Positions 1 to 64,000 of a stretch of 64,000 bases of DNA are shown here, one piece after another. The notes beneath the pieces are model-generated. The model was given only the letters and a program-made list of their open reading frames with translations, was not told the origin of the DNA and ran no database searches. The translations under genes were made by a program, and so were the position numbers. The first letter of the stretch is position 1. Every line of letters starts with the position of its first letter. This DNA is from Thraustochytrium sp. TN22 (Eukaryota > Sar > Bigyra > Thraustochytrida > Thraustochytriidae). The DNA is taken from NCBI GenBank assembly GCA_013306675.1, contig JABLUY010000153.1:1-64000 (forward strand), in the 5' to 3' direction.

Positions 1-294
1 GATCAAATCGCTGTGATGAATGATTGATTCACAATGACGCGGCGCCCCGGGGCGCGCGCGCGCGCGCGCGCGGCGCGCGCGCGGCGGCGCGGAGGGAGGG
101 AGATGGATGGATGGATGGGGCGAGGATGGTGAATGGGCGAATGCGTGGCTGCGGCTGCGCGAGCGGCAGGCAGGCAGCAGGTAGGCAGGCAGGCAGGCAG
201 GCACGGCGCGCGGCGCGGCGGCGGCGGCGGCAGAGCCGCAAGGGCGCTGGCGGCGGGGCGCGGCGGCGAGGCGGCGGGCGCGGCGGCGGGGAGG
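1..294. other. Low-complexity 5' region of the first gene
   Basis: This stretch holds no gene start of its own that I trust. It contains an alternating GC run near 50-80, a (GATG)n run near 101-118 and an (AGGC)n tract at 165-203, all upstream of the ATG at 295. The frame of the downstream gene stays open back to an ATG at 133, but that extra peptide is Ala/Arg/Gly-rich filler without domain character, so I treat the stretch as leader and promoter. Confidence 0.5.
165..203. repeat. (AGGC)n tetranucleotide tract
   Basis: Imperfect run of the tetramer GGCA/AGGC just upstream of the start codon at 295. The same tetramer (or its complement TGCC) recurs at 9801-9833, 37403-37419 and 42055-42081, each time close to a gene start. 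Confidence 0.85.
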
Positions 295-1644
295 ATGGCG
301 GACATGGATGCGCTGTTCAAGAGCAGGAAGAAGAAGAAGGCGGGCGTGAAGAAGACCAAGAACTTCGGCGAGGTGCTGGAGGCGGTGCAGAAGGATGAGT
401 CCGCGTACGAGGCCGCGACGCAGGTGTACCACAAGCAGGACGAGGACGGGCGCATGGTGCTGGTGGAGGAGGCGGTGGTGAAGGCGCCGAGCGCCGCGCC
501 CAAGAAGAAGCTGGGCGGCCTGACGTCGGCCGTGCTGGCGTCCAAGGGCGGCGCGGCGGGCGTGCTGTCGACGGAGAGCACGGAGCTGGTGGGCGGCGAG
601 TGGGTGGATGAGACGCGCAGCAAGCCGCAGGGCTCGCTGCTGGCGGCCGGGTCCAGCAAGGGCGTGGCCGACATGGACGGCCTCACGTCCTCGCTCCCGA
701 CGGAGAAGTCGTACGCGACGCGCCAGGCCGAGGAGCACAACCGCATGGTCTTCCACCGCGCGCGCATGCAGGCGCAGAAGGAGGCCGAGGAGAAGGCCAA
801 GCCCAAGAAGGAGAAGGTGGAGGACAAGAAGGACGACGACAAGCCCAAGCTCTTCCGCCCGCGCGCGCTCATGGAGGCCAGGATCGACCGCGAGGGCGCG
901 CACGCGCTCAAGGAGCTCGACAACGAGTCCGTTTTCCCCTCGCTCGGCGGCCCCGCCAAGGCGGCCCAGGCGCCCAAGACCGCCGCCTCGGCCTGGGGTG
1001 TCGTGCAGAAGGATGTCGTCGAGAAGGTCCTCTACAAGCAGAAGGACGGCGAGTACCTCGGTGAGGACTTCATCGCCGCCGAGACCTTTGACGGCCCCAA
1101 GAAGGGCTACTCCTTCAAGCTCGGCGACGAGGGCCTTGGCTATTACTGGGAGTGCAAGCCGGTCGGCGAGGAGTCGGACGAGGCCCCGGCCGAGGAGGCC
1201 GCTCAGGAGCCCGCCGCCGCCGCCGAGGCCGCGGCCGCTCCGGCCGAGGACAAGGGGGAGGCCCCCGCCGCCGCCGCCGCCGCCGCTCCCGCTGCCGCTG
1301 CGGACGACGACAAGGACGACGACGACAAGGACGACGACGCGGCCACCGAGCGTGAGCTCACGCCCGAGGAGGCCGCCGCGCGCGAGGAGAAGGAGCGCAA
1401 GCGCCGCGAGAAGAAGAAGCTCAAGGAGCAGCAGAAGGCCGAGTGGGAGCGCCAGAACGCCCTCGCCATCGAGCGCGAGGAGCAGGAGCGCCTCGCCAAA
1501 GAGCGCGCCGAGGCCGAGGCTGACAAGGCCGCCCCCGCCGACGCCGCCGCGGCCACCGACGCCGCCGCTGCGCCCGAGGTACCGCCCGAGGACCGCTTCA
1601 GCGGCCTCAAGAAGAAGAAGAAGAAGAAGAAGGCCGACGAGTAG
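295..1644 (+). CDS. CDV3-like lysine-rich protein
   Basis: Encodes 449 residues from the ATG at 295, which lies in a good context (GAGGATGG) and starts a charged N-terminus, MADMDALFKSRKKKKAG. That N-terminus resembles the D..F.K.KKKK start of animal CDV3 (carnitine-deficiency-associated protein 3). A second CDV3-like point is the short motif ESVFPSLGG in the middle third, matching the FPSL motif of CDV3 and of some translation-factor-associated proteins. The rest is low complexity: an Ala/Pro run, an Asp/Lys run, a charged helix rich in Glu, Lys and Arg (roughly residues 360-420), and a final FSGLKKKKKKKK. No enzyme motif is visible. The family has no settled biochemical role. Family assignment rests on two short motifs only; an unrelated charged RNA- or ribosome-associated protein is the alternative. 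Confidence 0.6.
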   Translation: MADMDALFKSRKKKKAGVKKTKNFGEVLEAVQKDESAYEAATQVYHKQDEDGRMVLVEEAVVKAPSAAPKKKLGGLTSAVLASKGGAAGVLSTESTELVGGEWVDETRSKPQGSLLAAGSSKGVADMDGLTSSLPTEKSYATRQAEEHNRMVFHRARMQAQKEAEEKAKPKKEKVEDKKDDDKPKLFRPRALMEARIDREGAHALKELDNESVFPSLGGPAKAAQAPKTAASAWGVVQKDVVEKVLYKQKDGEYLGEDFIAAETFDGPKKGYSFKLGDEGLGYYWECKPVGEESDEAPAEEAAQEPAAAAEAAAAPAEDKGEAPAAAAAAAPAAAADDDKDDDDKDDDAATERELTPEEAAAREEKERKRREKKKLKEQQKAEWERQNALAIEREEQERLAKERAEAEADKAAPADAAAATDAAAAPEVPPEDRFSGLKKKKKKKKADE

Positions 1645-1940
1645 AGAGCTGACGACCATGAAACAGAGCAAGGAGAACAGAACCAAAGTTTGTTTTGCAA
1701 AGATTCAATGGCGAGGACATCAAGAAGGAGAAAGAAAAGGTTGCCGACAAGGATCTGAACGCCAAAACAGATTCAAAACTGGGATTTGCCTCTCAAAGGA
1801 ACGACTCGGAATCCAATTCTTGCCAGGGTCGTAAGCTTGCGCCACGCCGCGCAGCACAGCACAGGCACAGCGCAACTCAACGCAATGGAGTCTAGCTTTC
1901 ATGACCCTTGGCCACTTCGCCCTCTGCTGGATTTACCACA
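1645..1940. other. Convergent 3' untranslated spacer
   Basis: Spacer between two genes that point at each other (stop of the CDV3-like gene and stop of MsrB). It is less GC-rich than the flanking genes and must carry both 3' ends. No canonical AATAAA was seen. Confidence 0.6.
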
Positions 1941-2657
1941 TCACATCTTGCTGTCGAGCGTCTCCTCCTCCTCCTCGCCATCTTCCGGCAGCGGGCCCTT
2001 GTGAAACTTGACCGAGACCGAGTTCACGCAGTGGCGCTCGCTGGTCGGCGTCAGGCCCTCGCCGTGGAAGACGTGGCCCAGGTGGCCGCCGCACTTGCCA
2101 CACATGATCTCGACGCGGCGCATGCCCAGCGAGTTGTCCACCTCCACCTTGATGGAGTCCTTGATGCACTTGTCAAACGCCGGCCAGCCGCAGCCCGAAT
2201 CGAACTTGGCGGCCGCCGTGTACAGCGGATTGCCGCACGCGCGGCACGCAAAGTAGCCCTCGTCCTTGGCCGGGTAAAACTTGTCGTACTCGCCCGTGAA
2301 GGCGCGCTCCGTGCCCTTCTCGCGCAGCACGTGAAACTCCTGCGGGGTCAGCTCCTCGCGCCACTCCGCGTCCGTCTTCTGCACCTCGTAGCCGCCCTCC
2401 TCGCCCTCGCTCGCGCCCTTGCTCGAGCTCATGCTGCGCACGCCGCCGAGACTGAGGCGCACTGATGACAAGGATGAGGCCCACGAAGGAGAAGGCGACG
2501 ACCACGACCGCGAAGCCGCTGCGCGCGCCACGCTCGCCGCGGGGAGGGGGCGCTGCTGCGCAAGCGCCCGGCTGCCGCTGCTGCGCGCCGCCCAAGTTGC
2601 CAGTCTGCGCAACATCCTGACTGAGAGCGCAAGCGCACCCAGCCGCCACAATCTCAT
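1941..2657 (-). CDS. msrB: Peptide-methionine (R)-S-oxide reductase, MsrB type
   Basis: Reduces the R epimer of methionine sulfoxide in oxidised proteins. The catalytic domain fills the C-terminal two thirds. It has the zinc pairs CRACG and CGKCG, the family segment DSGCGWPAF, GHLGHVFH, and RHCVNSVSVKF, whose Cys is the catalytic residue of the family. The start at 2657 gives 238 residues with an Arg/Ala/Ser-rich leader (MRLWRLGALALSVRMLRRLA) that looks like a mitochondrial or plastid targeting peptide. The alternative ATG at 2432 would give a cytosolic form of 163 residues starting MSSSKGASEG. Both are in frame and could both be used. The C-terminus ends in an acidic tail (EDGEEEEETLDSKM). 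The gene is convergent with the CDV3-like gene. Identity of the domain is firm; targeting is inferred. Confidence 0.92.
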   Translation of the reverse strand: MRLWRLGALALSVRMLRRLATWAARSSGSRALAQQRPLPAASVARAAASRSWSSPSPSWASSLSSVRLSLGGVRSMSSSKGASEGEEGGYEVQKTDAEWREELTPQEFHVLREKGTERAFTGEYDKFYPAKDEGYFACRACGNPLYTAAAKFDSGCGWPAFDKCIKDSIKVEVDNSLGMRRVEIMCGKCGGHLGHVFHGEGLTPTSERHCVNSVSVKFHKGPLPEDGEEEEETLDSKM

Positions 2658-4136
2658 ACTGCCGAACAGGCCAGCGTCGACTTGGACGAGCAGACGAGGT
2701 CTCGCCGAGCGAGCGAGGCGGCGCAGCGAGGACAAAGTTGAGCTCAGCCCGAAGGCCTCGCGTGAGCCCATGCTTGTAAGCACGAAGGAGCTTGAGCGCC
2801 TCGGGGCCTTCAAGTTGTTTGATCTCCTGGATACCGGGTACCGTCGCGCTTCTGTGTGACCGATTCTCTTCTTTTTTACGAATACACATACGAGCGTAAA
2901 CGCTTTGGGACACATGAGGCCTCGCGTGCAGCAAGATTCGTGCCACGCACCAAAGCCGAGCTTGGCGTTGATGTGGCACCGAGCGCACTGGCATCGTATG
3001 AGCCCGAAGGCCCCGCGTGAAGCAAGGCTCGTGCCACTGTGCCGTCCGCGTCGGCAGGCCCAAGCTGGGCCACATCGGATCGACAACATCAGCGAGCTCA
3101 CGATGGCTCGTGTACAGGACCGCACGCTCAGCCTACGAGTCTCGGCAACGCGCGTACGCAGCCTCCCTGGCGTACCAAATCTCCGCCATCATGGGCGGAG
3201 GTTTTATTGCAGCCTACGGCATGCTTTCCTCGTCCCCGGGCAGCGCCGAGTAGCGTTCAATGGCTTTTAAAATGCGAGCGCTCTGGGCCGGCCACGCCAA
3301 GGGACCGGCCAACGGCTAGGGCGCACGGAGTGGAGCGAGTATCTGCGCTCTCCAGCTCTAGTCCAAGGAGGACAATCTGTCCGGATGATGATGAGGTTAT
3401 GCTTGTGTTTTGGGGCTAAGGCTTTGCGCGGCGCGACGCCGAGCTTGTGTGGCTGCGAGAGTCTTGCCTCGACGCCGTCGTTGACCGGCGCCGACCGATG
3501 GTTCCGAGCCCCGGCCGGTTCCGAAACTACCACAGGTCACAGGGCTTTCCCAGTGCCCCATGCGGGCTGCTACAGCCGCGAGCACGGCGCGGCCAAGCAT
3601 AACCAACAATAAATCGACCACCAATCTTTCTCTCTTTTCCGTTGCCAAGCCGCTCGCCGCCTCCCTGCCCGCGACGCCTGGCGCCCCGTAGCGCAAGGAC
3701 AAGACCGGGAAGCGGGACACGCAGCTTGAGGGGCGGCAATCACGCCCCTTCTCGAGGTGGATCAGGAGACAGACGAGCTTGAGTAGAGCCGCGCGACAAA
3801 GAAGCAGGGACCGCACAGTGCGCACACCACGCGCCGAAGCCGGGCTTGACGTCACGCACCAAACATTTGCGTTGATGTAGCTTGATGTAGTAGGACTGGC
3901 AGAGGCGCCCGCCGCGGCACGCTGAGACCGACCGAGCCAACCGACAGAATCCACTTGAGCCAATCCACAGAACCCAATCGAGAGCAGGCCGCGACGGCGC
4001 GTAGCGCAGCGTGGCGCGGCGTAGCGCAGCGTAGCGTAGGGCGGGGCGCGGGGCGGCGCGCGGAGAGGTCGGGCCGGTCAGAGCTTCCCGAGCGCGCGGC
4101 AGGACTGGCGCGCGCTAGAACTTGAGGAAATCGAGG
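2658..4136. other. Gene-poor spacer with degenerate repeats
   Basis: Divergent spacer between MsrB and the ankyrin gene. It holds several imperfect copies of a segment containing CGCGTGAAGCAAGGCTCGTG (near 2750, 2912, 2998 and, in part, 3830) and a short transporter-like peptide at 3119-3253 described separately. From about 3980 to 4070 the sequence becomes a GC-only run of GGCGTAGCGCAGC units just upstream of the ankyrin start. Long frames exist on both strands here but have no domain character, and I do not call them genes. Confidence 0.5.
3119..3253 (+). pseudogene. Possible remnant of an MHS-type MFS transporter
   Basis: One frame reads RAYAASLAYQISAIMGGGF and stops shortly after (TAG at 3251-3253). 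This resembles the conserved segment RY.GASLAYQ...ILGGG.AP of the metabolite:H+ symporter branch of the major facilitator superfamily (ProP/ShiA-like). Nothing around it continues the transporter, so it could be a decayed fragment or the last exon of a gene whose other exons I cannot see. The match is short and could be chance. Confidence 0.3.
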
Positions 4137-7100
4137 ATGCTGCACCGTGACGAGGACTCGGACCTGGAGGACAAAGGTGTCCTGCAGCAGGGGGAGCGCA
4201 GTGCGAGCGAGGGCGAGAACTCGAGCGAGACGAGCGAGATGAGCAGCCAGAACAGTGAGAGCTCGAGCGAGACGGGTCGCCATTTCAGCGTACTTGTGGA
4301 TTGGCTGAGCGAGGGCGAACTGCGCTTCGTCCAGGCGTGTGTGCAAACATATCCCGAGGTGCTCAACATGCGCATCGCGAGGATGCCCGCAAAAGCTCCA
4401 GAGATGAGGAGGACGCCGGTGGCATGGGCGGCGGCATGCGGCCAGGTGGAGGCTGCCTTGTGGCTCGCGGCGATGGGGGCCAACGTTGACCTGCGCGGGT
4501 CCGACGGCAAGAGCGCACTCCTTCTGGCCTGCAAGAAGAGCGAAGAACTTGGCGTCGCGCTTCTCAAGCACTCCTTGCGCCCGCACCTGACTGGGTACGA
4601 CGGAACGACCCCGCTCCACGTGGCCGCTCAGGCGGGACTCGCGGAACTGGCGCAAGCGCTGCTCGAGCGCAAGGTGGACGTCAACGCGCAGGATCACGCC
4701 GGCGAGACGCCGCTTGCCGCTGCCTGCCGGTTCGGCCACGGGGCCCTCGCAAGTCTGCTCCTGACACACGGCGCGGAGGCCAACAAGGCGGCGCACAGCG
4801 GGGTGACGCCGCTCATGCTGGCCTGCTGCTGGAATGACCTGCACACAGCCAGGCGCCTCATTGAGCACGGGGCGCAGGTCGACCGCCGGACATTCCAGGA
4901 GGCGACCCCTGGCGGGGGCATCGCGGGGTGGCATTGCATCCGCGCTGGAGCCACGGCTCTCCACGTTGCTGCAGCGCCAGTCTGGGCGAAACAGCTGTCC
5001 GCCCCACTGGTGTGCATGCTCTTGGCGAGCGGGGCCAACGTTGACGCCCGCGACGACTCTGGCAGGACTGCGCTCATGCACGCCTGTGCCGGGCCCAACG
5101 TGGAGGTCGTGCGGGCGCTGGCTGCGCATGGTGCGAATCCTGACTTCCAAAACAGCAGTGGCGAGACGGCGCTGATGTTGTGCGCAGAGGCTGGACCGCA
5201 CGCCAAAACCCAGGTTACGCTTCTCATGAGTCTCGACGCTGACCTCAATCTCCAAGACATGAACGGCAGGACTGCCTTGCACCGGGTCTTGCGTCAGTCC
5301 CGCTATCGAGACATCGGAACGGCAGAGTACCTTGTCGCGCAAGGTGTGGACCTCGACCTCCAGGACACGCAAGGCCTCACGGTGCTTTTGGACGTTGTCC
5401 AGACCATTGAAAACTGGACAGCCCAGGTTGGATCGACAGGCACCATATATGAAACCCCGGACCACGCCCCCCCAGACCACGCCCCCCTTAGCGGTGACAC
5501 GGCCGACATCGTACGTCTGAGTGACTTCGCACGTCGCGTCATCGATGCTGGCGCAAATCTCGAGCTGCAAGATTCAGTCGCCACCAGCGCACTTCACCTT
5601 GCGGCTGGGCTGAAAGACGCAGAGCTGACGTCGTTGCTTCTCGCAAAGGGAGCCAACGTCAACGTCAGAACCGGCCAGGGCCAAACGCCGCTTATGCTGG
5701 CCATTCAGGAATCTGCTGTCAAAAGCGCGGAGGCCCTTTTGCTTGCCGGCGCTGACCCGGATCTGATCGCCGATGGTGACGAGGGGCATCTGTTTTGTGC
5801 GGCACTCCCTTCTGCAGCGGCGGCTGAGAAGTTGTCTGGTCTTTTGTCGATCATGATCGACAGGGGCGCGAACCTCAACATTCAGGAGCCCACGAGCGGA
5901 TACACAGCGCTCCTCGCCGCAATAAGGAGCTGGAATCACGAGAATGCTCGTCTCCTCGTTCTTGCTGGGGCCGACGTCAACATCCGGAGCTGGCCCTACT
6001 TCGAGGAATATGAGGAAATATGGCTCCCCGGCTCAGTCGCACTCTTTGAAGCGATACGGACCGACTCTGGCCCCGACTTTGTTCAACTCCTGCTGGATCA
6101 CGGGGCCAACCCGGACGCCTATGATACGATTGACAGCGACATGATCGTGTACGCCCTTCAGGCCGCGATCTCGAACGGCCACCAAGCCATCGCGCGCCTT
6201 CTCATTCAGCATGGTGCCAGTCTAGATGTGTGCGACGGCACCATTACGGACACCCCGCTCATTCTTGCAGTCCGCAACGGAATGGCTGACCTGGTCTGCC
6301 TGCTCCTTGATCGCGGGGCCGACGTGAACGCTAGGGGGAGTCGTATCGCCGCGGAGAACGATTTCAGGCCGCTGCAAAATGGGAACTGCACTGCGTTGAT
6401 CACGGCGGCGCAACTGGGCCACTTCGACGTCGCACAGGATCTCGTTGCGCGCGGCGCGAAGCTCGATCTTCGGGACCACTCGGGAGCCACCGCCCTGTGG
6501 TACGCAACGCAAACCGGAAACAGGGCCATCGCGTCCCTCTTGCTGCAGCACGGCGCGGACGTCAATCTTCCCGGAGACCGAGGCAAGACACCGCTCGCGT
6601 GCGCGTCGGGCGTTGGCGCGACTGACATCGTGCGCGCTCTTCTTGCAAAAGGTGCGCAGGTGGACCGCGGGAACGAATTTGGCGCGACTGCTCTCATGCA
6701 CGCCGCTTTCGCAGGCCAGCATGCTGTGGTCAAGCTCCTCTTGGAGCACGGCGCCTCGCCAGATGTCTTTGACCAGCAAGGACTTTCCGCGTTGATGCTC
6801 GCGTGCAGATTTGGCCACACGCTTACGGCCAAGGCGCTCGTGCGAGGCGGAGCTAGCCTTGACGTTTGCAGCCCTACATTCAGGGTCCCTGCGCTCACCT
6901 TCGCAGCCAGCAAGGGCGACTTCATCACGGCTCGCGCACTGATCGAGTTCGGCGCAAAGGTGCAGCAGGCTGGTCCTGATCGGCAGTCGGCGCTTCACTG
7001 GGCGGCCCAGGTCGAAGGCGACCTTCTGTCCGTGGACAACTACCAGCAGGTCCTATTCGTGTACACCCCTGACATCATGGGCATAGGCTCCCTCCCCGAC

Positions 7101-7802
7101 GATCGACTCGCCGGCGCCAAGCACGACAACGTGCGCCTTGCGGGCCTGCTCATCGAGCGTGGCGCAGACATTAACGCGCAGGATTCGCTGGAGGCCACCC
7201 CGCTCACCTATGCAATCGAGTCGGGCTCGCCTGCCCTGGTTCAACTGCTCCTCGAGCAAGGGGCGAGCCCATCCATCCCATGTCAGGGCTGGACTTGCTT
7301 GGAGCGCGCTGCTTTCAACCTGGAGCCAGACATCGCGAGACTCCTCATCGAGCACGGGGCCACCTTTGGGAATCCTTCGCTGTCCAACTTTACTGAGCAA
7401 GCTCTGCACCAGGTCGTCACGCAAGCAAGCTTTCCCTTGCTGCAGCTGATCGCTCAAGCATGTGCCGATCCGAACCTGCTGCGCAATTGGCGTGGCCCGA
7501 ATGGCGAAACTGCCCTCTTTCACGCGAGCGCTTGTGGGACCTCCTCTGGAGTGCTTTTCCTCATGCGTCAGGGTATCCCGGTCAACGCGCAAGACCGTGA
7601 CAACGGAGCTGCGCTTCACGCTGCTGTGAGGGAACAGCGATTTGGGACCGCTGTCCTCCTCATTACCTGCGGCGCCGACGTGAACCTGCAAAGGAGGGAC
7701 GGCACCACTGCCTTGATGCTGGCGGCCCAAAACGGGCATATGGCTCTGCTGCGGTTCCTCGTCGAGCATGGAGCCGATACCAGCTCACTCTCCGTCTGGT
7801 AG
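4137..7802 (+). CDS. Giant ankyrin-repeat protein
   Basis: Encodes 1,221 residues from the ATG at 4137; the frame is open slightly further upstream but only from a TTG. After an acidic, Ser/Glu-rich N-terminus (residues 1-45) nearly the whole protein is ankyrin repeats, recognisable by units such as DGTTPLHVAAQAGLAELAQAL, HAGETPLAAACRFGHGALAS and RDGTTALMLAAQNGHMALLR. I estimate more than 25 units, some irregular. Ankyrin arrays are protein-binding scaffolds; no enzymatic domain, membrane span or signal peptide is visible, so the partner is unknown. The ORF ends with TAG inside what looks like one more repeat: just after the stop another frame reads GYTAVDPASRRNHLDVVRCL, a plausible further unit. 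The annotated C-terminus may therefore be premature. Confidence 0.9.
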   Translation: MLHRDEDSDLEDKGVLQQGERSASEGENSSETSEMSSQNSESSSETGRHFSVLVDWLSEGELRFVQACVQTYPEVLNMRIARMPAKAPEMRRTPVAWAAACGQVEAALWLAAMGANVDLRGSDGKSALLLACKKSEELGVALLKHSLRPHLTGYDGTTPLHVAAQAGLAELAQALLERKVDVNAQDHAGETPLAAACRFGHGALASLLLTHGAEANKAAHSGVTPLMLACCWNDLHTARRLIEHGAQVDRRTFQEATPGGGIAGWHCIRAGATALHVAAAPVWAKQLSAPLVCMLLASGANVDARDDSGRTALMHACAGPNVEVVRALAAHGANPDFQNSSGETALMLCAEAGPHAKTQVTLLMSLDADLNLQDMNGRTALHRVLRQSRYRDIGTAEYLVAQGVDLDLQDTQGLTVLLDVVQTIENWTAQVGSTGTIYETPDHAPPDHAPLSGDTADIVRLSDFARRVIDAGANLELQDSVATSALHLAAGLKDAELTSLLLAKGANVNVRTGQGQTPLMLAIQESAVKSAEALLLAGADPDLIADGDEGHLFCAALPSAAAAEKLSGLLSIMIDRGANLNIQEPTSGYTALLAAIRSWNHENARLLVLAGADVNIRSWPYFEEYEEIWLPGSVALFEAIRTDSGPDFVQLLLDHGANPDAYDTIDSDMIVYALQAAISNGHQAIARLLIQHGASLDVCDGTITDTPLILAVRNGMADLVCLLLDRGADVNARGSRIAAENDFRPLQNGNCTALITAAQLGHFDVAQDLVARGAKLDLRDHSGATALWYATQTGNRAIASLLLQHGADVNLPGDRGKTPLACASGVGATDIVRALLAKGAQVDRGNEFGATALMHAAFAGQHAVVKLLLEHGASPDVFDQQGLSALMLACRFGHTLTAKALVRGGASLDVCSPTFRVPALTFAASKGDFITARALIEFGAKVQQAGPDRQSALHWAAQVEGDLLSVDNYQQVLFVYTPDIMGIGSLPDDRLAGAKHDNVRLAGLLIERGADINAQDSLEATPLTYAIESGSPALVQLLLEQGASPSIPCQGWTCLERAAFNLEPDIARLLIEHGATFGNPSLSNFTEQALHQVVTQASFPLLQLIAQACADPNLLRNWRGPNGETALFHASACGTSSGVLFLMRQGIPVNAQDRDNGAALHAAVREQRFGTAVLLITCGADVNLQRRDGTTALMLAAQNGHMALLRFLVEHGADTSSLSVW

Positions 7803-8218
7803 TCTCCAGTTCTGTCGGATACACCGCGGTCGACCCCGCTTCGCGCCGCAACCACCTGGACGTGGTGCGCTGTCTCGTCGGTGCAGCGCCTGAGATGCCG
7901 AAGCTGATTGCCACCAGTCCATGCTCAAATTCCTCTGCGAGCTTGTGACAGACAAAAGCGTTTGAGCACTGGGGAGATGGAGCACGACTTGCGCACGCTG
8001 GAGAACCTGTCGCGAGAAGACCGCAAGTTGCTTCGTAGATTCCTGCGAGCACGGTGCAGGCTTCTGGATCAGGCGAACGACATCGTCGACCGCCTATAAG
8101 TTGGTACGCTTATATTTGGAATGGCGAGAAATTCATCTGTTTTTTTGGGAGAGGTGGTTGGTTTTGGAAAAGGTCAGTGGCGTCGCCCGAGCTTCTTTCC
8201 AAGAGAAAGCTGTGCAGA
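7803..8218. other. Out-of-frame continuation of the ankyrin gene, then spacer
   Basis: From 7811 to 7948 a different frame encodes an ankyrin-like unit (GYTAVDPASRRNHLDVVRCL) before stopping. From 7977 to 8099 the original frame opens again as a 40-residue charged helix, MEHDLRTLENLSREDRKLLR. Both look like coding sequence belonging to the ankyrin gene's 3' end. A GT...AG pair at 7799-7809 would restore frame, but 11 nt is too short for an ordinary intron. The remainder to 8218 is the convergent 3' end of the carboxypeptidase gene. Confidence 0.45.
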
Positions 8219-9700
8219 TCAGGAGGTCTTCTCGGTCTTGGTCTTGGCAAAGTAGGCGGCGCCAAGCGCAAGCGCACCGCCAAGAGCGTAGAGCACGCCG
8301 TGCGAGCCGCCGTGCGGCTGCTGCGAAGAATCGACCCCTGCCTCGAGGCCGTCGGCCTCTGCCGCCTCTTGCGACGTGCGGAGCGTGGCCGTCGCGGCCT
8401 TGTCCGGTGCGGCCATGAGAATCTCCATCTTGGAGAGCTCCTTGAGGAGGGCGCGAAAGCCGAGGAGGATCTCGTTGCCGATGGGCTTGATTTCGGAGCA
8501 GCGCTCGACGAACTTGCCGCGCAACTCTACGACATACGTGAATGGAATCTTGGCCTCCTGAAAGGCCCAGGAGCTGGAGATGCCAGAGCCGGACGCAGAG
8601 GACGCCGGGCGCGGGCGCCACTCGTACTGGGCGTCGGCGGGCGCCTTGGTGTTGATGGCGTCGATGATGACCTGGCCCGTGTCTAGAACGTAGCCGGGCG
8701 TCTTGCCCTCGCGCGAGAAGGGCTCCAGCAGCGCCCCGATGCAGCAGTGCACGTCGAAGAAGGCGACGATCTTCTTGCGGTGCTTCTTGTGGTAGTCCCG
8801 CAGCGCGCGCGTCTCGGGCTCGGAGAAGCCGGCCGTGCCCTGGTAGATGTCGCTCTCGGTGAGGTCGATGGACTTGCTCTTCTTGTCCGTGCCCCAGATG
8901 GCCGGCGAGGAGCCAAAGTTGCGGTTCAGGTCAACCCCGAGCGTCATGTCCGGGTTGACGCGGCGGTTCTTGCGCCAGTAGCGCGCCTCGACCTCGTCCT
9001 CCTGGATGCCGCCCTTGGCCCACTTCTTCTTGATCTGCTTCTCCCCGGACCACGTGTACACGTAGCCATCCGGGTTGATGACGGGGATGGCAAAGACGCT
9101 CACGTCCGTGACGTCGATGCGCATGATGGTGAGCAGAACCGAGGTGGTGCTGGTCCACTCGCGCGCGTGCAGCGTGCCGGTGATCCAGGCGACCTTTTCC
9201 TTCTTCTTGGTGCGGCCGGCGTCGTAGGCTTCCTTGAGCGCCTCAGGGTTCCGGATCTCCACCGCCAAAATGGGCCGGCCCTCGACGCTGTACCCGATCT
9301 CCACCACCTCGCACGAGGCTCCATGGGAGCCGATCTCGGCGCGCAGCGTGCACAGCCGCTCGCGGATGAAGCGCTCCACCTCCTGGTACGTGCGGAACTG
9401 GCTGAAGAAGTCCCCGCCCTTGGGGTCTGAGCACCCGGACGGCGGCACGACCTGGCCCGCTTTGAGCTTGCCGATCTCGCGCTCCGTGTAGCCGAAGCCG
9501 CGCGCCAGCTCCAGCTCGGCGCGCGGCGCCTTCTTGCCGCCCGCCACGGCCGCCAGCGCCAGCACGGTCGCCACGACCGCCAGCACGGCCGCCGCGCCCG
9601 CCGCGGCCCAGCGCCCCCGCGCCGCGCGCCGCTGCGGCCTCCGCCGCCGCAGCCCGCGCGCGCGACGGCCGCCGCAGGCCGCCGCCAGCCCCGGGCTCAT
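8219..9700 (-). CDS. Membrane-anchored zinc carboxypeptidase, M14 family
   Basis: A 493-residue metallocarboxypeptidase that removes C-terminal residues from peptides. The M14 landmarks are all present: zinc ligands H178 and E181 in HAREW, H318 in FFDVHCC, substrate-binding NR at 259-260 in GVDLNRNF, NPDGY at 209-213, and catalytic E392 in YVVELRGKF. An Arg-rich cytosolic start is followed by a hydrophobic segment (about 32-53), so the enzyme is probably a type II or signal-anchored protein facing the lumen or outside. A second hydrophobic stretch near the C-terminus (GVLYALGGALALGAAYF) followed by a Lys-rich tail could be another anchor. The stretch between HAREW and NPDGY is shorter than in pancreatic carboxypeptidases. 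ATG at 9700 is the only good start. Enzyme family is firm; location is inferred. Confidence 0.9.
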   Translation of the reverse strand: MSPGLAAACGGRRARGLRRRRPQRRAARGRWAAAGAAAVLAVVATVLALAAVAGGKKAPRAELELARGFGYTEREIGKLKAGQVVPPSGCSDPKGGDFFSQFRTYQEVERFIRERLCTLRAEIGSHGASCEVVEIGYSVEGRPILAVEIRNPEALKEAYDAGRTKKKEKVAWITGTLHAREWTSTTSVLLTIMRIDVTDVSVFAIPVINPDGYVYTWSGEKQIKKKWAKGGIQEDEVEARYWRKNRRVNPDMTLGVDLNRNFGSSPAIWGTDKKSKSIDLTESDIYQGTAGFSEPETRALRDYHKKHRKKIVAFFDVHCCIGALLEPFSREGKTPGYVLDTGQVIIDAINTKAPADAQYEWRPRPASSASGSGISSSWAFQEAKIPFTYVVELRGKFVERCSEIKPIGNEILLGFRALLKELSKMEILMAAPDKAATATLRTSQEAAEADGLEAGVDSSQQPHGGSHGVLYALGGALALGAAYFAKTKTEKTS

Positions 9701-9800
9701 CCCACCTGCGAGCGGCGCGGGCCGGCCTCACACGCTGCGCGCAGCCGGGCGTCGCGCGGCCGCCGCCCCGCGCCCGCGCCGCCGCGCGGCCATTCACGGT

Positions 9801-9831
<31 letters not shown>

Positions 9832-9913
9832 CCGCGCTTTGCGGCGTCCACGCGCGTCATGGCATGGCCGCCGCCATCCCGGCGCAGACCGCCAGCCCGC
9901 GCGAGGCGCGCCC
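9701..9913. promoter_or_regulatory. Divergent intergenic region with (TGCC)n tract
   Basis: Head-to-head spacer between the carboxypeptidase and the next plus-strand gene, so it should hold both promoters. Its visible landmark is a perfect (TGCC)n run at 9801-9833. No TATA-like element was found. Confidence 0.4.
9801..9833. repeat. (TGCC)n tetranucleotide tract
   Basis: Eight tandem TGCC units, the complement of the AGGC tetramer found at 165-203, 37403-37419 and 42055-42081. Confidence 0.95.
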
Positions 9914-10576
9914 ATGCTGCCGCGCGGCGAGGGCGAGGGCGGGCGGGCCGCCGCTGCCGCAGCCCCCGCGGCCGCGACGGCGGCGGCCGCCGCCGCCGCC
10001 TACGGCCGCGCGCTGCACGGCATGCTGCAGCGCGTGCATGCGCGGGACCCAGGGCCCGGCGGCGCCGCGGCGGTTGTGGCCTCCGCGGCAGCCGCCGCGC
10101 GCGCGCCCGCGCTCGTGCCGGCGGCGCTCGTGGACCGCGCCAGGCTCGCGGTGCTGGCCAGCGACGATCCGGCCGTGTTTTTGCGCGCCATGCTCGCGCA
10201 GGACGCCGAGGCGGCGGCGGCGGCGGCGGCGGCGCCGAGGCCGCGCGGCAGCGTGGACGCCTACGTCGCCGACAAGCTGCAGCTGCTGCGCGCCGAGGCC
10301 GCGCGGCGCAGCAACGAGCAGCGCGCCGCCGACGGCGCCTTCGACCGCGCCGCCGACGGCCTGCAGCTCCTGGGCGAGGTGCTCGCCGAGCGCCGCGCGG
10401 CGCTGCGACGCCTCGAGGTCGACCTGGACGTGGACGACCTCGGCCACGGCCACCTAGAGCAGGGCGAGGACGGCCGCATGACGACGAACGAGGCGCTCGC
10501 GCAGCTCTGGAGCTCGCAGGCGGCGCGCGCGGACGCCGACAGGCTGCTCGCGCGCCGCGAGCCCGAGGCCGACTGA
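9914..10576 (+). CDS. Unrecognised alanine-rich helical protein
   Basis: Encodes 220 residues from the ATG at 9914; the same frame is open a little further upstream from an ATG at 9839, but the later start begins the more compositionally regular protein. It is Ala/Arg-rich and mostly predicted helix, with poly-Ala runs (about 15-40 and 100-110) and a charged helical part (VDAYVADKLQLLRAEAARRS). No domain, signal peptide or membrane span is recognised. Its last 30 codons, stop and 3' flank form the first unit of a three-copy tandem duplication that runs to about 10920. High-GC sequence can produce long Ala/Arg frames by chance, so the gene is only probable. Confidence 0.5.
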   Translation: MLPRGEGEGGRAAAAAAPAAATAAAAAAAYGRALHGMLQRVHARDPGPGGAAAVVASAAAAARAPALVPAALVDRARLAVLASDDPAVFLRAMLAQDAEAAAAAAAAPRPRGSVDAYVADKLQLLRAEAARRSNEQRAADGAFDRAADGLQLLGEVLAERRAALRRLEVDLDVDDLGHGHLEQGEDGRMTTNEALAQLWSSQAARADADRLLARREPEAD

Positions 10577-10920
10577 GCGGCGGCGACTTCCTTCGACCTG
10601 GACGACCACGGCCACGAGCAGAAGGGCGACCTGGACCGGACCCGCGCGAGAACGGCCTCAGAGACGACGAACACGACTCGCGCAGCTCTAGAGCTCGCAG
10701 GCGGCGCGCGCGGATCCGCCGACAGGCTGCTCGCGCGCCGCAAGCCCGAGGCCGACTGAGCGGCGGCGACTTCGTTCGACCTGGACGACCACGGCTACGA
10801 GCAGGAGGGCGACCTTGACGGGACCCGCGCGAGAACGACGGCGAACACGACTCGCGCAGCTCTGGAGCTCGCAGGCGGCGCGCGCGGACCCGCCGACAGG
10901 CTGCTCGGGCCGGGGCCCGC
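10418..10920. repeat. Three-copy tandem duplication, period about 174-181 bp
   Basis: The segment from GACCTGGACG through GCAGCTCTGG, the stop codon of the upstream gene and GCGGCGGCGACTTC occurs three times. The anchor GCAGCTCT begins at 10501, 10682 and 10856. Copy 1 carries the coding 3' end of the 9914-10576 gene; copies 2 and 3 are diverged and non-coding, and copy 3 runs towards the start of the next gene. Confidence 0.85.
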
Positions 10921-11069
10921 TGGTCGGGCCCGAGCAGGTCGCCCCGGCGAGCCCGGGTCGTCGCGACGGTCGCGGGCCCAGCTGGGCCTCGGCACCGAAG
11001 AACCCGAAGAACCGGGACTCGAGCAGTTCCCATTCGCAGCCCGAGGGCAGGACGAGGCTCGGCGCGGCG

Positions 11070-12524
11070 ATGGAGGCCGAGCGGCGGCAGCGAGGCGAGG
11101 CGACGGCCGCGCCCGCGGGCGCGAGCGCGAGGGCCCCGGCCGCGCAGGCCCGCGCGTCGCAGGCGGCCATGGCGGCCATGGCGTCGGCGGCACCCGCGGT
11201 CGCGAGGCGCGAGCGACAGGAGCGGCGCGAGGCCGCGGCGCGTGTGGCGGACCTGCTGCGGCGGCTCGCGGCGTACCGGGCGGCGCTGGCGGCGCAACAG
11301 CACGGGGCCGAGCCGCTCTCGGACGGCCAGGCCAGCGACCTGGCGGATGTCGTGCGCAGGGCGCGCGCCGTGTGCGCGGACTATCTCGAGCTCGAGGTGG
11401 TGGTGGCCAGCAGCGCAAACAGCGCCAGCGCCAGCGCCAGCGCCGCGCCGGCCAAGCAGCAGCAGCAGCAGCAGCAGCCTGGGGAGAAGCAGGCGGCCTT
11501 TGGTTTGCCGCAAGTGGACTGGAACTCGGTCGGCCGCGTGCTAGTGGAGGCGCTGCGGCTCGCGCAGACCTTGCTCGCCGACCATGTGGAGCGGCAGCAG
11601 CGGGAGGAGCGGCGCCGCGCCCGCGAGGAGGAGGAACGGCGCTGGCGCCAGCGCTGGAGTCGGCGCTCGGAGCGGTACGACGACGTTGCTGCTGCTGCTG
11701 CTGCTGCTGCCGAGGCTGAGAAGGAGGAGGAGGAGGAGGAGGAGCGAAACGACCCGGAGCTCGGGAGGAAGACGAAAAGGAACAGGAACACGAGCAAGCA
11801 GGCTTCTGAAGAAGAAAAAGAGGAGCAGGAGCGGCGCAGTGCGATGCTGCGCAAGGCTGCCCTCGCCGGGGGCACGGCCGTGGCCGCGGCGCTGGTTGGG
11901 TTTGGCGCCTACGATGGCGTGCGCGCCGCGCAGGACGGCGAGGAGCTGGAGGAGCTGGCTGCGTCTGTGGCCGTGGCCCAGAGCGGAGACGGGCTCGCCT
12001 TCAACGGGGACTTTTCTGCCGTGAGCGCAGCAACGACCGGCCCGCTCGTGGCGCAGGACGCGAGCGCAGCGTTGGAGGCGCTGCGCCTCGAGGGCGTCAG
12101 CGTCCGGCGCGCCCTGGCGCAGACACCGCGCGACGTGCTGCACCTCACCGGCGTCATGCAGACCTCGCTTGCCGGCATGGAGCGGGGCCTCGAGGCGCTG
12201 CAGGCGGCGAATCGCTCACGGCTTGCGCTGGCAGGCGCGACGGGGCTGGCCGGTACTGCGCTCCTGGCGCGGCTCTGGCTCTCCGGTTCGCAGCGTATGT
12301 CCATGGGGGCGCTGCTGGCCAGCCTCAGCTTGCCCTGGACGGTTTGCTTGGCGTGGCACGCCGCGCGGCGGCGCACGGCGGCGCGCAAGTCTGACAAGGG
12401 CGCCGCGCAGGCCCGCCAGCTGCTTGCAAAGCTGGACGCCGCGCACAAGGACCTGGCAGATGCCCGTGCAGAGGTCGTGGAAGCCTCGCAAGCGTACCGG
12501 CGAGCCCACGACATGTACAATTAG
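11070..12524 (+). CDS. Unrecognised protein with acidic coiled coil and hydrophobic segments
   Basis: Encodes 484 residues from the ATG at 11070; the frame is open from 10815, but that part overlaps the tandem-duplicated DNA and is unlikely to be coding. Visible parts in order are a charged Ala/Arg helix (1-150), a Ser/Ala and poly-Gln patch (near 120-135), a strongly charged coiled coil with runs of Arg and Glu (about 170-255), a hydrophobic Gly/Ala segment (about 261-285), and two more hydrophobic stretches near 384-405 and 411-432. It ends with a Lys/Ala helix. This suggests a tail-region membrane protein with a cytosolic coiled coil. No family was recognised. The neighbour downstream is convergent. 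Confidence 0.65.
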   Translation: MEAERRQRGEATAAPAGASARAPAAQARASQAAMAAMASAAPAVARRERQERREAAARVADLLRRLAAYRAALAAQQHGAEPLSDGQASDLADVVRRARAVCADYLELEVVVASSANSASASASAAPAKQQQQQQQPGEKQAAFGLPQVDWNSVGRVLVEALRLAQTLLADHVERQQREERRRAREEEERRWRQRWSRRSERYDDVAAAAAAAAEAEKEEEEEEERNDPELGRKTKRNRNTSKQASEEEKEEQERRSAMLRKAALAGGTAVAAALVGFGAYDGVRAAQDGEELEELAASVAVAQSGDGLAFNGDFSAVSAATTGPLVAQDASAALEALRLEGVSVRRALAQTPRDVLHLTGVMQTSLAGMERGLEALQAANRSRLALAGATGLAGTALLARLWLSGSQRMSMGALLASLSLPWTVCLAWHAARRRTAARKSDKGAAQARQLLAKLDAAHKDLADARAEVVEASQAYRRAHDMYN

Positions 12525-12575
12525 TAAACACTCACACGTGGTGATACACATCTTTCGTTTGCAGCTCTCTCTTGG

Positions 12576-13658
12576 TTAGCCGCGAAGCGTGCTGATGTCA
12601 ATGACGAAGCGAAATCGCACGTCAGACTTGTCCATGCGCGTGTAGGCCTCACGGACCTCCTCGGGGTCAGCCGTGATGACCTCCACATCCGACGTGATGT
12701 TGTGCTCGCCGGCGAAGTCGAGCATCTCCTGGGTCTCGGCAATGCCGCCAATACTGCTGCCGCCAATGATGCGGCGCGGGGCGAACAGGCCAAAGGCGAC
12801 TAGTTCGTGCGGCTCCGGGGCGCCGCCCACAAGGATAAGCTTGCCGTCGAGGTCGAGCAGGCTGAGAAAGGCGAGGAGGTCGTGCTTGGCGGCGATGGTG
12901 TCGAGGACCATGTCGAGGCCGAGCCTGCTGCCCTTCATGGCGTCCCTGTCCGTGGTGTCAATGTAGTGGTGCGCACCCAGCTTCTCGGCGAGCTCGAGCT
13001 TGGCCGGGCCGCGCGAGAGCACGGTCACCTCGGCGCCGAGCGCCACGCCCCACTTGACGGCCATGTGGCCCAGGCCGCCCAGGCCCGCCACGCCCAGCCG
13101 CGTGCCCTCCTTGACGCCGTAGTGGCGCAGCGGGCTGTACGTGGTGATGCCGGCGCACAGCAGGGGCGCGCAGGCCGCAAAGTCCAGGTTTTCCGGTACG
13201 TGCAGCACGTAGTTCTCGTCGCACACGATGCCGGTCGAGTAGCCGCCAAAGGTCTGGTTGCCCTTCTCCGGATGGTGGTCGAACTTGTAGCGACCGTTGT
13301 ACGTCATGACCGCGCCCTTGCGGCAGTAGTTCTCCAGGTCGAGGCCGCACGGCGGGCACTCGCGGCAGCTGTCCAGCATGCAGCCAATGCCGGCGCGGTC
13401 GTCCACCTTGAACTTGGTCACCTCCGAGCCCACGGCGCGCACAATGCCCACGATCTCGTGGCCCGGGCACATGCCGGGCCCGCTGTAGTCACTCCGGCCC
13501 CACTCGCTCCGCACCTGGTGCACATCGGAGCCGCAGATACCGGCGTACTCAATGTCGATCTGCACGTCGTGCGGCGCCAGGTCGCGCCGCTCGAACGTCT
13601 TCACCTTGAACGGCCCGTCCGCCTCCTCCACGAAGAGCCCCGTCTCCACGTGCGGCAT
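12576..13658 (-). CDS. Zinc-dependent alcohol dehydrogenase, cinnamyl-alcohol-dehydrogenase type
   Basis: A 360-residue medium-chain NAD(P)-dependent dehydrogenase that interconverts alcohols and aldehydes. The catalytic zinc site is visible as CGSDVHQ and CPGHEIVGIV. The structural zinc loop follows as DSCRECPPCGLDLENYC with four Cys. The Rossmann fold shows GVAGLGGLGHMAVKWG, and the family segment GGYSTGIV is present. This arrangement is that of the CAD/YahK/Adh6 branch, which usually uses NADPH and accepts aromatic and medium-chain aldehydes; the actual substrate is not readable from sequence. The ATG at 13658 (MPHVETGLFV) matches the start of the paralogue at 37694 (MAAREGHTETGLFV), supporting the choice over the longer frame. 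Unlike that paralogue this copy has no intron. Confidence 0.93.
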   Translation of the reverse strand: MPHVETGLFVEEADGPFKVKTFERRDLAPHDVQIDIEYAGICGSDVHQVRSEWGRSDYSGPGMCPGHEIVGIVRAVGSEVTKFKVDDRAGIGCMLDSCRECPPCGLDLENYCRKGAVMTYNGRYKFDHHPEKGNQTFGGYSTGIVCDENYVLHVPENLDFAACAPLLCAGITTYSPLRHYGVKEGTRLGVAGLGGLGHMAVKWGVALGAEVTVLSRGPAKLELAEKLGAHHYIDTTDRDAMKGSRLGLDMVLDTIAAKHDLLAFLSLLDLDGKLILVGGAPEPHELVAFGLFAPRRIIGGSSIGGIAETQEMLDFAGEHNITSDVEVITADPEEVREAYTRMDKSDVRFRFVIDISTLRG

Positions 13659-15211
13659 CTCTCTTGCTCTCTTGTCTTCTCGGTGCTGCCTCGTGCCCGC
13701 TCGTGCCCTTCTTGGTTGCAGTTCTGCTCGCCGCCTCGAGAGCCCGACCCCGGGCCCGAGCCCGAGCGAGCGAACGACAGAGCGTGCTCGAGCCTCGAGC
13801 GCCGTCGGCGGCACAAGTCTTCTGGCGGACCTGGCCGTGGCAGTATGGCAGTCTGGCAGCCGGCTCGAGGCCGTGGCTCTGCACCGCAGGGCCTGCCTGC
13901 AGAGCGCAGCGCCGGCCTGGAGGCGCCTCCGCGCAGCCGTGGGCATGCCATGGCCACGCCCGAGCTTGATGGGAGCGGAATTGACACGGCACGGGGCGGC
14001 ATCACCGCACGCGGCGCACGGCCAAGGCTCGCCTCGTCAAGAATCGCAACGGCGCTGGCCTGCTCAGTGCTCGCTCACGAACAGACAGGAAAGCGCAGGC
14101 GGCGCGCTGACTGACTGTGAGGAAGGTAATCGTTGATCGATCGACGATCTTTCCTGCTCAGTCGTGCGTGCGGCACGCCGGGCCATGGTGCGGCGGAGGA
14201 AGCAGGAGCCACGACAGTCCCGAGGAGCCTGTGAACGCGCTCAAGCAGACGGGCGAACACAAATGTGTGCAGTGGCCGGCAGTCACTGGGCAGTGGCCGA
14301 TGGAGGAGGGCGAGCAGATGCAGCGCGTGCATGCCAAGGCGTGCAGCTGCCAGCAGGGCTTCCTGGAGCTTGTCGTCGAGCGAGGGCCCGAACGAGCGAG
14401 AGTCGCCAAGGTCGACGAGCAGACTTGCTTGAAGTTAAGCAGCGCGATGTGTCGCCGACATCCGCTCGATACGAGATCCATGCCTGCAAGTGCAGCCGAT
14501 CGTCAGACAATGCTTCTTTGTTTCCATGGGATACTAATTCTCTCTCTGTTCTTGTCATCCGTCACTGTGGTCACCGCCACATCTGAGGCCTACTAGTCGA
14601 CTTGCAATGGCGGCCGCGTCCGCCGTCACGGCCCGGGTGCTCGACTCCGAGTCCGAGTCGTGCTCGGCGGCCACGCGGTCTACGACGACCAATACTTGAT
14701 TCAAGTCATAGTTTGCATTGCCCACTCGCCAACGATGATGATCATTATCACCGCCGAGCGCCATGCGCGCCATGCCGAGCTCCATGTTCATGGTGTTGCT
14801 TGCGTCAGGGCTGCCAAGACCCTTTGCTCATCGTCGCGTCGATCTCGGCTGGCAACGACTTTCGCAGCTCTGCTCGGCCAGCCCGAGCCGACCTAAGTTA
14901 AGCCTGAGCTCAAACAGTAAGTTAGGCTCGCGGCGTCTCGCGGCGTCTCGCGGCGTCTCGCGGCGCTGGTCCTGGTGCAGCAGCAGCAGCAGCTTGAACT
15001 TCTTCACCCTGACCGTGAGGATGAGCCATGACGCACCAGAACCCGAGGTCACGGCGGCGCCCGCTGTCACCCCGCGAACTCGCGGTGGTGCCAGCCTGGG
15101 GGAGGCGCGGGGCGCGGCGGCGGGCGAGCAGCGCGGAGCGGCCTCGCGCAGCCGGGCTGCCCAGAGCGGCTCCGCTCGGCTCGGCAGGCCGGTGGCCGCA
15201 CTGCAGGCGAG
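13659..15211. other. Long divergent spacer, no gene recognised
   Basis: About 1.55 kb between the alcohol dehydrogenase (leftward) and the MoeA gene (rightward). Frames of 80-190 codons occur on both strands but none has domain character. A four-copy 10-bp repeat of GCGGCGTCTC lies at 14926-14966. A short upstream ATG at 15021 opens a frame (MSHDAPEPEVTAAPAV) that overlaps the MoeA start in another frame and could be a regulatory upstream ORF. Confidence 0.45.
14926..14966. repeat. Four tandem copies of a 10-bp unit
   Basis: GCGGCGTCTC repeated four times with almost no change, about 250 bp upstream of the MoeA start. Confidence 0.9.
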
Positions 15212-17074
15212 ATGGCGGCGCTCATGCCCGTGGGCGATGCCGTGCGTGTGGTGCAGGCGGAGGCGGCGCGGCTGCGGCGCGTGGCGCCGGAGGAGGTGGC
15301 ACTGGGCGAGGCAGCCGGGCGCGTGCTGGCGAAGGACTTCGTGGCGCCGTGGCCCGTGCCGCGACAGCCGACGAGCATCAAGGACGGCTTCGCGGTGCGC
15401 GCCGTGGACCTGGCGCGCGAGAGCGACCTGCAGACCGCGAAGCGCCTGCTGGTGATTGGGAGCTCGTTCGCAGGCCCGGAGGATGGCCAGGGCGCGCAGA
15501 GCATCGGGCCGATGCAGGCCATGTACGTGACGACCGGCAGCAGGCTGCCGACCGGCGCCGACGCCGTGGTGGAGGTGGAGAGCACCGAGACCGTGGACGA
15601 GACCTGGGTCGAGGTGCGGCAGCTGGACGTAAAGGCCGGCCAGGACGTGCGCGCGGTGGGGTCCGACATCGCCAAGGACTGCGAGCTGCTCAAGGCCGGC
15701 AGCGTTGTGGGCGTCGCCGAGGTGGGCGTGCTGGCCACCTTCGGCTGCGCCACCGTCCTCGTGCAGCGGCGCCCGCGCATTGGCGTGCTGTCCACGGGCG
15801 ACGAGCTCCTGCCCGTGGGCGCGCCGCCGCGCGAGGACTGCATCTTCGACACGAACGGCCCCATGCTGCGCGCGCGCGCTGCCGAGGAGGGCCACGGCAA
15901 GGCAGACGTCATCGACCTCGGTATCTTGGCGGACCAGGCGAACGGCGAGGCCGACGACAGCTGGCTGCTCGACACCATCCAGCAGTGGGACCTCGATGTG
16001 CTCGTCACCTCGGGCGGCGTCAGCATGGGCGCGCGCGACTTCGTGCGCGGTGCCATCGAGCGCTGCGGCACCGTGCACGTGGAGCGCCTCCTCATGAAGC
16101 CCGGCAAGCCCATGATTGTCGCCACGGTCGGCCGGACGCTCGTCTTCGGCCTGCCGGGCAACCCGGCCTCCAGTGTCGTCACCTTTCACCTGCTCGTGGC
16201 GCCGGCGCTGCGCACGCTCGTGCTCGACGCCAGCACGCCCGGCCCGGCGCGGGTGCGCTGCGCGCTCGCCGCGCCCATCAAGCTGGACGCCATCCGACCC
16301 GAGTTTCACCGCGCCGGCCTCCGCCGCGACTCGGAATCCGACGGCCTCGTCGCCTGGAGCACCGGCTTCCAGCGCAGCTCCGCCGTCTGTTCGCTGCTCA
16401 ACGCCAGCGTGCTGCTCGAGCTGCCCAGTGCGCGAGAGTACGGCGCGTCCGTCATGGAGGCCGGGACCATTGTGAGTGCCATCGTCTTTGGTGACTTGCG
16501 CCATAACTCTGGGCTCTGCCGCCCCACGAGCGGCCGCGAGGGCGCCTGGGCCTTCTTCGCCGACCCAGACCTCGTCGACATGAGGTCTGCTGCGGAATCC
16601 GCCGGCAACCTCTTGCACGTGCGCGTCGTCCTCCGAGAGCCTTTGCTACCCGAGGCCTGGGAGCGCGAAATGCGCTGCCCAGGCGTGGACTTTGACACTG
16701 AGACGCTCGCGGACGCCTTCTTCGTCTCCGCCTCGGTCTCGCTCGTTGCGCACATGCAGTGCCCGCTGCTCATCTACCCTCTTGGTGCGCCGCGCGAGGT
16801 CATCGACAAGCTCGACCACGACCTCGCCGCCAAGGCCGTCAAGACCATCCCTGGCATCGAAGAGGCCCTGCGCGCCGTCAGCGCCCGTGCACCCGCGCCC
16901 GTGGATGAATTTTCCCTCAGCGAGCCGCGCGCCTTCTTGTCGGACCGCGGTCAGATCGTGCTCCGTCTGCCCGCGTCCGGCATCTCCAGCGCCCAGCTCA
17001 ATGCCATAATCCCAGCCATGCGCTTCGTCACGGACCAGGCCTCCCAATGGAGCACCGACGACTCCGACTATTGA
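15212..17074 (+). CDS. Molybdopterin molybdenumtransferase (MoeA / gephyrin E-domain) with C-terminal extension
   Basis: Inserts molybdate into adenylylated molybdopterin in the last step of molybdenum cofactor synthesis. Residues 1 to about 425 are a full MoeA-type domain, with SIKDGFAVRA, a GVLSTGDELLPVG segment, SGGVSMGARDF, LLMKPGKPM and FGLPGNPASS all at the expected places. In plants (Cnx1) and animals (gephyrin) this domain is fused to a MogA/G-domain; no such domain is visible here. Instead about 195 further residues follow (roughly 426-620) with no family I recognise; they include RGQIVLRLPASGISSAQLN and end in an acidic SQWSTDDSDY. The extension could serve in binding a partner or in regulation. 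Start at 15212 (GAGATGGCG) is the first ATG before the domain. The MogA activity must then come from another gene. Confidence 0.9.
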   Translation: MAALMPVGDAVRVVQAEAARLRRVAPEEVALGEAAGRVLAKDFVAPWPVPRQPTSIKDGFAVRAVDLARESDLQTAKRLLVIGSSFAGPEDGQGAQSIGPMQAMYVTTGSRLPTGADAVVEVESTETVDETWVEVRQLDVKAGQDVRAVGSDIAKDCELLKAGSVVGVAEVGVLATFGCATVLVQRRPRIGVLSTGDELLPVGAPPREDCIFDTNGPMLRARAAEEGHGKADVIDLGILADQANGEADDSWLLDTIQQWDLDVLVTSGGVSMGARDFVRGAIERCGTVHVERLLMKPGKPMIVATVGRTLVFGLPGNPASSVVTFHLLVAPALRTLVLDASTPGPARVRCALAAPIKLDAIRPEFHRAGLRRDSESDGLVAWSTGFQRSSAVCSLLNASVLLELPSAREYGASVMEAGTIVSAIVFGDLRHNSGLCRPTSGREGAWAFFADPDLVDMRSAAESAGNLLHVRVVLREPLLPEAWEREMRCPGVDFDTETLADAFFVSASVSLVAHMQCPLLIYPLGAPREVIDKLDHDLAAKAVKTIPGIEEALRAVSARAPAPVDEFSLSEPRAFLSDRGQIVLRLPASGISSAQLNAIIPAMRFVTDQASQWSTDDSDY

Positions 17075-17491
17075 TTTGATGATGAAGTCGCAACTGATGA
17101 TCTTGACCATGGTGAGTACGAGGACGAGGATTAGTGGCGATGGAAAAGTGGCGATGAAAAGGTACCTCGAGCATTTCGAGCCTCGCGAGACGTGCAAAAC
17201 GGAATGCCGTACACGTGGTCTGCCTCCAGGTTTCGCCCAGTACCACCCCGCGCAGTGGTAGTACCCGGTGTCACTGACAAGCTGAGTGGTCGCAGTGGAA
17301 GCAGAACAGAATGCCGCGGCGCGCCGCGACGGCGCAGTGGCGCCGCGGCACAACCAAGGAGAGAGCGAGGGGCCGGGCGGGGAGAGAGAGGGCTTGTCCG
17401 CCAGCTGTGGCGGCCTGCCGCAGCGCGCTGGCTAGCTAGGTAGCTAGCAAGCTAGCTAGCGCGGCCTCACGGCACGCTCACCGCACCGAAG
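17075..17491. promoter_or_regulatory. Intergenic region with CTAG-rich element
   Basis: About 415 bp separate MoeA from the next gene on the same strand. At 17430-17460, just upstream of the next ATG, is a run of overlapping GCTAGC/CTAGCTAG palindromes. A similar run lies upstream of the dehydrogenase start at 25291. The rest shows nothing I can name. Confidence 0.35.
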
Positions 17492-20311
17492 ATGGCGCTC
17501 TTCGAGGCGCCTCTGGTTTTGACTCTGGTCTGGTCCTTCTTGGACGACGAGGACGTGCTGAGCGTGGTGCGGACGAGCAAGGCCTTAGAACGTAGCGTGG
17601 ACTGGGAGGCCGTTGTGAACTCGTCGAGAAGGGTACACGAGTTCTTGGATGCTCGCCGCGAGCAGCGGCTCAAGCTGCCGCCGCCCGGCTTCACCCTGCG
17701 CAGGTTCTGGCTCACCCTCGTGGGCACGCAGCCTTGCAGCACGACAGAGCCACTCTCGCTGGGCGCGACTTCCGTCTTTCAGAACGAGTGGGAATCGCAG
17801 GTCAGGGCAAAGCTATTCAAGGCATGGTCCAAGACCCTGCTCGTTCGTGAGCACGGCGCCCACAACCTCGCGCTCCGCTCTGCGCCGGGAAGGAGCGGCC
17901 AGGTCCCCCGCCAGGTTCATGAGGGCGCTCAGCTCAGGACCAGGTGCTGGGCATCCGACCGCTCCTGGCCCGCGCGCAGGTGGTTTTGCGCATTCTGCTC
18001 TCGCGCGCTCGTGGCCACCATGCGCAAGGACCCTACCAAGGCCACCTTGGTGGTCCTTAGCCCATGGGAGTGGCCCATGTGCCCAGACTGCGCCCAGCCA
18101 AGCAGAGGCCACGTAGTCTGGTGGACGGAAGCCGAGAATGTCTGCTCCCTGGAGAGGGCCGCGCGCTTGCCTAGCGTCACGCCGATCGGCATCTCAATGG
18201 AGACGGGGGTCGCTGAGACGGCCTACAACATTCGGTTCCCAGCAGACCCCCCGGCGTACTGGCGCGTCGACCTTGAGTGGCTCGCGCGCGACGTGCCAGA
18301 GGAGGCCGGGGCCATGGCCCACATTCAGGCCTGGCGCAAAAACGTGCTGGCAGATGCCGAGGCGTTGCTTGGAGAGCGGCCTGCCTGGCTCGCAGAGCAC
18401 CGCCTCGTTAAGCAGGCAATAAGGCGCGTCGGGTCCATCGGCCCCGAGGATGCCGTCGCATGGCGCGCCTGTCTCGCGCGGGAAGCCAAGATCAAGGCCC
18501 AAGCGCCGGCGTGGCATCGCCTCACGGAGAGCTACTGCGACGTACAAGCATACATTTTTGGGCGCATCAGCGGGTGCTGGACGCCAGAGTACGTCAGCAA
18601 TCTGCTCAAGCGTCTTGAGGCGGAGGGCGGGAATCCCGAGTCGAGTGCCGCGCTGCAGCTCGCGCGAAGAGCGTCCAAAACGCCGATCGAGACCTTGGTG
18701 CTTGTGTCGCTGCCCACCGTCGCGGAGCGTCGAGCCTGGCTCGATATCCACGTGGCGACCTGCGACGTTGCAGTGGATGAGGTCGCTGCGAACGACCTCG
18801 AGCAGCTCGCGAGGGTTCCCACGTCGCAGCCCACGCTCGAATGCATCATCGAGAACCTTCGCCACGGGCCCGCCCGCCGTGCCCAACTCATCGCTGCAAT
18901 CGAAGCGGCCTGCCCGCCGGGGCTGGGCGATGCCGCAACGATGCTTGACGCAGACCTCTTCGCAACCAAGTGGGTCGCGCGCGGTCCCAAGACGAGCAAG
19001 AAGACGCGCAAGAACGAGCAATGGATCGCGAACCGCGTGGTGTGGCGCGCCTACATGGCGCAGCAGTGGGCGGAAGCCGGCCTGCCCCTGCCAGACGGGC
19101 CCAAGCACGAGGAGGCGCTCGCAGATGCGCTCGCTGTGGCTCGCGGGCAGCCGGCGAATGCACCTGCGATCCTCCAGAAGCTGGCCCGGGAGCGCGAGGC
19201 GGTGCAGCTGGCGTGCTTGCCCGACGAAATCCTTAACGCTAGCACCCGCCGCATTCTCGTGCGCTGGGGGAGTCCCATGCTCCGCCGTGGCGTGGCGGAC
19301 TTGCGCTACACCCTTGCGGCAGTCTGGGCAGCCATGGCTGCAGCGGAGCTGGGATGCATGGCGAGCCAATCGATCGGAAGCAGCGTTGCTTTCCTCGCGT
19401 CACAAGCCGAGAAGCACGCCTTTGCCGAGGCAACTCAGGCCATTAGCGCCTTGGACTCATGGGTCCCTGCAGAAGCGCCACAGCGCCTGCAGGACCTTCT
19501 CGTGCCACTCGCCTCGCACGAGCTGCGATGGGACTCGGCCGTGGCAAAGACCAGACTCGTGCTGGTGGAGGAGGTGCAAACTGCACTCCACAAGCTTTCT
19601 GCCGAGGCGCGCGATGTGGCAATACAACGCGTGAATGCGATACATGGCGAGGAGCCCGACTGGGAAACCCCGAGAGAGGTCCTCGATGCTCTCACAAGTG
19701 CCCTGGCGCCTTTTCTCCCGGCCCAGGCCTTTTTGGAAACGCTGGAGCGCGCGCCGCCGTGCGTTCGATCCATCTACCTTCAACATCGCAAAGACTACGC
19801 GCGGCGCATCGCTCTCTGCACGAACACAGAGTCATGTCTTCTGGAGAGGGTCCAAGAAACGTACCGAAGCGAGTTCTTGCCCGCAGCCACGAGGCTAGGC
19901 GACCTGTGCCCAGCGATCCAGGTCAACGACCCAGCGGCTTGGGGCGCCCATGCACCGCCGCCAATGGAGGGCGTTGCTCGTTCCGTGTGGGCCGTCCTGA
20001 TGGATCTTCCCGCGGCGCGCGAGGAGATCCTGGCACGACGTGCTGCGATTTCGCCCGCCACGGGTCGCCCGACACAGCGTGCGATGGAGTACGCCGCTGC
20101 CTACGCGAGCCTCCTGCAGCAAAGCGCTGAGATCCTAGCAACGGCGCCGGACATTCCAGACTTGGAGCCCAGTCTGAGGACTTTGTGCTCTTCTGCAGCC
20201 ATTGACAACGAGGAGACGAGGAAGACCTGTTTAAAGGGGCTGGAGGAGCTCCGCGACAAGCTGCAGAGAACACGCGAGGGAAGAGAGACGGCGGAAGCCG
20301 GGCCGAGTTAA
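17492..20311 (+). CDS. Large F-box-like protein of unknown function
   Basis: Encodes 939 residues. The N-terminus (about 8-40: LVLTLVWSFLDDEDVLSVVR) has the hydrophobic pattern of an F-box, which would link the protein to Skp1 and a cullin ubiquitin ligase. A pair of CxxC motifs, CAFC (near 170) and CPDC (near 194), spaced by about 22 residues, could bind zinc. The rest, roughly residues 240-935, is mostly predicted helix with scattered Trp and Leu and no repeat family I can name; it would be the substrate-binding part if the F-box is real. There is no signal peptide or membrane span. It is transcribed in the same direction as MoeA and is convergent with the EF-hand gene. Coding status is firm from length and amino-acid composition; the F-box call is tentative. 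Confidence 0.75.
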   Translation: MALFEAPLVLTLVWSFLDDEDVLSVVRTSKALERSVDWEAVVNSSRRVHEFLDARREQRLKLPPPGFTLRRFWLTLVGTQPCSTTEPLSLGATSVFQNEWESQVRAKLFKAWSKTLLVREHGAHNLALRSAPGRSGQVPRQVHEGAQLRTRCWASDRSWPARRWFCAFCSRALVATMRKDPTKATLVVLSPWEWPMCPDCAQPSRGHVVWWTEAENVCSLERAARLPSVTPIGISMETGVAETAYNIRFPADPPAYWRVDLEWLARDVPEEAGAMAHIQAWRKNVLADAEALLGERPAWLAEHRLVKQAIRRVGSIGPEDAVAWRACLAREAKIKAQAPAWHRLTESYCDVQAYIFGRISGCWTPEYVSNLLKRLEAEGGNPESSAALQLARRASKTPIETLVLVSLPTVAERRAWLDIHVATCDVAVDEVAANDLEQLARVPTSQPTLECIIENLRHGPARRAQLIAAIEAACPPGLGDAATMLDADLFATKWVARGPKTSKKTRKNEQWIANRVVWRAYMAQQWAEAGLPLPDGPKHEEALADALAVARGQPANAPAILQKLAREREAVQLACLPDEILNASTRRILVRWGSPMLRRGVADLRYTLAAVWAAMAAAELGCMASQSIGSSVAFLASQAEKHAFAEATQAISALDSWVPAEAPQRLQDLLVPLASHELRWDSAVAKTRLVLVEEVQTALHKLSAEARDVAIQRVNAIHGEEPDWETPREVLDALTSALAPFLPAQAFLETLERAPPCVRSIYLQHRKDYARRIALCTNTESCLLERVQETYRSEFLPAATRLGDLCPAIQVNDPAAWGAHAPPPMEGVARSVWAVLMDLPAAREEILARRAAISPATGRPTQRAMEYAAAYASLLQQSAEILATAPDIPDLEPSLRTLCSSAAIDNEETRKTCLKGLEELRDKLQRTREGRETAEAGPS

Positions 20312-20369
20312 ATCGCGCCTGAACAAGCCTGAAGAACACAATTCTCAATGCGTTTTGGTTGACTCCCTA

Positions 20370-21997
20370 CTACGCGTCGCTCTCGTACTCGGAGACGAAC
20401 GTGCTGTAGGCAGTGTAGGTGGTGGACAGCTGGGAGTCCACGTTGTCTGGCAGGGGTTGCAGCCGCATGCGCTCGAGCGGCGATTTGTCCGCGGCACTCT
20501 TGCGCAGCGCAACGAGGTGGGGCGACTGCAGACGCTTGCGCTGCTTGAGCGCCTCGGCTGGGTCGTTCAGCACAGGCGCGAACTTGGGCTTGCCAGCCTG
20601 GTACCGGAGCACTTCAACGAGTGCTTGGCGCGCGCGAGGCGAGATGTCCTCCATCTGGCGGCGCACGGCGCGCGCAACGCGCACAACCATGGTGGCGAGG
20701 CGCTTGTCGGGCGACTCTCGTAGAAACTTGCGAAAGGCGCGGAGCTCCAGGTAATGCAGCGTATCAAGGCCGAAGATCTCGTTCGCAATGGCGCGGGAGA
20801 GGTCAAAGAGCGCGATCTCTAGCGCGCCGCTGAGCTCGTGCGTCATAATGTGCGAGTTCTCCATGAAGGCATAAAAGTGCTCGCGGTCAATGGCGGCGCC
20901 CTCCTTGACGCGTACCGCGTGCAGCGCCTGCTCCAGCGTGGAGGCACCGAGGTCGTCACGGAACTCGACGCCCGCCTCCTCATTTTCGTCGAGCCACTCT
21001 TGCAAGTCCTCCATGTCGATGGAGCCCATCTGCGCTTTGTCGATGTCGTCATACACCGCATCCAGGTAGCGCTCCACCAGGAGCCGCCGCCGGCGGTCCG
21101 CCTCGATCTTCTTGGTGTCCTTGAGGAAGTCCTCGTCCAGCTTGTCCAGATCGACGATCGGGTTGGCTTCCTCGTCACGGCGCGCGTACTCGTCCGGGTC
21201 GCAATCCACAGGTATGCCGACCGGATCCTCGTAGTCCGACAGGTAGACGCCCTCCAAGAGCGTCCGCAGCGCCATCGCCAGCTCACCCTCGGTCAGGCGC
21301 AAGCTCACGCCCGCCTGAAAGAGGAAGAAGAAGAAGGACACGTCGTCCATGCCGTTCAGGACGTCCGCCGCGCCGTCCACGCGCTTCCAGAATGAGAACG
21401 CGAGCAGGACCTCGTGCAGGCTCAGCGAGTCCCGCTCTCGCTCGCGCTGCCGGCGCTCGTCTGCGTCCCAGGCGTCTTCGGGCCGCGGCCGGCGGCGGGC
21501 GCGCTGCCGATCCAGGCGACGTTCGCCGAGTACGACGCGCTTCATTCGATACCATCGCCGCTTCTTGTAGCGATCTGCCAGGTACGGGTGGTCGCGGCCC
21601 GGGATGGTCTGTTCGGCACGCTGCATGACCTTGGCATGCTCGAAGAGCCGCAGGATGCCATCCACGTCAGACTTGCCCAGCGGCTCCTCGCGGCCACCCA
21701 CAACGCCGCCAGACTGCAGAACCATGTTGAGGAACTCCATGCGAGTCATGCGCTCGCCTCGCTCAGCGCATCAAAGAGCAGCGCCACCGCGTCCATCTCG
21801 GTGCGCGTAAGCCACAGTCGCAGTTTACGTCGCACGTTGCGGTCCACATACGCGTAGTAGTACCCACGCTCTAGCGCGCGCTCCTGCTCGTCCTCCGCCA
21901 CGCGCTTGCGCTTGGCCTTGAGCTTCTTCTTGCGCAGCAGCTGCTCGTGGCCCAGCAGGAAGGCCAGCTGCCACTTGAGGTTGCGCCAGTACCCCAT
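20370..21997 (-). CDS. EF-hand-containing protein, reading frame split in two
   Basis: Two overlapping frames appear to make one protein. The first (21746-21997) starts MGYWRNLKWQLAFLLGHEQL and runs 83 residues to TGA. The second (20370-21749) begins with an ATG that overlaps that stop as ATGA and runs 459 residues. Joined across the overlap, the sequence DALSEAS then MTRMEF has the 12-residue spacing of an EF-hand loop with the closing Glu, followed by LNMVLQSG. A second degenerate EF-hand lies at DIDKAQMGSIDMEDLQEW. The rest is helical, with a charged Arg-rich part, a phenylalanine run (DDVSFFFFLFQAG) and a C-terminus rich in Ser and Tyr. Function is unknown; calcium-responsive regulation is a guess. 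The split could be an assembly error, an allele that is broken, or reinitiation at ATGA. Confidence 0.7.
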
Positions 21998-22877
21998 CGC
22001 GCCGCCGCACGCCAGCGCCGGCGCGCCAGCGCTGCCGCCAGCGCCGCCCGCGTCCTGCCGTGCATTCGCTCGAGCTGCTCGGGGCCGTGCTCAGTGTGCG
22101 AGTTCCAATCAGAGTCGTTGAGCCGCTGGGGGGCGCGTGCCACGGTCTCTCCACTGCAGGCCGCTGGCAGGCATCACGAGTTACTGGGTGATGTCAGTCA
22201 CCGCAAACCACTGTGACTGGGCGATCATCGGGTTCATCGCGCACGCCACAAGCTCAGCAGAGCAGATGATGATGATGATCATGATCATGATTTATCCGCG
22301 TCATTGATGTGACGTGGCGAGGGAAAAAATCCTTCGGGCTCGGCGCGGAGCTTGAAGTGAAGAGCCGCCTTCAGGCTACGGCGCGAGGTGGCGGCAGCGG
22401 GAGCGGCTCGAGTTGCACCGCGTTTGTATTTCCGCAAGCGCTGCAGAAATGGTTCCATCTTGGTGAGTGAGGGCAGCGCTTTCAGACATGGGCAAGAATG
22501 TCAAGAACCTCGAGGCAAGGCGGCTCGAGCCACATCTCGTGTGCATGCCACGCCGATGCTGCAGTCAGGAGACTCATCAAGGCGACATGAAAACCGCGCG
22601 TGGAAAAGCTCATTGTGCTGCTCGCAGCGTACTTTGTTGTGCAACAGAAAAGGGACCAGTGCAGGGCGCTGAACAGGTGACCATGCGCAACGTCAGGAGT
22701 AACGGCGACTTGGTGGCGTGTGGCGAGGCATCAGCTTCCGTCTTGCATATTTTGATCTTACTGTTAGTTTGCTACGCGGAATGCTCCGCATCAGCTTCCG
22801 TCTTGCATCTTTGATCTCATGTTAGTAATGCTCGAAGGCCTGTCAGTCATTGATGTGAGGACGCGCGTGGCTTGCGT
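21998..22877. other. Spacer with a 60-bp direct repeat
   Basis: Between the EF-hand gene start and the 3' end of the MFS gene on the same strand. It contains a GATGATGATCATGATCATGA stretch near 22265-22292 and a 60-bp-period direct repeat at 22728-22826. The sequence is less GC-rich than the genes. Frames here are short and unconvincing. Confidence 0.5.
22728..22826. repeat. Direct repeat, period 60 bp
   Basis: GCATCAGCTTCCGTCTTGCA begins at 22728 and again at 22788, followed in both by a T-rich stretch ending in TGTTAGT. The copies differ by a few bases. Confidence 0.85.
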
Positions 22878-24140
22878 TCACTTCCAAAGCCACAAAAGGG
22901 CGGCGGCGATGACGTTGACCACAATGTACACGATGGTGAGCACATCAAAGTCAACAATTGCGAGGATGCAGAGCACAATACCCCAGAGCATGACAGCGGG
23001 GACCATGGCGACTGGAGCGCGTTCCTCCGGCGCAGCATCCAGGACAAACTCGTACATCAGGGGCAGCATGTAGCCAAAGGAGACGGCAGCGAGAGCGATA
23101 GTGGCGCTCGCAAGCGCCGGGGCGCCCTGGTGAACAAAGAGCATGTAAAGGCCGATGCTGAGGGCCTGAAGGCAAAGGCTGCCAATGCACTCGTGGACGC
23201 GGCGGGCGCGACGGCTGAAGAGCGCAACCAGCACGTAGCCGATGCACTCGCAGAACGAAAGCCAGGCGGCGCTGCGGCGGTCCAGGTAGCCGGCGAGGCT
23301 GGTGCCGGGCTGCATGAAGGCCCCTTTCCACAGAAATGCGGGCGCGGCGGTGGACGCAAAGATGAGCACCATGAAGACGTAGTCGCGTTCGAGGAAGAGC
23401 GCACGCAGCGGGCGCTTGATGCGGCTGCTCAAGGCCATTCCCTCCTCGGCTTCGGCCTGCCCGGTGCCGTAGTCGTGGCGCAGGAGCGTTGTTTCAGCAG
23501 TCGAGTCCGCCGTGCGAGGCCAGCGCTGCAAAAGCGCGACCAAAACCACGAGACAAGCAAGCGTGACCGTGACGGCCACGTACACCAGCGCCTCAATCGT
23601 GAGGTAGGTGCCGAGGACGATGCTTGCGCTCGTGGGCAGGGCGCACAGCAGGACGGCAAGCGCGGTGAAGGTGGTCTGGCGCTCGCCCGGAAACCACGTC
23701 TTCGCGATAGAAGGCGGCGGGATGAGCGTGAAGGTGAGCGCCGCGCCGTTGACCACGGAGCCCGTCGTGACGAGCGTGGCACCGGTAGATTGGCGCAGGT
23801 GCTCGCCCGCCATGGTTGGGACGGCAATCAGCGCCATGCTGAGGGCGCTCAGCACGGTGCCGGCTACGAAGGACTCGAAAAGCCCGTTCCTGCGCGCATA
23901 AATCCAAAAGGCCGTCGGCGACACGATCGTTGCTACCACGAAGCCGAAGGTCGCCATCTTGGTCGAGTCGAAGTCATCCACGTAGTACACCTTGGCCTCC
24001 CCAGGATCGACGCCTCCGAAGAGCGCGAACACGAAGCTTGCCATGCAGGCAAAGCATCCGAAGGCGACCAGCACCACCATGGCGCCTGACCGCGGCGCGC
24101 CCTCCTCCGCGCGCATCAGCGGCTCCGTCGCCGAGTCCAT
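22878..24140 (-). CDS. MFS transporter, SLC49/FLVCR-like
   Basis: A 420-residue polytopic membrane protein with about 11-12 hydrophobic spans, typical of a 12-span MFS carrier. The central TWFPGERQTTFTALAVLL resembles the WFP....ST..A...N..G segment of FLVCR/SLC49 proteins. The late segment MYEFVLDAAPEERAPVAMVP resembles their FE...E.TYP..EG.S motif. SLC49 members carry haem, choline or related cations; the substrate here is unknown. The ATG at 24140 (MDSATEPLMRAEEGAPRSG) gives a short cytosolic N-terminus. A longer in-frame start at 24248 would add 36 residues without membrane character. The loop between the two halves (about residues 190-225) is acidic. Family at MFS level is firm, SLC49 assignment is moderate. 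Confidence 0.8.
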   Translation of the reverse strand: MDSATEPLMRAEEGAPRSGAMVVLVAFGCFACMASFVFALFGGVDPGEAKVYYVDDFDSTKMATFGFVVATIVSPTAFWIYARRNGLFESFVAGTVLSALSMALIAVPTMAGEHLRQSTGATLVTTGSVVNGAALTFTLIPPPSIAKTWFPGERQTTFTALAVLLCALPTSASIVLGTYLTIEALVYVAVTVTLACLVVLVALLQRWPRTADSTAETTLLRHDYGTGQAEAEEGMALSSRIKRPLRALFLERDYVFMVLIFASTAAPAFLWKGAFMQPGTSLAGYLDRRSAAWLSFCECIGYVLVALFSRRARRVHECIGSLCLQALSIGLYMLFVHQGAPALASATIALAAVSFGYMLPLMYEFVLDAAPEERAPVAMVPAVMLWGIVLCILAIVDFDVLTIVYIVVNVIAAALLWLWK

Positions 24141-25290
24141 GCTGTCGCAAGCTGCAGGCCGATCACGAGAATGCGATAATTCCGGGTCTACCTCTCGCCT
24201 ACGAGACAACAGAGAAGCAGACTGACGTAGAGCGTAAGCGCTGCCCAATCACGGCCCGTCACCGCTGGCTCCGACTTGGGCCGGCTGCGGCTTGGGCCGG
24301 CAGGGTTCTCGCGCGTCCTCGCGTCTCGAGTTGGCCCTTGTGCCACCACGTTCATGCAGTGTGACGAGCGATGGCGAACTCCCACGAACTCACGCGATCT
24401 CCAGCGCGGCTTCCCGACATCAAACGAGCCTGCCGGCCCGGCGCCCGACAGCGGTCGCTTCAAGTCTGCCAGCGGCCCGTGACGCCGCCAGGCTTGGCGG
24501 ACGGGCTGGCTAGATGTCAATGATGCCTCGGAAGGCCAGCAAGGAATCGCGACCTCGCGCGTCCGCCGCATCGGAGCCGGTCCTGCTTTTGGGGACCCTC
24601 AAGTTTCTGTACCCGTGTCCCAGCGCTCGCGGACGTTGACATGGGCTCGAGATCAGCGTCAGAATCACACGGCCGGGCAAGAATCTAAGCACCATTCGTG
24701 ATCGGCGCATGAACTCGAAGCCATCTCGAGCCTGCCAGTGAGAGTGCACGCTCGAGCTGAGCACAATACTGTCCGAGTCACCGCAGACGATCTCGCACGG
24801 GCGCACCGTGGTGTGCAACCTATGCAAAAGCGAAACCAAATAAAGATCGCCGGTGACAAGCAATGAACTTGCAGTCAGATACTTTCAGGAATAGCCGCCA
24901 CGACAACTCGAGCTGGACTGAGTCCGACTGACCGCAGTGCTGTGCGACCACAAATAAATACGTAGCTTGAAAGCTCAGAAGTAACTGAAAGTACATTCCG
25001 CTCTCGCCCAAGAGCGTACGTACTACACGGGGCCATACCGCACACTCGCTGGCGTCGCAAGAACGTATGCGAACGCGTGGCTAGGTGGGTGACCAGTAAC
25101 TCGATTCGCTCTGTCAAGGCTAAAGCTGAGAGCGGAACGTCGGCAGGCGGCGGCAGGCGGCGTCGTGGCAAATCTCGTACGCGACGCGAGAGGTGAAGCA
25201 GGAGGAACAGCTCTCTAGTAGCTAGCTAGTTAGCTAGTAGCTCTAACTGTAAGAGATCGCACTGCAAGGAGAGGTCTCCGGTTGGCTGCC
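24141..25290. other. Divergent spacer, no gene recognised
   Basis: About 1.15 kb with lower GC content than its surroundings between two divergent genes, so both promoters lie here. Frames are short and without domains. A run of CTAG-containing palindromes sits at 25212-25243, about 50 bp upstream of the dehydrogenase start, resembling the run at 17430-17460. Confidence 0.45.
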
Positions 25291-27129
25291 ATGGAGACGC
25301 GCGTGAATGATTTTCAGGCGGGGCCGCGGCTCGGCAACACGTGGCTGGAGGACCCGAGCCTGCAGCGGTTTACGCGGTGCTTCGTGGAGCACCTGGGCGG
25401 CGATGTCGCGCCCGTGGAGCAGGACCTAGAGCGCTTCGGCGATAAGTGCGGCGCGGCCTACGTCAAGATGGCGGAAAACGCGGAGCGCTTCCCGCCGCAG
25501 CTGGAGCAGTTCAACCAGTGGGGCCAGCGCGTGGATCGCCTGCACCTGTCGGAGGGATGGAAGTACTTCAAGCGCGAGTCGGCGGTCGAGGGCCTCGTCG
25601 CGATCCCGTACGAGCAGCGCACGCCGCAGGCGCGCGTGCACCAGGTCGTGAAGCTGATCATGTTCACCCCGAGCGGTGGCATGTTCGGGTGCCCGCTGTC
25701 CATGACGGACGGCGCGGCGCTGGCCATCGGCGGCATACTGGCGGAGCAGGACGCGCTGCGCGACACCTCAGCCACGCGCGCGCTGGAGCCCAAGACGGTG
25801 GCGGAGCTGCGCGAGGCGCTCATGCACCTCACGACGCGCGACCCGGACCAGTTCTGGACGTCGGGCCAGTGGATGACCGAGAAGATCGGCGGCTCGGACC
25901 TGGCGCGCGCCACGCAGACCTTCGCGCTGGAGCGGCCCTCGGCCACCTCGACGCACGCGCTCTACGGGTACAAGTGGTTCACCTCGGCGGTGGACAGTGA
26001 CATTACCATGACGCTGGCCTCGGTGACCGATGATGCCTCGCCGGACCTGGACCGCGAGCGCAAGCCGCTGTCGCTGTTCTACCTGCGCACGCACCGCGAC
26101 CCGCGCCACCTGGACGAGGCGGAGGCCGCGGCGCTGGGGCCTGGCGAGCTGCCTCTGAACAACATCAAGGTGCAGCGCCTCAAGGACAAGATGGCCACGC
26201 GGCAGCTGCCCACGGCGGAGCTCGTCCTGGAGGGCACGCACGCTCACATGCTGTCCAAGGAGGGCGCCGGCATCAAGGCCGTCACGCCGCTTCTCACCGT
26301 GACGCGCCTCAACACCGCAATCGGTTCAGTTGGCTACTGCTTGCGTATGCGCAACCTGGCCATTGACTTTGCGCACTCGCGCTCCGCCTTTGGCAAGGCC
26401 ATCGTCGACAAGCCGCTGCACCTGCAGAGCCTCTACGAGTACGACATGGACGTGCGCGGTAGCTTGCTCTTTGTGCTCGAGGTCGCGCGGTTGCTGGGCC
26501 TCGTGGAGACCGGCAAGGCCTCGGAGCACGAGGACCACTTGCTGCGCGGCTCCACCTCGCTTATCAAGGTCTTCACCACGCGCGAGCTCGTGCGCCTCAT
26601 GAGCGAGGGCGTCGAGCTCTTTGGCGCCGTTGGTGTCATGCACAACCACATGTCGACGATGTTCCGCGACGCCAGCGTCATGCCCATCTGGGAGGGCACC
26701 ACCAACACGCTCAGCCTCGACCTGCTGCGTGTTGCCGCACGCGAGCCGGAGTGCATCCAGGCGCTCTACCAGGAGCTGCACGCGCTCGCGCCGGAGGGCG
26801 CCTCGGGCGACGCCATGCGCTCGGAGGTCGACAAGGTGTTCTCGTACGTGCGCGCCAACGCCGCGAACCTGGAGAACTTTGAGTGGAACGCGCGGCGCCT
26901 GACCATGAACCTGTCGCGGCTCTACATTTGCGGCCTCGCCGCGCGCACCGCCGCGCGCACCTCGCACCCAGAGGACGCCGCGCTCTACGAGTACTGGCTC
27001 GACCGCGTGGTTCGGCAGTACGAGCCCATGACCGACCCTGCGAGCCACAACGCCTACCGCGCCTCCGTCGGCTCCGCCGCCAACGGCGCCGTGCGCGATG
27101 CCCGCGGCAAGGTTCGCTCCGTGCTTTGA
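25291..27129 (+). CDS. AidB-like acyl-CoA dehydrogenase, copy 1
   Basis: A 612-residue FAD-dependent dehydrogenase of the acyl-CoA dehydrogenase superfamily. TSGQWMTEKIGGSDLARATQ and PIWEGTTNTLSLDLL are the signatures of the AidB/ACDH-11 branch, which is larger than classical acyl-CoA dehydrogenases and acts on long-chain acyl-CoAs or is of uncertain substrate. The start ATG at 25291 (METRVNDFQAG) aligns with the start of the second copy. No peroxisomal SKL end is present (C-terminus RSVL) and no clear targeting peptide is visible. It lies directly upstream of a nearly identical gene on the same strand, and identity between the two extends through the whole coding region. The product is well supported; substrate and compartment are not. 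Confidence 0.93.
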   Translation: METRVNDFQAGPRLGNTWLEDPSLQRFTRCFVEHLGGDVAPVEQDLERFGDKCGAAYVKMAENAERFPPQLEQFNQWGQRVDRLHLSEGWKYFKRESAVEGLVAIPYEQRTPQARVHQVVKLIMFTPSGGMFGCPLSMTDGAALAIGGILAEQDALRDTSATRALEPKTVAELREALMHLTTRDPDQFWTSGQWMTEKIGGSDLARATQTFALERPSATSTHALYGYKWFTSAVDSDITMTLASVTDDASPDLDRERKPLSLFYLRTHRDPRHLDEAEAAALGPGELPLNNIKVQRLKDKMATRQLPTAELVLEGTHAHMLSKEGAGIKAVTPLLTVTRLNTAIGSVGYCLRMRNLAIDFAHSRSAFGKAIVDKPLHLQSLYEYDMDVRGSLLFVLEVARLLGLVETGKASEHEDHLLRGSTSLIKVFTTRELVRLMSEGVELFGAVGVMHNHMSTMFRDASVMPIWEGTTNTLSLDLLRVAAREPECIQALYQELHALAPEGASGDAMRSEVDKVFSYVRANAANLENFEWNARRLTMNLSRLYICGLAARTAARTSHPEDAALYEYWLDRVVRQYEPMTDPASHNAYRASVGSAANGAVRDARGKVRSVL

Positions 27130-28192
27130 TCGAAAAAGATGACGGCGGCACTTTAGCGTTCAACAGCATGACAGGAGCAGCAGCGGCAGCAACGCCGCGG
27201 CGGCAGAAAAAGGATCTTTAGCAGCTGCAACAGTGCCCAAATTCCGATGCCATCAACGAAGTTCTTTGACTCTATACTTCTACTGGTCCCCCCCCTTCGC
27301 GATGAGTTGGATCTTGCAGTGGAACGGGTTCGTGTCGCGGGTCCACAATCAGCACGGAGCTAGCTTTCTTACTGCCCAGGCGGCCTCTCCCTCAAGATCT
27401 CGCGCACGGCCGCGTCCTTCGCGTGCGCCCTGTCCCAGCGCTGGACACACCGCAACCACGCATGAGCCACGACTTGCTCGCACGAGCGTGGCTCCGCGTC
27501 GCACGAGGTCGCCTCCCGAGGGCAGCCGCCCGCCCATGGCGCAGATGATGCATTCCACGCCCTCGTGCCCATGTCCCGCCGCGCGTCCCCGTCCCAGTTG
27601 CTGTCTTGTCCGGGAAGGACATCATCATCATCATATCATCATCAGGTCGCTGCTCGCTCACGCGAAGAAGGAGCTTGAGCGAGCTTGAGCTTGGCGGCCA
27701 GCAAAAGGGGGTCGGGCTGCAGCAGCAGCGCGAGCGCGAGCTCGGAGGCCGCGGCGCGCAGACGCGAGCGAGCGAGCGAGGCGCGCGAGGCGAGGCGAGG
27801 CGGGGCGAGGCGAGGCGAGGCGAGGCGAGGTCGCAGCGACGACTCGGAGCGGACACGATTCGGGGTTGCGGCGAAAGGCAGTCAAGGACGCGTGAAAGCG
27901 CCCCGCCAGAGTTGCGCGCGGCGCCGAGGCGGACGGCGCGGCGCGGAGGCGCGCGGCGCGGCGCGGCGCGGCGCGGCGCGGCAGACCCGCGCGCGCGGCC
28001 GGCTCGCGCAGGAGCGGGCGCAGGCGCAAGCCAGGCCAGCGGCTGGGACGCATGCTGGGGGCGGCCCTGGCGAGGCGAGCAGCGCCCAGGGCGGCGCGCG
28101 CGCGCGCGGCGCGGCAGAGCTCGTACGCGGGCGCGGCGGGCGCGCGGGAGGGAGAGGGGGCCGCGGGGAGGCGAGGCGCGGAGGCAGGCGCC
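27130..28192. other. Spacer between the tandem dehydrogenase genes
   Basis: About 1.06 kb that is not repeated upstream of copy 1, so the duplication did not clearly include a promoter. It contains an ATCATCATC run near 27618-27645, a GGCGA run near 27790-27830 and GCGCG-rich stretches near 27950-27985. A frame upstream of copy 2 is open from 28052, but its Ala/Arg content suggests leader rather than protein. Confidence 0.5.
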
Positions 28193-30031
28193 ATGGACGC
28201 GCGCGTGCAGGACTTTCAGGCCGGGCCGCGGCTCGGCAACACGTGGCTGGAGGACCCGAGCCTGCAGCGGTTTACGCGGTGCTTCGTGGAGCACCTGGGC
28301 GGGGACGCCGCGCCCGTGGAGCAGGACCTTGAGCGCTTCGGCGATAAGTGCGGCGCGGCCTACATCAAGATGGCGGACAACGCGGAGCGCTTCCCGCCGC
28401 AGCTGGAGCAGTTCAACCAGTGGGGCCAGCGCGTGGATCGGCTGCACCTGTCGGAGGGGTGGAAGTACTTCAAGCGCGAGTCGGCGGTCGAGGGCCTCAT
28501 CTCGATCCCGTACGAGCAGCGCACGCCGCAGGCGCGCGTGCACCAGGTCGTGAAGCTGATGATGTTCAACCCGAGCAGCGGCATGTTCGGGTGCCCGCTG
28601 GCCATGACCGACGGCGCGGCGCTGGCCATCGGCGGCATGCTGGCGGAGCAGGACGCGCTGCGCGACACCTCGGCCACGCGCGCGCTGGAGCCCAAGACGG
28701 TGGCGGAGCTGCGCGAGGCGCTCATGCACCTCACGACGCGCGACCCGGACCAGTTCTGGACGTCGGGCCAGTGGATGACCGAGAAGATCGGCGGCTCGGA
28801 CCTGGCGCGCGCCACGCAGACCTTCGCGCTGGAGCGGCCCTCGGCCACCTCGACGCACGCGCTCTACGGGTACAAGTGGTTCACCTCGGCGGTGGACAGC
28901 GAGATGACCATGACGCTGGCCTCGGTGACCGACGACGCCTCGCCGGACCTGGACCGCGAGCGCAAGCCGCTGTCGCTGTTCTACCTGCGCACGCATCGCG
29001 ACCCGCGCCACCTGGACGAGGCGGAGGCCGCGTCGCTGGGGCCTGGTGAGCTGCCTCTAAACAACATCAAGGTGCAGCGCCTCAAGGACAAGATGGCCAC
29101 GCGGCAGCTGCCCACGGCGGAGCTCGTTCTGGAGGGCACGCACGCTCACATGCTGTCCAAGGAGGGCGCCGGCGTCAAGGCTGTCACGCCGCTTCTCACC
29201 GTGACGCGCCTCCACACTGCGCTCTCCTCGGTCGGCTACTGCGTACGTATGCGCAACCTGGCCATCGACTTTGCGCACTCGCGCTCCGCATTTGGCAAGG
29301 CCATCGTCGACAAGCCGCTGCACCTGCAGAGCCTCTACGAGTACGACATGGACGTGCGCGGTGGCGTGCTCATGGTGCTCGAGGTCGCGCGCCTGCTTGG
29401 CCTCGTGGAGACCGGCAAGGCCTCGGACCACGAGGACGGCTTGCTGCGCGCCTCCACCTCGCTCCTCAAGGTCTTCACCACGCGCGAGCTCGTGCGCCTC
29501 ATGAGCGAAGGCGTCGAGCTCTTTGGCGCCGTTGGTGTCATGCACAACCACATGTCGACGCTCTTCCGCGACGCCAGCGTCATGCCCATCTGGGAGGGCA
29601 CCACCAACACGCTCAGCCTCGACCTGCTGCGCGTTGCCGCACGCGAGCCGGAGTGCATCCAGGCGCTCTACCAGGAGCTGCACGCGCTCGCGCCGGAGGG
29701 CGCCTCGGGCGACGCCATGCGCTCGGAGGTCGACAAGGTGTTCTCGTACGTGCGCGCCAACGCCGCGAACCTGGAGAACTTTGAGTGGAACGCGCGGCGC
29801 CTGACCATGAACCTGTCGCGGCTCTACATTTGCGGCCTCGCCGCGCGCACCGCCGCGCGCACCTCGCACCCGGAGGACGCCGCGCTCTACGAGTACTGGC
29901 TCGACCGCGTGGTTCGGCAGTACGAGCCCATGACCGACCCTGCGAGCCACAACGCCTACCGCGCCTCCGTCGGTTCCGCGGCCAACGGCGCCGTGCGCGA
30001 TGCCCGCGGCAAGATCCGCTCCGTCCTTTGA
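28193..30031 (+). CDS. AidB-like acyl-CoA dehydrogenase, copy 2
   Basis: Same length (612 residues), same start context (MDARVQDFQAG) and same signatures as copy 1, and the proteins differ at few positions. Differences are clustered. The last 130 codons are almost identical at the DNA level, whereas the stretch around VTRLHTALSSVGYCVRMRN differs in many adjacent codons from VTRLNTAIGSVGYCLRMRN in copy 1. The C-terminus is RSVL in both. Such a mosaic suggests a tandem duplication later partly homogenised by gene conversion. The copies may differ in expression rather than chemistry, because their upstream regions are unlike. Confidence 0.93.
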   Translation: MDARVQDFQAGPRLGNTWLEDPSLQRFTRCFVEHLGGDAAPVEQDLERFGDKCGAAYIKMADNAERFPPQLEQFNQWGQRVDRLHLSEGWKYFKRESAVEGLISIPYEQRTPQARVHQVVKLMMFNPSSGMFGCPLAMTDGAALAIGGMLAEQDALRDTSATRALEPKTVAELREALMHLTTRDPDQFWTSGQWMTEKIGGSDLARATQTFALERPSATSTHALYGYKWFTSAVDSEMTMTLASVTDDASPDLDRERKPLSLFYLRTHRDPRHLDEAEAASLGPGELPLNNIKVQRLKDKMATRQLPTAELVLEGTHAHMLSKEGAGVKAVTPLLTVTRLHTALSSVGYCVRMRNLAIDFAHSRSAFGKAIVDKPLHLQSLYEYDMDVRGGVLMVLEVARLLGLVETGKASDHEDGLLRASTSLLKVFTTRELVRLMSEGVELFGAVGVMHNHMSTLFRDASVMPIWEGTTNTLSLDLLRVAAREPECIQALYQELHALAPEGASGDAMRSEVDKVFSYVRANAANLENFEWNARRLTMNLSRLYICGLAARTAARTSHPEDAALYEYWLDRVVRQYEPMTDPASHNAYRASVGSAANGAVRDARGKIRSVL

Positions 30032-30438
30032 GCGCCGCGATGATCAAGATAAATCCCAAGTTCTTATTATTTGTTCGCCTCGCCATGAAGTGCTCCGCGA
30101 ACATGTCAGCGCCGTGGCCGAGTGTCTCTTGCGCACGTGCAGCAAGGTCAGCAGCTAACGTCACCTACACGACGCAGCTCTGCAGCAGCAATCGAGCAAG
30201 CAAACGAAGGCCAGGCTGCAGCGTAGGATGCGAGCTAGCAAGCGAGCAAGCGCGTGGCGTGCAGGTGCAGCTCCTCTCCGAGACGCTCGCCGCGGCAGCC
30301 TGTGGCAGGCGGGCCGGGTGCCCGTGTCAGAGTTTGCTCGTCACATGATGAGTTTGCTTGAATCCATTCCAATTCAATCCAACAGGAAAAGCAGAGCCCA
30401 AAGGTCGGCTCGCGCGCGCGGGCGGCGGCGCGCGCGCG
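30032..30438. other. Intergenic region
   Basis: About 400 bp between two genes on the same strand. It is AT-richer around 30040-30070 (3' end of copy 2) and contains AGCAAGCGAGCAAGC near 30236-30252. The downstream gene's frame is open from a TTG at 30358, but the first ATG is at 30439. Confidence 0.45.
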
Positions 30439-33400
30439 ATGGCGAGCGCGGCGGGCGCGCAGGTGGCGGCGGCGCGCGCCCTGCTGGAGGAGCAGGCGGC
30501 GGTGCGGCGGCGCGGGCGCGAGGCGGCGGAGCGGGATGCGGCCGCGGCGGTGCGCGCGCTGCGGCAGCGCGCGGCGCGCGAGCTGGAGCTGGAGCGCGCG
30601 GCGGAGAGGCTGCGCGCGGAGCAGGACGTGCTGAGCGACCTGCTGCAGGAGCAGACGACGAGGTGCGCCGCGGCGCAGCGTGGCGAGAGAGAGCTGCGCG
30701 CCAAGGTAGAGGACCTGCGCGAGGTGGCCACGGCGGCCGTGCAGCAGGCCAAGGCGGCGCGCGCCGAGGCCAAGGAGTGGCGCGCCAAGGAGGCAGAGGC
30801 CGTCGCGGAGATCAACCGCAGGGCCGTGCAGCAAGCGCAGCTGCGCGAGACCATCCAGCACCTGCAGGCGCAGGCGCTGCAGCAGCGCATCACCAGCGCC
30901 GAGGCGCTCAGCCTGCAGGACAAGCTCGACGACGCGCGAAAGAGCCTGCGCGAGGCGCTGCACGAGCGCAACGAGGAGCGCGAAGAGCACGCGGAGGTCG
31001 TGCAGCGCCTCGAGAAGTCGCTCTCTCGCGCGCGGGACGAGACCGAGAAGGCCGAGGCTCGCGTGCGTGCCCTCGAGGCGGCCAGCCCTGCGGCGGCAGC
31101 TGCCAGATCCGGCCCGTCGTCCCCTCCGGGCGGCAGCCCGTCCGCAGGGCGCCCACGCGCGTCCTCGCGCACGCGCGCGGCCGCCACCTCCATGGACGCA
31201 CGCGAGGTGGACGACGTGCTGCAGCAGCGCGTTGAGGAGCAGATGCTCGAGATCATCCGCCTGCAGACCGAGGTGACGCTTCGCGAGAAGGACCTGCTCG
31301 AGCACAAGCAGCGTGCGCAGGAGGAGGCGGCCGAGGCAGCGCGCGCCGACTTGGCTGTCGCCGCCGCGCGGCCCGTCACCCCGCCCTCGCCCGCGGCAGC
31401 CGCCGCAGACGCCAACGCCGACGCCGACACGGACGCCGGCAACGAGGACGGCGACTCAACGGCCGCAGCCGAGGCGCAGCGCGCCAAGCTCGAGGCGCAG
31501 GCGCGCAAGATCGAGACGCTCAAGGAGGAGCTGCACAACGCGCGCGGCGAGTCGTCCAAGCTGCGCCAGGACCTGGCTACGCGCAGCCAGCACGAGCTGC
31601 AGGCGCAGCGCGACATCGTCGCGCTCAACGCGCGCCTGCTCAAGCGCGAGGAGCAGCTGCACGCCGCCGTGCAGGAGCGCGAGGCCGCGGACGCGCGCGA
31701 GCTCTTTGAGGCGCGCGCCGAGACCGAGGCTCTGCAGGCCGACATGGACACGCGCATCCTGGAGATCGCGCGCCTGCAGGCCGCGCTGTCCAAGGCCCAG
31801 AACGAGGAGATGGCGGCGCGCAAGTCCGCGCGCGAGGCTGAGCAAAAGTACGAGGTATTGCTCGGCCGTGCCGGCGACCAGACCGCGGCAGCGCCCTCGG
31901 CGACGCCTGGGGCATCATCGCCCGCCTCAATCGATTCCGCCGCCATGGACGAGATGCGCGCGCTCGCTGCGCTTTGCCAGTCTCTGGCGGCCGACACTGG
32001 CGCGCTGCGCGCTGATTTTCAGTCCAGCGGCGAGGAGCTCGCGGTGGAGTGCCGCGCGCTGCGCGACCAGAGCCTCGCGCAGCGGGACGAGGCCGCGCGG
32101 CTGCGGCAGCAGCTGCAGGAGCTCAAGATCGCGCACGACCAGAGCGAGCGCGAGAAGCAGGCGCTGGAGGCGGCGCTACGCGAGGAGGCCGCCGAGATCC
32201 ATACCGAGGTTACGCGCGTGGCGGGCGCCACGCGCAAGGTGCTGCAGCGCACCGTCGACCTCAAGCGCATGTACGCGACGCAACCGGCCAGGCTCGGGCT
32301 CGCGGACTCGGGCGCGAGCGGCGCCGGTGGCGCCAGCACCAGCGCGCGCAAGGGCAACCACGATAACGAGGACCCGCAGGAAGACGACCAAGATGAGGAG
32401 CAAACACTGTGGGCCGCCTCGAGGGGCGACGTGGGCAGCGCCGGGTTGGAGGAAGACGATGACCAAGACGACGGCGAGGGCGAGATCGGCGCACGTCGCC
32501 GCGGCGACTCGGCTGCTGGCAAGCTGTCGCAGATCGAGGTCGACCACGACGAGGACACCGAGTCGGACCTCGCCAGGCCGCGCGAGCTGGCCAATCTGCC
32601 GCCGACGCCCGACCTCTCGCGCAGCCCGGGCAAGCCCAAGACGCGCGTGCTCAAGGAGGGCTTTCTCCAAAAGGCGCCGCGCGCAGGGAGCGTGCTGCCG
32701 TACTGGGCGCGCTGGGGGCGTCGTTATTTCGTGCTGACGCCGACTTCGCTGCTGTACTTTCGCTCGCCGACGGACCGCGCGCCGCGCGCCGTCATGGAGC
32801 TGCGCTACCTGCAGGTGAACGGGCCTCGCGACGCGCTCGAGGAGCGCGGCTGCAAGTTCTCGCTGCGTACAACGGACCGCGTACTCGATCTCTGCGCCGC
32901 CAGTCAGGACGAGATGCGCGAGTGGATCACCGTGCTCGACGACGCCATCACCGAGGCGCCCGTGGAGCAGCTCAAGAAGGACGCCCCGCCCGGCTCGCCC
33001 GTGCCAGAGCCCGCGCCCGAGGACTTGAGCCTGTACCGCGTCCTGGGCGTCCGCAAGCGAGCGTCGCGCGAGCAGATCGTCGCCGCGTACGAAGCCCAAG
33101 CTGCCAAGTTCCACCCTAGCGTGAACCCGGACCCGGACATGCGCGCGTTCAACATGATCGAGAAGGCATTCAGCGTGCTGGGCACGCCCAGCCTGCGCGC
33201 CGACTATGACGTAAGCCTCGACATTCGCCGCCTCTTCGAGGGCGGCTTCGTCGCGCTCCTCCATCCCGAGGCCGCGCTCACGGGCAGCTTCCGCGCGCCC
33301 AAGCCCGTGTGGCGTCGCTTCCTCGCGGACCTCGGCTTCCAGGGCATCATGTGGGGCCCGCCTGCGGACAATTTCGACATGGACGATGCGCGATGCGGCG

Positions 33401-33651
33401 CGATCCCCTTTATCGACATTGACACGGTGCGCGCCGGCGAGGATGCGGTCGAGGGTGTCATGCTGCGCCTCTCCGCGGCGCGCTGCTCGCGCTGCCTCTC
33501 GCTCATCTCCAATGGCTCTGGGACCTCGGTCAACATCGAGGTCGACTCAGTGCTGGAGCGCGACAAGATTGTGCACGGCCTTCGTGTACTCATTCAGGAG
33601 GCGCGCGATAGGCCCGCGGGCCCGGGCTCCGTCTTTCCTGGTTCGCCATGA
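30439..33651 (+). CDS. Coiled-coil protein with PH domain and degenerate J domain
   Basis: Encodes 1,070 residues from the first ATG of the frame. Residues 1 to about 560 are mostly long coiled coil, with a Ser/Pro/Ala-rich break around 215-250 and an acidic linker at about 630-720. A PH domain follows at about 735-835, opening VLKEGFLQKAPRAGSVLPYW and closing with MREWITVLDDAI, which would bind phosphoinositides. Next is a J-like domain at about 861-930 (LSLYRVLGVRKRASREQIVA). Its diagnostic HPD tripeptide is replaced by HPS in KFHPSVNP, so it probably cannot stimulate Hsp70. The last 120 residues contain a further module ending SVNIEVDSVLERDKIVHGLR, which resembles the C-terminal helix of a second PH-like fold. 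A membrane tether or cytoskeletal scaffold is likely, though no partner is known. Confidence 0.88.
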   Translation: MASAAGAQVAAARALLEEQAAVRRRGREAAERDAAAAVRALRQRAARELELERAAERLRAEQDVLSDLLQEQTTRCAAAQRGERELRAKVEDLREVATAAVQQAKAARAEAKEWRAKEAEAVAEINRRAVQQAQLRETIQHLQAQALQQRITSAEALSLQDKLDDARKSLREALHERNEEREEHAEVVQRLEKSLSRARDETEKAEARVRALEAASPAAAAARSGPSSPPGGSPSAGRPRASSRTRAAATSMDAREVDDVLQQRVEEQMLEIIRLQTEVTLREKDLLEHKQRAQEEAAEAARADLAVAAARPVTPPSPAAAAADANADADTDAGNEDGDSTAAAEAQRAKLEAQARKIETLKEELHNARGESSKLRQDLATRSQHELQAQRDIVALNARLLKREEQLHAAVQEREAADARELFEARAETEALQADMDTRILEIARLQAALSKAQNEEMAARKSAREAEQKYEVLLGRAGDQTAAAPSATPGASSPASIDSAAMDEMRALAALCQSLAADTGALRADFQSSGEELAVECRALRDQSLAQRDEAARLRQQLQELKIAHDQSEREKQALEAALREEAAEIHTEVTRVAGATRKVLQRTVDLKRMYATQPARLGLADSGASGAGGASTSARKGNHDNEDPQEDDQDEEQTLWAASRGDVGSAGLEEDDDQDDGEGEIGARRRGDSAAGKLSQIEVDHDEDTESDLARPRELANLPPTPDLSRSPGKPKTRVLKEGFLQKAPRAGSVLPYWARWGRRYFVLTPTSLLYFRSPTDRAPRAVMELRYLQVNGPRDALEERGCKFSLRTTDRVLDLCAASQDEMREWITVLDDAITEAPVEQLKKDAPPGSPVPEPAPEDLSLYRVLGVRKRASREQIVAAYEAQAAKFHPSVNPDPDMRAFNMIEKAFSVLGTPSLRADYDVSLDIRRLFEGGFVALLHPEAALTGSFRAPKPVWRRFLADLGFQGIMWGPPADNFDMDDARCGAIPFIDIDTVRAGEDAVEGVMLRLSAARCSRCLSLISNGSGTSVNIEVDSVLERDKIVHGLRVLIQEARDRPAGPGSVFPGSP

Positions 33652-33890
33652 GATTTGATTTTGTCAAGTGTTATAACCCTGCGTACCTGGTTGAGAGGGA
33701 GAGAGAGAGAAAGAGAGCAAGAGCAAGGGCAGATCGTATCCATTCACGGCAAGAGCTGGGTAAATATCTACTTGGTATCACAAGCGCGAATGCCGTGCTG
33801 GCGCTGCCAATTCAAGTGCCACTGCTGCGCTGCGTTGCGCGGCGCTGCTCAAGTATTTGCAGGTCCGCTCCCTTGATCAGTGTTCGCACC
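33652..33890. other. Convergent 3' spacer with purine-rich tract
   Basis: Joins the 3' ends of the PH/J gene and the exchanger gene. It holds a GA-rich run at about 33691-33735. Confidence 0.6.
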
Positions 33891-35981
33891 TCACGTACTC
33901 GCGTTTCCGGAGCCGTCCCTGCCGGAACCGCCGGCTGTCCTGGAGTTCATGCCAAAGAGTTCGAGGTGGTGCTCGTCCTCATCGTCGGCATGGCCAATCC
34001 GGAGCTCGTCGTCGTCGTCGTCGTCATGGGCAGTACCATCGCCGTTGTCTGCAATTCCCTGGATGCCATTCACCTGGACGGGCGTGTTGCCGTTGCTGCC
34101 ATAGCTACCGTCGCTCCCGTAGCTACTGGCCCGCACGAAGCGTGAGGACGAGGTCGGGTGCACCTCGTAGGAGCCCTGGCCCGCGTAGGCCTCGAGCGGG
34201 TCAGGCGAGGCGCCGTGCATGAGCAAACTGGACCGGCGGTCGTCCTCGTTGCCCTCCATGTCGGAGGCGCGGCGCGCCATGGGCCTGTAGGCGGCATCGC
34301 CCTCGCCGCCGCCGACATCGGGCCCACTCACGACGAAGCGACTGATGTCGCCGTCCTGGATGGCATGGAAGAGCTCCGGGGAGATGCGCGACTTTTGGTG
34401 GCGCTTGCCGCCGAAGAGGCGCTTCATGTAGTTGTCGTCGAAGCGACGCCAAGCAGCCTCGGCCTGCGAGCGCACGCGGCGCGCGCGGCGCACGGGTGGG
34501 CTCAGGTGGCGCAGGTCCTCGGCGGCCGGCGAGGTCGGGTCCGAGTTGGTGCGGCCACGCTGGTTGGGCATCTCATGGTAGTTGGAAAAGTCTTCACGCA
34601 GCGCCTCATTGGCCGAGGCGTCGTCCGCGCGGCGCAGCTCGAGCTTCTCGAGCGCGTGCGAGGTGGTGCCGCCTAGGCCAAAGGTAGTAAGGATGGTGAT
34701 GCCGAGCGTCGTGGTCTGGATGATCTCGATGGAATGCTTGGACCCTGTCTTGGTGGTGAGCTGCTGCGAGAGCGCATACGAGACGGCCCCGCGCAGGCCG
34801 CTGAAGAACATGAAGAGCTGCATGTTGCGGCCGATCTTCTCGGTGCGGCACAGGTTCGCGAGGTACGTCATGGGGAAGATGTTAGCGGCGCGGCCCACCA
34901 GGCAGAAGATGGTGGCCAGCACGAGGAAAATCACGTCCCAGGACGACTTGGAGATGAAGAGGCTGAGCCCCATGTAGGAGAAGACAACGGTCTCCGAGGT
35001 CTTGGCCAGCGACTCGAAGACGTACCGACTGGAAATCTTCGTCTGCACCGACAGGTTGTAGTAGTTGTAGTGCGAGAGCGTGAGCGCGCAAAAGAAGAGC
35101 GCGACAACGCCCGACATGCTCATGAGCTCGGCCAGCGCGAAGCACCCGAACGAGAAGAAAAAGAGCATCTGGATCTCGTACGCGTGGTACTTGTGCAGGC
35201 CGGAGAACTTGAAGACGAACGAGCACAGCAGCCCGCACCCCACGCCGATCAGCACGGAGGCCACCGTCGTGCCGCAAAAGTGCAGCAGCACCATCACGAT
35301 GTCGCGGCCTTCGAACGACTTGTTCTCCGTCGCGTACTCGTTCATGACGTGGAAGAGCACGATGGCCACCGCGTCGTTGAGCACGCTCTCGCCGAAGACC
35401 AGCGAGTACAGCAGCGGGTCGCAGTTTGCCTCGGCGCTGCCCAGGATCGCCAGGGTCGCCACAGGGTCCACGCTCGAGATGAGGCTTCCGAAGAGCAGTG
35501 ACTGCAGCGGCGACGAGCTGTCCACGCCAATCAAGCCCGTGAGGGCCACCAGATACGTGAGGAAACCAACCACAAAGGTGGACACGAAGGTGCCCACCAC
35601 GGCGTACAGCACGATGGCCACCAGGTTGCTGAAGAACCGCTTCTTCTTGAGCGTATATCCTGCCTCGAAGATGATGGGCGGCAACAGCACGAAAAAGAAG
35701 ATGAGCGGGCTAAATTGCAGCAACTCCAACTCCCCGCTCTCGTCCTCGCCCACCACGATGCGCACCACGCCGCCCGCCACGGCGCCCAGGAGCATCGCTG
35801 CGCCGCTTTCCGGCAAGTACCGGAACCGGCGCTCCTGCAAAACATAGCCCGCCAGCACGCACAGCATCAGCAGCACCACCAGCAGCAGCGTGTTGGCCGC
35901 CCCAAACTCATGGTTGCTCACGTGCTCCGTCGGCGCCGCCGACGGCGTCGCCGTCAGCGGGCTCGTCGTCGGAGTGGGCAT
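33891..35981 (-). CDS. Na+(K+)/H+ exchanger, NHE8/CPA1 type
   Basis: A 696-residue cation/proton antiporter. After a Thr/Pro-rich N-terminus the first span starts near residue 28. Family landmarks are the amiloride-region FFVLLPPIIFEAGY, SVDPVATLAILGS, FGESVLNDAVAIVLF (the transport ND pair) and FFSGLRGAVSYALS. Their spacing fits 11-12 spans. The long cytosolic tail starts at about residue 460 and includes DDNYMKRLFGG, which resembles the DD.YMKP.FGG motif of the endosomal/Golgi NHE8 and plant NHX5/6-like exchangers. The tail then becomes Ser/Asp-rich with a DDDDDDE run, a likely place for regulation by phosphorylation. These exchangers set luminal pH of Golgi and late endosomes. Start at 35981 (MPTPTTSPL) is chosen over a further upstream Met at 36110, which would add an Arg/Ala-rich stretch. 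Confidence 0.93.
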   Translation of the reverse strand: MPTPTTSPLTATPSAAPTEHVSNHEFGAANTLLLVVLLMLCVLAGYVLQERRFRYLPESGAAMLLGAVAGGVVRIVVGEDESGELELLQFSPLIFFFVLLPPIIFEAGYTLKKKRFFSNLVAIVLYAVVGTFVSTFVVGFLTYLVALTGLIGVDSSSPLQSLLFGSLISSVDPVATLAILGSAEANCDPLLYSLVFGESVLNDAVAIVLFHVMNEYATENKSFEGRDIVMVLLHFCGTTVASVLIGVGCGLLCSFVFKFSGLHKYHAYEIQMLFFFSFGCFALAELMSMSGVVALFFCALTLSHYNYYNLSVQTKISSRYVFESLAKTSETVVFSYMGLSLFISKSSWDVIFLVLATIFCLVGRAANIFPMTYLANLCRTEKIGRNMQLFMFFSGLRGAVSYALSQQLTTKTGSKHSIEIIQTTTLGITILTTFGLGGTTSHALEKLELRRADDASANEALREDFSNYHEMPNQRGRTNSDPTSPAAEDLRHLSPPVRRARRVRSQAEAAWRRFDDNYMKRLFGGKRHQKSRISPELFHAIQDGDISRFVVSGPDVGGGEGDAAYRPMARRASDMEGNEDDRRSSLLMHGASPDPLEAYAGQGSYEVHPTSSSRFVRASSYGSDGSYGSNGNTPVQVNGIQGIADNGDGTAHDDDDDDELRIGHADDEDEHHLELFGMNSRTAGGSGRDGSGNAST

Positions 35982-36169
35982 GGCCGCTGCTGCGCGCGAG
36001 CTTCGCGCCGCCCTCGCCACCAGCGCCGCGCGAAACCCAGCCAGGCCAAGCCAGCCCCGGCCCGGCCAGATCAGACCTGGCCGAGCGAGCAGCCGCCGCG
36101 CCGCGCCCACCGCCGCCGACCGTCACGCGCGCGCGCAGACGTTGCCGTCGGCTCGTTGTTGCGGGCTTG

Positions 36170-36710
36170 CTTGGCCCTTGCTTGCCTGGAGACGGCGCCG
36201 CAGCAGGCCGACCTCGAGGCCGGCCTTGAGGCCGCCAGCGGCGAGGAGCCGAGGCCCGAGGACGAAAAACAACGTGACGGAGGTGCCAACGCAGCGCGCT
36301 TGGGCAACGTAGAGCTCTAGGCCTACTCTGCACGCAATGCCTTGCCTTGCCGTGACTTGTCTTGTCTTGCCCGGAGACGGCGGCGTAGCAGGACGACCTC
36401 GAGGCCGGCTTTGAGGCCGCCAACGCCCGCCAACGACGAAGAACGAAGGCCCGAGCATCGAGAACGACGGGACGGAGGTGTCAACGCGTGTCAACGCGGC
36501 ACGCTGAGGCAAAGTAGAGCTCTGCTTTGTCTTGCCGTGCCGTGCCGTGCCGTGCCCTCGCTTGGCCTGCATGGAGACAGTAGAATAACCTCGAAGCCGG
36601 CGACCGCGACGTTCGAGTCGCCGACGACGAAGAGCAGAGGACGGAGGACGACCGGATGGTGGTGTCAACGCGACACGCTCGGGTACTCAGGTAATGTAGA
36701 AATCTGCTGG
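36170..36710. repeat. Three diverged tandem copies, period about 185-192 bp
   Basis: The anchor CCTCGAGGCCGG (or CCTCGAAGCCGG) begins at 36212, 36397 and 36589. Each copy continues through GACGGAGG and GTCAACGC and reaches a segment near GTAGAGCTCT or its relic. The third copy is the most changed. Confidence 0.8.
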
Positions 36711-37402
36711 ATGGCTTGCATGAGCTCGCTGCTCGAGGCGGACGAGGTCGAGCCGAGCAGTGTCGCCATGATGTCGAAGCGAGCGAGACCCGGCGGGACT
36801 CGCAGGATGGTGAGGCTTGAGCGGCTTGGTTCGCGAAACACCAACGACGGGTTGAAGCGCGGAAGCGAGATAGAGGGAGAAAGATGTTCAGCTGGGCGGC
36901 GGGCTTGCATGGTCGCCATCTTGCACGCGCCACGAATCTTGAGAATAAAAGCTTGCTTGAGCCCTCTGACACGTGCTGCGCCGAGGCGTTTGGTCCGGAA
37001 CTCTTCGCGAACGCCTCGGAATTTGGATTTGCAGCTCCAGAGTAGAACGGGACCTTGCTCTCTGCGCCAGACATCTCTACAGACTGCGTGCCGTTGGCCG
37101 CCTTTTCGAAGCCCGGCTGCCAGTCGACTCGACCCTGCCATGCCTGCCTGCCTGTCAGTGCTCAAATGCAAGCATGAACGCGCGTCCAGACGGCGCCCGA
37201 CCGCTGGAGGCCCCTCGCCGCGGCTGTGCCTGTTGGCTGTTGTTACATTTGTGCTCGCCGCGTCGCCGCTCGGCGACCGCCTGTTCGACCCCTGGCACGA
37301 CGCAGCCGGATCGAATTCGTGGAGCTGAGGTCGCGATTCACGGAAATCGGTCCGGCAAAGGAAGGCTGGCGGCGGCGATGCGGCGGCGGCGCGCGTAGGC
37401 AC

Positions 37403-37419
37403 GCAGGCAGGCAGGCAGG
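37403..37419. repeat. Short (AGGC)n tract
   Basis: About four units of the AGGC tetramer that also occurs near three other gene starts in this window. Confidence 0.8.
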
Positions 37420-37693
37420 AAGGGCCGTCGCGGCGCGCAAACCGGGCTGGCCAAGACTGCCTGGCTGCCTGCCAGTGGCGCCAGCATTCGTTTGGTTGTG
37501 ACGCTTCCCCAGACCGCAGAGCTGGAAGGCGTCCAGCCTCCGACGCCCAGCGCGCTTCCCGGGAAACTTGCTTGCGTGGGAGCTTGTTGCTTGCGCGGCG
37601 CGTCTTGTTGCTTGCGCGGCGCGTCACGACCAGAGCGATGGGCGGCGCGGCAGTCTTGCATACCTGCAATAGTACGCTGAGGCGAAAGGCAAA

Positions 37694-38871
37694 ATGGCGG
37701 CGCGTGAGGGGCACACCGAGACGGGGCTGTTCGTGAAGAGCTCCGAGGGCAAGTTCGTCAAGGAGCAGTTCGCGCGGCGGGCAGTAGGACCCAAGGACGT
37801 AGACATTGAGATCAAGTACAGCGGCATCTGCGCCAGCGACCTGCACCAGGCCAAGAACCACTGGCACGACAGCGGTACGTAAAAGACGAGAGATCGACGC
37901 GCGCAAGAAGGTGGCTGACGGGCAGGTGGACGGACGGCCGCGCAGACTACTCGGAGCATGGGTTGCTGCCCGGGCACGAGATCGTGGGCGTGGTCCGCGA
38001 GGTGGGCGCAGAGGTGACCAAGTTCAAGGTGGGCGACCACGCCGGCGTGGGGTGCATGGTGGACTCGTGCCGGTCTTGCGAGTCGTGCAAGTGTGGCGAC
38101 GAGCAACTGTGCGAGGCGCCCGGGGCCATGGTGCTCACGTACAACGACAAGCACAAGTACGAAGTTGAGCACGGCACCAAGACTTACGGCGGCTACTCGA
38201 CCGGCATCGTCGTGGACGAGGCCTTCGTGCTGCGCATCCCAGAGTCGCTGGAGTTGGCCGCAGCCGCGCCGCTGCTGTGCGCCGGCATCACAGTGTATTC
38301 GCCGCTGCGGTACTATGGTCTGGAGGCCGGCATGCAGCTGGGCGTAGCGGGTCTGGGCGGCCTTGGACATTTGGCCGTCAAGTTCGGGGTTGGCATGGGC
38401 GCGACCGTGACCGTCTTCTCGCGCGGCAAGGCCAAGGAAGCGGACGCGCTCAAGCTGGGCGCATCGCATTACGTGGACTCCAAGGACGAGGAGGCGCTCA
38501 AGGCGGCGCGCAACTCGATGCACATGATTGTCGACACCATTTCGGCCGACCACGACCTGGACGCCTACTTGAAGCTCATCAAGCCCAACGGCAAGCTGCT
38601 CCTGGTGGGCGCCTCGGGCAACCCGCTTCCGGTCAACGCATTCTCTCTCTGCTTCGGTCGTCGCCAAGTCGCCGGCAGCCTCATCGGCAGTATCGCCGAG
38701 ACGCAGGACATGCTCGAGCTGTGCGCCGAGAGGCAGATCCTGCCCGAAATTGAGATGATCAATGCCGACTACATCGAGACCGCCTACGACCGCATGGAGA
38801 AGGCGGACGTGCGCTACCGCTTCGTCATGGACATTGCCACGCTCGCCGAGACCCAGGAGGAGGCGGCCTAA
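37694..38871 (+). CDS. Zinc-dependent alcohol dehydrogenase with one intron
   Basis: Paralogue of the dehydrogenase at 12576-13658. Exon 1 is 37694-37874 and exon 2 is 37946-38871. The 71-nt intron (37875-37945) starts GTACGT and ends GCAG. Splicing joins HWHDS to DYSEHGLLPGHE, exactly as the intronless paralogue reads (WGRSDYSGPGMCPGHE), so the boundary is well supported. The spliced product is 368 residues. It keeps CASDLHQ and LLPGHEIVG for the catalytic zinc, DSCRSCESCKCGDEQLC for the structural zinc, and GVAGLGGLGHLAVKFG for the cofactor. The ATG lies in AAAATGGCG. The role is the same as for the paralogue: aldehyde/alcohol interconversion with unknown physiological substrate. The C-terminus has an extra acidic Glu/Ala tail. 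Confidence 0.93.
37875..37945 (+). other. Spliceosomal intron, 71 nt
   Basis: GTACGT donor and GCAG acceptor, with GGCTGACGGG as a plausible branch site about 30 nt upstream of the acceptor. Its removal restores the protein sequence seen in the intronless paralogue. Confidence 0.9.
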
Positions 38872-38975
38872 GTAAAACCACGTAAGAACGCTTTCAGACG
38901 TCGCGAACATGATGACGTTGAGCTCGATCGTGATGTCACCACGACGCCTAAATTTAGAAGCTTAGTAGATACAGC

Positions 38976-40052
38976 TCACGCTACCACATCACCGCACTTG
39001 AAGGGGCCGCCCGGCCGTACTGTGGCATATGCGCCATCGCCGCGCGTCGCAAAGCGCTCTGTCGGAATGGAGCGGCTGTTCTTGGTGCAGTGGTGGTGTG
39101 TGACTCTGACTGTATTGCACGGGTTCGCAAGGCGATACCCCTTGGATTTGAGTTCAAACAGGAGACGGTTTTCCGCCCCGCGCCGGTTTTGGATGAAATC
39201 GATGCGGCCCAGGACCTTGGCGTCTACCGGTGGCGCAAAGATGAAGGTGTCGTGGCTCCCGCGATACTGCTCGCACTCGTCACGCTCCTCCTGCTCGAGG
39301 CCACAGGCCGAGGGGTGTCGGCTGAGCGCCAGCATGTGCCGACGGCGCTGACTCAAGCGGGCGGGGCCGGCCTGCGCCACCGGTTTGACGCACGCAACCG
39401 TGGGCCCTAGCTCCACGTCGGAGTTGCTCACGATGGCCAGCGCGCCGCGGCCGAGCACATGGTTTGCGTACCAGAAGAGGCTCGCATACCGAGGCTGGCC
39501 CGCATCGGCGCGGAGGCGCACGGGCACCACGCGCTGCTGATGGGCTTCTAGGAGGCCGGCGATGAAGGGGTCCGAGGCGTTCACGCCATCCAGCAGCACG
39601 TGCACCTTATCCAGTTCCCTGTTGGCCGCGTTGGCGGCCAGGGTGCCCTGAACCTCTGCAATACGGTCCGTGGCGTACCCGGTCGCATAGTATGAGACGA
39701 TGAGATGGCGGCCCTCACTCCACGTGACAGCCGGCGGGAGGTCGTCCTCCTCAAAGACGTCCGCGAAGGCGTACCTCCGCGGCGGGGGCTCCAGCGCGAC
39801 GGGCTGTTGCGCCTGCTCCTCGCCCGGCGGCGTCCCCTCCTGTGGCGCTTGGACCTGCTGCCGCTCCTCGCTCGCCTCCAAGGCGGCGAGGACCGCGCTG
39901 GGGGCCGCCGGCGCGGCCAGGGCCACCAGCGGGGCGGCCTCCAGGGCCACCGGGACGGCCTCGGGCGCCTCCGGCGCGAGCTCGAGCCCCGAGTACGTGA
40001 GCGCGCTCGCCCCGCACAAGAGCCCGAGCAGGAGCGCGAGGAGCTGCCTCAT
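38976..40052 (-). CDS. Secretory-pathway glycosyltransferase-like protein, copy A
   Basis: Encodes 358 residues with a clear signal peptide or short anchor (MRQLLALLLGLLCGASALT), a Pro/Ala/Glu-rich stem to about residue 100, then a GT-A-like domain. Visible features are a strand start EGRHLIVSYYATG, a possible metal site in IVSNSDVELG, GSHDTFIFAPP, NRRGAENRLLFELKSKGY, and NPCNTVRVTHHHC near the end. This arrangement (NSD, then GS.D.FIF, then N/E..LL.EL...GY...NP...... H.H) is that of a group of poorly studied nucleotide-sugar transferase-like proteins in algae and bacteria. Donor and acceptor are unknown. It lies head-to-tail with copy B, and the two share the whole domain at high similarity. 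A lumenal Golgi or ER location is inferred from the N-terminus. Confidence 0.75.
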   Translation of the reverse strand: MRQLLALLLGLLCGASALTYSGLELAPEAPEAVPVALEAAPLVALAAPAAPSAVLAALEASEERQQVQAPQEGTPPGEEQAQQPVALEPPPRRYAFADVFEEDDLPPAVTWSEGRHLIVSYYATGYATDRIAEVQGTLAANAANRELDKVHVLLDGVNASDPFIAGLLEAHQQRVVPVRLRADAGQPRYASLFWYANHVLGRGALAIVSNSDVELGPTVACVKPVAQAGPARLSQRRRHMLALSRHPSACGLEQEERDECEQYRGSHDTFIFAPPVDAKVLGRIDFIQNRRGAENRLLFELKSKGYRLANPCNTVRVTHHHCTKNSRSIPTERFATRGDGAYATVRPGGPFKCGDVVA

Positions 40053-40544
40053 GCCGCCGCCTTCCTGGTGCGCGGCACGTGACTCGCGATGCGCGCCCCA
40101 CTGCGCGTGCGACGCGCCGCGCGGCGCGACGCGGCGCGACGTCGTGGGCACGCGGAGGCGGCCGCGGGGCCGCGCGCGGCGCAGACGCGCGGCGCGGCGC
40201 AGCGCGTTGCTGGCGCGAGACCCGCGCTCGTGCTTTGCCGCCAGCGCCTCGTGCGGACCCCTGTGATCGTGCCTGACTGAGACTGACTGCGTGCGAGACA
40301 CGGAGCGGGCGTAACTACTGTGGACTCCAAGTTGACTCACATCAGGCTCGTTGCAGGCCGAGGCCGCACTGCACCCGGCCGCGACGATGTGACGGCCGAA
40401 CGATCACGAGCGATCACACGAGCGGCGGCGTGCGTTACCAGTGGTGGTTCCAGGTCCAAGGACACGTGCGAGACCAGCGTCTCCGAGTCGGCACACACGC
40501 TCGCAAAGGCTGCCGTTTCGCGAGACAGCTCGGGTCTCATCATG
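40053..40544. other. Spacer between the two glycosyltransferase-like genes
   Basis: About 490 bp carrying the promoter of copy A and the 3' end of copy B. It contains a CGCGGCGCGACG-type repeat near 40110-40140. No gene recognised. Confidence 0.5.
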
Positions 40545-41741
40545 TCAGTAGACGACAGCGCCACAGGTGAACTTGGAGATGGGGTCAACGGAGGCGTAGC
40601 GGCCGTCGCCGCGCTTGGCGAAGCGCTCCTTGGGAATGGCGCGGCTGCGCTTGGTGCAGTGGTGATGCGTGATGCGGACGAGGCCGCACGGGTTCGCGAG
40701 GCGGTAACCCTCGGAGCGCAGCTCGTGGAGAAGGCGGTTCTCCGCGCCGAGACGGTTCTGGATGAAGTCGATGCGCGCCAAGAGAGCATCGTGGAGCGGC
40801 GGCGCGAACATGAAGGTGTCGTGGCTGCCGCGGTAGCGCGCGCACTCGTCCTGCTCTCCGCTCTTGAGGCCGCAGGCCGCCGGGTGCCGGCTCAGTGCCA
40901 ACACCAGGCGGCGCGCGGTCTGGTTGTAGACGACGGCGTTGGCTGGCGTGACTGGGTTCGCGCACGCTACCGTGGGGCCGATCTCGATGTCGGAGTTGCT
41001 CACGATGGCCAGTGCGCCGCGCCCGAGCACGTGGTTCGCGTAGCCGAAGATGTTCGCATACGTGGGCTGGCCGGCGTCGGCACGCAGGCGCACCGGGAGC
41101 ACGCGCTGAGGATACGCCTCTCGCAGCCCGGCGATGAAAGGGTCGGCAGCGTCCACGCCGTCCAGCAGCACGTGCACCTTGGCGAGTTCCTCGTTGGCCG
41201 CGTTGGAGGCCAGCACGGCCTGTACCTCGGCGACGCGGTCCGCGGCATAGCCGCCCACGTAGTAGGAGACGATCAAGTGGCGGCCTTCGCTCCACAACGC
41301 AGCGCGCGGCAGGTCCTCGGCCTCGAAGGCGTGAAGAGGCGAAGAGGAGACATTCCCGGCCAGGGCGAGCTCAACCTGGGCCGCGTTGAGGGGCCGCTCC
41401 TTGGCTGTGTCGGCGAGGTCAATGACGTCCGCCTCGGAGAGATCCACGACGCTGAGTAGCTCGGGCTCCAGCCGCGCGTACACGAGCGCGGTGGCGGCGC
41501 AGAGGAGGCCGACGAGCAGAATGGCGCCGAAGGCGAGCGACCGCGCCTTCTCCATCACCCGGGGCTTGGCCGCGGCGTCGCGGCCGTGGTCGGCGGGCGC
41601 CACGCGGCGCGGCGGCGCCGCCACCGCGAGCGCGAGCAGTCCGTCGAGCAGCCCGCCCCGCGCCGCGTCCGGCTCGGCATGAGCGCGCCGCGCCGGGCTA
41701 GTGGTCTGCAGCGGCGCCGGCGCCGGCGTTTGCATTCTCAT
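40545..41741 (-). CDS. Glycosyltransferase-like type II membrane protein, copy B
   Basis: Paralogue of copy A with the same landmarks: EGRHLIVSYYVGG, IVSNSDIEIG, GSHDTFMFAPP, NRLGAENRLLHELRSEGY and NPCGLVRITHHHC. The membrane segment LAFGAILLVGLLCAATALVY is preceded in frame by about 70 residues of Ala/Arg/Pro-rich sequence if translation starts at 41741 (398 residues). The ATG at 41555 (MEKARSLAFGAILL) would give a 336-residue protein with a short tail, more like copy A. I list the longer frame but consider the shorter start at least as likely. Type II topology with a lumenal catalytic domain is inferred. Function as for copy A. Confidence 0.75.
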   Translation of the reverse strand: MRMQTPAPAPLQTTSPARRAHAEPDAARGGLLDGLLALAVAAPPRRVAPADHGRDAAAKPRVMEKARSLAFGAILLVGLLCAATALVYARLEPELLSVVDLSEADVIDLADTAKERPLNAAQVELALAGNVSSSPLHAFEAEDLPRAALWSEGRHLIVSYYVGGYAADRVAEVQAVLASNAANEELAKVHVLLDGVDAADPFIAGLREAYPQRVLPVRLRADAGQPTYANIFGYANHVLGRGALAIVSNSDIEIGPTVACANPVTPANAVVYNQTARRLVLALSRHPAACGLKSGEQDECARYRGSHDTFMFAPPLHDALLARIDFIQNRLGAENRLLHELRSEGYRLANPCGLVRITHHHCTKRSRAIPKERFAKRGDGRYASVDPISKFTCGAVVY

Positions 41742-42007
41742 CGCCTGCGCTCCAAGGGCCGGCGGCCAGAGCGCGGCCTCGGCGCGCGCGAGGAGGACCG
41801 CCCGGGCCGCAGGCGGCGGTCTGTCGTCGCGCGCGCCGAGCGAGGTCCTGCGGGTCGCGACGGTGGTTTAAGCGCAGGATGATGCGGGATGCGGGAGGTC
41901 GTTGCCGTTGAGGAGCAGAGCAACTGGAGGCAAAGCGAAGCAGAACTGGGACGCCGCCGCGCAGGCGCGCGACCGGAGACGCGGGCAGGCATCGAGCGGC
42001 GGCCGCC

Positions 42008-42869
42008 ATGGACGCGGCGGCTGCGCTGCGCGGCCGCGCGCTCGAAGCGTAGGTGGCAGGCAGGCAGGCAGGCAGGCAGGCTAGGCTGGCGAAGGTGAGG
42101 ACCTGAGCACGAGGACTGACTGACCGACCGACTGACCGAGGAGCGCTCGCTCACGCTGCGCAGCATCACGTCGGAGGCGTCGCGCATCGGCAACCTGGGG
42201 CCAGCGCTCTTCTTCCTCATTTGCGTGCTGGCTGTGAGCATCATGCTGTGCTTCTTCTCGAGGTAAGTTGGGTGGCTTCCTCGCGACGCGTGCTCGCGCG
42301 CCTTGGACGGGACGAAGTGGCTGACTCCCCGCGAACAGCTTTGTGGACAAGGATGAGCCGCGCAGGGGCATGCGGTAGGTGAACACAGCAAGAGCGCCCA
42401 TTGGCGGCAGGGCCTCGTGTGACGTGAGCTGACGCACTGACGCGCGCTCTCGTTTTCGATACTTTGCAAAGCATCGCGGCAGCAGTTCTCATCATTCTTC
42501 CAGGGCTCTTCTTCTCCATGACTACCTACGTGAGCGACACCTCACAGGTGATGGACGGCAGGGTGCGTTGATTGTCGTGTCGAATAGCATCGCATCGCGT
42601 CGCATCGCGGCGCGGCGCGCGCGCAGGCCGCCATGCATGCAGCCTGCGCCAACAGGCCTGTCGCACTCTCTGGCTAACGCTCGGAGGCGCCAATCGCATC
42701 ACAGCGCGTGGACGAATCCCACAAGCCTCGCATGATTGTGCTGTCGGTGGCCGTCCTCATGATGGTACTGGCCATCGCAAGCCTCTTCGCCGGGCCGACA
42801 GCGCCGCTGACCATGCACCGCCAGGGCCGCAACATTTACTCCCTGGCATCCAAGGGCCCAACCGCGTAG
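42008..42869 (+). CDS. Small three-span membrane protein, five exons
   Basis: Found by joining exons; no single open frame shows it. Proposed exons are 42008-42048, 42164-42262, 42339-42374, 42472-42562 and 42705-42869, total 432 nt and 143 residues. All junctions keep phase, donors are GTAGGT, GTAAGT, GTAGGT and GTGCGT, acceptors end in AG, and CTGAC-like branch sites precede several of them. The protein starts MDAAAALRGRALEA and has three hydrophobic spans: LGPALFFLICVLAVSIMLCF, MRIAAAVLIILPGLFFSM and MIVLSVAVLMMVLAIASLF. The VLIILPGLFF segment recalls the LPG motif of TMEM230/TMEM134 proteins, which act in vesicle trafficking, but the third span does not fit and I leave it unnamed. Exons 2-5 are better supported than exon 1. 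(AGGC)n lies inside intron 1. Confidence 0.65.
42055..42081. repeat. (AGGC)n tetranucleotide tract in intron 1
   Basis: About six tandem GGCA units just after the first donor site of the five-exon gene. Confidence 0.9.
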
Positions 42870-42961
42870 CGTGCGAGGCCTGACGCGCCGCGACATGCAC
42901 GCGATACGGCGTGCGCGCGCCGAAGTCGTGCCTCCGCCTCCGACCGCCGACTCACAGTCAG

Positions 42962-43897
42962 TCAGACCGCAGAGGACGGGTTGCGCGTGCTGAGGAAGTC
43001 GCTGATGCGGATCTCGCGCAGCTCCCTCCGCATGCAGAGATATTCGCCTGCGCGCGTGTAGCAAGCCCTTGGCGTCAGCTCAGTCTGTGCCCAGCGCCAA
43101 GCGCTCGCGTTGCAGGCGCTGTGCGACAACGTACCGACGACGGCGAGCACGATCATGGACGCGATGTCCAGAACCCACCACTCCCATGTTGACGGGAAGC
43201 TGCCGTACATGGTGCAAATGATAAAGTGCAGCACATGGCTCGTAAAGGCAAAGTCCAGGCACTTTTTGGCGCGCTCCACGATGAGCGAGAGGAAGCCGGC
43301 GCTGCGTAGCGAGAAGAGAGAGGGTCAGGCTTGAGCATGAGGCGGCGCGCCCGAATCGAATCGAATCGGAATCAGAATCGGAATCGGATCGAACCGAATC
43401 GAATTGAAGCAAAGCGAATTGAAGCAAAGCAAAGCGGCCGGAGCGATCAGGAAAGTCGTTTACGTACCTGATGACCGCGTTGCAGAGCGTGGACAGGATG
43501 ATCACCCAGCCTGTTGGCGCGCCGGCATCGACCGCTTGATACGCGAAGAACTGCGCTCGCTCGCTCGACATCAGACCTCGGTTCTCCAGCACAGCAAGCA
43601 ACGCGAAAGGAGCAGCGAAGAGCAAGCAACGCGAAAGGAGCAGCGAAGAGAAGAGGGCGGCGACTTACCTCATCGAGCGTGAAGGAGGTGCCAAAGACGG
43701 CGTGAAAGAACCCTAGGAAGACGCCGAGCGTAATGTACGAGAGGCACTGCGTCGCATTCCAAAGCCGCGCTCAAGCTGCGTCAGCCCACCGCGCACGGAC
43801 CACAAGCTGCGCGGCCACGGGCACCACGTACCTGCAGCGCCACGATCTGCGCGATGATGAGCTTGGGGTCCCACTCCTGCGAGCCGTAGAACGGCAT
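42962..43897 (-). CDS. SYS1: SYS1 homologue, five exons
   Basis: Golgi membrane protein that recruits the ARFRP1/Arl3-type GTPase in Golgi-endosome trafficking. Exons (transcript order) are 43832-43897, 43669-43746, 43468-43583, 43135-43301 and 42962-43047, total 513 nt and 170 residues. Donors are GTACGT or GTAAGT and all junction phases agree. The product starts MPFYGSQEWDPKLIIAQIVA, matching the WDP.LI..QIV..Q start of human SYS1. It continues through CLSYITLGVFLGFFHAVFGT, AKKCLDFAFTSHVLHF and WWVLDIASMIVLAVVGEYLC, and ends with MRRELREI, matching the family's EYLCMR.EL.EI. Four membrane spans fit the family topology. Intron 3 contains a GAATC microsatellite. Head-to-head with ATG4. Identification is strong because it depends on several conserved segments spread over the exons. 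Confidence 0.93.
43352..43436. repeat. GAATC/GAAGC microsatellite inside SYS1 intron 3
   Basis: Run of GAATC-like units with small changes (CGAATCGAATCGAATCGG then GAATTGAAGC), wholly within the intron 43302-43467. Confidence 0.9.
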
Positions 43898-44073
43898 CGT
43901 GCCGCCGAGGTCGCCCTCTTCTCCCTCCCGGCGGCCGACCCAGCCGGCGCGGCAGCGGCGCGGCGCAGCGCAGCGCCAGCGCACGACGGCAGGCGCCCGG
44001 TCCCGGCCGCTGGGCGCGCGCGCGCTGCGCTCCGCGGAGCAGCTCTGATTCCTTCCTCAGGCTCGCTGCCGCC
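43898..44073. promoter_or_regulatory. Divergent region between SYS1 and ATG4
   Basis: Short head-to-head spacer that should carry both promoters and possibly an untranslated or very short first exon of ATG4. No element is recognised. Confidence 0.35.
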
Positions 44074-46212
44074 GTGGCCCGCCGCGGCGCGCGGCCACGC
44101 CCCGCCGCCCCCGTTCTCGCGCGGACCGTTGGGGCAAAATCAACCCCTCCCCGCTCGCCGCGCGCGCCGCGCCGCAGCGCCCGAGCCCGCGCGCGCGCGG
44201 GCGGCGGCGCGCGAGGCGCGGCGCGGCGCGGGCGGCGGCGCGGCCAGCGCGCGGCAGCCCCCCGGCGCGGCGTGGCCGGCGCGGCGCGGCGCGGCGCGGC
44301 GCGGCGCGGCGGCGCGAAACCAGGACTTTTCGTGTTCTCTCGTCTCCAAGCTCAAGTCGCCGCCTCAGGCTGCGCGACGAACAAAACCCCAGCCCGAGCG
44401 AGGCGCGCGGCGGCGCGCGCGCGCGGCAGGATCTGGGCGCGCGGCGGTAGCGGCGGCGCGGCCGCCGCCGCCGCCCCGGCGCGCGTGTCGCTGGGGCAGG
44501 CGTGGGTGTTCGCGACGCTGCTGCGCGCGAAGCAGTCCGTGGAGGGGCTCGCCAGCATGCTGGGCGCGCAGCTCGGGCGCGGGCCGCGCGTGGGCGCGGG
44601 CGCGGAGCCCGTGTACCTGTTCGGGCGGCGCTTCGACGTGGCCGAGGCTGCAGAGGACGAAGACCGCGGCCGCCCTGCTGCGCCGCGGGCTGGCGCTCGA
44701 GCGCGGGCCGGCGCCGGCGCAGGGAAGGGCGCAGAACGTGCGGGTGACGCGGCGACAGCGGCGACGGCAGCAGCGCCGAGCACACGGCCGGGAGAGCTGC
44801 GGCGCTCGAGGCGCGGGGAGGAGGAGGACGGCCTGGTGGGCGGCGAGCACGAGGATGAGGACGAGGACGAGGGGTGGGAGCGCGCGGCGCCGCGCGGAGA
44901 GTGGGCGCAGTTCATGGCGGCCTTTCGCGCGGTGGTCTGGATGACGTACCGGCGCGGGTTCCGGCCCATGAAGCCGCCGTCGTCCTTTACCACAGACAGC
45001 GGGTGGGGCTGCATGCTGCGCAGCGCGCAAATGATGCTGGCCGAGACGCTGGTGCGGCACCTGGGCGCGCAGGAGTACGGGCGGCGCGCGCCGGCGTCCA
45101 ACGCGCACCGCAACCTGCTGCGCTGGTTCATCGACGCGCCCAAGTACTTTGCCTTTTACTCCATTCACCGCATGACCGAGTGCGGCCGCCAATTCGGCAA
45201 GCAGCCCGGCGAGTGGTACGGGCCCAACACCGTGGCGCTCGTGCTGCGGGAGCTCGTCAGCTCGCACAGCTGCCGCGCGCCCAGCGTGGCGGCCAACGGC
45301 GAGGCGCGCGTGCAGCCCAGCTTTTTGGACCGCGACTATCACTCCCTGCGGGCGCCGGCCTCCGGGCAGGACGTTGCGGTGTACATCTCAGACGATGGGA
45401 CCATCTACCTCGAGGAGCTGCGCAAGCTCTGCGAGGTCGCGCCGCCCCCGGCCCCGGGCGGTGCGCAGGCGGCGCCCGCCTCGGCGCCCGCAAACAGCGC
45501 CGGGGCCGGCAGCGTGCAGTCGTTGGACGACCCCATGCTCCGTCCGCGCGCCGGCCCGGCCTGGACCTCGGCGCTCTTCCTCATCGTGCCCGTGCGCCTC
45601 GGCGTCGAAAACATCCACGCCGACTACTTTTCCACCATCGTCGAGACGCTCAAGCTGCCGCACTGCGTCGGCATGATCGGCGGCCGCCCGGCGCACTCGC
45701 TGTACTTTATCGGCTCGCAGGGCCACGACCTGCTCTACCTCGACCCGCACACCGTGCAACCCGCCGCCTCTGAGCAGGAGTGCGACGACGAGTTCTTCCC
45801 CTACCAGGACGGCGTTGACACCTACCACTGTGAAACGCCGCGCGTCATCCCAGTCCACGCCGTCGACCCGTCGTTGGCCGTCGGCTTTTATGTGCGCTCC
45901 GCTGCCGACCTGGCCGACCTCGTCGCGCGCCTGGGCCAGCTCTACACCGTGGGCCGCCCCTTTGTCGCCGTGGAGGAGAGTCGCCCTACCTACGACGACC
46001 TCGACGCCGACGACGACGACGGCCTTTTACTTGGCGCCGCCGCCACACGGCCGTCTTCGCACAGGAAACAGAGCGACGCCGATGCGGACGGCACCGATGA
46101 CGGCGCCGACGCCGACGGCAATGACGACGGCTATGACGACGACGACGACGATGGCATGGCCACCGCCTCGGAGGGCTCCGCCGCCGACCCAGATGAGTTC
46201 ATCCTATTGTAA
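44074..46212 (+). CDS. ATG4: ATG4-type autophagy cysteine protease
   Basis: Cleaves ATG8 precursors and delipidates ATG8 on autophagosomes. The peptidase C54 landmarks are present: LTYRRGF-like MTYRRGFRPM, then DSGWGCMLRSAQMML with the catalytic Cys, SIHRMTECGRQFGKQPGEWYG, HCVGMIGGRPAHSLYFIGSQ and YLDPHTVQ with the catalytic Asp and His. The conserved N-terminal element (EPVYLFGRRFDV) is also in frame, about 80 residues before the core because of a low-complexity Ala/Arg/Glu insertion. A second disordered insertion (Ala/Pro-rich) precedes SALFLIVPVRLGVENI. The C-terminus is an Asp-rich tail ending EFILL, a possible ATG8-interacting (LIR-like) end. The frame is open from 44074 but begins at GTG; the first in-frame ATG (44557) falls inside the N-terminal element. 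The true start probably lies in an upstream exon. Confidence 0.92.
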   Translation: MARRGARPRPAAPVLARTVGAKSTPPRSPRAPRRSARARARAGGGARGAARRGRRRGQRAAAPRRGVAGAARRGAARRGGAKPGLFVFSRLQAQVAASGCATNKTPARARRAAARARGRIWARGGSGGAAAAAAPARVSLGQAWVFATLLRAKQSVEGLASMLGAQLGRGPRVGAGAEPVYLFGRRFDVAEAAEDEDRGRPAAPRAGARARAGAGAGKGAERAGDAATAATAAAPSTRPGELRRSRRGEEEDGLVGGEHEDEDEDEGWERAAPRGEWAQFMAAFRAVVWMTYRRGFRPMKPPSSFTTDSGWGCMLRSAQMMLAETLVRHLGAQEYGRRAPASNAHRNLLRWFIDAPKYFAFYSIHRMTECGRQFGKQPGEWYGPNTVALVLRELVSSHSCRAPSVAANGEARVQPSFLDRDYHSLRAPASGQDVAVYISDDGTIYLEELRKLCEVAPPPAPGGAQAAPASAPANSAGAGSVQSLDDPMLRPRAGPAWTSALFLIVPVRLGVENIHADYFSTIVETLKLPHCVGMIGGRPAHSLYFIGSQGHDLLYLDPHTVQPAASEQECDDEFFPYQDGVDTYHCETPRVIPVHAVDPSLAVGFYVRSAADLADLVARLGQLYTVGRPFVAVEESRPTYDDLDADDDDGLLLGAAATRPSSHRKQSDADADGTDDGADADGNDDGYDDDDDDGMATASEGSAADPDEFILL

Positions 46213-46258
46213 AGGTCAAGGGTGCAGCATCGTTGCTGGGATCCTCGCTTCTCGCCAC

Positions 46259-46585
46259 TCACCGAGGCGCTGAAAGCGTACACGCCTCTGCACCTAACGA
46301 AAAGTAGTTTTGTCTTGTGGGTGCGAATCCGCTTTTGGCGGCCTGCTCGAAACGTCCGCGGCGTGGAGGGAAATGCCGTCGGGTGTCGTTCTCTCCGTAG
46401 CTGATCTTCATGACCTGGTCGGTGCTACGCTTCAAGATGGGCCGTCTGTCGTCGCCGGCGAGGGGCTCCAGCACCTGGACGAGGCGACGGTACTGCGCGC
46501 TGGTGACGGAAGTCTTGCAGGCGTTGTCGATGATGCCGAGGCGGCCGCTCACAACGTGGACGGACCACTCGTGCGGAAGTCATCG
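46259..46585 (-). pseudogene. Possible orphan exon or gene fragment
   Basis: One minus-strand frame reads SGRLGIIDNACKTSVTSAQY, then RRLVQVLEPLAGDDRRPILK and STDQVMKISYGENDTRRHFP, with mostly G or C in third codon positions, as in the true genes here. It has no ATG of its own and is closed upstream by a stop. It could be an internal exon or a leftover of a lost gene. I do not recognise the family. Confidence 0.3.
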
Positions 46586-47629
46586 ATTCTTTAATGGATG
46601 CATCCGAACGACTCCCTCAATTTTCATACAGTACTGTATCGGGTACAGCGCGCACCTTTTACGAGGTTAGCTTGCAAGGCGGCGCCGGCGCGCGCGTGCC
46701 CCGTATCAGGTCTATTAAAGTGGCCTATTCACATTTTCCTTCCGAGTCCGAGTCCCTGTGTTCCCATGTTTTGGCGGTACATTGTGCAAAGAATACGCGC
46801 GCGAGCGTCAAGGTTCGAGCTCATCGATCTGCCTCGCGGCGTGAAGATTGGGCTGGTCTGCAGCACCGCGATGAGACGAGGCGCCGGAAGTCTACAGTCG
46901 CTGGCACGGCCGCGGCTGCGCGCGGCGCGCGGCGCGGCGCCCGACAGTCGCGCACCGACGAGCTGCATTCCGGTGCGCCTGCTGGCAAGTTGCTCTGGCA
47001 TTGGGCATCGGCAAAGCTGCTGGTCATGGTGCTACTGTACCAGGGCGAAGCCGCCAAGATCGACCAATGGTTGCCACTCCGGATCGCGCCGCTCGTGTCT
47101 GCCACTCCGGATCGCGCCCTTCGCAGTAGGGGCCGGGTTGCGCGCCGTTCGACAAGGAGCAGCTCCAAGGAGAGCCTTGAATCTGCTATCGGCGAGGGCT
47201 CGACAACTCGGATGACACTGGGGAACAAGCCTTACTTGGTCGGGACAAATTCCGTGAGTCCCTTCTTTGAGGCACTGCTTTGCACAAACTCGCCCCAAGC
47301 AAACCCCTGGCCTCAGGCTGCGGCAGGCTGGGCCCCTAGCTCTGGTAGCCTAGAGGCCTAGCTAGCCTGAGGAGGTCTTAGAGTTAGTTACGGCACAGAC
47401 GATGTTCACGGGACAACCAAATAGTGCCCCGTGCCTGGTGGACAACGGCACGCGGGGGGAGGCTTACTGCACAGATCTTCAAGTTTGCTCAGCTCGCCTC
47501 AGCTCTCGCGGCTGCGTGTTCGGTTGTTCTGGTCTGCGCACGCACGAAGCATATCCCAGCATGCCCAGAGCCTGAGGCGCTCCTACCAGTGGTCGGTAGC
47601 ATCTGGCAGTCCTTTGGACACAGACACGC

Positions 47630-48168
47630 TGCCAGTGGGCTGGTCACTCGGCCACACACGGTCCGTGTAAGCAGCGAGCTTTGCGTGTCCGACCGGCTGC
47701 TCTTGCAGTTCTTCCGACTGCCTGGCCAGGCTGGCGGCTTTTGTCCTTGTGCAGGCTTGTGCACAACGCGGACCTGCAAATCAGCTCAGTCATGCGTGAT
47801 CGTGAACGCACGCCGGGATCCCGCGCCGCCCCGCGCCACCCAGGGCCGAACGAATAGCTGAGGGTTTGCCGGCAAACTTGCTTTGGGTGCGTGGTGCTGC
47901 CAGCGCTCTGATCAATCGGCCACATAGTTACGGGCCGTGTGAGCAGCGATTGCGTCTCCGAGTGGCTGCCCATGCAGCTCTTACGACTGCCTGGCCAGGC
48001 TGGCGGCCTTTGTCCTTGTGCAGGCTTGTGCGTGCACAACCTGCAAATCAGCTCAGTCATGCGTGATCGTGAACGCACGCCGGGATCCCGCGCCACCCCG
48101 GGCCGAACGAACAGCTGACTCGGAGGGTTTGTCGGCAAACTTGCTTCGGGTGCGTGGGCAGCATCTGG
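47630..48168. repeat. Two-copy tandem duplication, period about 268 bp
   Basis: The anchor CGGCCACA begins at about 47649 and again at about 47917. Each copy continues through GACTGCCTGGCCAGGCTGGC, GTCATGCGTGATCGTGAACG and GGGTGCGTGG. The second copy abuts the start of the GTPase gene, whose first ATG is about 30 bp downstream. Confidence 0.9.
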
Positions 48169-48195
48169 TGGTGGGTGTGGCGGCGGGGCCTCGGC

Positions 48196-51100
48196 ATGAT
48201 GGAGCGTGAGATGCAGGTGAGGCTTCTGGGGCTCTCGGTTGAGCGCGCCTCGCTCCGCAGGAGCCTCCTCCCGGCCAAGCTCCGAAGCGAGACACGAGCC
48301 GACTTCCCGGGAAGACTGCGCATAGAGAAGGATGGCATCATTCTTGTCATTTTCGAGGAGGGCAGCTCGCCACTCAAACTTGTGCGTGCAGCCTTTGGGC
48401 AACGCGACGATCTCCAGCCTCAGAAACTGGGCAGCCCCAAGGATCTCTTAGCCTTTGGACTTGCCGAGAACGAAGATGCCAGAGCCGCCGGAGAGTGGTG
48501 GCTCAGCGTCATGAGGAACGGAAAGCCGTGCAGGTACGACTTCAAGTCGAAGACCATTTTCCAAGCTGCGGGGTGGGTGCAGTCTCTTCGCATGTACAGA
48601 GGCGAAGACGCCATACCAGCCGTTGCCGTACTTGGCGCGACAGGTACTGGCAAGAGCCTTCTCGCATCAAGGCTCGCTGGACTGGATTCGCAAAATCAGG
48701 TCTTCGGCTCCGGAGCAAGTCTCACCTCAGTCACGAGCGCCACAACTATGTACGTCTCACACTGGCTCGGCGAGGAGGCCGAGGGCAATGAGGTCATTGT
48801 GATCGATACCCCGGGCCTAGGGGATAGCGAGGCCCGCGACGATGCGCTTGTGGAGGATATGCTTGCTCAGCTGAGCGATCTCGGTGGAGTCAACACGATG
48901 GTGCTCGCTTTCGATGGGCAGGCTCCCCGCCTGAGCGGGCCTCTTTCGGCGATGCTGGCGGTCTTCGAGTCCCGCTTCCCATCTGGCTTCTGGGAGCACA
49001 CTATGATCCTCTTCACTCACTGGTACGAGGATACTACCTCTCGCCGGCGTCGCAAAAAGGCCGCCAGGGAGCTCCAGCAGGAGTGGAATGCGGAGCTGCA
49101 CCAGCGCTTCCCTCGACTTAACGAGATGAGACGGGTCGACAAGGACATCCCCTGCTACTTTGTGGACAGCGATGCGCTCGATGTCGACGAGAAGTTGCTC
49201 GCAATCCAGGAGCTCCGCCGCTTCTGCGTGGCCGCTCGCCAGAACCCAAGCTTCGACTGCCGCCGCGTCCTGGCGGACCCGCGCGCCGTGACCAAGCTCT
49301 TCCGCAGGCAGGACATCCCGGAAGAGGCATTTGCGCTCGGCGAGTTTCTTCGCGCCGTGGCCCTCGAGGACAAGCTCGCGGGTCTCGTGGCAGCCGGCAT
49401 CACGACGGTCGACGTCCTCATGCAGGTGCCGGACGACAAGCTATTGGATTACTTCCAGTGGACCTTAGAGGAGTGCGACCGCATCCGCCGCCCAGCCAAG
49501 ACCGGCCCAACCGCCCCGCACTTTGTCGTCGTGAACGAGTTTATCACCATGGGCATTCCCACCGACGGCCTCATGGCCTCCGGACTCAGCGCCTCCGAGC
49601 TTCTGGGCCTTGGCGACGACGAGATCATGGACACACTGCAGCTTAACTTTGCGCAGCTCATGAAGTACCATGCCTGGCGTGATGCTATCCTTCGACAGCA
49701 GCCTGTCGCCATTGACACGCTCTTCCAAGGCGCAGTGGTCGTGCGCAACGAGGCTGTCTGGGAGTACGACGAGACTGACATGATGATGCAGGACCTTCAC
49801 GGCCCGGGCATGATCCTGAACTGGCGCGACCCCGACGGCGAGGTGCACGGCATCACCACTCTCCCACCGAACTGGACCGGCAGCCCGACCGCGTTCAACC
49901 CGCCCGTACTGGGTGGTTGGTGCCGTGTCTACTGGTTTGCCAGTGGCTTCTCCAACTGCTACCGCATTGGCTACGAGGGCCGTCACGACCTCGTGCATGA
50001 GACTCCCGAGGAGGTCGGCATTGAGGTGCCTCAGCCGCACGACCCCGCGCACTCGAAGCTCCTTCCGCCCGGCAACCTCAGCCAGGTCTCGTCCGGTGAC
50101 CTCCGCTGCACCTTTGGCTTCAAGAAGGGTCTTCGCTTTCCGCACTGGTCGCGGTGTGACATTCGCCCCGAGATCACCAAGGCGCTCGGTGGCTTTGTGC
50201 ACGGCGACATCGTCCGTGTCAACGACGTGCAGGCCATCTGCATTGGCGCCTCCATCACAACGGGCACCAACGTCAAGCTTCAGTTCCTGGTATTCGGCCA
50301 GGAGGAGGTCCAGGGCGCCGGCATCTTCGACGATGATGAGCTGCTCACCGCCACCAAGATTAAGCGAGGCGCCATTCAGGAGGTTCGGCACGCTGACATG
50401 AGGTGCCACGCCGATGCCGAGGCCACGCACGACCAGGTTGCCGACGTCGCAAGCCGCTTACAAGCCAACTTTCCGTACCCGATCGGCGCCAGATTCATGG
50501 AGCCTGGCGATTTCGACGTGCGTCCTGAGATCATCAGAGTCTTCGCGCCGGGACTCACCAGCGGCGACGTCCTCAGTCTGCAGACGCCGCGCGGCATCCG
50601 CAACTTCACCGTAATCGGCGTTTCTACGCACAAGACCAACCGCCCGCGCCTCTACATGCACGAGGACGGCGACCCCGGTGGCTCGCACTGGGTGCGTCTC
50701 ATGGAGGACTACCCGGGCCGCTTCACGAAGACCTCGCACGTCCACGTGCAGCCGCAGCGGGTCGAATTGGACACCTTCCCGGCGCCCTCCGAGACAGAAC
50801 TGCGTCGAATGCGCCTGCGCCCCACCCTGCAGTTTCCCATCGGCAAGGATGGCTTCAGCAGCGGCACCTTTGATGTGCGTGACACTGAGTGCGGCCGTCT
50901 CTGTGGCTATGCCTCCGGCACCGTGCTCGATTTCCGAGGCCGGGACGAAACGGTGCTCACTGTCATTGGCATCAAGCCCAACCCACACACCAATCTGCCC
51001 ACCATCTGGTACCATGTCGAGGGCCAGCGCTGCGCTGTATTCATCCCGGCATTTTACGAGCTCCGCTCCTCGCTCGTCGCGCGCGAGGAGAGGCGTGACC

Positions 51101-51435
51101 TGACTGCCTTTGCACGGGAGCTCGCTTCCGCGCCGCGAGGCATGCCCCTCATGCTGCCCCGACCTCCTCAGGATGGAGACGGCGAGGAGGAGGGCCCAGG
51201 TGAGGGAGTACCTTCCGGCCTTGCAACACTCCTCCTGATGCTCGCTCTGGCCAGGGCCAGCGCGGAGGCAAACGATGCAAAAGAAGAGTCAAATCGGCTC
51301 TGCGGGGTACGAAGAAAAGCTCCGAAAGTACCTTACAAGCCTTCGCGTCCGAGTCGGTTGCCCCCATCTCGTCTGCGTTTGTCCAGGAGGAACAGCGACG
51401 CTGAGTCGGACGATGGGGACGCTCACAAGAATTAA
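48196..51435 (+). CDS. AIG1-type GTPase with helical, MIB/HERC2-like and three repeated C-terminal modules
   Basis: Encodes 1,079 residues. The first ATG is 48196 (MMEREMQVRLLG); the frame is open from a GTG at 48154 but that part belongs to the repeat. The GTPase domain (about 140-330) has a P-loop GATGTGKS at 147-154, a TSATTMYVSHW segment and the switch II DTPGLGD at 204-210, as in AIG1/GIMAP/Toc-like septin-related GTPases. Two SAM-like helical segments follow (about 390-430 and 445-485). Next is a MIB/HERC2-like module (about 513-605) ending NCYRIGYEGRHDLV. Three related modules of about 90 residues then begin near 647, 760 and 881, each with a core like F[DC][VI]R..E and a downstream G..SGD or equivalent. 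The C-terminus is basic. MIB modules elsewhere bind substrates of ubiquitin ligases. AIG1 GTPases act in plant and animal immunity and at membranes; the role here is open. Confidence 0.85.
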   Translation: MMEREMQVRLLGLSVERASLRRSLLPAKLRSETRADFPGRLRIEKDGIILVIFEEGSSPLKLVRAAFGQRDDLQPQKLGSPKDLLAFGLAENEDARAAGEWWLSVMRNGKPCRYDFKSKTIFQAAGWVQSLRMYRGEDAIPAVAVLGATGTGKSLLASRLAGLDSQNQVFGSGASLTSVTSATTMYVSHWLGEEAEGNEVIVIDTPGLGDSEARDDALVEDMLAQLSDLGGVNTMVLAFDGQAPRLSGPLSAMLAVFESRFPSGFWEHTMILFTHWYEDTTSRRRRKKAARELQQEWNAELHQRFPRLNEMRRVDKDIPCYFVDSDALDVDEKLLAIQELRRFCVAARQNPSFDCRRVLADPRAVTKLFRRQDIPEEAFALGEFLRAVALEDKLAGLVAAGITTVDVLMQVPDDKLLDYFQWTLEECDRIRRPAKTGPTAPHFVVVNEFITMGIPTDGLMASGLSASELLGLGDDEIMDTLQLNFAQLMKYHAWRDAILRQQPVAIDTLFQGAVVVRNEAVWEYDETDMMMQDLHGPGMILNWRDPDGEVHGITTLPPNWTGSPTAFNPPVLGGWCRVYWFASGFSNCYRIGYEGRHDLVHETPEEVGIEVPQPHDPAHSKLLPPGNLSQVSSGDLRCTFGFKKGLRFPHWSRCDIRPEITKALGGFVHGDIVRVNDVQAICIGASITTGTNVKLQFLVFGQEEVQGAGIFDDDELLTATKIKRGAIQEVRHADMRCHADAEATHDQVADVASRLQANFPYPIGARFMEPGDFDVRPEIIRVFAPGLTSGDVLSLQTPRGIRNFTVIGVSTHKTNRPRLYMHEDGDPGGSHWVRLMEDYPGRFTKTSHVHVQPQRVELDTFPAPSETELRRMRLRPTLQFPIGKDGFSSGTFDVRDTECGRLCGYASGTVLDFRGRDETVLTVIGIKPNPHTNLPTIWYHVEGQRCAVFIPAFYELRSSLVAREERRDLTAFARELASAPRGMPLMLPRPPQDGDGEEEGPGEGVPSGLATLLLMLALARASAEANDAKEESNRLCGVRRKAPKVPYKPSRPSRLPPSRLRLSRRNSDAESDDGDAHKN

Positions 51436-51444
51436 AAAAATTCC

Positions 51445-51894
51445 ATGTTTTCTCTCCTTTACGCGGTGGCGCGTCAGGATCGCGCAGGTATTGCGCATAC
51501 AATAACTTTACTCTCATGGGGCAATGTCACGGCCGATTTGCTGCAAAAAGCCTTCGCGATCCTACGAGAGTATCGCAAGACGCAAAGCGTCACATGCTTT
51601 CTGAACCTGAGTTCGAGGCCACAGCCCGGCGTCAAGGTCCAGCAGAGGTCGGAGCTCGGCGTCAAGCTCCAGCGGAGGTCGGAGCTTCTTAAGCAAGAGG
51701 CCACCTGGATCAAGGAGAGCATTGCGGAGGAGGAACGCCGTCTCGAGAGCAAGCGCCAGTGGCTCGAGGAGCTCTTGAACGAGGCGAAACAGGCTGGGGA
51801 AGAAGCTGCCAAGCGGAGGGAGGCTGTGGTACAGAAGCGCGCGAAAGAGGACCAGCGTTGCAAGCAGCTCAAGGACGTGCGGCTTCGACGATGA
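51445..51894 (+). CDS. Small coiled-coil ORF, upstream member of an ATGA pair
   Basis: Encodes 149 residues and starts only 10 nt after the GTPase stop codon. From about residue 55 it is a coiled coil rich in Glu, Lys and Arg (KESIAEEERRLESKRQWLEE). A 24-nt internal duplication gives VKVQQRSELG followed by VKLQRRSELL. The ORF ends in TGA that overlaps the next ATG. The very short distance to the GTPase gene means it either shares that transcript or is the second part of a spliced gene whose first exon I cannot see. Confidence 0.45.
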   Translation: MFSLLYAVARQDRAGIAHTITLLSWGNVTADLLQKAFAILREYRKTQSVTCFLNLSSRPQPGVKVQQRSELGVKLQRRSELLKQEATWIKESIAEEERRLESKRQWLEELLNEAKQAGEEAAKRREAVVQKRAKEDQRCKQLKDVRLRR

Positions 51895-52262
51895 AGGTCC
51901 AGCGCGACGTTGCTGAGCTCGTCAGCATGACAGATGGTTTCGCGGCGTTCCTTGGCGGCGAGTGTGAACAGGGTACGCGGTGCTGCGGGACCGGCGGCCG
52001 CAGCACCTCGCCTGCACCGGCCCCGCGGAGCGCGTCGCCCATCCCAGCTCCACGGCGTGCGCCAAGGCCGGTCTTTAATCGCGAGCCCATCTACGTAGAG
52101 ACCTCTGATGGCGAGGAGAACACTGAGCAGCAGGTTGTCAGCACGCGCACGCCCAAGACCTCGACGACCAAGCGCTCGAGTGTAAGCTCCGCGCGTGGCG
52201 CTGCATTTGGCTGCATTCGCCACGGCCGCAAATTCTGCGGGCGAGGCCGGCAAGCCAAGTAA
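51891..52262 (+). CDS. Small ORF overlapping the coiled-coil ORF by ATGA
   Basis: Encodes 123 residues, MKVQRDVAELVSMTDGFAAF, then a Ser/Pro/Ala-rich middle and a basic Cys-containing end (GCIRHGRKFCGRG). The start overlaps the previous stop as ATGA. The first helix reads as a natural continuation of the upstream coiled coil, so the two ORFs may be one protein interrupted by a frame change. No family recognised. Confidence 0.45.
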   Translation: MKVQRDVAELVSMTDGFAAFLGGECEQGTRCCGTGGRSTSPAPAPRSASPIPAPRRAPRPVFNREPIYVETSDGEENTEQQVVSTRTPKTSTTKRSSVSSARGAAFGCIRHGRKFCGRGRQAK

Positions 52263-52429
52263 ACTGCGCACGCCCGGTTCCGCTGGTGCAGAGCGACAAA
52301 GGCACCTCCGGCGATCAAGAAGCCGCCGCAGCCGGTGGCGGCTCGAGTCGACCTGACAAAATAACTCACATCATCAAATGGTCAATGGTTTCCTGTCTCT
52401 GTCATGTACCGCCAGCGGCGGAGCAACGT

Positions 52430-53869
52430 TCACGGCTTGCGACGCAGGACGAGCGTGCAGGAGCCCGAAGTGCCGCCGTTGGGCGTGTAGCTGACGGTGG
52501 TGACCTTCTTGTCCTTGGAAAAGCGGTGGATGGCATGGTACTGCACCATGTGCGAGCCGTCGTCGTAGCGGAAGATGAGGCGCACGCAGGGCGTGCAGGC
52601 GGAGTCGAGCAAGAACGCGGGCCGCGGCACGACGGCAATGTCGAGCTGCACGCCCTGCGTGGCGGCGGCACCGTCCACCGCTCCTTCCACGACCGTATAG
52701 GTGGGCCCGGTCCACGTTGTGATGGTGGCGATGCCGTCCTCGATCTGCACGGTCTCCGAGAGCGGCATCAGGGCGGAGGCGGTGCGATTCAGCAGCGAGA
52801 CACCTTGCGCTGCCCAGACCGGGTCCATGGACTCGCTTTCGACGCCGATCACGGACCAGTTGCCCGGGAGCGCCGCGAGCAGGTCATCGCGGTCGTACAG
52901 AACGGCCGGCTCGTGGTCACCGGCCGCGGCAGCGCCCGCATCGCCGGCGTGCACGTAGTTGACATGGCGCACGAATTTGCTCAGCTCGCTCTCGATGCCC
53001 ACGTGCTCCAGATCGCGCGAGAGCGTTCCGGAGAAGACGTCGGGCATAATATCCTCGGGCAGATCCATGGGCGACTCAAGCAAGAAGACTGAGTTGCGCG
53101 TGTGCTCGTCCAGAAAGCTGGACATGAGCGCCCAGGCGATGCGAAAGGCGCGCGACACGTTCACAAAGTAAATCTTGGCCGTGAGCCCCGGGTAGTGCGT
53201 CATGGCAATGCTCGTGGCGCCAAAGTACTGGCGCACGCTGCCGAAGACCTGCGCGAAAACGGGCGTGTTCTCCACGTCGATGATCTGCACGATCTGGCCC
53301 GTGCGCGAGAGGCCCTCTCGAATCCAGTACTCTGTGAGGAACATCTGGTGCCTCGCGAAGCGCTCCGGCGAGATGCCGTTGCGCCGCAGCGCCGCGACCA
53401 CCTTGCGTGTGTCGCGGAGTAGCTGCAGCGACACCAGGTTGCCGCTCTCGTCCATGCCAAGCCAGTACTGCGGGTACAGATGCTTGATGTGGAAGAACTC
53501 GCGCTGCTCACGGTCCAAGATGTCCTCGAGCGCGTGCGCGTTGCGGTACGCCGCCATGGACCGCCATCGCGCGCGCGCCGCCTTGACATCGCCGCCGCAG
53601 TAGTCCACCCAGCGCTTGGGCACCTCCGCCTCGGGGTCTTGCGCGCGGCTGCCGTCCAGCGCGGCGCGCAGCTCCTCGAGGCCGCCTTGATGCTCCAGGT
53701 CATCGAAGCTCGCCACGGCCGCCGAGGACACCGCCAGGCTGGCCATCCACGACGCGTGGCTCGCCGTCGTGCCCGTGCTCTCCTCGCCCTTGCTGCTCTT
53801 GCTCTTGGACCGGCGTAGGTACGAGCTCCGTGTCGCCGCCACCGCCGTCGACCCTGCCCCGCGCGTCAT
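52430..53869 (-). CDS. CRAL-TRIO (Sec14-like) lipid-transfer protein
   Basis: Encodes 479 residues from the ATG at 53869; a longer frame to 54058 adds only Arg/Gly-rich sequence. A disordered Ser/Lys N-terminus is followed by a helical part (KRWVDYCGGDVKAARARWRS) and the CRAL-TRIO lipid pocket at about residues 135-290. The pocket shows YWLGMDESGNLVSLQLL, TGQIVQIIDVENTPVFAQVF, YPGLTAKIYFVNVSRAFRIA and WALMSSFLDEHTR. The C-terminal 150 residues are a beta-rich region ending SYTPNGGTSGSCTLVLRRKP, perhaps a GOLD-like domain as in other Sec14-GOLD proteins. Such proteins bind phosphatidylinositol, phosphatidylcholine or tocopherol-like lipids and act at Golgi and endosomal membranes. The ligand cannot be read from sequence. 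Confidence 0.85.
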   Translation of the reverse strand: MTRGAGSTAVAATRSSYLRRSKSKSSKGEESTGTTASHASWMASLAVSSAAVASFDDLEHQGGLEELRAALDGSRAQDPEAEVPKRWVDYCGGDVKAARARWRSMAAYRNAHALEDILDREQREFFHIKHLYPQYWLGMDESGNLVSLQLLRDTRKVVAALRRNGISPERFARHQMFLTEYWIREGLSRTGQIVQIIDVENTPVFAQVFGSVRQYFGATSIAMTHYPGLTAKIYFVNVSRAFRIAWALMSSFLDEHTRNSVFLLESPMDLPEDIMPDVFSGTLSRDLEHVGIESELSKFVRHVNYVHAGDAGAAAAGDHEPAVLYDRDDLLAALPGNWSVIGVESESMDPVWAAQGVSLLNRTASALMPLSETVQIEDGIATITTWTGPTYTVVEGAVDGAAATQGVQLDIAVVPRPAFLLDSACTPCVRLIFRYDDGSHMVQYHAIHRFSKDKKVTTVSYTPNGGTSGSCTLVLRRKP

Positions 53870-54958
53870 GCTGCCGCCGCCGGCCCCGGGGCCGCGCGCT
53901 CGCCGAGGAGCGCGGCCTGGGCTCTGCCGCCGCCGCTCGCCGCCCCGCCTCGACCGGGCGCCGCCAGCGCGCCTCCGCCCGCGCGCCTCGACTCCGCGCG
54001 CGCGCCGTCGGGGTCTGCCTCTGCGCGCGCCACCGCGCGTGCACGTGTCGTGTCGCAAACCCGCGCGCGCGTACTAAACCCGCCCGTTCACAAGCTGCAC
54101 GCAGCTGCACCCCGTGCAGCGGCGGCTGTTCGAGGCCAACCAACTGACCTTGCAGCGCTTGCACGCCGCGAGAAGCGCTGCGCTACTGTGCCGCTGTGCG
54201 CTTGAAGCGCCTTCGCGGGCCGAAGGCTCCGGGTTGAGAAGGTGGTGCAAGCCTGGGCGTGCCACCACTGCTCCGAGTCCGACGAACGTCACTACGGCCT
54301 GCGAGTAGCGGCGAGTACGAGCTCGACCAGGAATACAGGTTCGACTGCCATGGTGTTGCAAGGGAGGACCTGCGGTTCCCATCGCGGAGCCGGTCGGCAG
54401 TACCTGCCTTTCAAGTCCAAAGCGTAGCCGTGACACAGGTAGAAGCGCGGTAGCAAAAAGCGCTGGTGCGAGCCGGTACAGACCGCGACGGTCGTGGTCG
54501 ACATTTTCTTATGAGCTAAAGTACGCGGCTGGCACGGACCGCGGCACGACCATAGCCTATCCGCGGCGTATGACTGGCAACACTCTGTGGCATGCATGAG
54601 CGCATCATGACCGCATGGGGTCATGATTTATGCATTAGAGTGCATTGGCATTGGTCTGGCATTGGTCTGGCATTGGTTCTGGCGTTGTCTTGGTCCTGGC
54701 TTTGACGTCCTGGCATTGGTCTCTGGCATTGTCCTGGCATTGTCCTGGCATTGATGTTTTCGACCACTGTCCGCTGGAAAGGAGGAGACCTGAGGAGAAA
54801 GAGAAGCACGAGGCGACCCGACACGGACCCGAGCCGACCCAACCCACGCGGGCAGTCCAACGCTAGTGCGCAGCGAGCAGTCCGGCAGTCCAACGCTCGC
54901 GCGCAGACCGACGTCGGCGCGCAGCGCAGCGGCCGCGAGGCCGCACCTTCATGAGGCG
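53870..54958. other. Divergent spacer with minisatellite, no complete gene recognised
   Basis: About 1.1 kb between the Sec14-like gene (leftward) and the Stealth gene (rightward). It has a GGCATTGGTCT-type minisatellite at 54642-54751 and two copies of CAGTCCAACGCT near 54854 and 54885, just upstream of the Stealth start. Short frames near 54240-54430 contain CHHC but no longer domain. Confidence 0.5.
54642..54751. repeat. TGGCATTG-type minisatellite
   Basis: About nine diverged units of roughly 10-13 bp built on CTGGCATTGGT, on a background that is otherwise GC-rich coding DNA. It lies about 200 bp upstream of the Stealth gene. Confidence 0.85.
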
Positions 54959-56517
54959 ATGCGCGGAGGCCCGCGGAGGACGTGGTCGGCGGGCGAGGCG
55001 GTCGAGGTCGTCTTCTTCTGGGTCATCTTCGTCGTCGCCCTTGGCCTGACGCTGCACTACGGCGTGGAGGTGGCGCCCACGAGTGCGCCGCAGGTCTGTG
55101 CCGCCCCGGCCGCCGCCGCCAGCGCTGCCGCCGTGCCTGCAGGCGCTCAGACGGCGACCTGGGCGCAGCAACAGGACGACCAGGACCAGGATCAGGACAC
55201 GGACGAGTGGAACAACGCCATCCGCTTCTCGTTGGAGCCCACGCACCAGGCCGCTGCCAAGACACACGCCGCCAAGATGTCGCCGACGCATCAGCACCAA
55301 GAGCAAGAGCAAGGGCAAGAGCAGCAGCAGCAGCGGCAGGAGCAGGCGCAACCGGCGAGCTGTGACGCAGATCTCTCGAGCAGCCAGGGCGACCCGGGCA
55401 AAGCGCGTGGCGTGGCTGAAGCAATCACCATGCACTGGAAGCGCGCCGAGGAGACCGAGGTGCCCGGGCTGCGCGACGCACCCGCGTGGTCTGTGACGGC
55501 AGTCACGCAGCTCAGCACAGAGCGCCTATCGCGGCTCGCCAGCCTGCTCGAGGCCTGGCGCGGACCCGTCTCGGCGGCTGTGCTCGTCTGCAAGCAGGAG
55601 GATGTAGAACGCGTGGAGACCTGGCTGGCGGCGCTGCTGGAGACGCAGCGCGACCGACTTGCGCAGCGCTTCTTGAGCCTGCACCTGGTCAAGGCTGCCG
55701 CGGACCCGTACCCTGTGAACCTGCTGCGCAACGTGGCCCAGGAGGGCGTCCCGGACACGCGCGGCTTTAGCCTCGTTGTGGACGTGGACGCTTCGGTCGG
55801 CGCGCAGGCTCTCGAGGCAAGCCGGGACGTCCGACGCGCTGTGGAACGCCTGGCAGCGCCCGCCAGCACCGTGCTCTGCGTGCCGGCGCTCGAGGTCGTT
55901 GACCGCTCGGACACCGCAGGGGCGGGGGCGCCCCCGGCACTGCCGCGCGACTACACGGAGATGCGCGCCATGGTAAATGCAGGCGTGGCACGGCCCATGC
56001 ACGCAGGCCGCAGGTCCTACAGCGGGCCCTTCGACCTCAAGGAGTGGGTGGCGCGGCGCGAAGCATACAAGCTCGCTTACGAGGTCATGTTTGAGCCGTA
56101 CTACGTGCGTCGCACGGCCGCCGACTGGCCGCCGTTCCCTGAGGAGTTCCTTGGACGCGGCTTCAACAAGCAAGCGCACCACTTCGAGCTCTTCGCGCGG
56201 GGTCATGAATACGCTGTGCTGGGTCGCACCTTCGTGGTCGACGTACCGCATGAGGACGCCAGCTGGTCCGCGTCCTCGCGCGATCTGCAGGACAATAAGC
56301 CGTTGTGGTTTGCCTTCCGAGACCGTGTTGCCGAGCAGTTCGGCCTTTCATGCTACGCGGAGGACTGGGCGCGCTGCGACCGGCGCGGCGTCGCGTGCGG
56401 CCGCGTGTGTCAGGCCGGATCCGGCGGCGACGCCTCGCGCGGAGAGCACGCTAGCACGCGCAACCGCCACCACCACCAACAACAACACCAACAACAGCAA
56501 CCACCTCACCACAGCGC

Positions 56518-56556
<39 letters not shown>

Positions 56557-57841
56557 CGCGCTACGCAGCGCCGACGCGGCCGGGGTGGCCGCGTCACGGG
56601 GTCCCGACGAGGAGACGCCAGACGCGCCGCACCCCTCGACGCGGCGGCGCGAAGACGCCAGCTCGGCATCTTCGTTGTCCAGCTCGTCCTCCGCTGCGGT
56701 ACACTCGACCTCAAGCGACACGCGCAAGGTCCGGCCGCCCTCGGACCTGTACTGGAAGGTCTTTCTCGAGGGCCTGGCCTCCAAGCCGAGGCTGCAAAAG
56801 CTGCCGAACGACGTCACGTGTCGCAACGCGGACGGCCGCCCGCTCGTGGACGTGGTATACACCTGGGTGAATGGGTCAGACCCGGCGCACGAGGCGCTGC
56901 GTCGCCAGCACATCCCCGCGGACGCCTTCCAGGGCACCATGGACGTGGGCGAGGGCCGCGCCGTACCGGCGGGCGACCTCGCGTACCGCTTCCGCGACTA
57001 CGGCGCAGCCAGCACGCTGCGCTTCTCCTTGCGCAGCCTGCGTGCCTTCGCGCCCTGGGTGCACCGCGTCTTCATCGTCACGGCGAACGGGCAGCGGCCG
57101 TCCTGGCTGGATGCCGACACGGCCGCGCAGAGCGCGCCTGAAGTCGTCTTCGTCTCGCACGAGACCATCTTTGCGGGCCGCGAAGACGCGTTGCCCACCT
57201 TCAACTCGTGCGCGATCGAGTCGCAAATCCACCGCATCCCGGGCCTCGCGGACTGCTTCCTGTACCTGAACGACGACTTTTTGCTCGCCAAGCCGCTCGA
57301 CTTTGAGGACCTCTGGCCTCAGGACGAGCCCGTGCCGCGCGTTCACTTTGGCCCGGAGCGCGCGCCGCGCGTCGGCCGCGACCCTTGGCAGGTCAAGATC
57401 GCCAACGTGGGCAAGATGATGCACCGCGACCTGGGACTGCGCTGGGAGCACATGTTCACGGTCTCGCACCAGGGCTTCTTCTTTATCAAACCCATCGTCG
57501 AGGACGCGCAGCGCCTCATGACCGCCGAGTTCGAGCGCACCGCCCGCGAGCGGTGGCGCACGCCCTACTCCGTCTGGCTGCCCTTTGTTTACGCCAACTA
57601 CTTCGCCCACACCTACGCTGCTGTCGCCCGCAAGGCCAGCGCTCTCTATGTACGCCTCACCGACTTTACGCTGCAGGACGACGCGCTGCCCGCCGCGCTC
57701 GCCCGCGTCCGCGACCGCCGTCCGCAGTGGCTATGCGTCAACGACCTCGTCACGCGCCCCGACGACGCTCTTGTCCATGCTCTGCGCGACATGTTCGTCG
57801 CGCTGCTCCCCGAACCTCTGCTCTACGAACGCGATGCTTAA
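54959..57841 (+). CDS. GT49 (LARGE/B4GAT1-like) glycosyltransferase fused to a Stealth phosphotransferase
   Basis: Encodes 960 residues. The ATG at 54959 gives a short cytosolic tail and one membrane span (about 14-34), so it is a type II Golgi-type protein. Residues about 179-475 match family GT49: VTAVTQLSTERL at 179, YPVNLLRNVA at 251, a DVD metal site at 275-277, FEPYYVRR near 379 and GFNKQAHHFEL near 401. These mirror VTLVTQLS, YPVNLLRNVA, DID, FEPYVV and GFGWNK of LARGE. A His/Gln-rich linker follows. Residues about 631-960 are a Stealth domain with CR1 VDVVYTWVNGSD, CR2 FRDYGAASTLRFSLRSLR and YLNDDFLLAKPL, CR3 MFTVSHQGFFFIKP, and CR4 WLCVNDLV. Stealth enzymes, including GlcNAc-1-phosphotransferase, transfer sugar phosphates. 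The protein thus carries two sugar-transfer active sites in one chain. Substrates are unknown. Confidence 0.88.
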
Positions 57842-58678
57842 CCCAATTGTACCATGTGGCCGCTCTTTTGCTTGCGTGGCCGTGGCGCAAGGCAGCTCAC
57901 GAGGCGGCCTTGGCTGGGCAGCTCACGAGGCGGCCTTGGCTGGGCAGCTCACGTTGGCTGCACTTCGAGAGACGATGATGACGCGTGCCAGCGCAGCGCA
58001 ACGCAGCGCAGCGCAACGCAACGTACGATGCGGTGCTGCATCTCCCCCGAGCTCAAGGTGCCCAGAACCTCGCGGCGCACGTTCTCCATCCTCACGACGT
58101 CGTGCCTCCGGCCGAGCTCGGGCTGCTGACCCAGAGCAGGCCGACCGGCTGCGCACGGTCGGCCACGCAACCTCGGCAACGTCGATGCCATTCGTCGTTC
58201 GTCCGGTACGCAGACTACGGCGGCACCAATGGCGCGCTCATTGGCGCCAGAGCCCGCAGAGCCCCAGGTACTGATTATCAACCTGGCACCTCCGGTACAC
58301 TGGCCGGTTCTCCGGTCTCCGCGGGATCCGCGCGGCCGCTCCTTCTCCGCGCGGCGGCCGCCGCGACCAAATCGGATTCTCGCGCGCGCGCGGCGGCGGC
58401 GGCGGCGGCGGCGGCGGCTCGCGCGCGCGGACGCGCCCGCGCGGCGGCGGCGGCGCGAGCGAGCGAGCGGCGGCGCGCGGCGGCGGCCGCGTTTCCGCGT
58501 TTTGGAGCCGAGGGGGCTAGCGGGGGAGGCCGGGCGGCGGCAGGCGCGCGCGCGCGCGGCGCGGCGGCGCGGCGGCGCGGCGGCGCGGCGCGGCGGCGCG
58601 GCACGCAGCGCAGGGCAAGGCAGACGCCGGAGCTGGTGGACGGCGCCGAGGCGCCGAGGCGGCGGGACGCGGAACGCG
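57842..58678. other. Spacer with 26-bp repeats, GC-rich leader of the PARP gene
   Basis: Same-strand spacer of 837 bp. It holds near-perfect copies of a 26-bp unit at 57891-57957 and a GCAGCGCAAC run near 57990-58023. The last 300 bp are almost purely G and C and keep the PARP frame open from 58229, but its product is Arg-rich and unlikely to be translated. Confidence 0.5.
57891..57957. repeat. 26-bp tandem repeat, two full copies and a partial third
   Basis: GGCAGCTCACGAGGCGGCCT plus TGGCTG repeated in direct tandem immediately 3' of the Stealth stop codon. Confidence 0.95.
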
Positions 58679-60943
58679 ATGGCGCTGGAGAACGGGGGCG
58701 AGGTGCTCGTGGCCTTCCCGCCGCTGGACGCCGGGGAGGAGCCGTGGCGGAGCGAGGACGTGGAGATGCTGCGCGAGTCGTGCGGGTCGCGGGCGAGCAA
58801 CGTGACCATCATGTCGGGCGACGTGGTGGAGGATGAGGATGAGGAGGAGGAGGAGGAGGGAGATCGCGAGGAGAGCAAAGACGCCAACGCGGAGGAGACG
58901 AAGCTCAGCAGCGGGAGCCCGGAGCCCGCCAAGAGCAGGACGGATGGCACGGCGCAGGGTTCGCAGCCTACTGTGCAGGAGCAGCAGCAGCAGCAACAAC
59001 AACAACAACAACAGCCAGGCAAGCGGCGACGATTGGCGAGCGCGCTCCGCCTGATTTGGCCAAGCTCGTCCTCGTCGTCGAGCTCTACCGAGGCGCAAAG
59101 CGTTGAGGAGACGCGGACTGGCGAAACGGCGCCGGCGCCGACGGGGGACAAGCCTCTGGACGAGAACGTCGACCTGGACGGGGACGAGGACGCGTACTGG
59201 GACGATGACAGCGATTGCGGCGCGGACTTCATTGACGAAGACGCGGATGCCACCTCGGACGCGATGGTCGACCCTGCGCTTGTGCTCGTGGGCCAGGCGA
59301 TGAACCCGGAGGGGGGCTGGGACTCGATGCAGACGATGGAGCGCGAGCTGAGCGCAGCGTGCGGCTCAATGCCTCCAGGCCTGCGCGCCGCATTCTATGC
59401 GCTGCCGTGCGCGGCGTCGTGGCTGTGGATCGAGGCAGACATGTTCACACTGCACTCCATGCGAGCGAGCGAGCTGGCCGGCGTGCAGGCTCTGTGCGCC
59501 ACCAAGGAGGAGAAACTGTCGGGCCGCGTGGCGTGCGTGCGCGTCCTCATCAAGGTGACTCGCCGGCTGTCGTGGGACAGCGTGGAAGTCAGGGGCCTGA
59601 CGCGCAGCTTCCCCCAAGTAGGTCAGGGCATCTACGAGGGCGCGCACGCCCCGGACCTGCGCGACATCTTGCCGAGCTCGGTAAACTGGCTGCTTATCGA
59701 CCGCCTCAGGCAGCGCGCGCGCATCGAGGCAAGGAAAGGGCCGCGCCCGCACGACGCGCCGCGGAGCTCTGTGCCGCTGGCTGTGCTTGGGCGTTTCGTC
59801 GCCGACACCGTGGCCGGCATTGCCGGGTCGTGCATGCTGTGCTCGTCGCGCCTGCCTCTGCAAATGTATCGGCCGGTGGTCTGCGAGGCAGAGCGCTGCG
59901 TGTTCCAGGCGGAGGAGCTCAAGCTCGGCGTCTGCGTGGAGCACGAACTGATCGAGAACTGGGAGGTGGTGGATCTGCTACTGGTCTTCCTCTCCTGCGC
60001 GCTGGTCTGCAAGACCAAGAACGCGATCTCGCTCTGCATGCCCAAGGGCACCGGCATCCCAGACAACGAGTACGCGCTCGAGAACCTGATGCGAGCGATG
60101 CCGTCCATGGCGATCCTACGCGAGCAGGCCGGTCTGGGCACGCTGCGCGGCTACCTGGACGCCATCGACGAGCACCTCTACTCGCTGCTGGGCTGGCTCA
60201 TCGGAGGAGGCTGCCGTACCTTTCTGCGGCGGCTGCCTCCGGATGAGGAAATTCCTGGACTCGACACGGTGTGCCAATTCCAGGTGATCTCGCCGCTCGA
60301 GAAGGAGGCGCGCTTCCAGACTCTGCAGCGCCAGTACGGCTCCTTTCTTGCCTTTCACGGCAGCCCGGCGGAGAACTGGCATTCCATCGTGCGCCTCGGC
60401 CTCAAGAACTTTAGCAATGACCTCAGATACCGCTTGCACGGCGCCTCGTACGGCTCCGGCATCTACCTGGCTGAGCAGAGCGGGACGAGCCGGCAGTACG
60501 TCAAGGCTGGCGCGGTCGGCTGGTCCGGCAGCGCGCTGCTCGCCGGCGAGACCGACCCTGCCGGCGCCGTAGAGCTGCGCTGCCAGGCGCTTTGCGAGGT
60601 GGTTCACAACCCGAGCGAGTTTACCTACGCCACCAAATCGGCCAAGGGCTCCCCGCGCATGACGGCGCTGCCCGACCCGAACTTTAGGCCCGAGCCCAGC
60701 GCCGTGACGCGCACTGCATCCTCAGGCCCTTCGGCCTCTGCGGGCCTTAGCTCGCAGCGCATGTCGCGCTCCTCGAGGGACGGCATTTACGTCGTACCGC
60801 ATGAGGACTACGTCAAGACCACGGTCTTGCTTTTGCACACCAAGTCCTTCAACTTCAGTGGGTCGACGCATGCGCATGTGCGCGACCTGCAGCTCTCGCC
60901 CGCCACTTTCCCGCGAGCCTCGCCGCCGTCTCGGCCCTCATGA
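58679..60943 (+). CDS. PARP6/8-like mono-ADP-ribosyltransferase
   Basis: Encodes 754 residues from the ATG at 58679 (MALENGGEVLVAFPPLDAGE). The N-terminal third is disordered, with Glu, Gln and Ser runs. A conserved middle (about 220-500) includes a Cys-rich part, GSCMLCSSRLPLQMYRPVVC, like the region before the catalytic domain in PARP6/PARP8. The catalytic fold at about residues 545-740 shows AFHGSPAENWHSIVRLGLKN with the NAD-binding His, HGASYGSGIYLAEQ with the Tyr, and a final strand YVVPHEDYVKTTVLLLH. The Glu needed for chain elongation is not seen at its usual place, as in PARP6/8/16, so mono-ADP-ribosylation is expected. A basic Ser-rich tail follows. Protein targets are unknown. Confidence 0.85.
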   Translation: MALENGGEVLVAFPPLDAGEEPWRSEDVEMLRESCGSRASNVTIMSGDVVEDEDEEEEEEGDREESKDANAEETKLSSGSPEPAKSRTDGTAQGSQPTVQEQQQQQQQQQQQPGKRRRLASALRLIWPSSSSSSSSTEAQSVEETRTGETAPAPTGDKPLDENVDLDGDEDAYWDDDSDCGADFIDEDADATSDAMVDPALVLVGQAMNPEGGWDSMQTMERELSAACGSMPPGLRAAFYALPCAASWLWIEADMFTLHSMRASELAGVQALCATKEEKLSGRVACVRVLIKVTRRLSWDSVEVRGLTRSFPQVGQGIYEGAHAPDLRDILPSSVNWLLIDRLRQRARIEARKGPRPHDAPRSSVPLAVLGRFVADTVAGIAGSCMLCSSRLPLQMYRPVVCEAERCVFQAEELKLGVCVEHELIENWEVVDLLLVFLSCALVCKTKNAISLCMPKGTGIPDNEYALENLMRAMPSMAILREQAGLGTLRGYLDAIDEHLYSLLGWLIGGGCRTFLRRLPPDEEIPGLDTVCQFQVISPLEKEARFQTLQRQYGSFLAFHGSPAENWHSIVRLGLKNFSNDLRYRLHGASYGSGIYLAEQSGTSRQYVKAGAVGWSGSALLAGETDPAGAVELRCQALCEVVHNPSEFTYATKSAKGSPRMTALPDPNFRPEPSAVTRTASSGPSASAGLSSQRMSRSSRDGIYVVPHEDYVKTTVLLLHTKSFNFSGSTHAHVRDLQLSPATFPRASPPSRPS

Positions 60944-61445
60944 AGGGCGCGGCCTGTCACATAGCTTTCCTTCCCCTGCATTGAGGCTTGTGCCGGCGGG
61001 AACATCATAAAATGAAGAAAAATCCAGAAAAAAAATCTGATTGATTGGCCCTGTTCCCCTCCCGCGTTGCTGTAGCGCGTGACCAGGCTTGGTTTCCTTC
61101 GTCCCACGTACGCTCAACCGGCGGAGGGCCCATGCCACACGCCCGAACAGTCCCACGCTCAAGACCAGCTTCCATGTTGAGAGCGCCATCGCTCAGATCA
61201 GCACCTCGCTAGCGGACTTTGCTCGCCGCTGCAGCTACGTCATCGTCCAGGAGAATGTCTGGGGCGATGCTGTCCGCGAGCTCAACCCCTCGGCGCGCGT
61301 TCTCGCTATTATCGAGGCCGAGCGTGATGAGCACTCCAAGCCTACTGCGGGATGTGTCGAGCAAGCTGAGGATGTCACGCAGGCGCCTGGCCTGAGGCGC
61401 CTGGACGCGACGCGCAACTGCGAAAACGACGTCAAGGGCAGCGCC
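60944..61445. other. Spacer or 5' part of the next gene
   Basis: An AT-richer stretch (3' end of the PARP gene) up to about 61060, then a frame that joins the next CDS from 61089. It reads plausibly as protein (SFHVESAIAQISTSLADFAR) but lacks an ATG, so an upstream exon of the next gene is possible. Confidence 0.4.
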
Positions 61446-62081
61446 ATGGGGGACTCCAAGTCCCACTCAGCGGCAGACGTTGATGCACGCGGCGGGACGT
61501 CCGAGTCGGCCTCGGCCTCGGCCTCGGCCTCGGCCTCGGACTCGGACTCGGACTCGGACTCTGAGCCCAACTGCCATGGCGATTGCGGGCGGTGGTGCGG
61601 ATGCGAACAAGATGGCGAGCGGACCATGGAGCTGGCCTCTGCCGCTGATTTCTGGCTCAAGTGGCAGGAACTCCTCCTCGCGAACCAGGTAAGCGCGGTG
61701 GCTTGTGCCGATGTGCTGGCGATGCCCTCTTTTCTCACGAAACCCTCGGGTTTCATGCGTGCCGCGTTGGACCTAGCCATTCTGATCACGGCTCACTCGG
61801 ACCTCGCCAAAGCAGTGTTCAAGAGCACGCACCTGGAAGCGCTTCCGGCTGACATCAAGGATGTCGTCAAGAAAAATGGTACTTTCGCGGAGTCGGCGAG
61901 GTCAAGACTCATTGCCGAATGCGCGACGCTCAGCTCGGTCTACCAACAAGCGAGCAAGGAAGTCTTCCTTGCCGAGTTTGACAGGGCCCGCTCCGCCAAG
62001 CTCGCGGGAGCCGAGGCCAAGATCGAGCAGGACGAGGGAGCGACGGGCGCATGCGCGCGGGCTGTACCTAACAACGAGTAA
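61446..62081 (+). CDS. Unrecognised protein with Ser-Ala/Ser-Asp repeat
   Basis: Encodes 211 residues from the ATG at 61446. A Ser-Ala and Ser-Asp dipeptide run (SASASASASDSDSDSDSE) follows the N-terminus, then a Cys/His patch (CHGDCGRWCGCE). The rest is predicted helix (DFWLKWQELLLANQ, KPSGFMRAALDLAILITAHS). No family is recognised. The frame remains open upstream to 61089, and that part has protein-like composition, so the true start may lie in an unseen exon. Convergent with the TPR gene, with stops only about 10 bp apart. Confidence 0.5.
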   Translation: MGDSKSHSAADVDARGGTSESASASASASASDSDSDSDSEPNCHGDCGRWCGCEQDGERTMELASAADFWLKWQELLLANQVSAVACADVLAMPSFLTKPSGFMRAALDLAILITAHSDLAKAVFKSTHLEALPADIKDVVKKNGTFAESARSRLIAECATLSSVYQQASKEVFLAEFDRARSAKLAGAEAKIEQDEGATGACARAVPNNE

Positions 62082-62089
62082 AGATCGAA

Positions 62090-62608
62090 TCAAGAATCCA
62101 TTGCTTCACTGCGCTTGAGGCGCTCAAGTTGGTCTCTGGCGTCCATTGCTGCGACGCTATCTTGCGGTCCATTTGCCTCGTAGATAAAAAGCGCCTTGGA
62201 GAAATGCCCGGCCGCTTTTTCTGCCATGCCGAAGTCGTCATAGAGCTGCCCAATGCAGTAGTGCATGTGCGCGACGGTGACGTCGCGCGGGCCATGAGTG
62301 CGCCGGTACTCCAGCAGGCGCAGGTGGTAGTGGCGTAGAGAATCCTCAAGACAGCTCTCCCTGAGCAGGCAGAACGTGCCTTCACCAAGTTCTTTGCGGC
62401 ACGTCTGGATCATCTGTGTGACAAATTTGGCGCTCACGCTGAGCAAGCCTTCGGTGCGCTCCACTGTAGCGAGTGCGTCGCGCAGGAGCGGGAGTGCGCG
62501 ATCGAAGCTGCCCATCGCCATGTGCAGGTCTGCGAGCTCGATCTGCAGTGCGGCCACATTGCTGACGCACACGAGGCCGTCACTGCTTGGAATGCTACAA
62601 AAGGCCAT
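62090..62608 (-). CDS. Small tetratricopeptide-repeat protein
   Basis: Encodes 172 residues from the ATG at 62608. Two TPR units are readable: ALQIELADLHMAMGSFDRAL near residue 20 and MHYCIGQLYDDFGMAEKAAG near 115, each with the family's Leu/Gly/Tyr/Ala spacing. The region between them is a further helical pair. TPR proteins are protein-binding adaptors, and nothing here indicates the partner. It may be a fragment of a longer TPR protein. Confidence 0.65.
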   Translation of the reverse strand: MAFCSIPSSDGLVCVSNVAALQIELADLHMAMGSFDRALPLLRDALATVERTEGLLSVSAKFVTQMIQTCRKELGEGTFCLLRESCLEDSLRHYHLRLLEYRRTHGPRDVTVAHMHYCIGQLYDDFGMAEKAAGHFSKALFIYEANGPQDSVAAMDARDQLERLKRSEAMDS

Positions 62609-62692
62609 GGTCTCTGGAGTGGCTGCGACCCGCTGCTGGTCCGCTGCTGCTGCTGATGCGGGGGACTGATCTTCGAAACAGCCTTCGCGTGG

Positions 62693-63130
62693 TCAAATAG
62701 TGCCGACCAGCACTGCTGCTCTCCTCCTCATGCCCCTTACGATGCCGCTGCTGATCTTTAGCATCGAGAGCGACAGCGTGCCGTCGGCTGCCATGTTGCA
62801 AATGATGCAGTGCCCATTGCGTGGTTGCGCGGGCAGATGCCACGCGTCCAGGTGGCGGTAGAAGATGGCCTGGAATCGTAGCCACTCGCACTGGACGTTG
62901 AGGCAGGGCACCGCATCATCCTCGGCTTCGCGCCACTCGTCGCCAGGGGCCAGTGGGCGGATCGCCGGGCACTGGATGGTCCTATTGACGGTGTGCACGT
63001 CAGTGATGCATCCCTCTCGATCCTCAATCGCCGCAGTGATAGTGCCGAAAAACTCTGCGGCCATGTTGCTCTTCACGTTGTTGCGGATGTTGCTTCTCCT
63101 CGGCACGAGCTCCGTGTAGAAGATTGACAT
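62693..63130 (-). CDS. Unrecognised protein, divergent from the last gene
   Basis: Encodes 145 residues from the ATG at 63130 (MSIFYTELVPRRSNIRNNVK). A longer frame to 63301 adds a Pro/Arg-rich leader that overlaps the opposite gene's start and is unlikely. Mixed helix and strand are predicted, with Cys and His in NVQCEWLRF and NGHCIICNMAADG; the latter resembles half a zinc site. Codon use is less GC-extreme than in the genes before 62 kb. No family recognised. Confidence 0.5.
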   Translation of the reverse strand: MSIFYTELVPRRSNIRNNVKSNMAAEFFGTITAAIEDREGCITDVHTVNRTIQCPAIRPLAPGDEWREAEDDAVPCLNVQCEWLRFQAIFYRHLDAWHLPAQPRNGHCIICNMAADGTLSLSMLKISSGIVRGMRRRAAVLVGTI

Positions 63131-63280
63131 GCGTGCCGGGGGCTTCGGGGGCCTCGGGGCCCTCGGTGGCCTCGGTGGCCTGCGTGCCCATGTGCCTATG
63201 TGCCTATCTCCAATATTTATAGAGACCGTCCGTCTTTTCCATTGTCTTGCTGTTGGCGCCTGCCCACAACGCCAACAACC
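63131..63280. promoter_or_regulatory. Compact divergent promoter region
   Basis: A 150-bp head-to-head spacer. It has a CCTCGG(GGC) run at about 63145-63182, a GTGCCTAT repeat, and an AT-rich ATATTTATAG at 63213-63222, about 60 bp upstream of the plus-strand ATG, resembling a TATA box. This is the clearest TATA-like element in the window. Confidence 0.4.
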
Positions 63281-64000
63281 ATGAGCCGCCTGCCCAACCA
63301 CTATGACTACCTGACTGTCAGTGATCCGCGCGCGCCCAGCTTCCGCGAGCCACGCGCGTACATCGGGCCGTACCCGGGCAGCGTGCCCTACCTGACGGAC
63401 TCCTACATCAACAATGACTCCATGGTCAACAAGGTCCCCGGGCAGCGTACCAACGGCAGTATCCGCACGACCGTCGAGACGCGCACCCGCGACCAGAATG
63501 TCATCAACGTCAACCAGATCGCCTTCATGGACGTGTCAAACGTGGATCGCCCGAAGCTCTGGAACATGCAGAAGCTCAACCACTGGCTGGCTGACCCGAC
63601 GCAAGGCTACGAGGTCCTCAACGGCCCGCAGGCAGCGTCACAGGCACTCAACAAGTACCTCAAGTTCAACGAAGACAGGAGCAGGGAGCTCAACCGCGAG
63701 GAGGCTGAGCGCATGTACATCATGTCTCGCTTCAAGCTCTATGGCGCCGTCGTGAATCGCGATACGGACGGCCCCTCGGACGATAAGTATCCGCGCGAGC
63801 GCAATGCGCGCGCCTTCACCTGCACCGTCAAGGGCATCTGCCACATCCTGGACTACTGGAGCATCAATAACAATCCGTTGGGGCAGTACGATGAGTGCTA
63901 CTTCGTCCTCAAGAAGGTAAAGATCGCGCGGGGCACCCTCTTCGAGTACACTACCACCAGCGTCACCGCCGAGACTGGCATCCCTGTCGATCCCGCGGTG
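63281..64000 (+). CDS. Unrecognised protein, runs off the window
   Basis: The frame is open from the ATG at 63281 to the end of the window, 240 codons without a stop. It starts MSRLPNHYDYLTVSDPRAPS and is rich in Asn, Tyr, Asp and Arg rather than Ala and Arg, unlike most proteins here. It contains NQIAFMDVSNVDRPKLWNMQ, HWLADPTQGYEVLNG, MYIMSRFKLYGAVVNRDTDG and CHILDYWSINNNPLGQYDEC. No signal peptide or membrane span is visible. The composition suits a beta-rich structural protein, but no family match can be claimed. It starts about 150 bp from the opposite gene's ATG, so the two probably share a promoter. Confidence 0.65.
   Translation, partial: MSRLPNHYDYLTVSDPRAPSFREPRAYIGPYPGSVPYLTDSYINNDSMVNKVPGQRTNGSIRTTVETRTRDQNVINVNQIAFMDVSNVDRPKLWNMQKLNHWLADPTQGYEVLNGPQAASQALNKYLKFNEDRSRELNREEAERMYIMSRFKLYGAVVNRDTDGPSDDKYPRERNARAFTCTVKGICHILDYWSINNNPLGQYDECYFVLKKVKIARGTLFEYTTTSVTAETGIPVDPAV

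Follow-up and report, generated by a model that had tools for sequence, protein, structure and literature searches.

Can a GT49 glycosyltransferase and a Stealth phosphotransferase be carried by one and the same polypeptide, and what would such an enzyme produce? These questions are raised by a locus of Thraustochytrium sp. TN22, for which a fusion of the two families was proposed on the basis of sequence motifs. The analysis was performed on a stretch of 64,000 nucleotides (the window), which belongs to contig C59 of a 37.9 Mb genome assembly of 453 contigs and has a G+C content of 60-76% when scanned in 2 kb steps. All coordinates of the fusion given below refer to the forward strand (+) of this window.

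One open reading frame for two domains

The coding sequence (P0001), obtained by open-frame reading, extends over positions 54959..57841 and encodes 960 amino acids in one uninterrupted frame that ends with a stop codon at 57839-57841. The surrounding stop-free stretch reaches from 54794 to 57841 (1015 codons from stop to stop), its earliest in-frame ATG is located at 54959 and an out-of-frame ATG is found upstream of this start at 54951. The encoded chain begins with a short, basic N-terminal segment and a single membrane anchor; the GT49 domain comes next, and a poly-Q/Ser linker connects it to the Stealth domain. Pfam matches to both families within a single open frame support the fusion that the original prediction had described, and the joining of GT49 and Stealth is confirmed as a real observation. 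The short N-terminus contains Arg residues at positions 2, 6 and 7 and is followed by a predicted signal anchor at approximately residues 13-35 (54995..55063). This anchor is supported by hydropathy analysis: the most hydrophobic 19-residue stretch begins at residue 14 with a mean hydropathy of 2.51, and the top 12 stretches start at residues 9-21. A type II topology is presumed for the protein. Behind the anchor, residues 36-170 (55064..55468) form a low-complexity stem in which Q, E, D and A are abundant. The linker between the two domains (residues 486-600; 56414..56758) has a high content of Ser, Gln, Ala and His and contains neither an in-frame stop nor an in-frame ATG.

It was considered whether two neighbouring genes, or an accident of assembly or annotation, could have placed independent frames in register. 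Among first-order Markov sequences with the make-up and length of the coding sequence, 0 of 5000 remained open over the full length. The linker alone was open by chance in 778 of 5000 sequences with the make-up of the coding sequence and in 1871 of 5000 sequences with its own make-up, so that the openness of the linker by itself proves little and would be compatible with two genes or an artefact; the poly-Q run within it is also a spot where assemblies can slip. The distribution of start codons argues in the other direction. In-frame Met codons are present at positions 1, 107, 158, 335, 338, 347 and 377 and then only at 661, which lies within the Stealth domain behind its first conserved region (CR1). 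As no in-frame ATG exists at codons 378 to 660, a Stealth gene of its own without introns would lack CR1, which makes two separate genes unlikely, and a Stealth half on its own would also be devoid of an anchor. The GC3 value, taken in ten blocks of at most 100 codons, remains at 0.79-0.90 throughout the frame, including the linker, and the window does not contain any N letters. Long single open frames are moreover seen for other genes of this genome, namely a GNPTAB-like gene of 1391 aa and a PfaA gene of 3044 aa. Taken together, an artefact or a pair of neighbouring genes is highly improbable.

The surroundings of the fusion were also inspected. A 1120-aa frame at 48073-51435 (+) of the window encodes an AIG1/GBP-like GTPase (AIG1, 1.4e-9) with weak SAM and Mib/HERC2-like matches below cut-off. 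On its far side, the upstream region of the fusion is bordered by a CRAL/TRIO domain frame at 52430-54073 (-; 1.8e-13), and downstream a long frame at 58130-60943 (+) contains poly-acidic and poly-Q stretches and a C-terminal PARP catalytic domain (4.4e-11). Elsewhere in the genome, the 3044-aa PfaA-type PUFA synthase frame reached 2539.7 bits in total against a cut-off of 1010.1, a value that none of 14 control genomes exceeded, and a 2083-aa frame is located on the opposite strand of the same contig. This pair of frames fits the arrangement of thraustochytrids such as Schizochytrium and Aurantiochytrium.

The GT49 and Stealth halves

The motifs that had been named as GT49 signatures (VTAVTQLS, YPVNLLRNVA, DVD and FEPYYV) are present in the sequence, and the profile match is significant. 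The Pfam scan identified Glyco_transf_49 (PF13896) with 3.3e-28 and 99.4 bits against a curated cut-off of 27, in two stretches that cover positions 1-67 and 113-291 of the 329 profile positions and that were both recovered in the genome search. Residues 175-434 (55481..56260) matched LARGE1 when the whole chain was used, and the GT49 domain alone as the query yielded a LARGE1 match of 7.4e-20. The presumed metal-binding motif DVD (D275 and D277; 55781..55789) aligns to the DID motif of LARGE1. Genome searches revealed at least three GT49 frames (on contigs C59, C10 and C425); D275 and D277 are invariant in all three GT49 domains found, and DVD-type, YPxNxLRN and EPY motifs are also present in the two other frames. 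The structure model of the GT49 half, based on only 3 alignment rows, has a pLDDT of 39.7, too low for a usable view of a GT-A fold. Plasmids yielded no GT49 relatives, nor did pattern searches of viral and prokaryote genome contigs, which may miss distant relatives, and the whole fusion chain did not match phages or viral contigs.

The GT49 half resembles LARGE1 in its position behind an N-terminal anchor and stem and in its DxD motif, and B4GAT1 is likewise a GT49 enzyme behind an N-terminal anchor and stem. The fusion differs from LARGE1 by the lack of a GT8 partner in the chain (no GT8 match by Pfam at E up to 1) and by the Stealth domain behind its GT49 domain. The six GT8 places found in the genome share no contig with any of the three GT49 frames. 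One of the other GT49 frames is unusual in its own right: locus L007 (G000:C10:29500-39000) contains a 1635-aa frame at 4241-9148 (-) with an LRR_6 match (2.7e-7) and a C-terminal GT49 domain (3.7e-36). This leucine-rich-repeat-GT49 frame has no clear anchor in the 1543 aa that were scanned (best 19-residue hydropathy 1.79) and is a second odd GT49 fusion of this genome, perhaps cytosolic in location.

The C-terminal half had been claimed to contain all four Stealth regions. This holds by position and by residues; by score, only CR1 and CR2 (two of the four regions) pass the curated Pfam cut-offs. CR1 at residues 630-650 (VDVVYTWVNGSDP; 56846..56908) was found with 5.3e-10 and 39.3 bits (cut-off 27.2), and CR2 at residues 684-789 (57008..57325), which carries the NDD motif, with 4.2e-32 and 111 bits (cut-off 39.4). 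CR3 at residues 836-883 (57464..57607; H837 and R867) and CR4 at residues 916-959 (57704..57835; C926 and N928) remained below their cut-offs with 8.9e-4 and 19.6 bits (cut-off 24.2) and 0.012 and 16 bits (cut-off 27.4), respectively. Despite these scores, both regions are in the correct position and contain their key residues. The Stealth half matched GNPT (3.4e-32), the fly homologue (4.5e-31) and CpsY (1.2e-27).

In human GNPT, mutation of R322, D408, H956, R986 or N1151 reportedly diminishes or abolishes activity, and H956 has been proposed as the general base of a His-Asp mechanism (PMC11418123). All five essential residues have identical counterparts in the fusion: R677 corresponds to R322, D773 to D408, H837 to H956, R867 to R986 and N928 to N1151, where the counterparts of R322 and D408 were placed by alignment and those of H956, R986 and N1151 were counted by eye on printed alignments. 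R677 is located just before CR2 and D773 within the NDD motif, and the HSED sequence that follows R986 in human GNPT is replaced by TPYS in the fusion. In an alignment of 10 rows, nine of them bacterial, D631, R677, N771-D772-D773, H837, R867 and C926 are invariant in all rows, and two of the nine bacterial rows have Gln at the position of N928. When aligned with seven viral-contig rows, R677, D772, D773, H837 and N928 are invariant (8 of 8 rows) and N771, R867 and C926 are not. An AlphaFold2 model of the Stealth half, computed from 8 rows, has a pLDDT of 74.8 and a pTM of 0.82. The 13 best PDB matches of this predicted fold are all Stealth enzymes with TMt values of 0.57-0.87 (0.87 for CpsY), followed by ordinary GT-A enzymes at E values of about 1e-5.

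The resemblance to GNPTAB thus covers Stealth sequence, predicted fold, the five essential residues and the nearest branch in the trees described below. In contrast to GNPTAB, the fusion lacks the Notch (LNR) modules between CR2 and CR3 as well as DMAP and EF-hand, carries an N-terminal GT49 domain and has a compact Stealth part of about 330 aa. The absence of such inserts is supported by the Pfam scan: Notch, DMAP and EF-hand gave no match in the fusion chain at E up to 1. Bacterial capsule and exopolysaccharide Stealth enzymes of the CpsY type are similarly compact and collinear with the Stealth half (24-32% identity in the 10-row alignment), but a GT49 partner was not seen for them.

Relationships of the Stealth half

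Genome searches revealed at least two Stealth frames, the fusion on C59 and a GNPTAB-like gene on contig C202, in which all four conserved regions score above cut-off and two Notch stretches are present. The C202 gene is contained in locus L009 (G000:C202:16500-26400; frames 2337-6512 and 6513-9482, -), where a 989-aa frame is located directly upstream of it; this frame presumably encodes a sulfatase-type secreted enzyme. Relatives of the Stealth half outside of this genome were found in 47 plasmid records and 7 viral-contig loci. Nine of the 47 plasmid records were used, hand-picked for spread without clinical species; for two of these nine, the match covers under half of the query. The best plasmid-borne bacterial match (H1) aligns collinearly with 99% of the Stealth query. 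Nothing was found in prokaryote genome contigs by a pattern search with the Stealth half, although bacterial Stealth enzymes exist on plasmids, which indicates that the pattern searches are insensitive, including those that were negative for GT49.

In phylogenetic trees the Stealth half joins the C202 protein and human and fly GNPT with support values of 98/96 (20 rows) and 85/89 (13 rows). The smaller tree corresponds to the 20 rows minus seven (five viral and two bacterial), and its values of 85/89 lie below the mark of strong support of the tree tool. Because fewer rows lowered the support, the eukaryotic grouping is only moderately supported. The fusion row also forms a long branch in both trees. 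Pairwise BLAST of the fusion Stealth half gave C202 as the best match (128 bits), just ahead of a viral-contig row (122 bits); from the side of C202, the fusion ranks tenth of 17, with nine bacterial or viral rows scoring higher. Identity to C202 amounts to 52% over residues 656-787 in a six-frame search and to 31% over 336 columns with joined pieces. Judged from these comparisons, the Stealth half would most likely be a divergent eukaryotic Stealth domain without inserts. A bacterial origin, which was suggested by the compact form, is less likely, since the Stealth half groups with eukaryotic GNPT at moderate support. One of the viral contigs provides a separate observation: at L025 a frame (1375-3444) that runs off the locus end encodes Stealth CR2 (4.4e-22) followed by DUF4422 (6.6e-7), so that fusion of Stealth to another domain is not unique as such.

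Proposed function and its implications

The original prediction placed the protein in the Golgi, where it could extend a glycan and use a sugar phosphate to cap or link it, and from the families and kept residues this can reasonably be inferred. We regard it as probable that the fusion is a type II bifunctional Golgi enzyme that both elongates a glycan and attaches a sugar-1-phosphate; its location, donors, acceptors and activity are all deduced rather than observed properties. The enzyme would be a single-pass type II protein of the secretory pathway, probably of the Golgi. With the presumed type II anchor at approximately residues 13-35, preceded by three Arg residues, both catalytic domains would face the Golgi lumen, joined by a flexible linker. 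In the GT49 domain, D275 and D277 would hold the metal ion, and one sugar would be transferred from a UDP-sugar onto the glycan. The GT49 enzymes LARGE and B4GAT1 add glucuronic acid to xylose, and the donor would most likely be UDP-glucuronic acid. This donor is plausible because the genome encodes a UDP-glucose dehydrogenase family match (1.3e-57). In the next step the Stealth domain would take an entire sugar-1-phosphate from a UDP-sugar and attach it to a hydroxyl group on this glycan or on one next to it. D773 would orient H837, which would take the proton, the acceptor oxygen would attack the beta-phosphate, and R677, R867 and N928 would hold the phosphate and the acceptor. With both sites presumably active and acting in sequence, the product may be an acidic glycan with phosphodiester groups, destined for the cell surface, for scales or for slime that is secreted.

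A GT49 relative of the fusion decorates the human muscle protein dystroglycan, and domains of the LicD class and PMT domains belong to the types involved in assembling the core of dystroglycan in animals. LicD-type (FKRP/FKTN class) and PMT domains were not found in the genome, with 2 and 7 of 14 controls positive, by a search that proceeded exon by exon, scored only the best candidates and may miss genes. A matriglycan-type pathway or acceptor as in animals is not favoured, given that LicD and PMT domains were not found.

Three other functional readings were weighed. The Stealth half could be the sole enzyme, with a drifted GT49 half that recognises the acceptor glycan or protein, a role like that proposed for the additional modules of animal GNPT. 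An Ala residue follows DVD where the two paralogues and LARGE1 have Phe or Leu, and the LARGE1 match of the GT49 half is weaker than the GNPT match of the Stealth half (7.4e-20 vs 3.4e-32). Nevertheless, LARGE1 and all three GT49 domains found in this genome share D275, D277, YPxNxLRN, GxNK and H431, which leaves a drifted GT49 half conceivable and rather unlikely. The fusion may instead be mainly a tagging enzyme. A GNPT-type sugar-phosphate enzyme tags human lysosomal enzymes, and the fusion would similarly place a GlcNAc-1-phosphate mark that directs sorting, and its GT49 half would work on the same glycans. The grouping with C202 and with human and fly GNPT (98/96; 85/89) would fit such a role, but a Notch-bearing GNPTAB-like gene (C202) is already present in the genome and the fusion is without a Notch, DMAP or EF-hand match. 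The fly GNPT-type enzyme is, according to PMC11418123, also one that does not act in the M6P pathway, and a tagging role appears distinctly doubtful. A CIMR-type receptor domain was found neither in the genome nor in any control genome and says little about this question. Finally, the bacterial capsule polymerases CslB, Cps1B and Ccs2, which combine GT-A and TagF-like domains, make poly(oligosaccharide phosphate) (PMC5974469). Each of them unites a glycosyltransferase with a sugar-phosphate transferase in a single chain, and they constitute the nearest functional precedent. Their phosphotransferase is TagF-like and GT-B-like, whereas that of the fusion is Stealth, and a TagF-like (GT-B) domain was absent among the six Pfam matches of the fusion at E up to 1. 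The same source describes bacterial Stealth enzymes as probable single-domain polymerases (PMC5974469), and a later paper likewise attributes capsule polymers with sugar-phosphate bridges to enzymes of the Stealth family (PMC10299916). It is unlikely, on balance, that the fusion is a eukaryotic counterpart of these polymerases that builds poly(oligosaccharide phosphate) by alternating GT49 and Stealth steps.

The two enzyme families that the protein joins are each known, but their pairing was not found in the open-access papers searched. In keeping with the original prediction, no description of GT49 together with Stealth was found in the open-access literature, while domain databases such as InterPro may list the architecture; open-access papers on Stealth domains in protists, or on exopolysaccharide phosphotransferases in thraustochytrids, were likewise not found. 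As a bifunctional Golgi enzyme, the fusion predicts a definite product, namely a glycan that carries both a GT49-added sugar and a phosphodiester-linked sugar. It could also provide a tool enzyme for the preparation of phosphodiester-linked glycans. If this reading is true, phosphoglycan synthesis would be extended to a thraustochytrid-like lineage.
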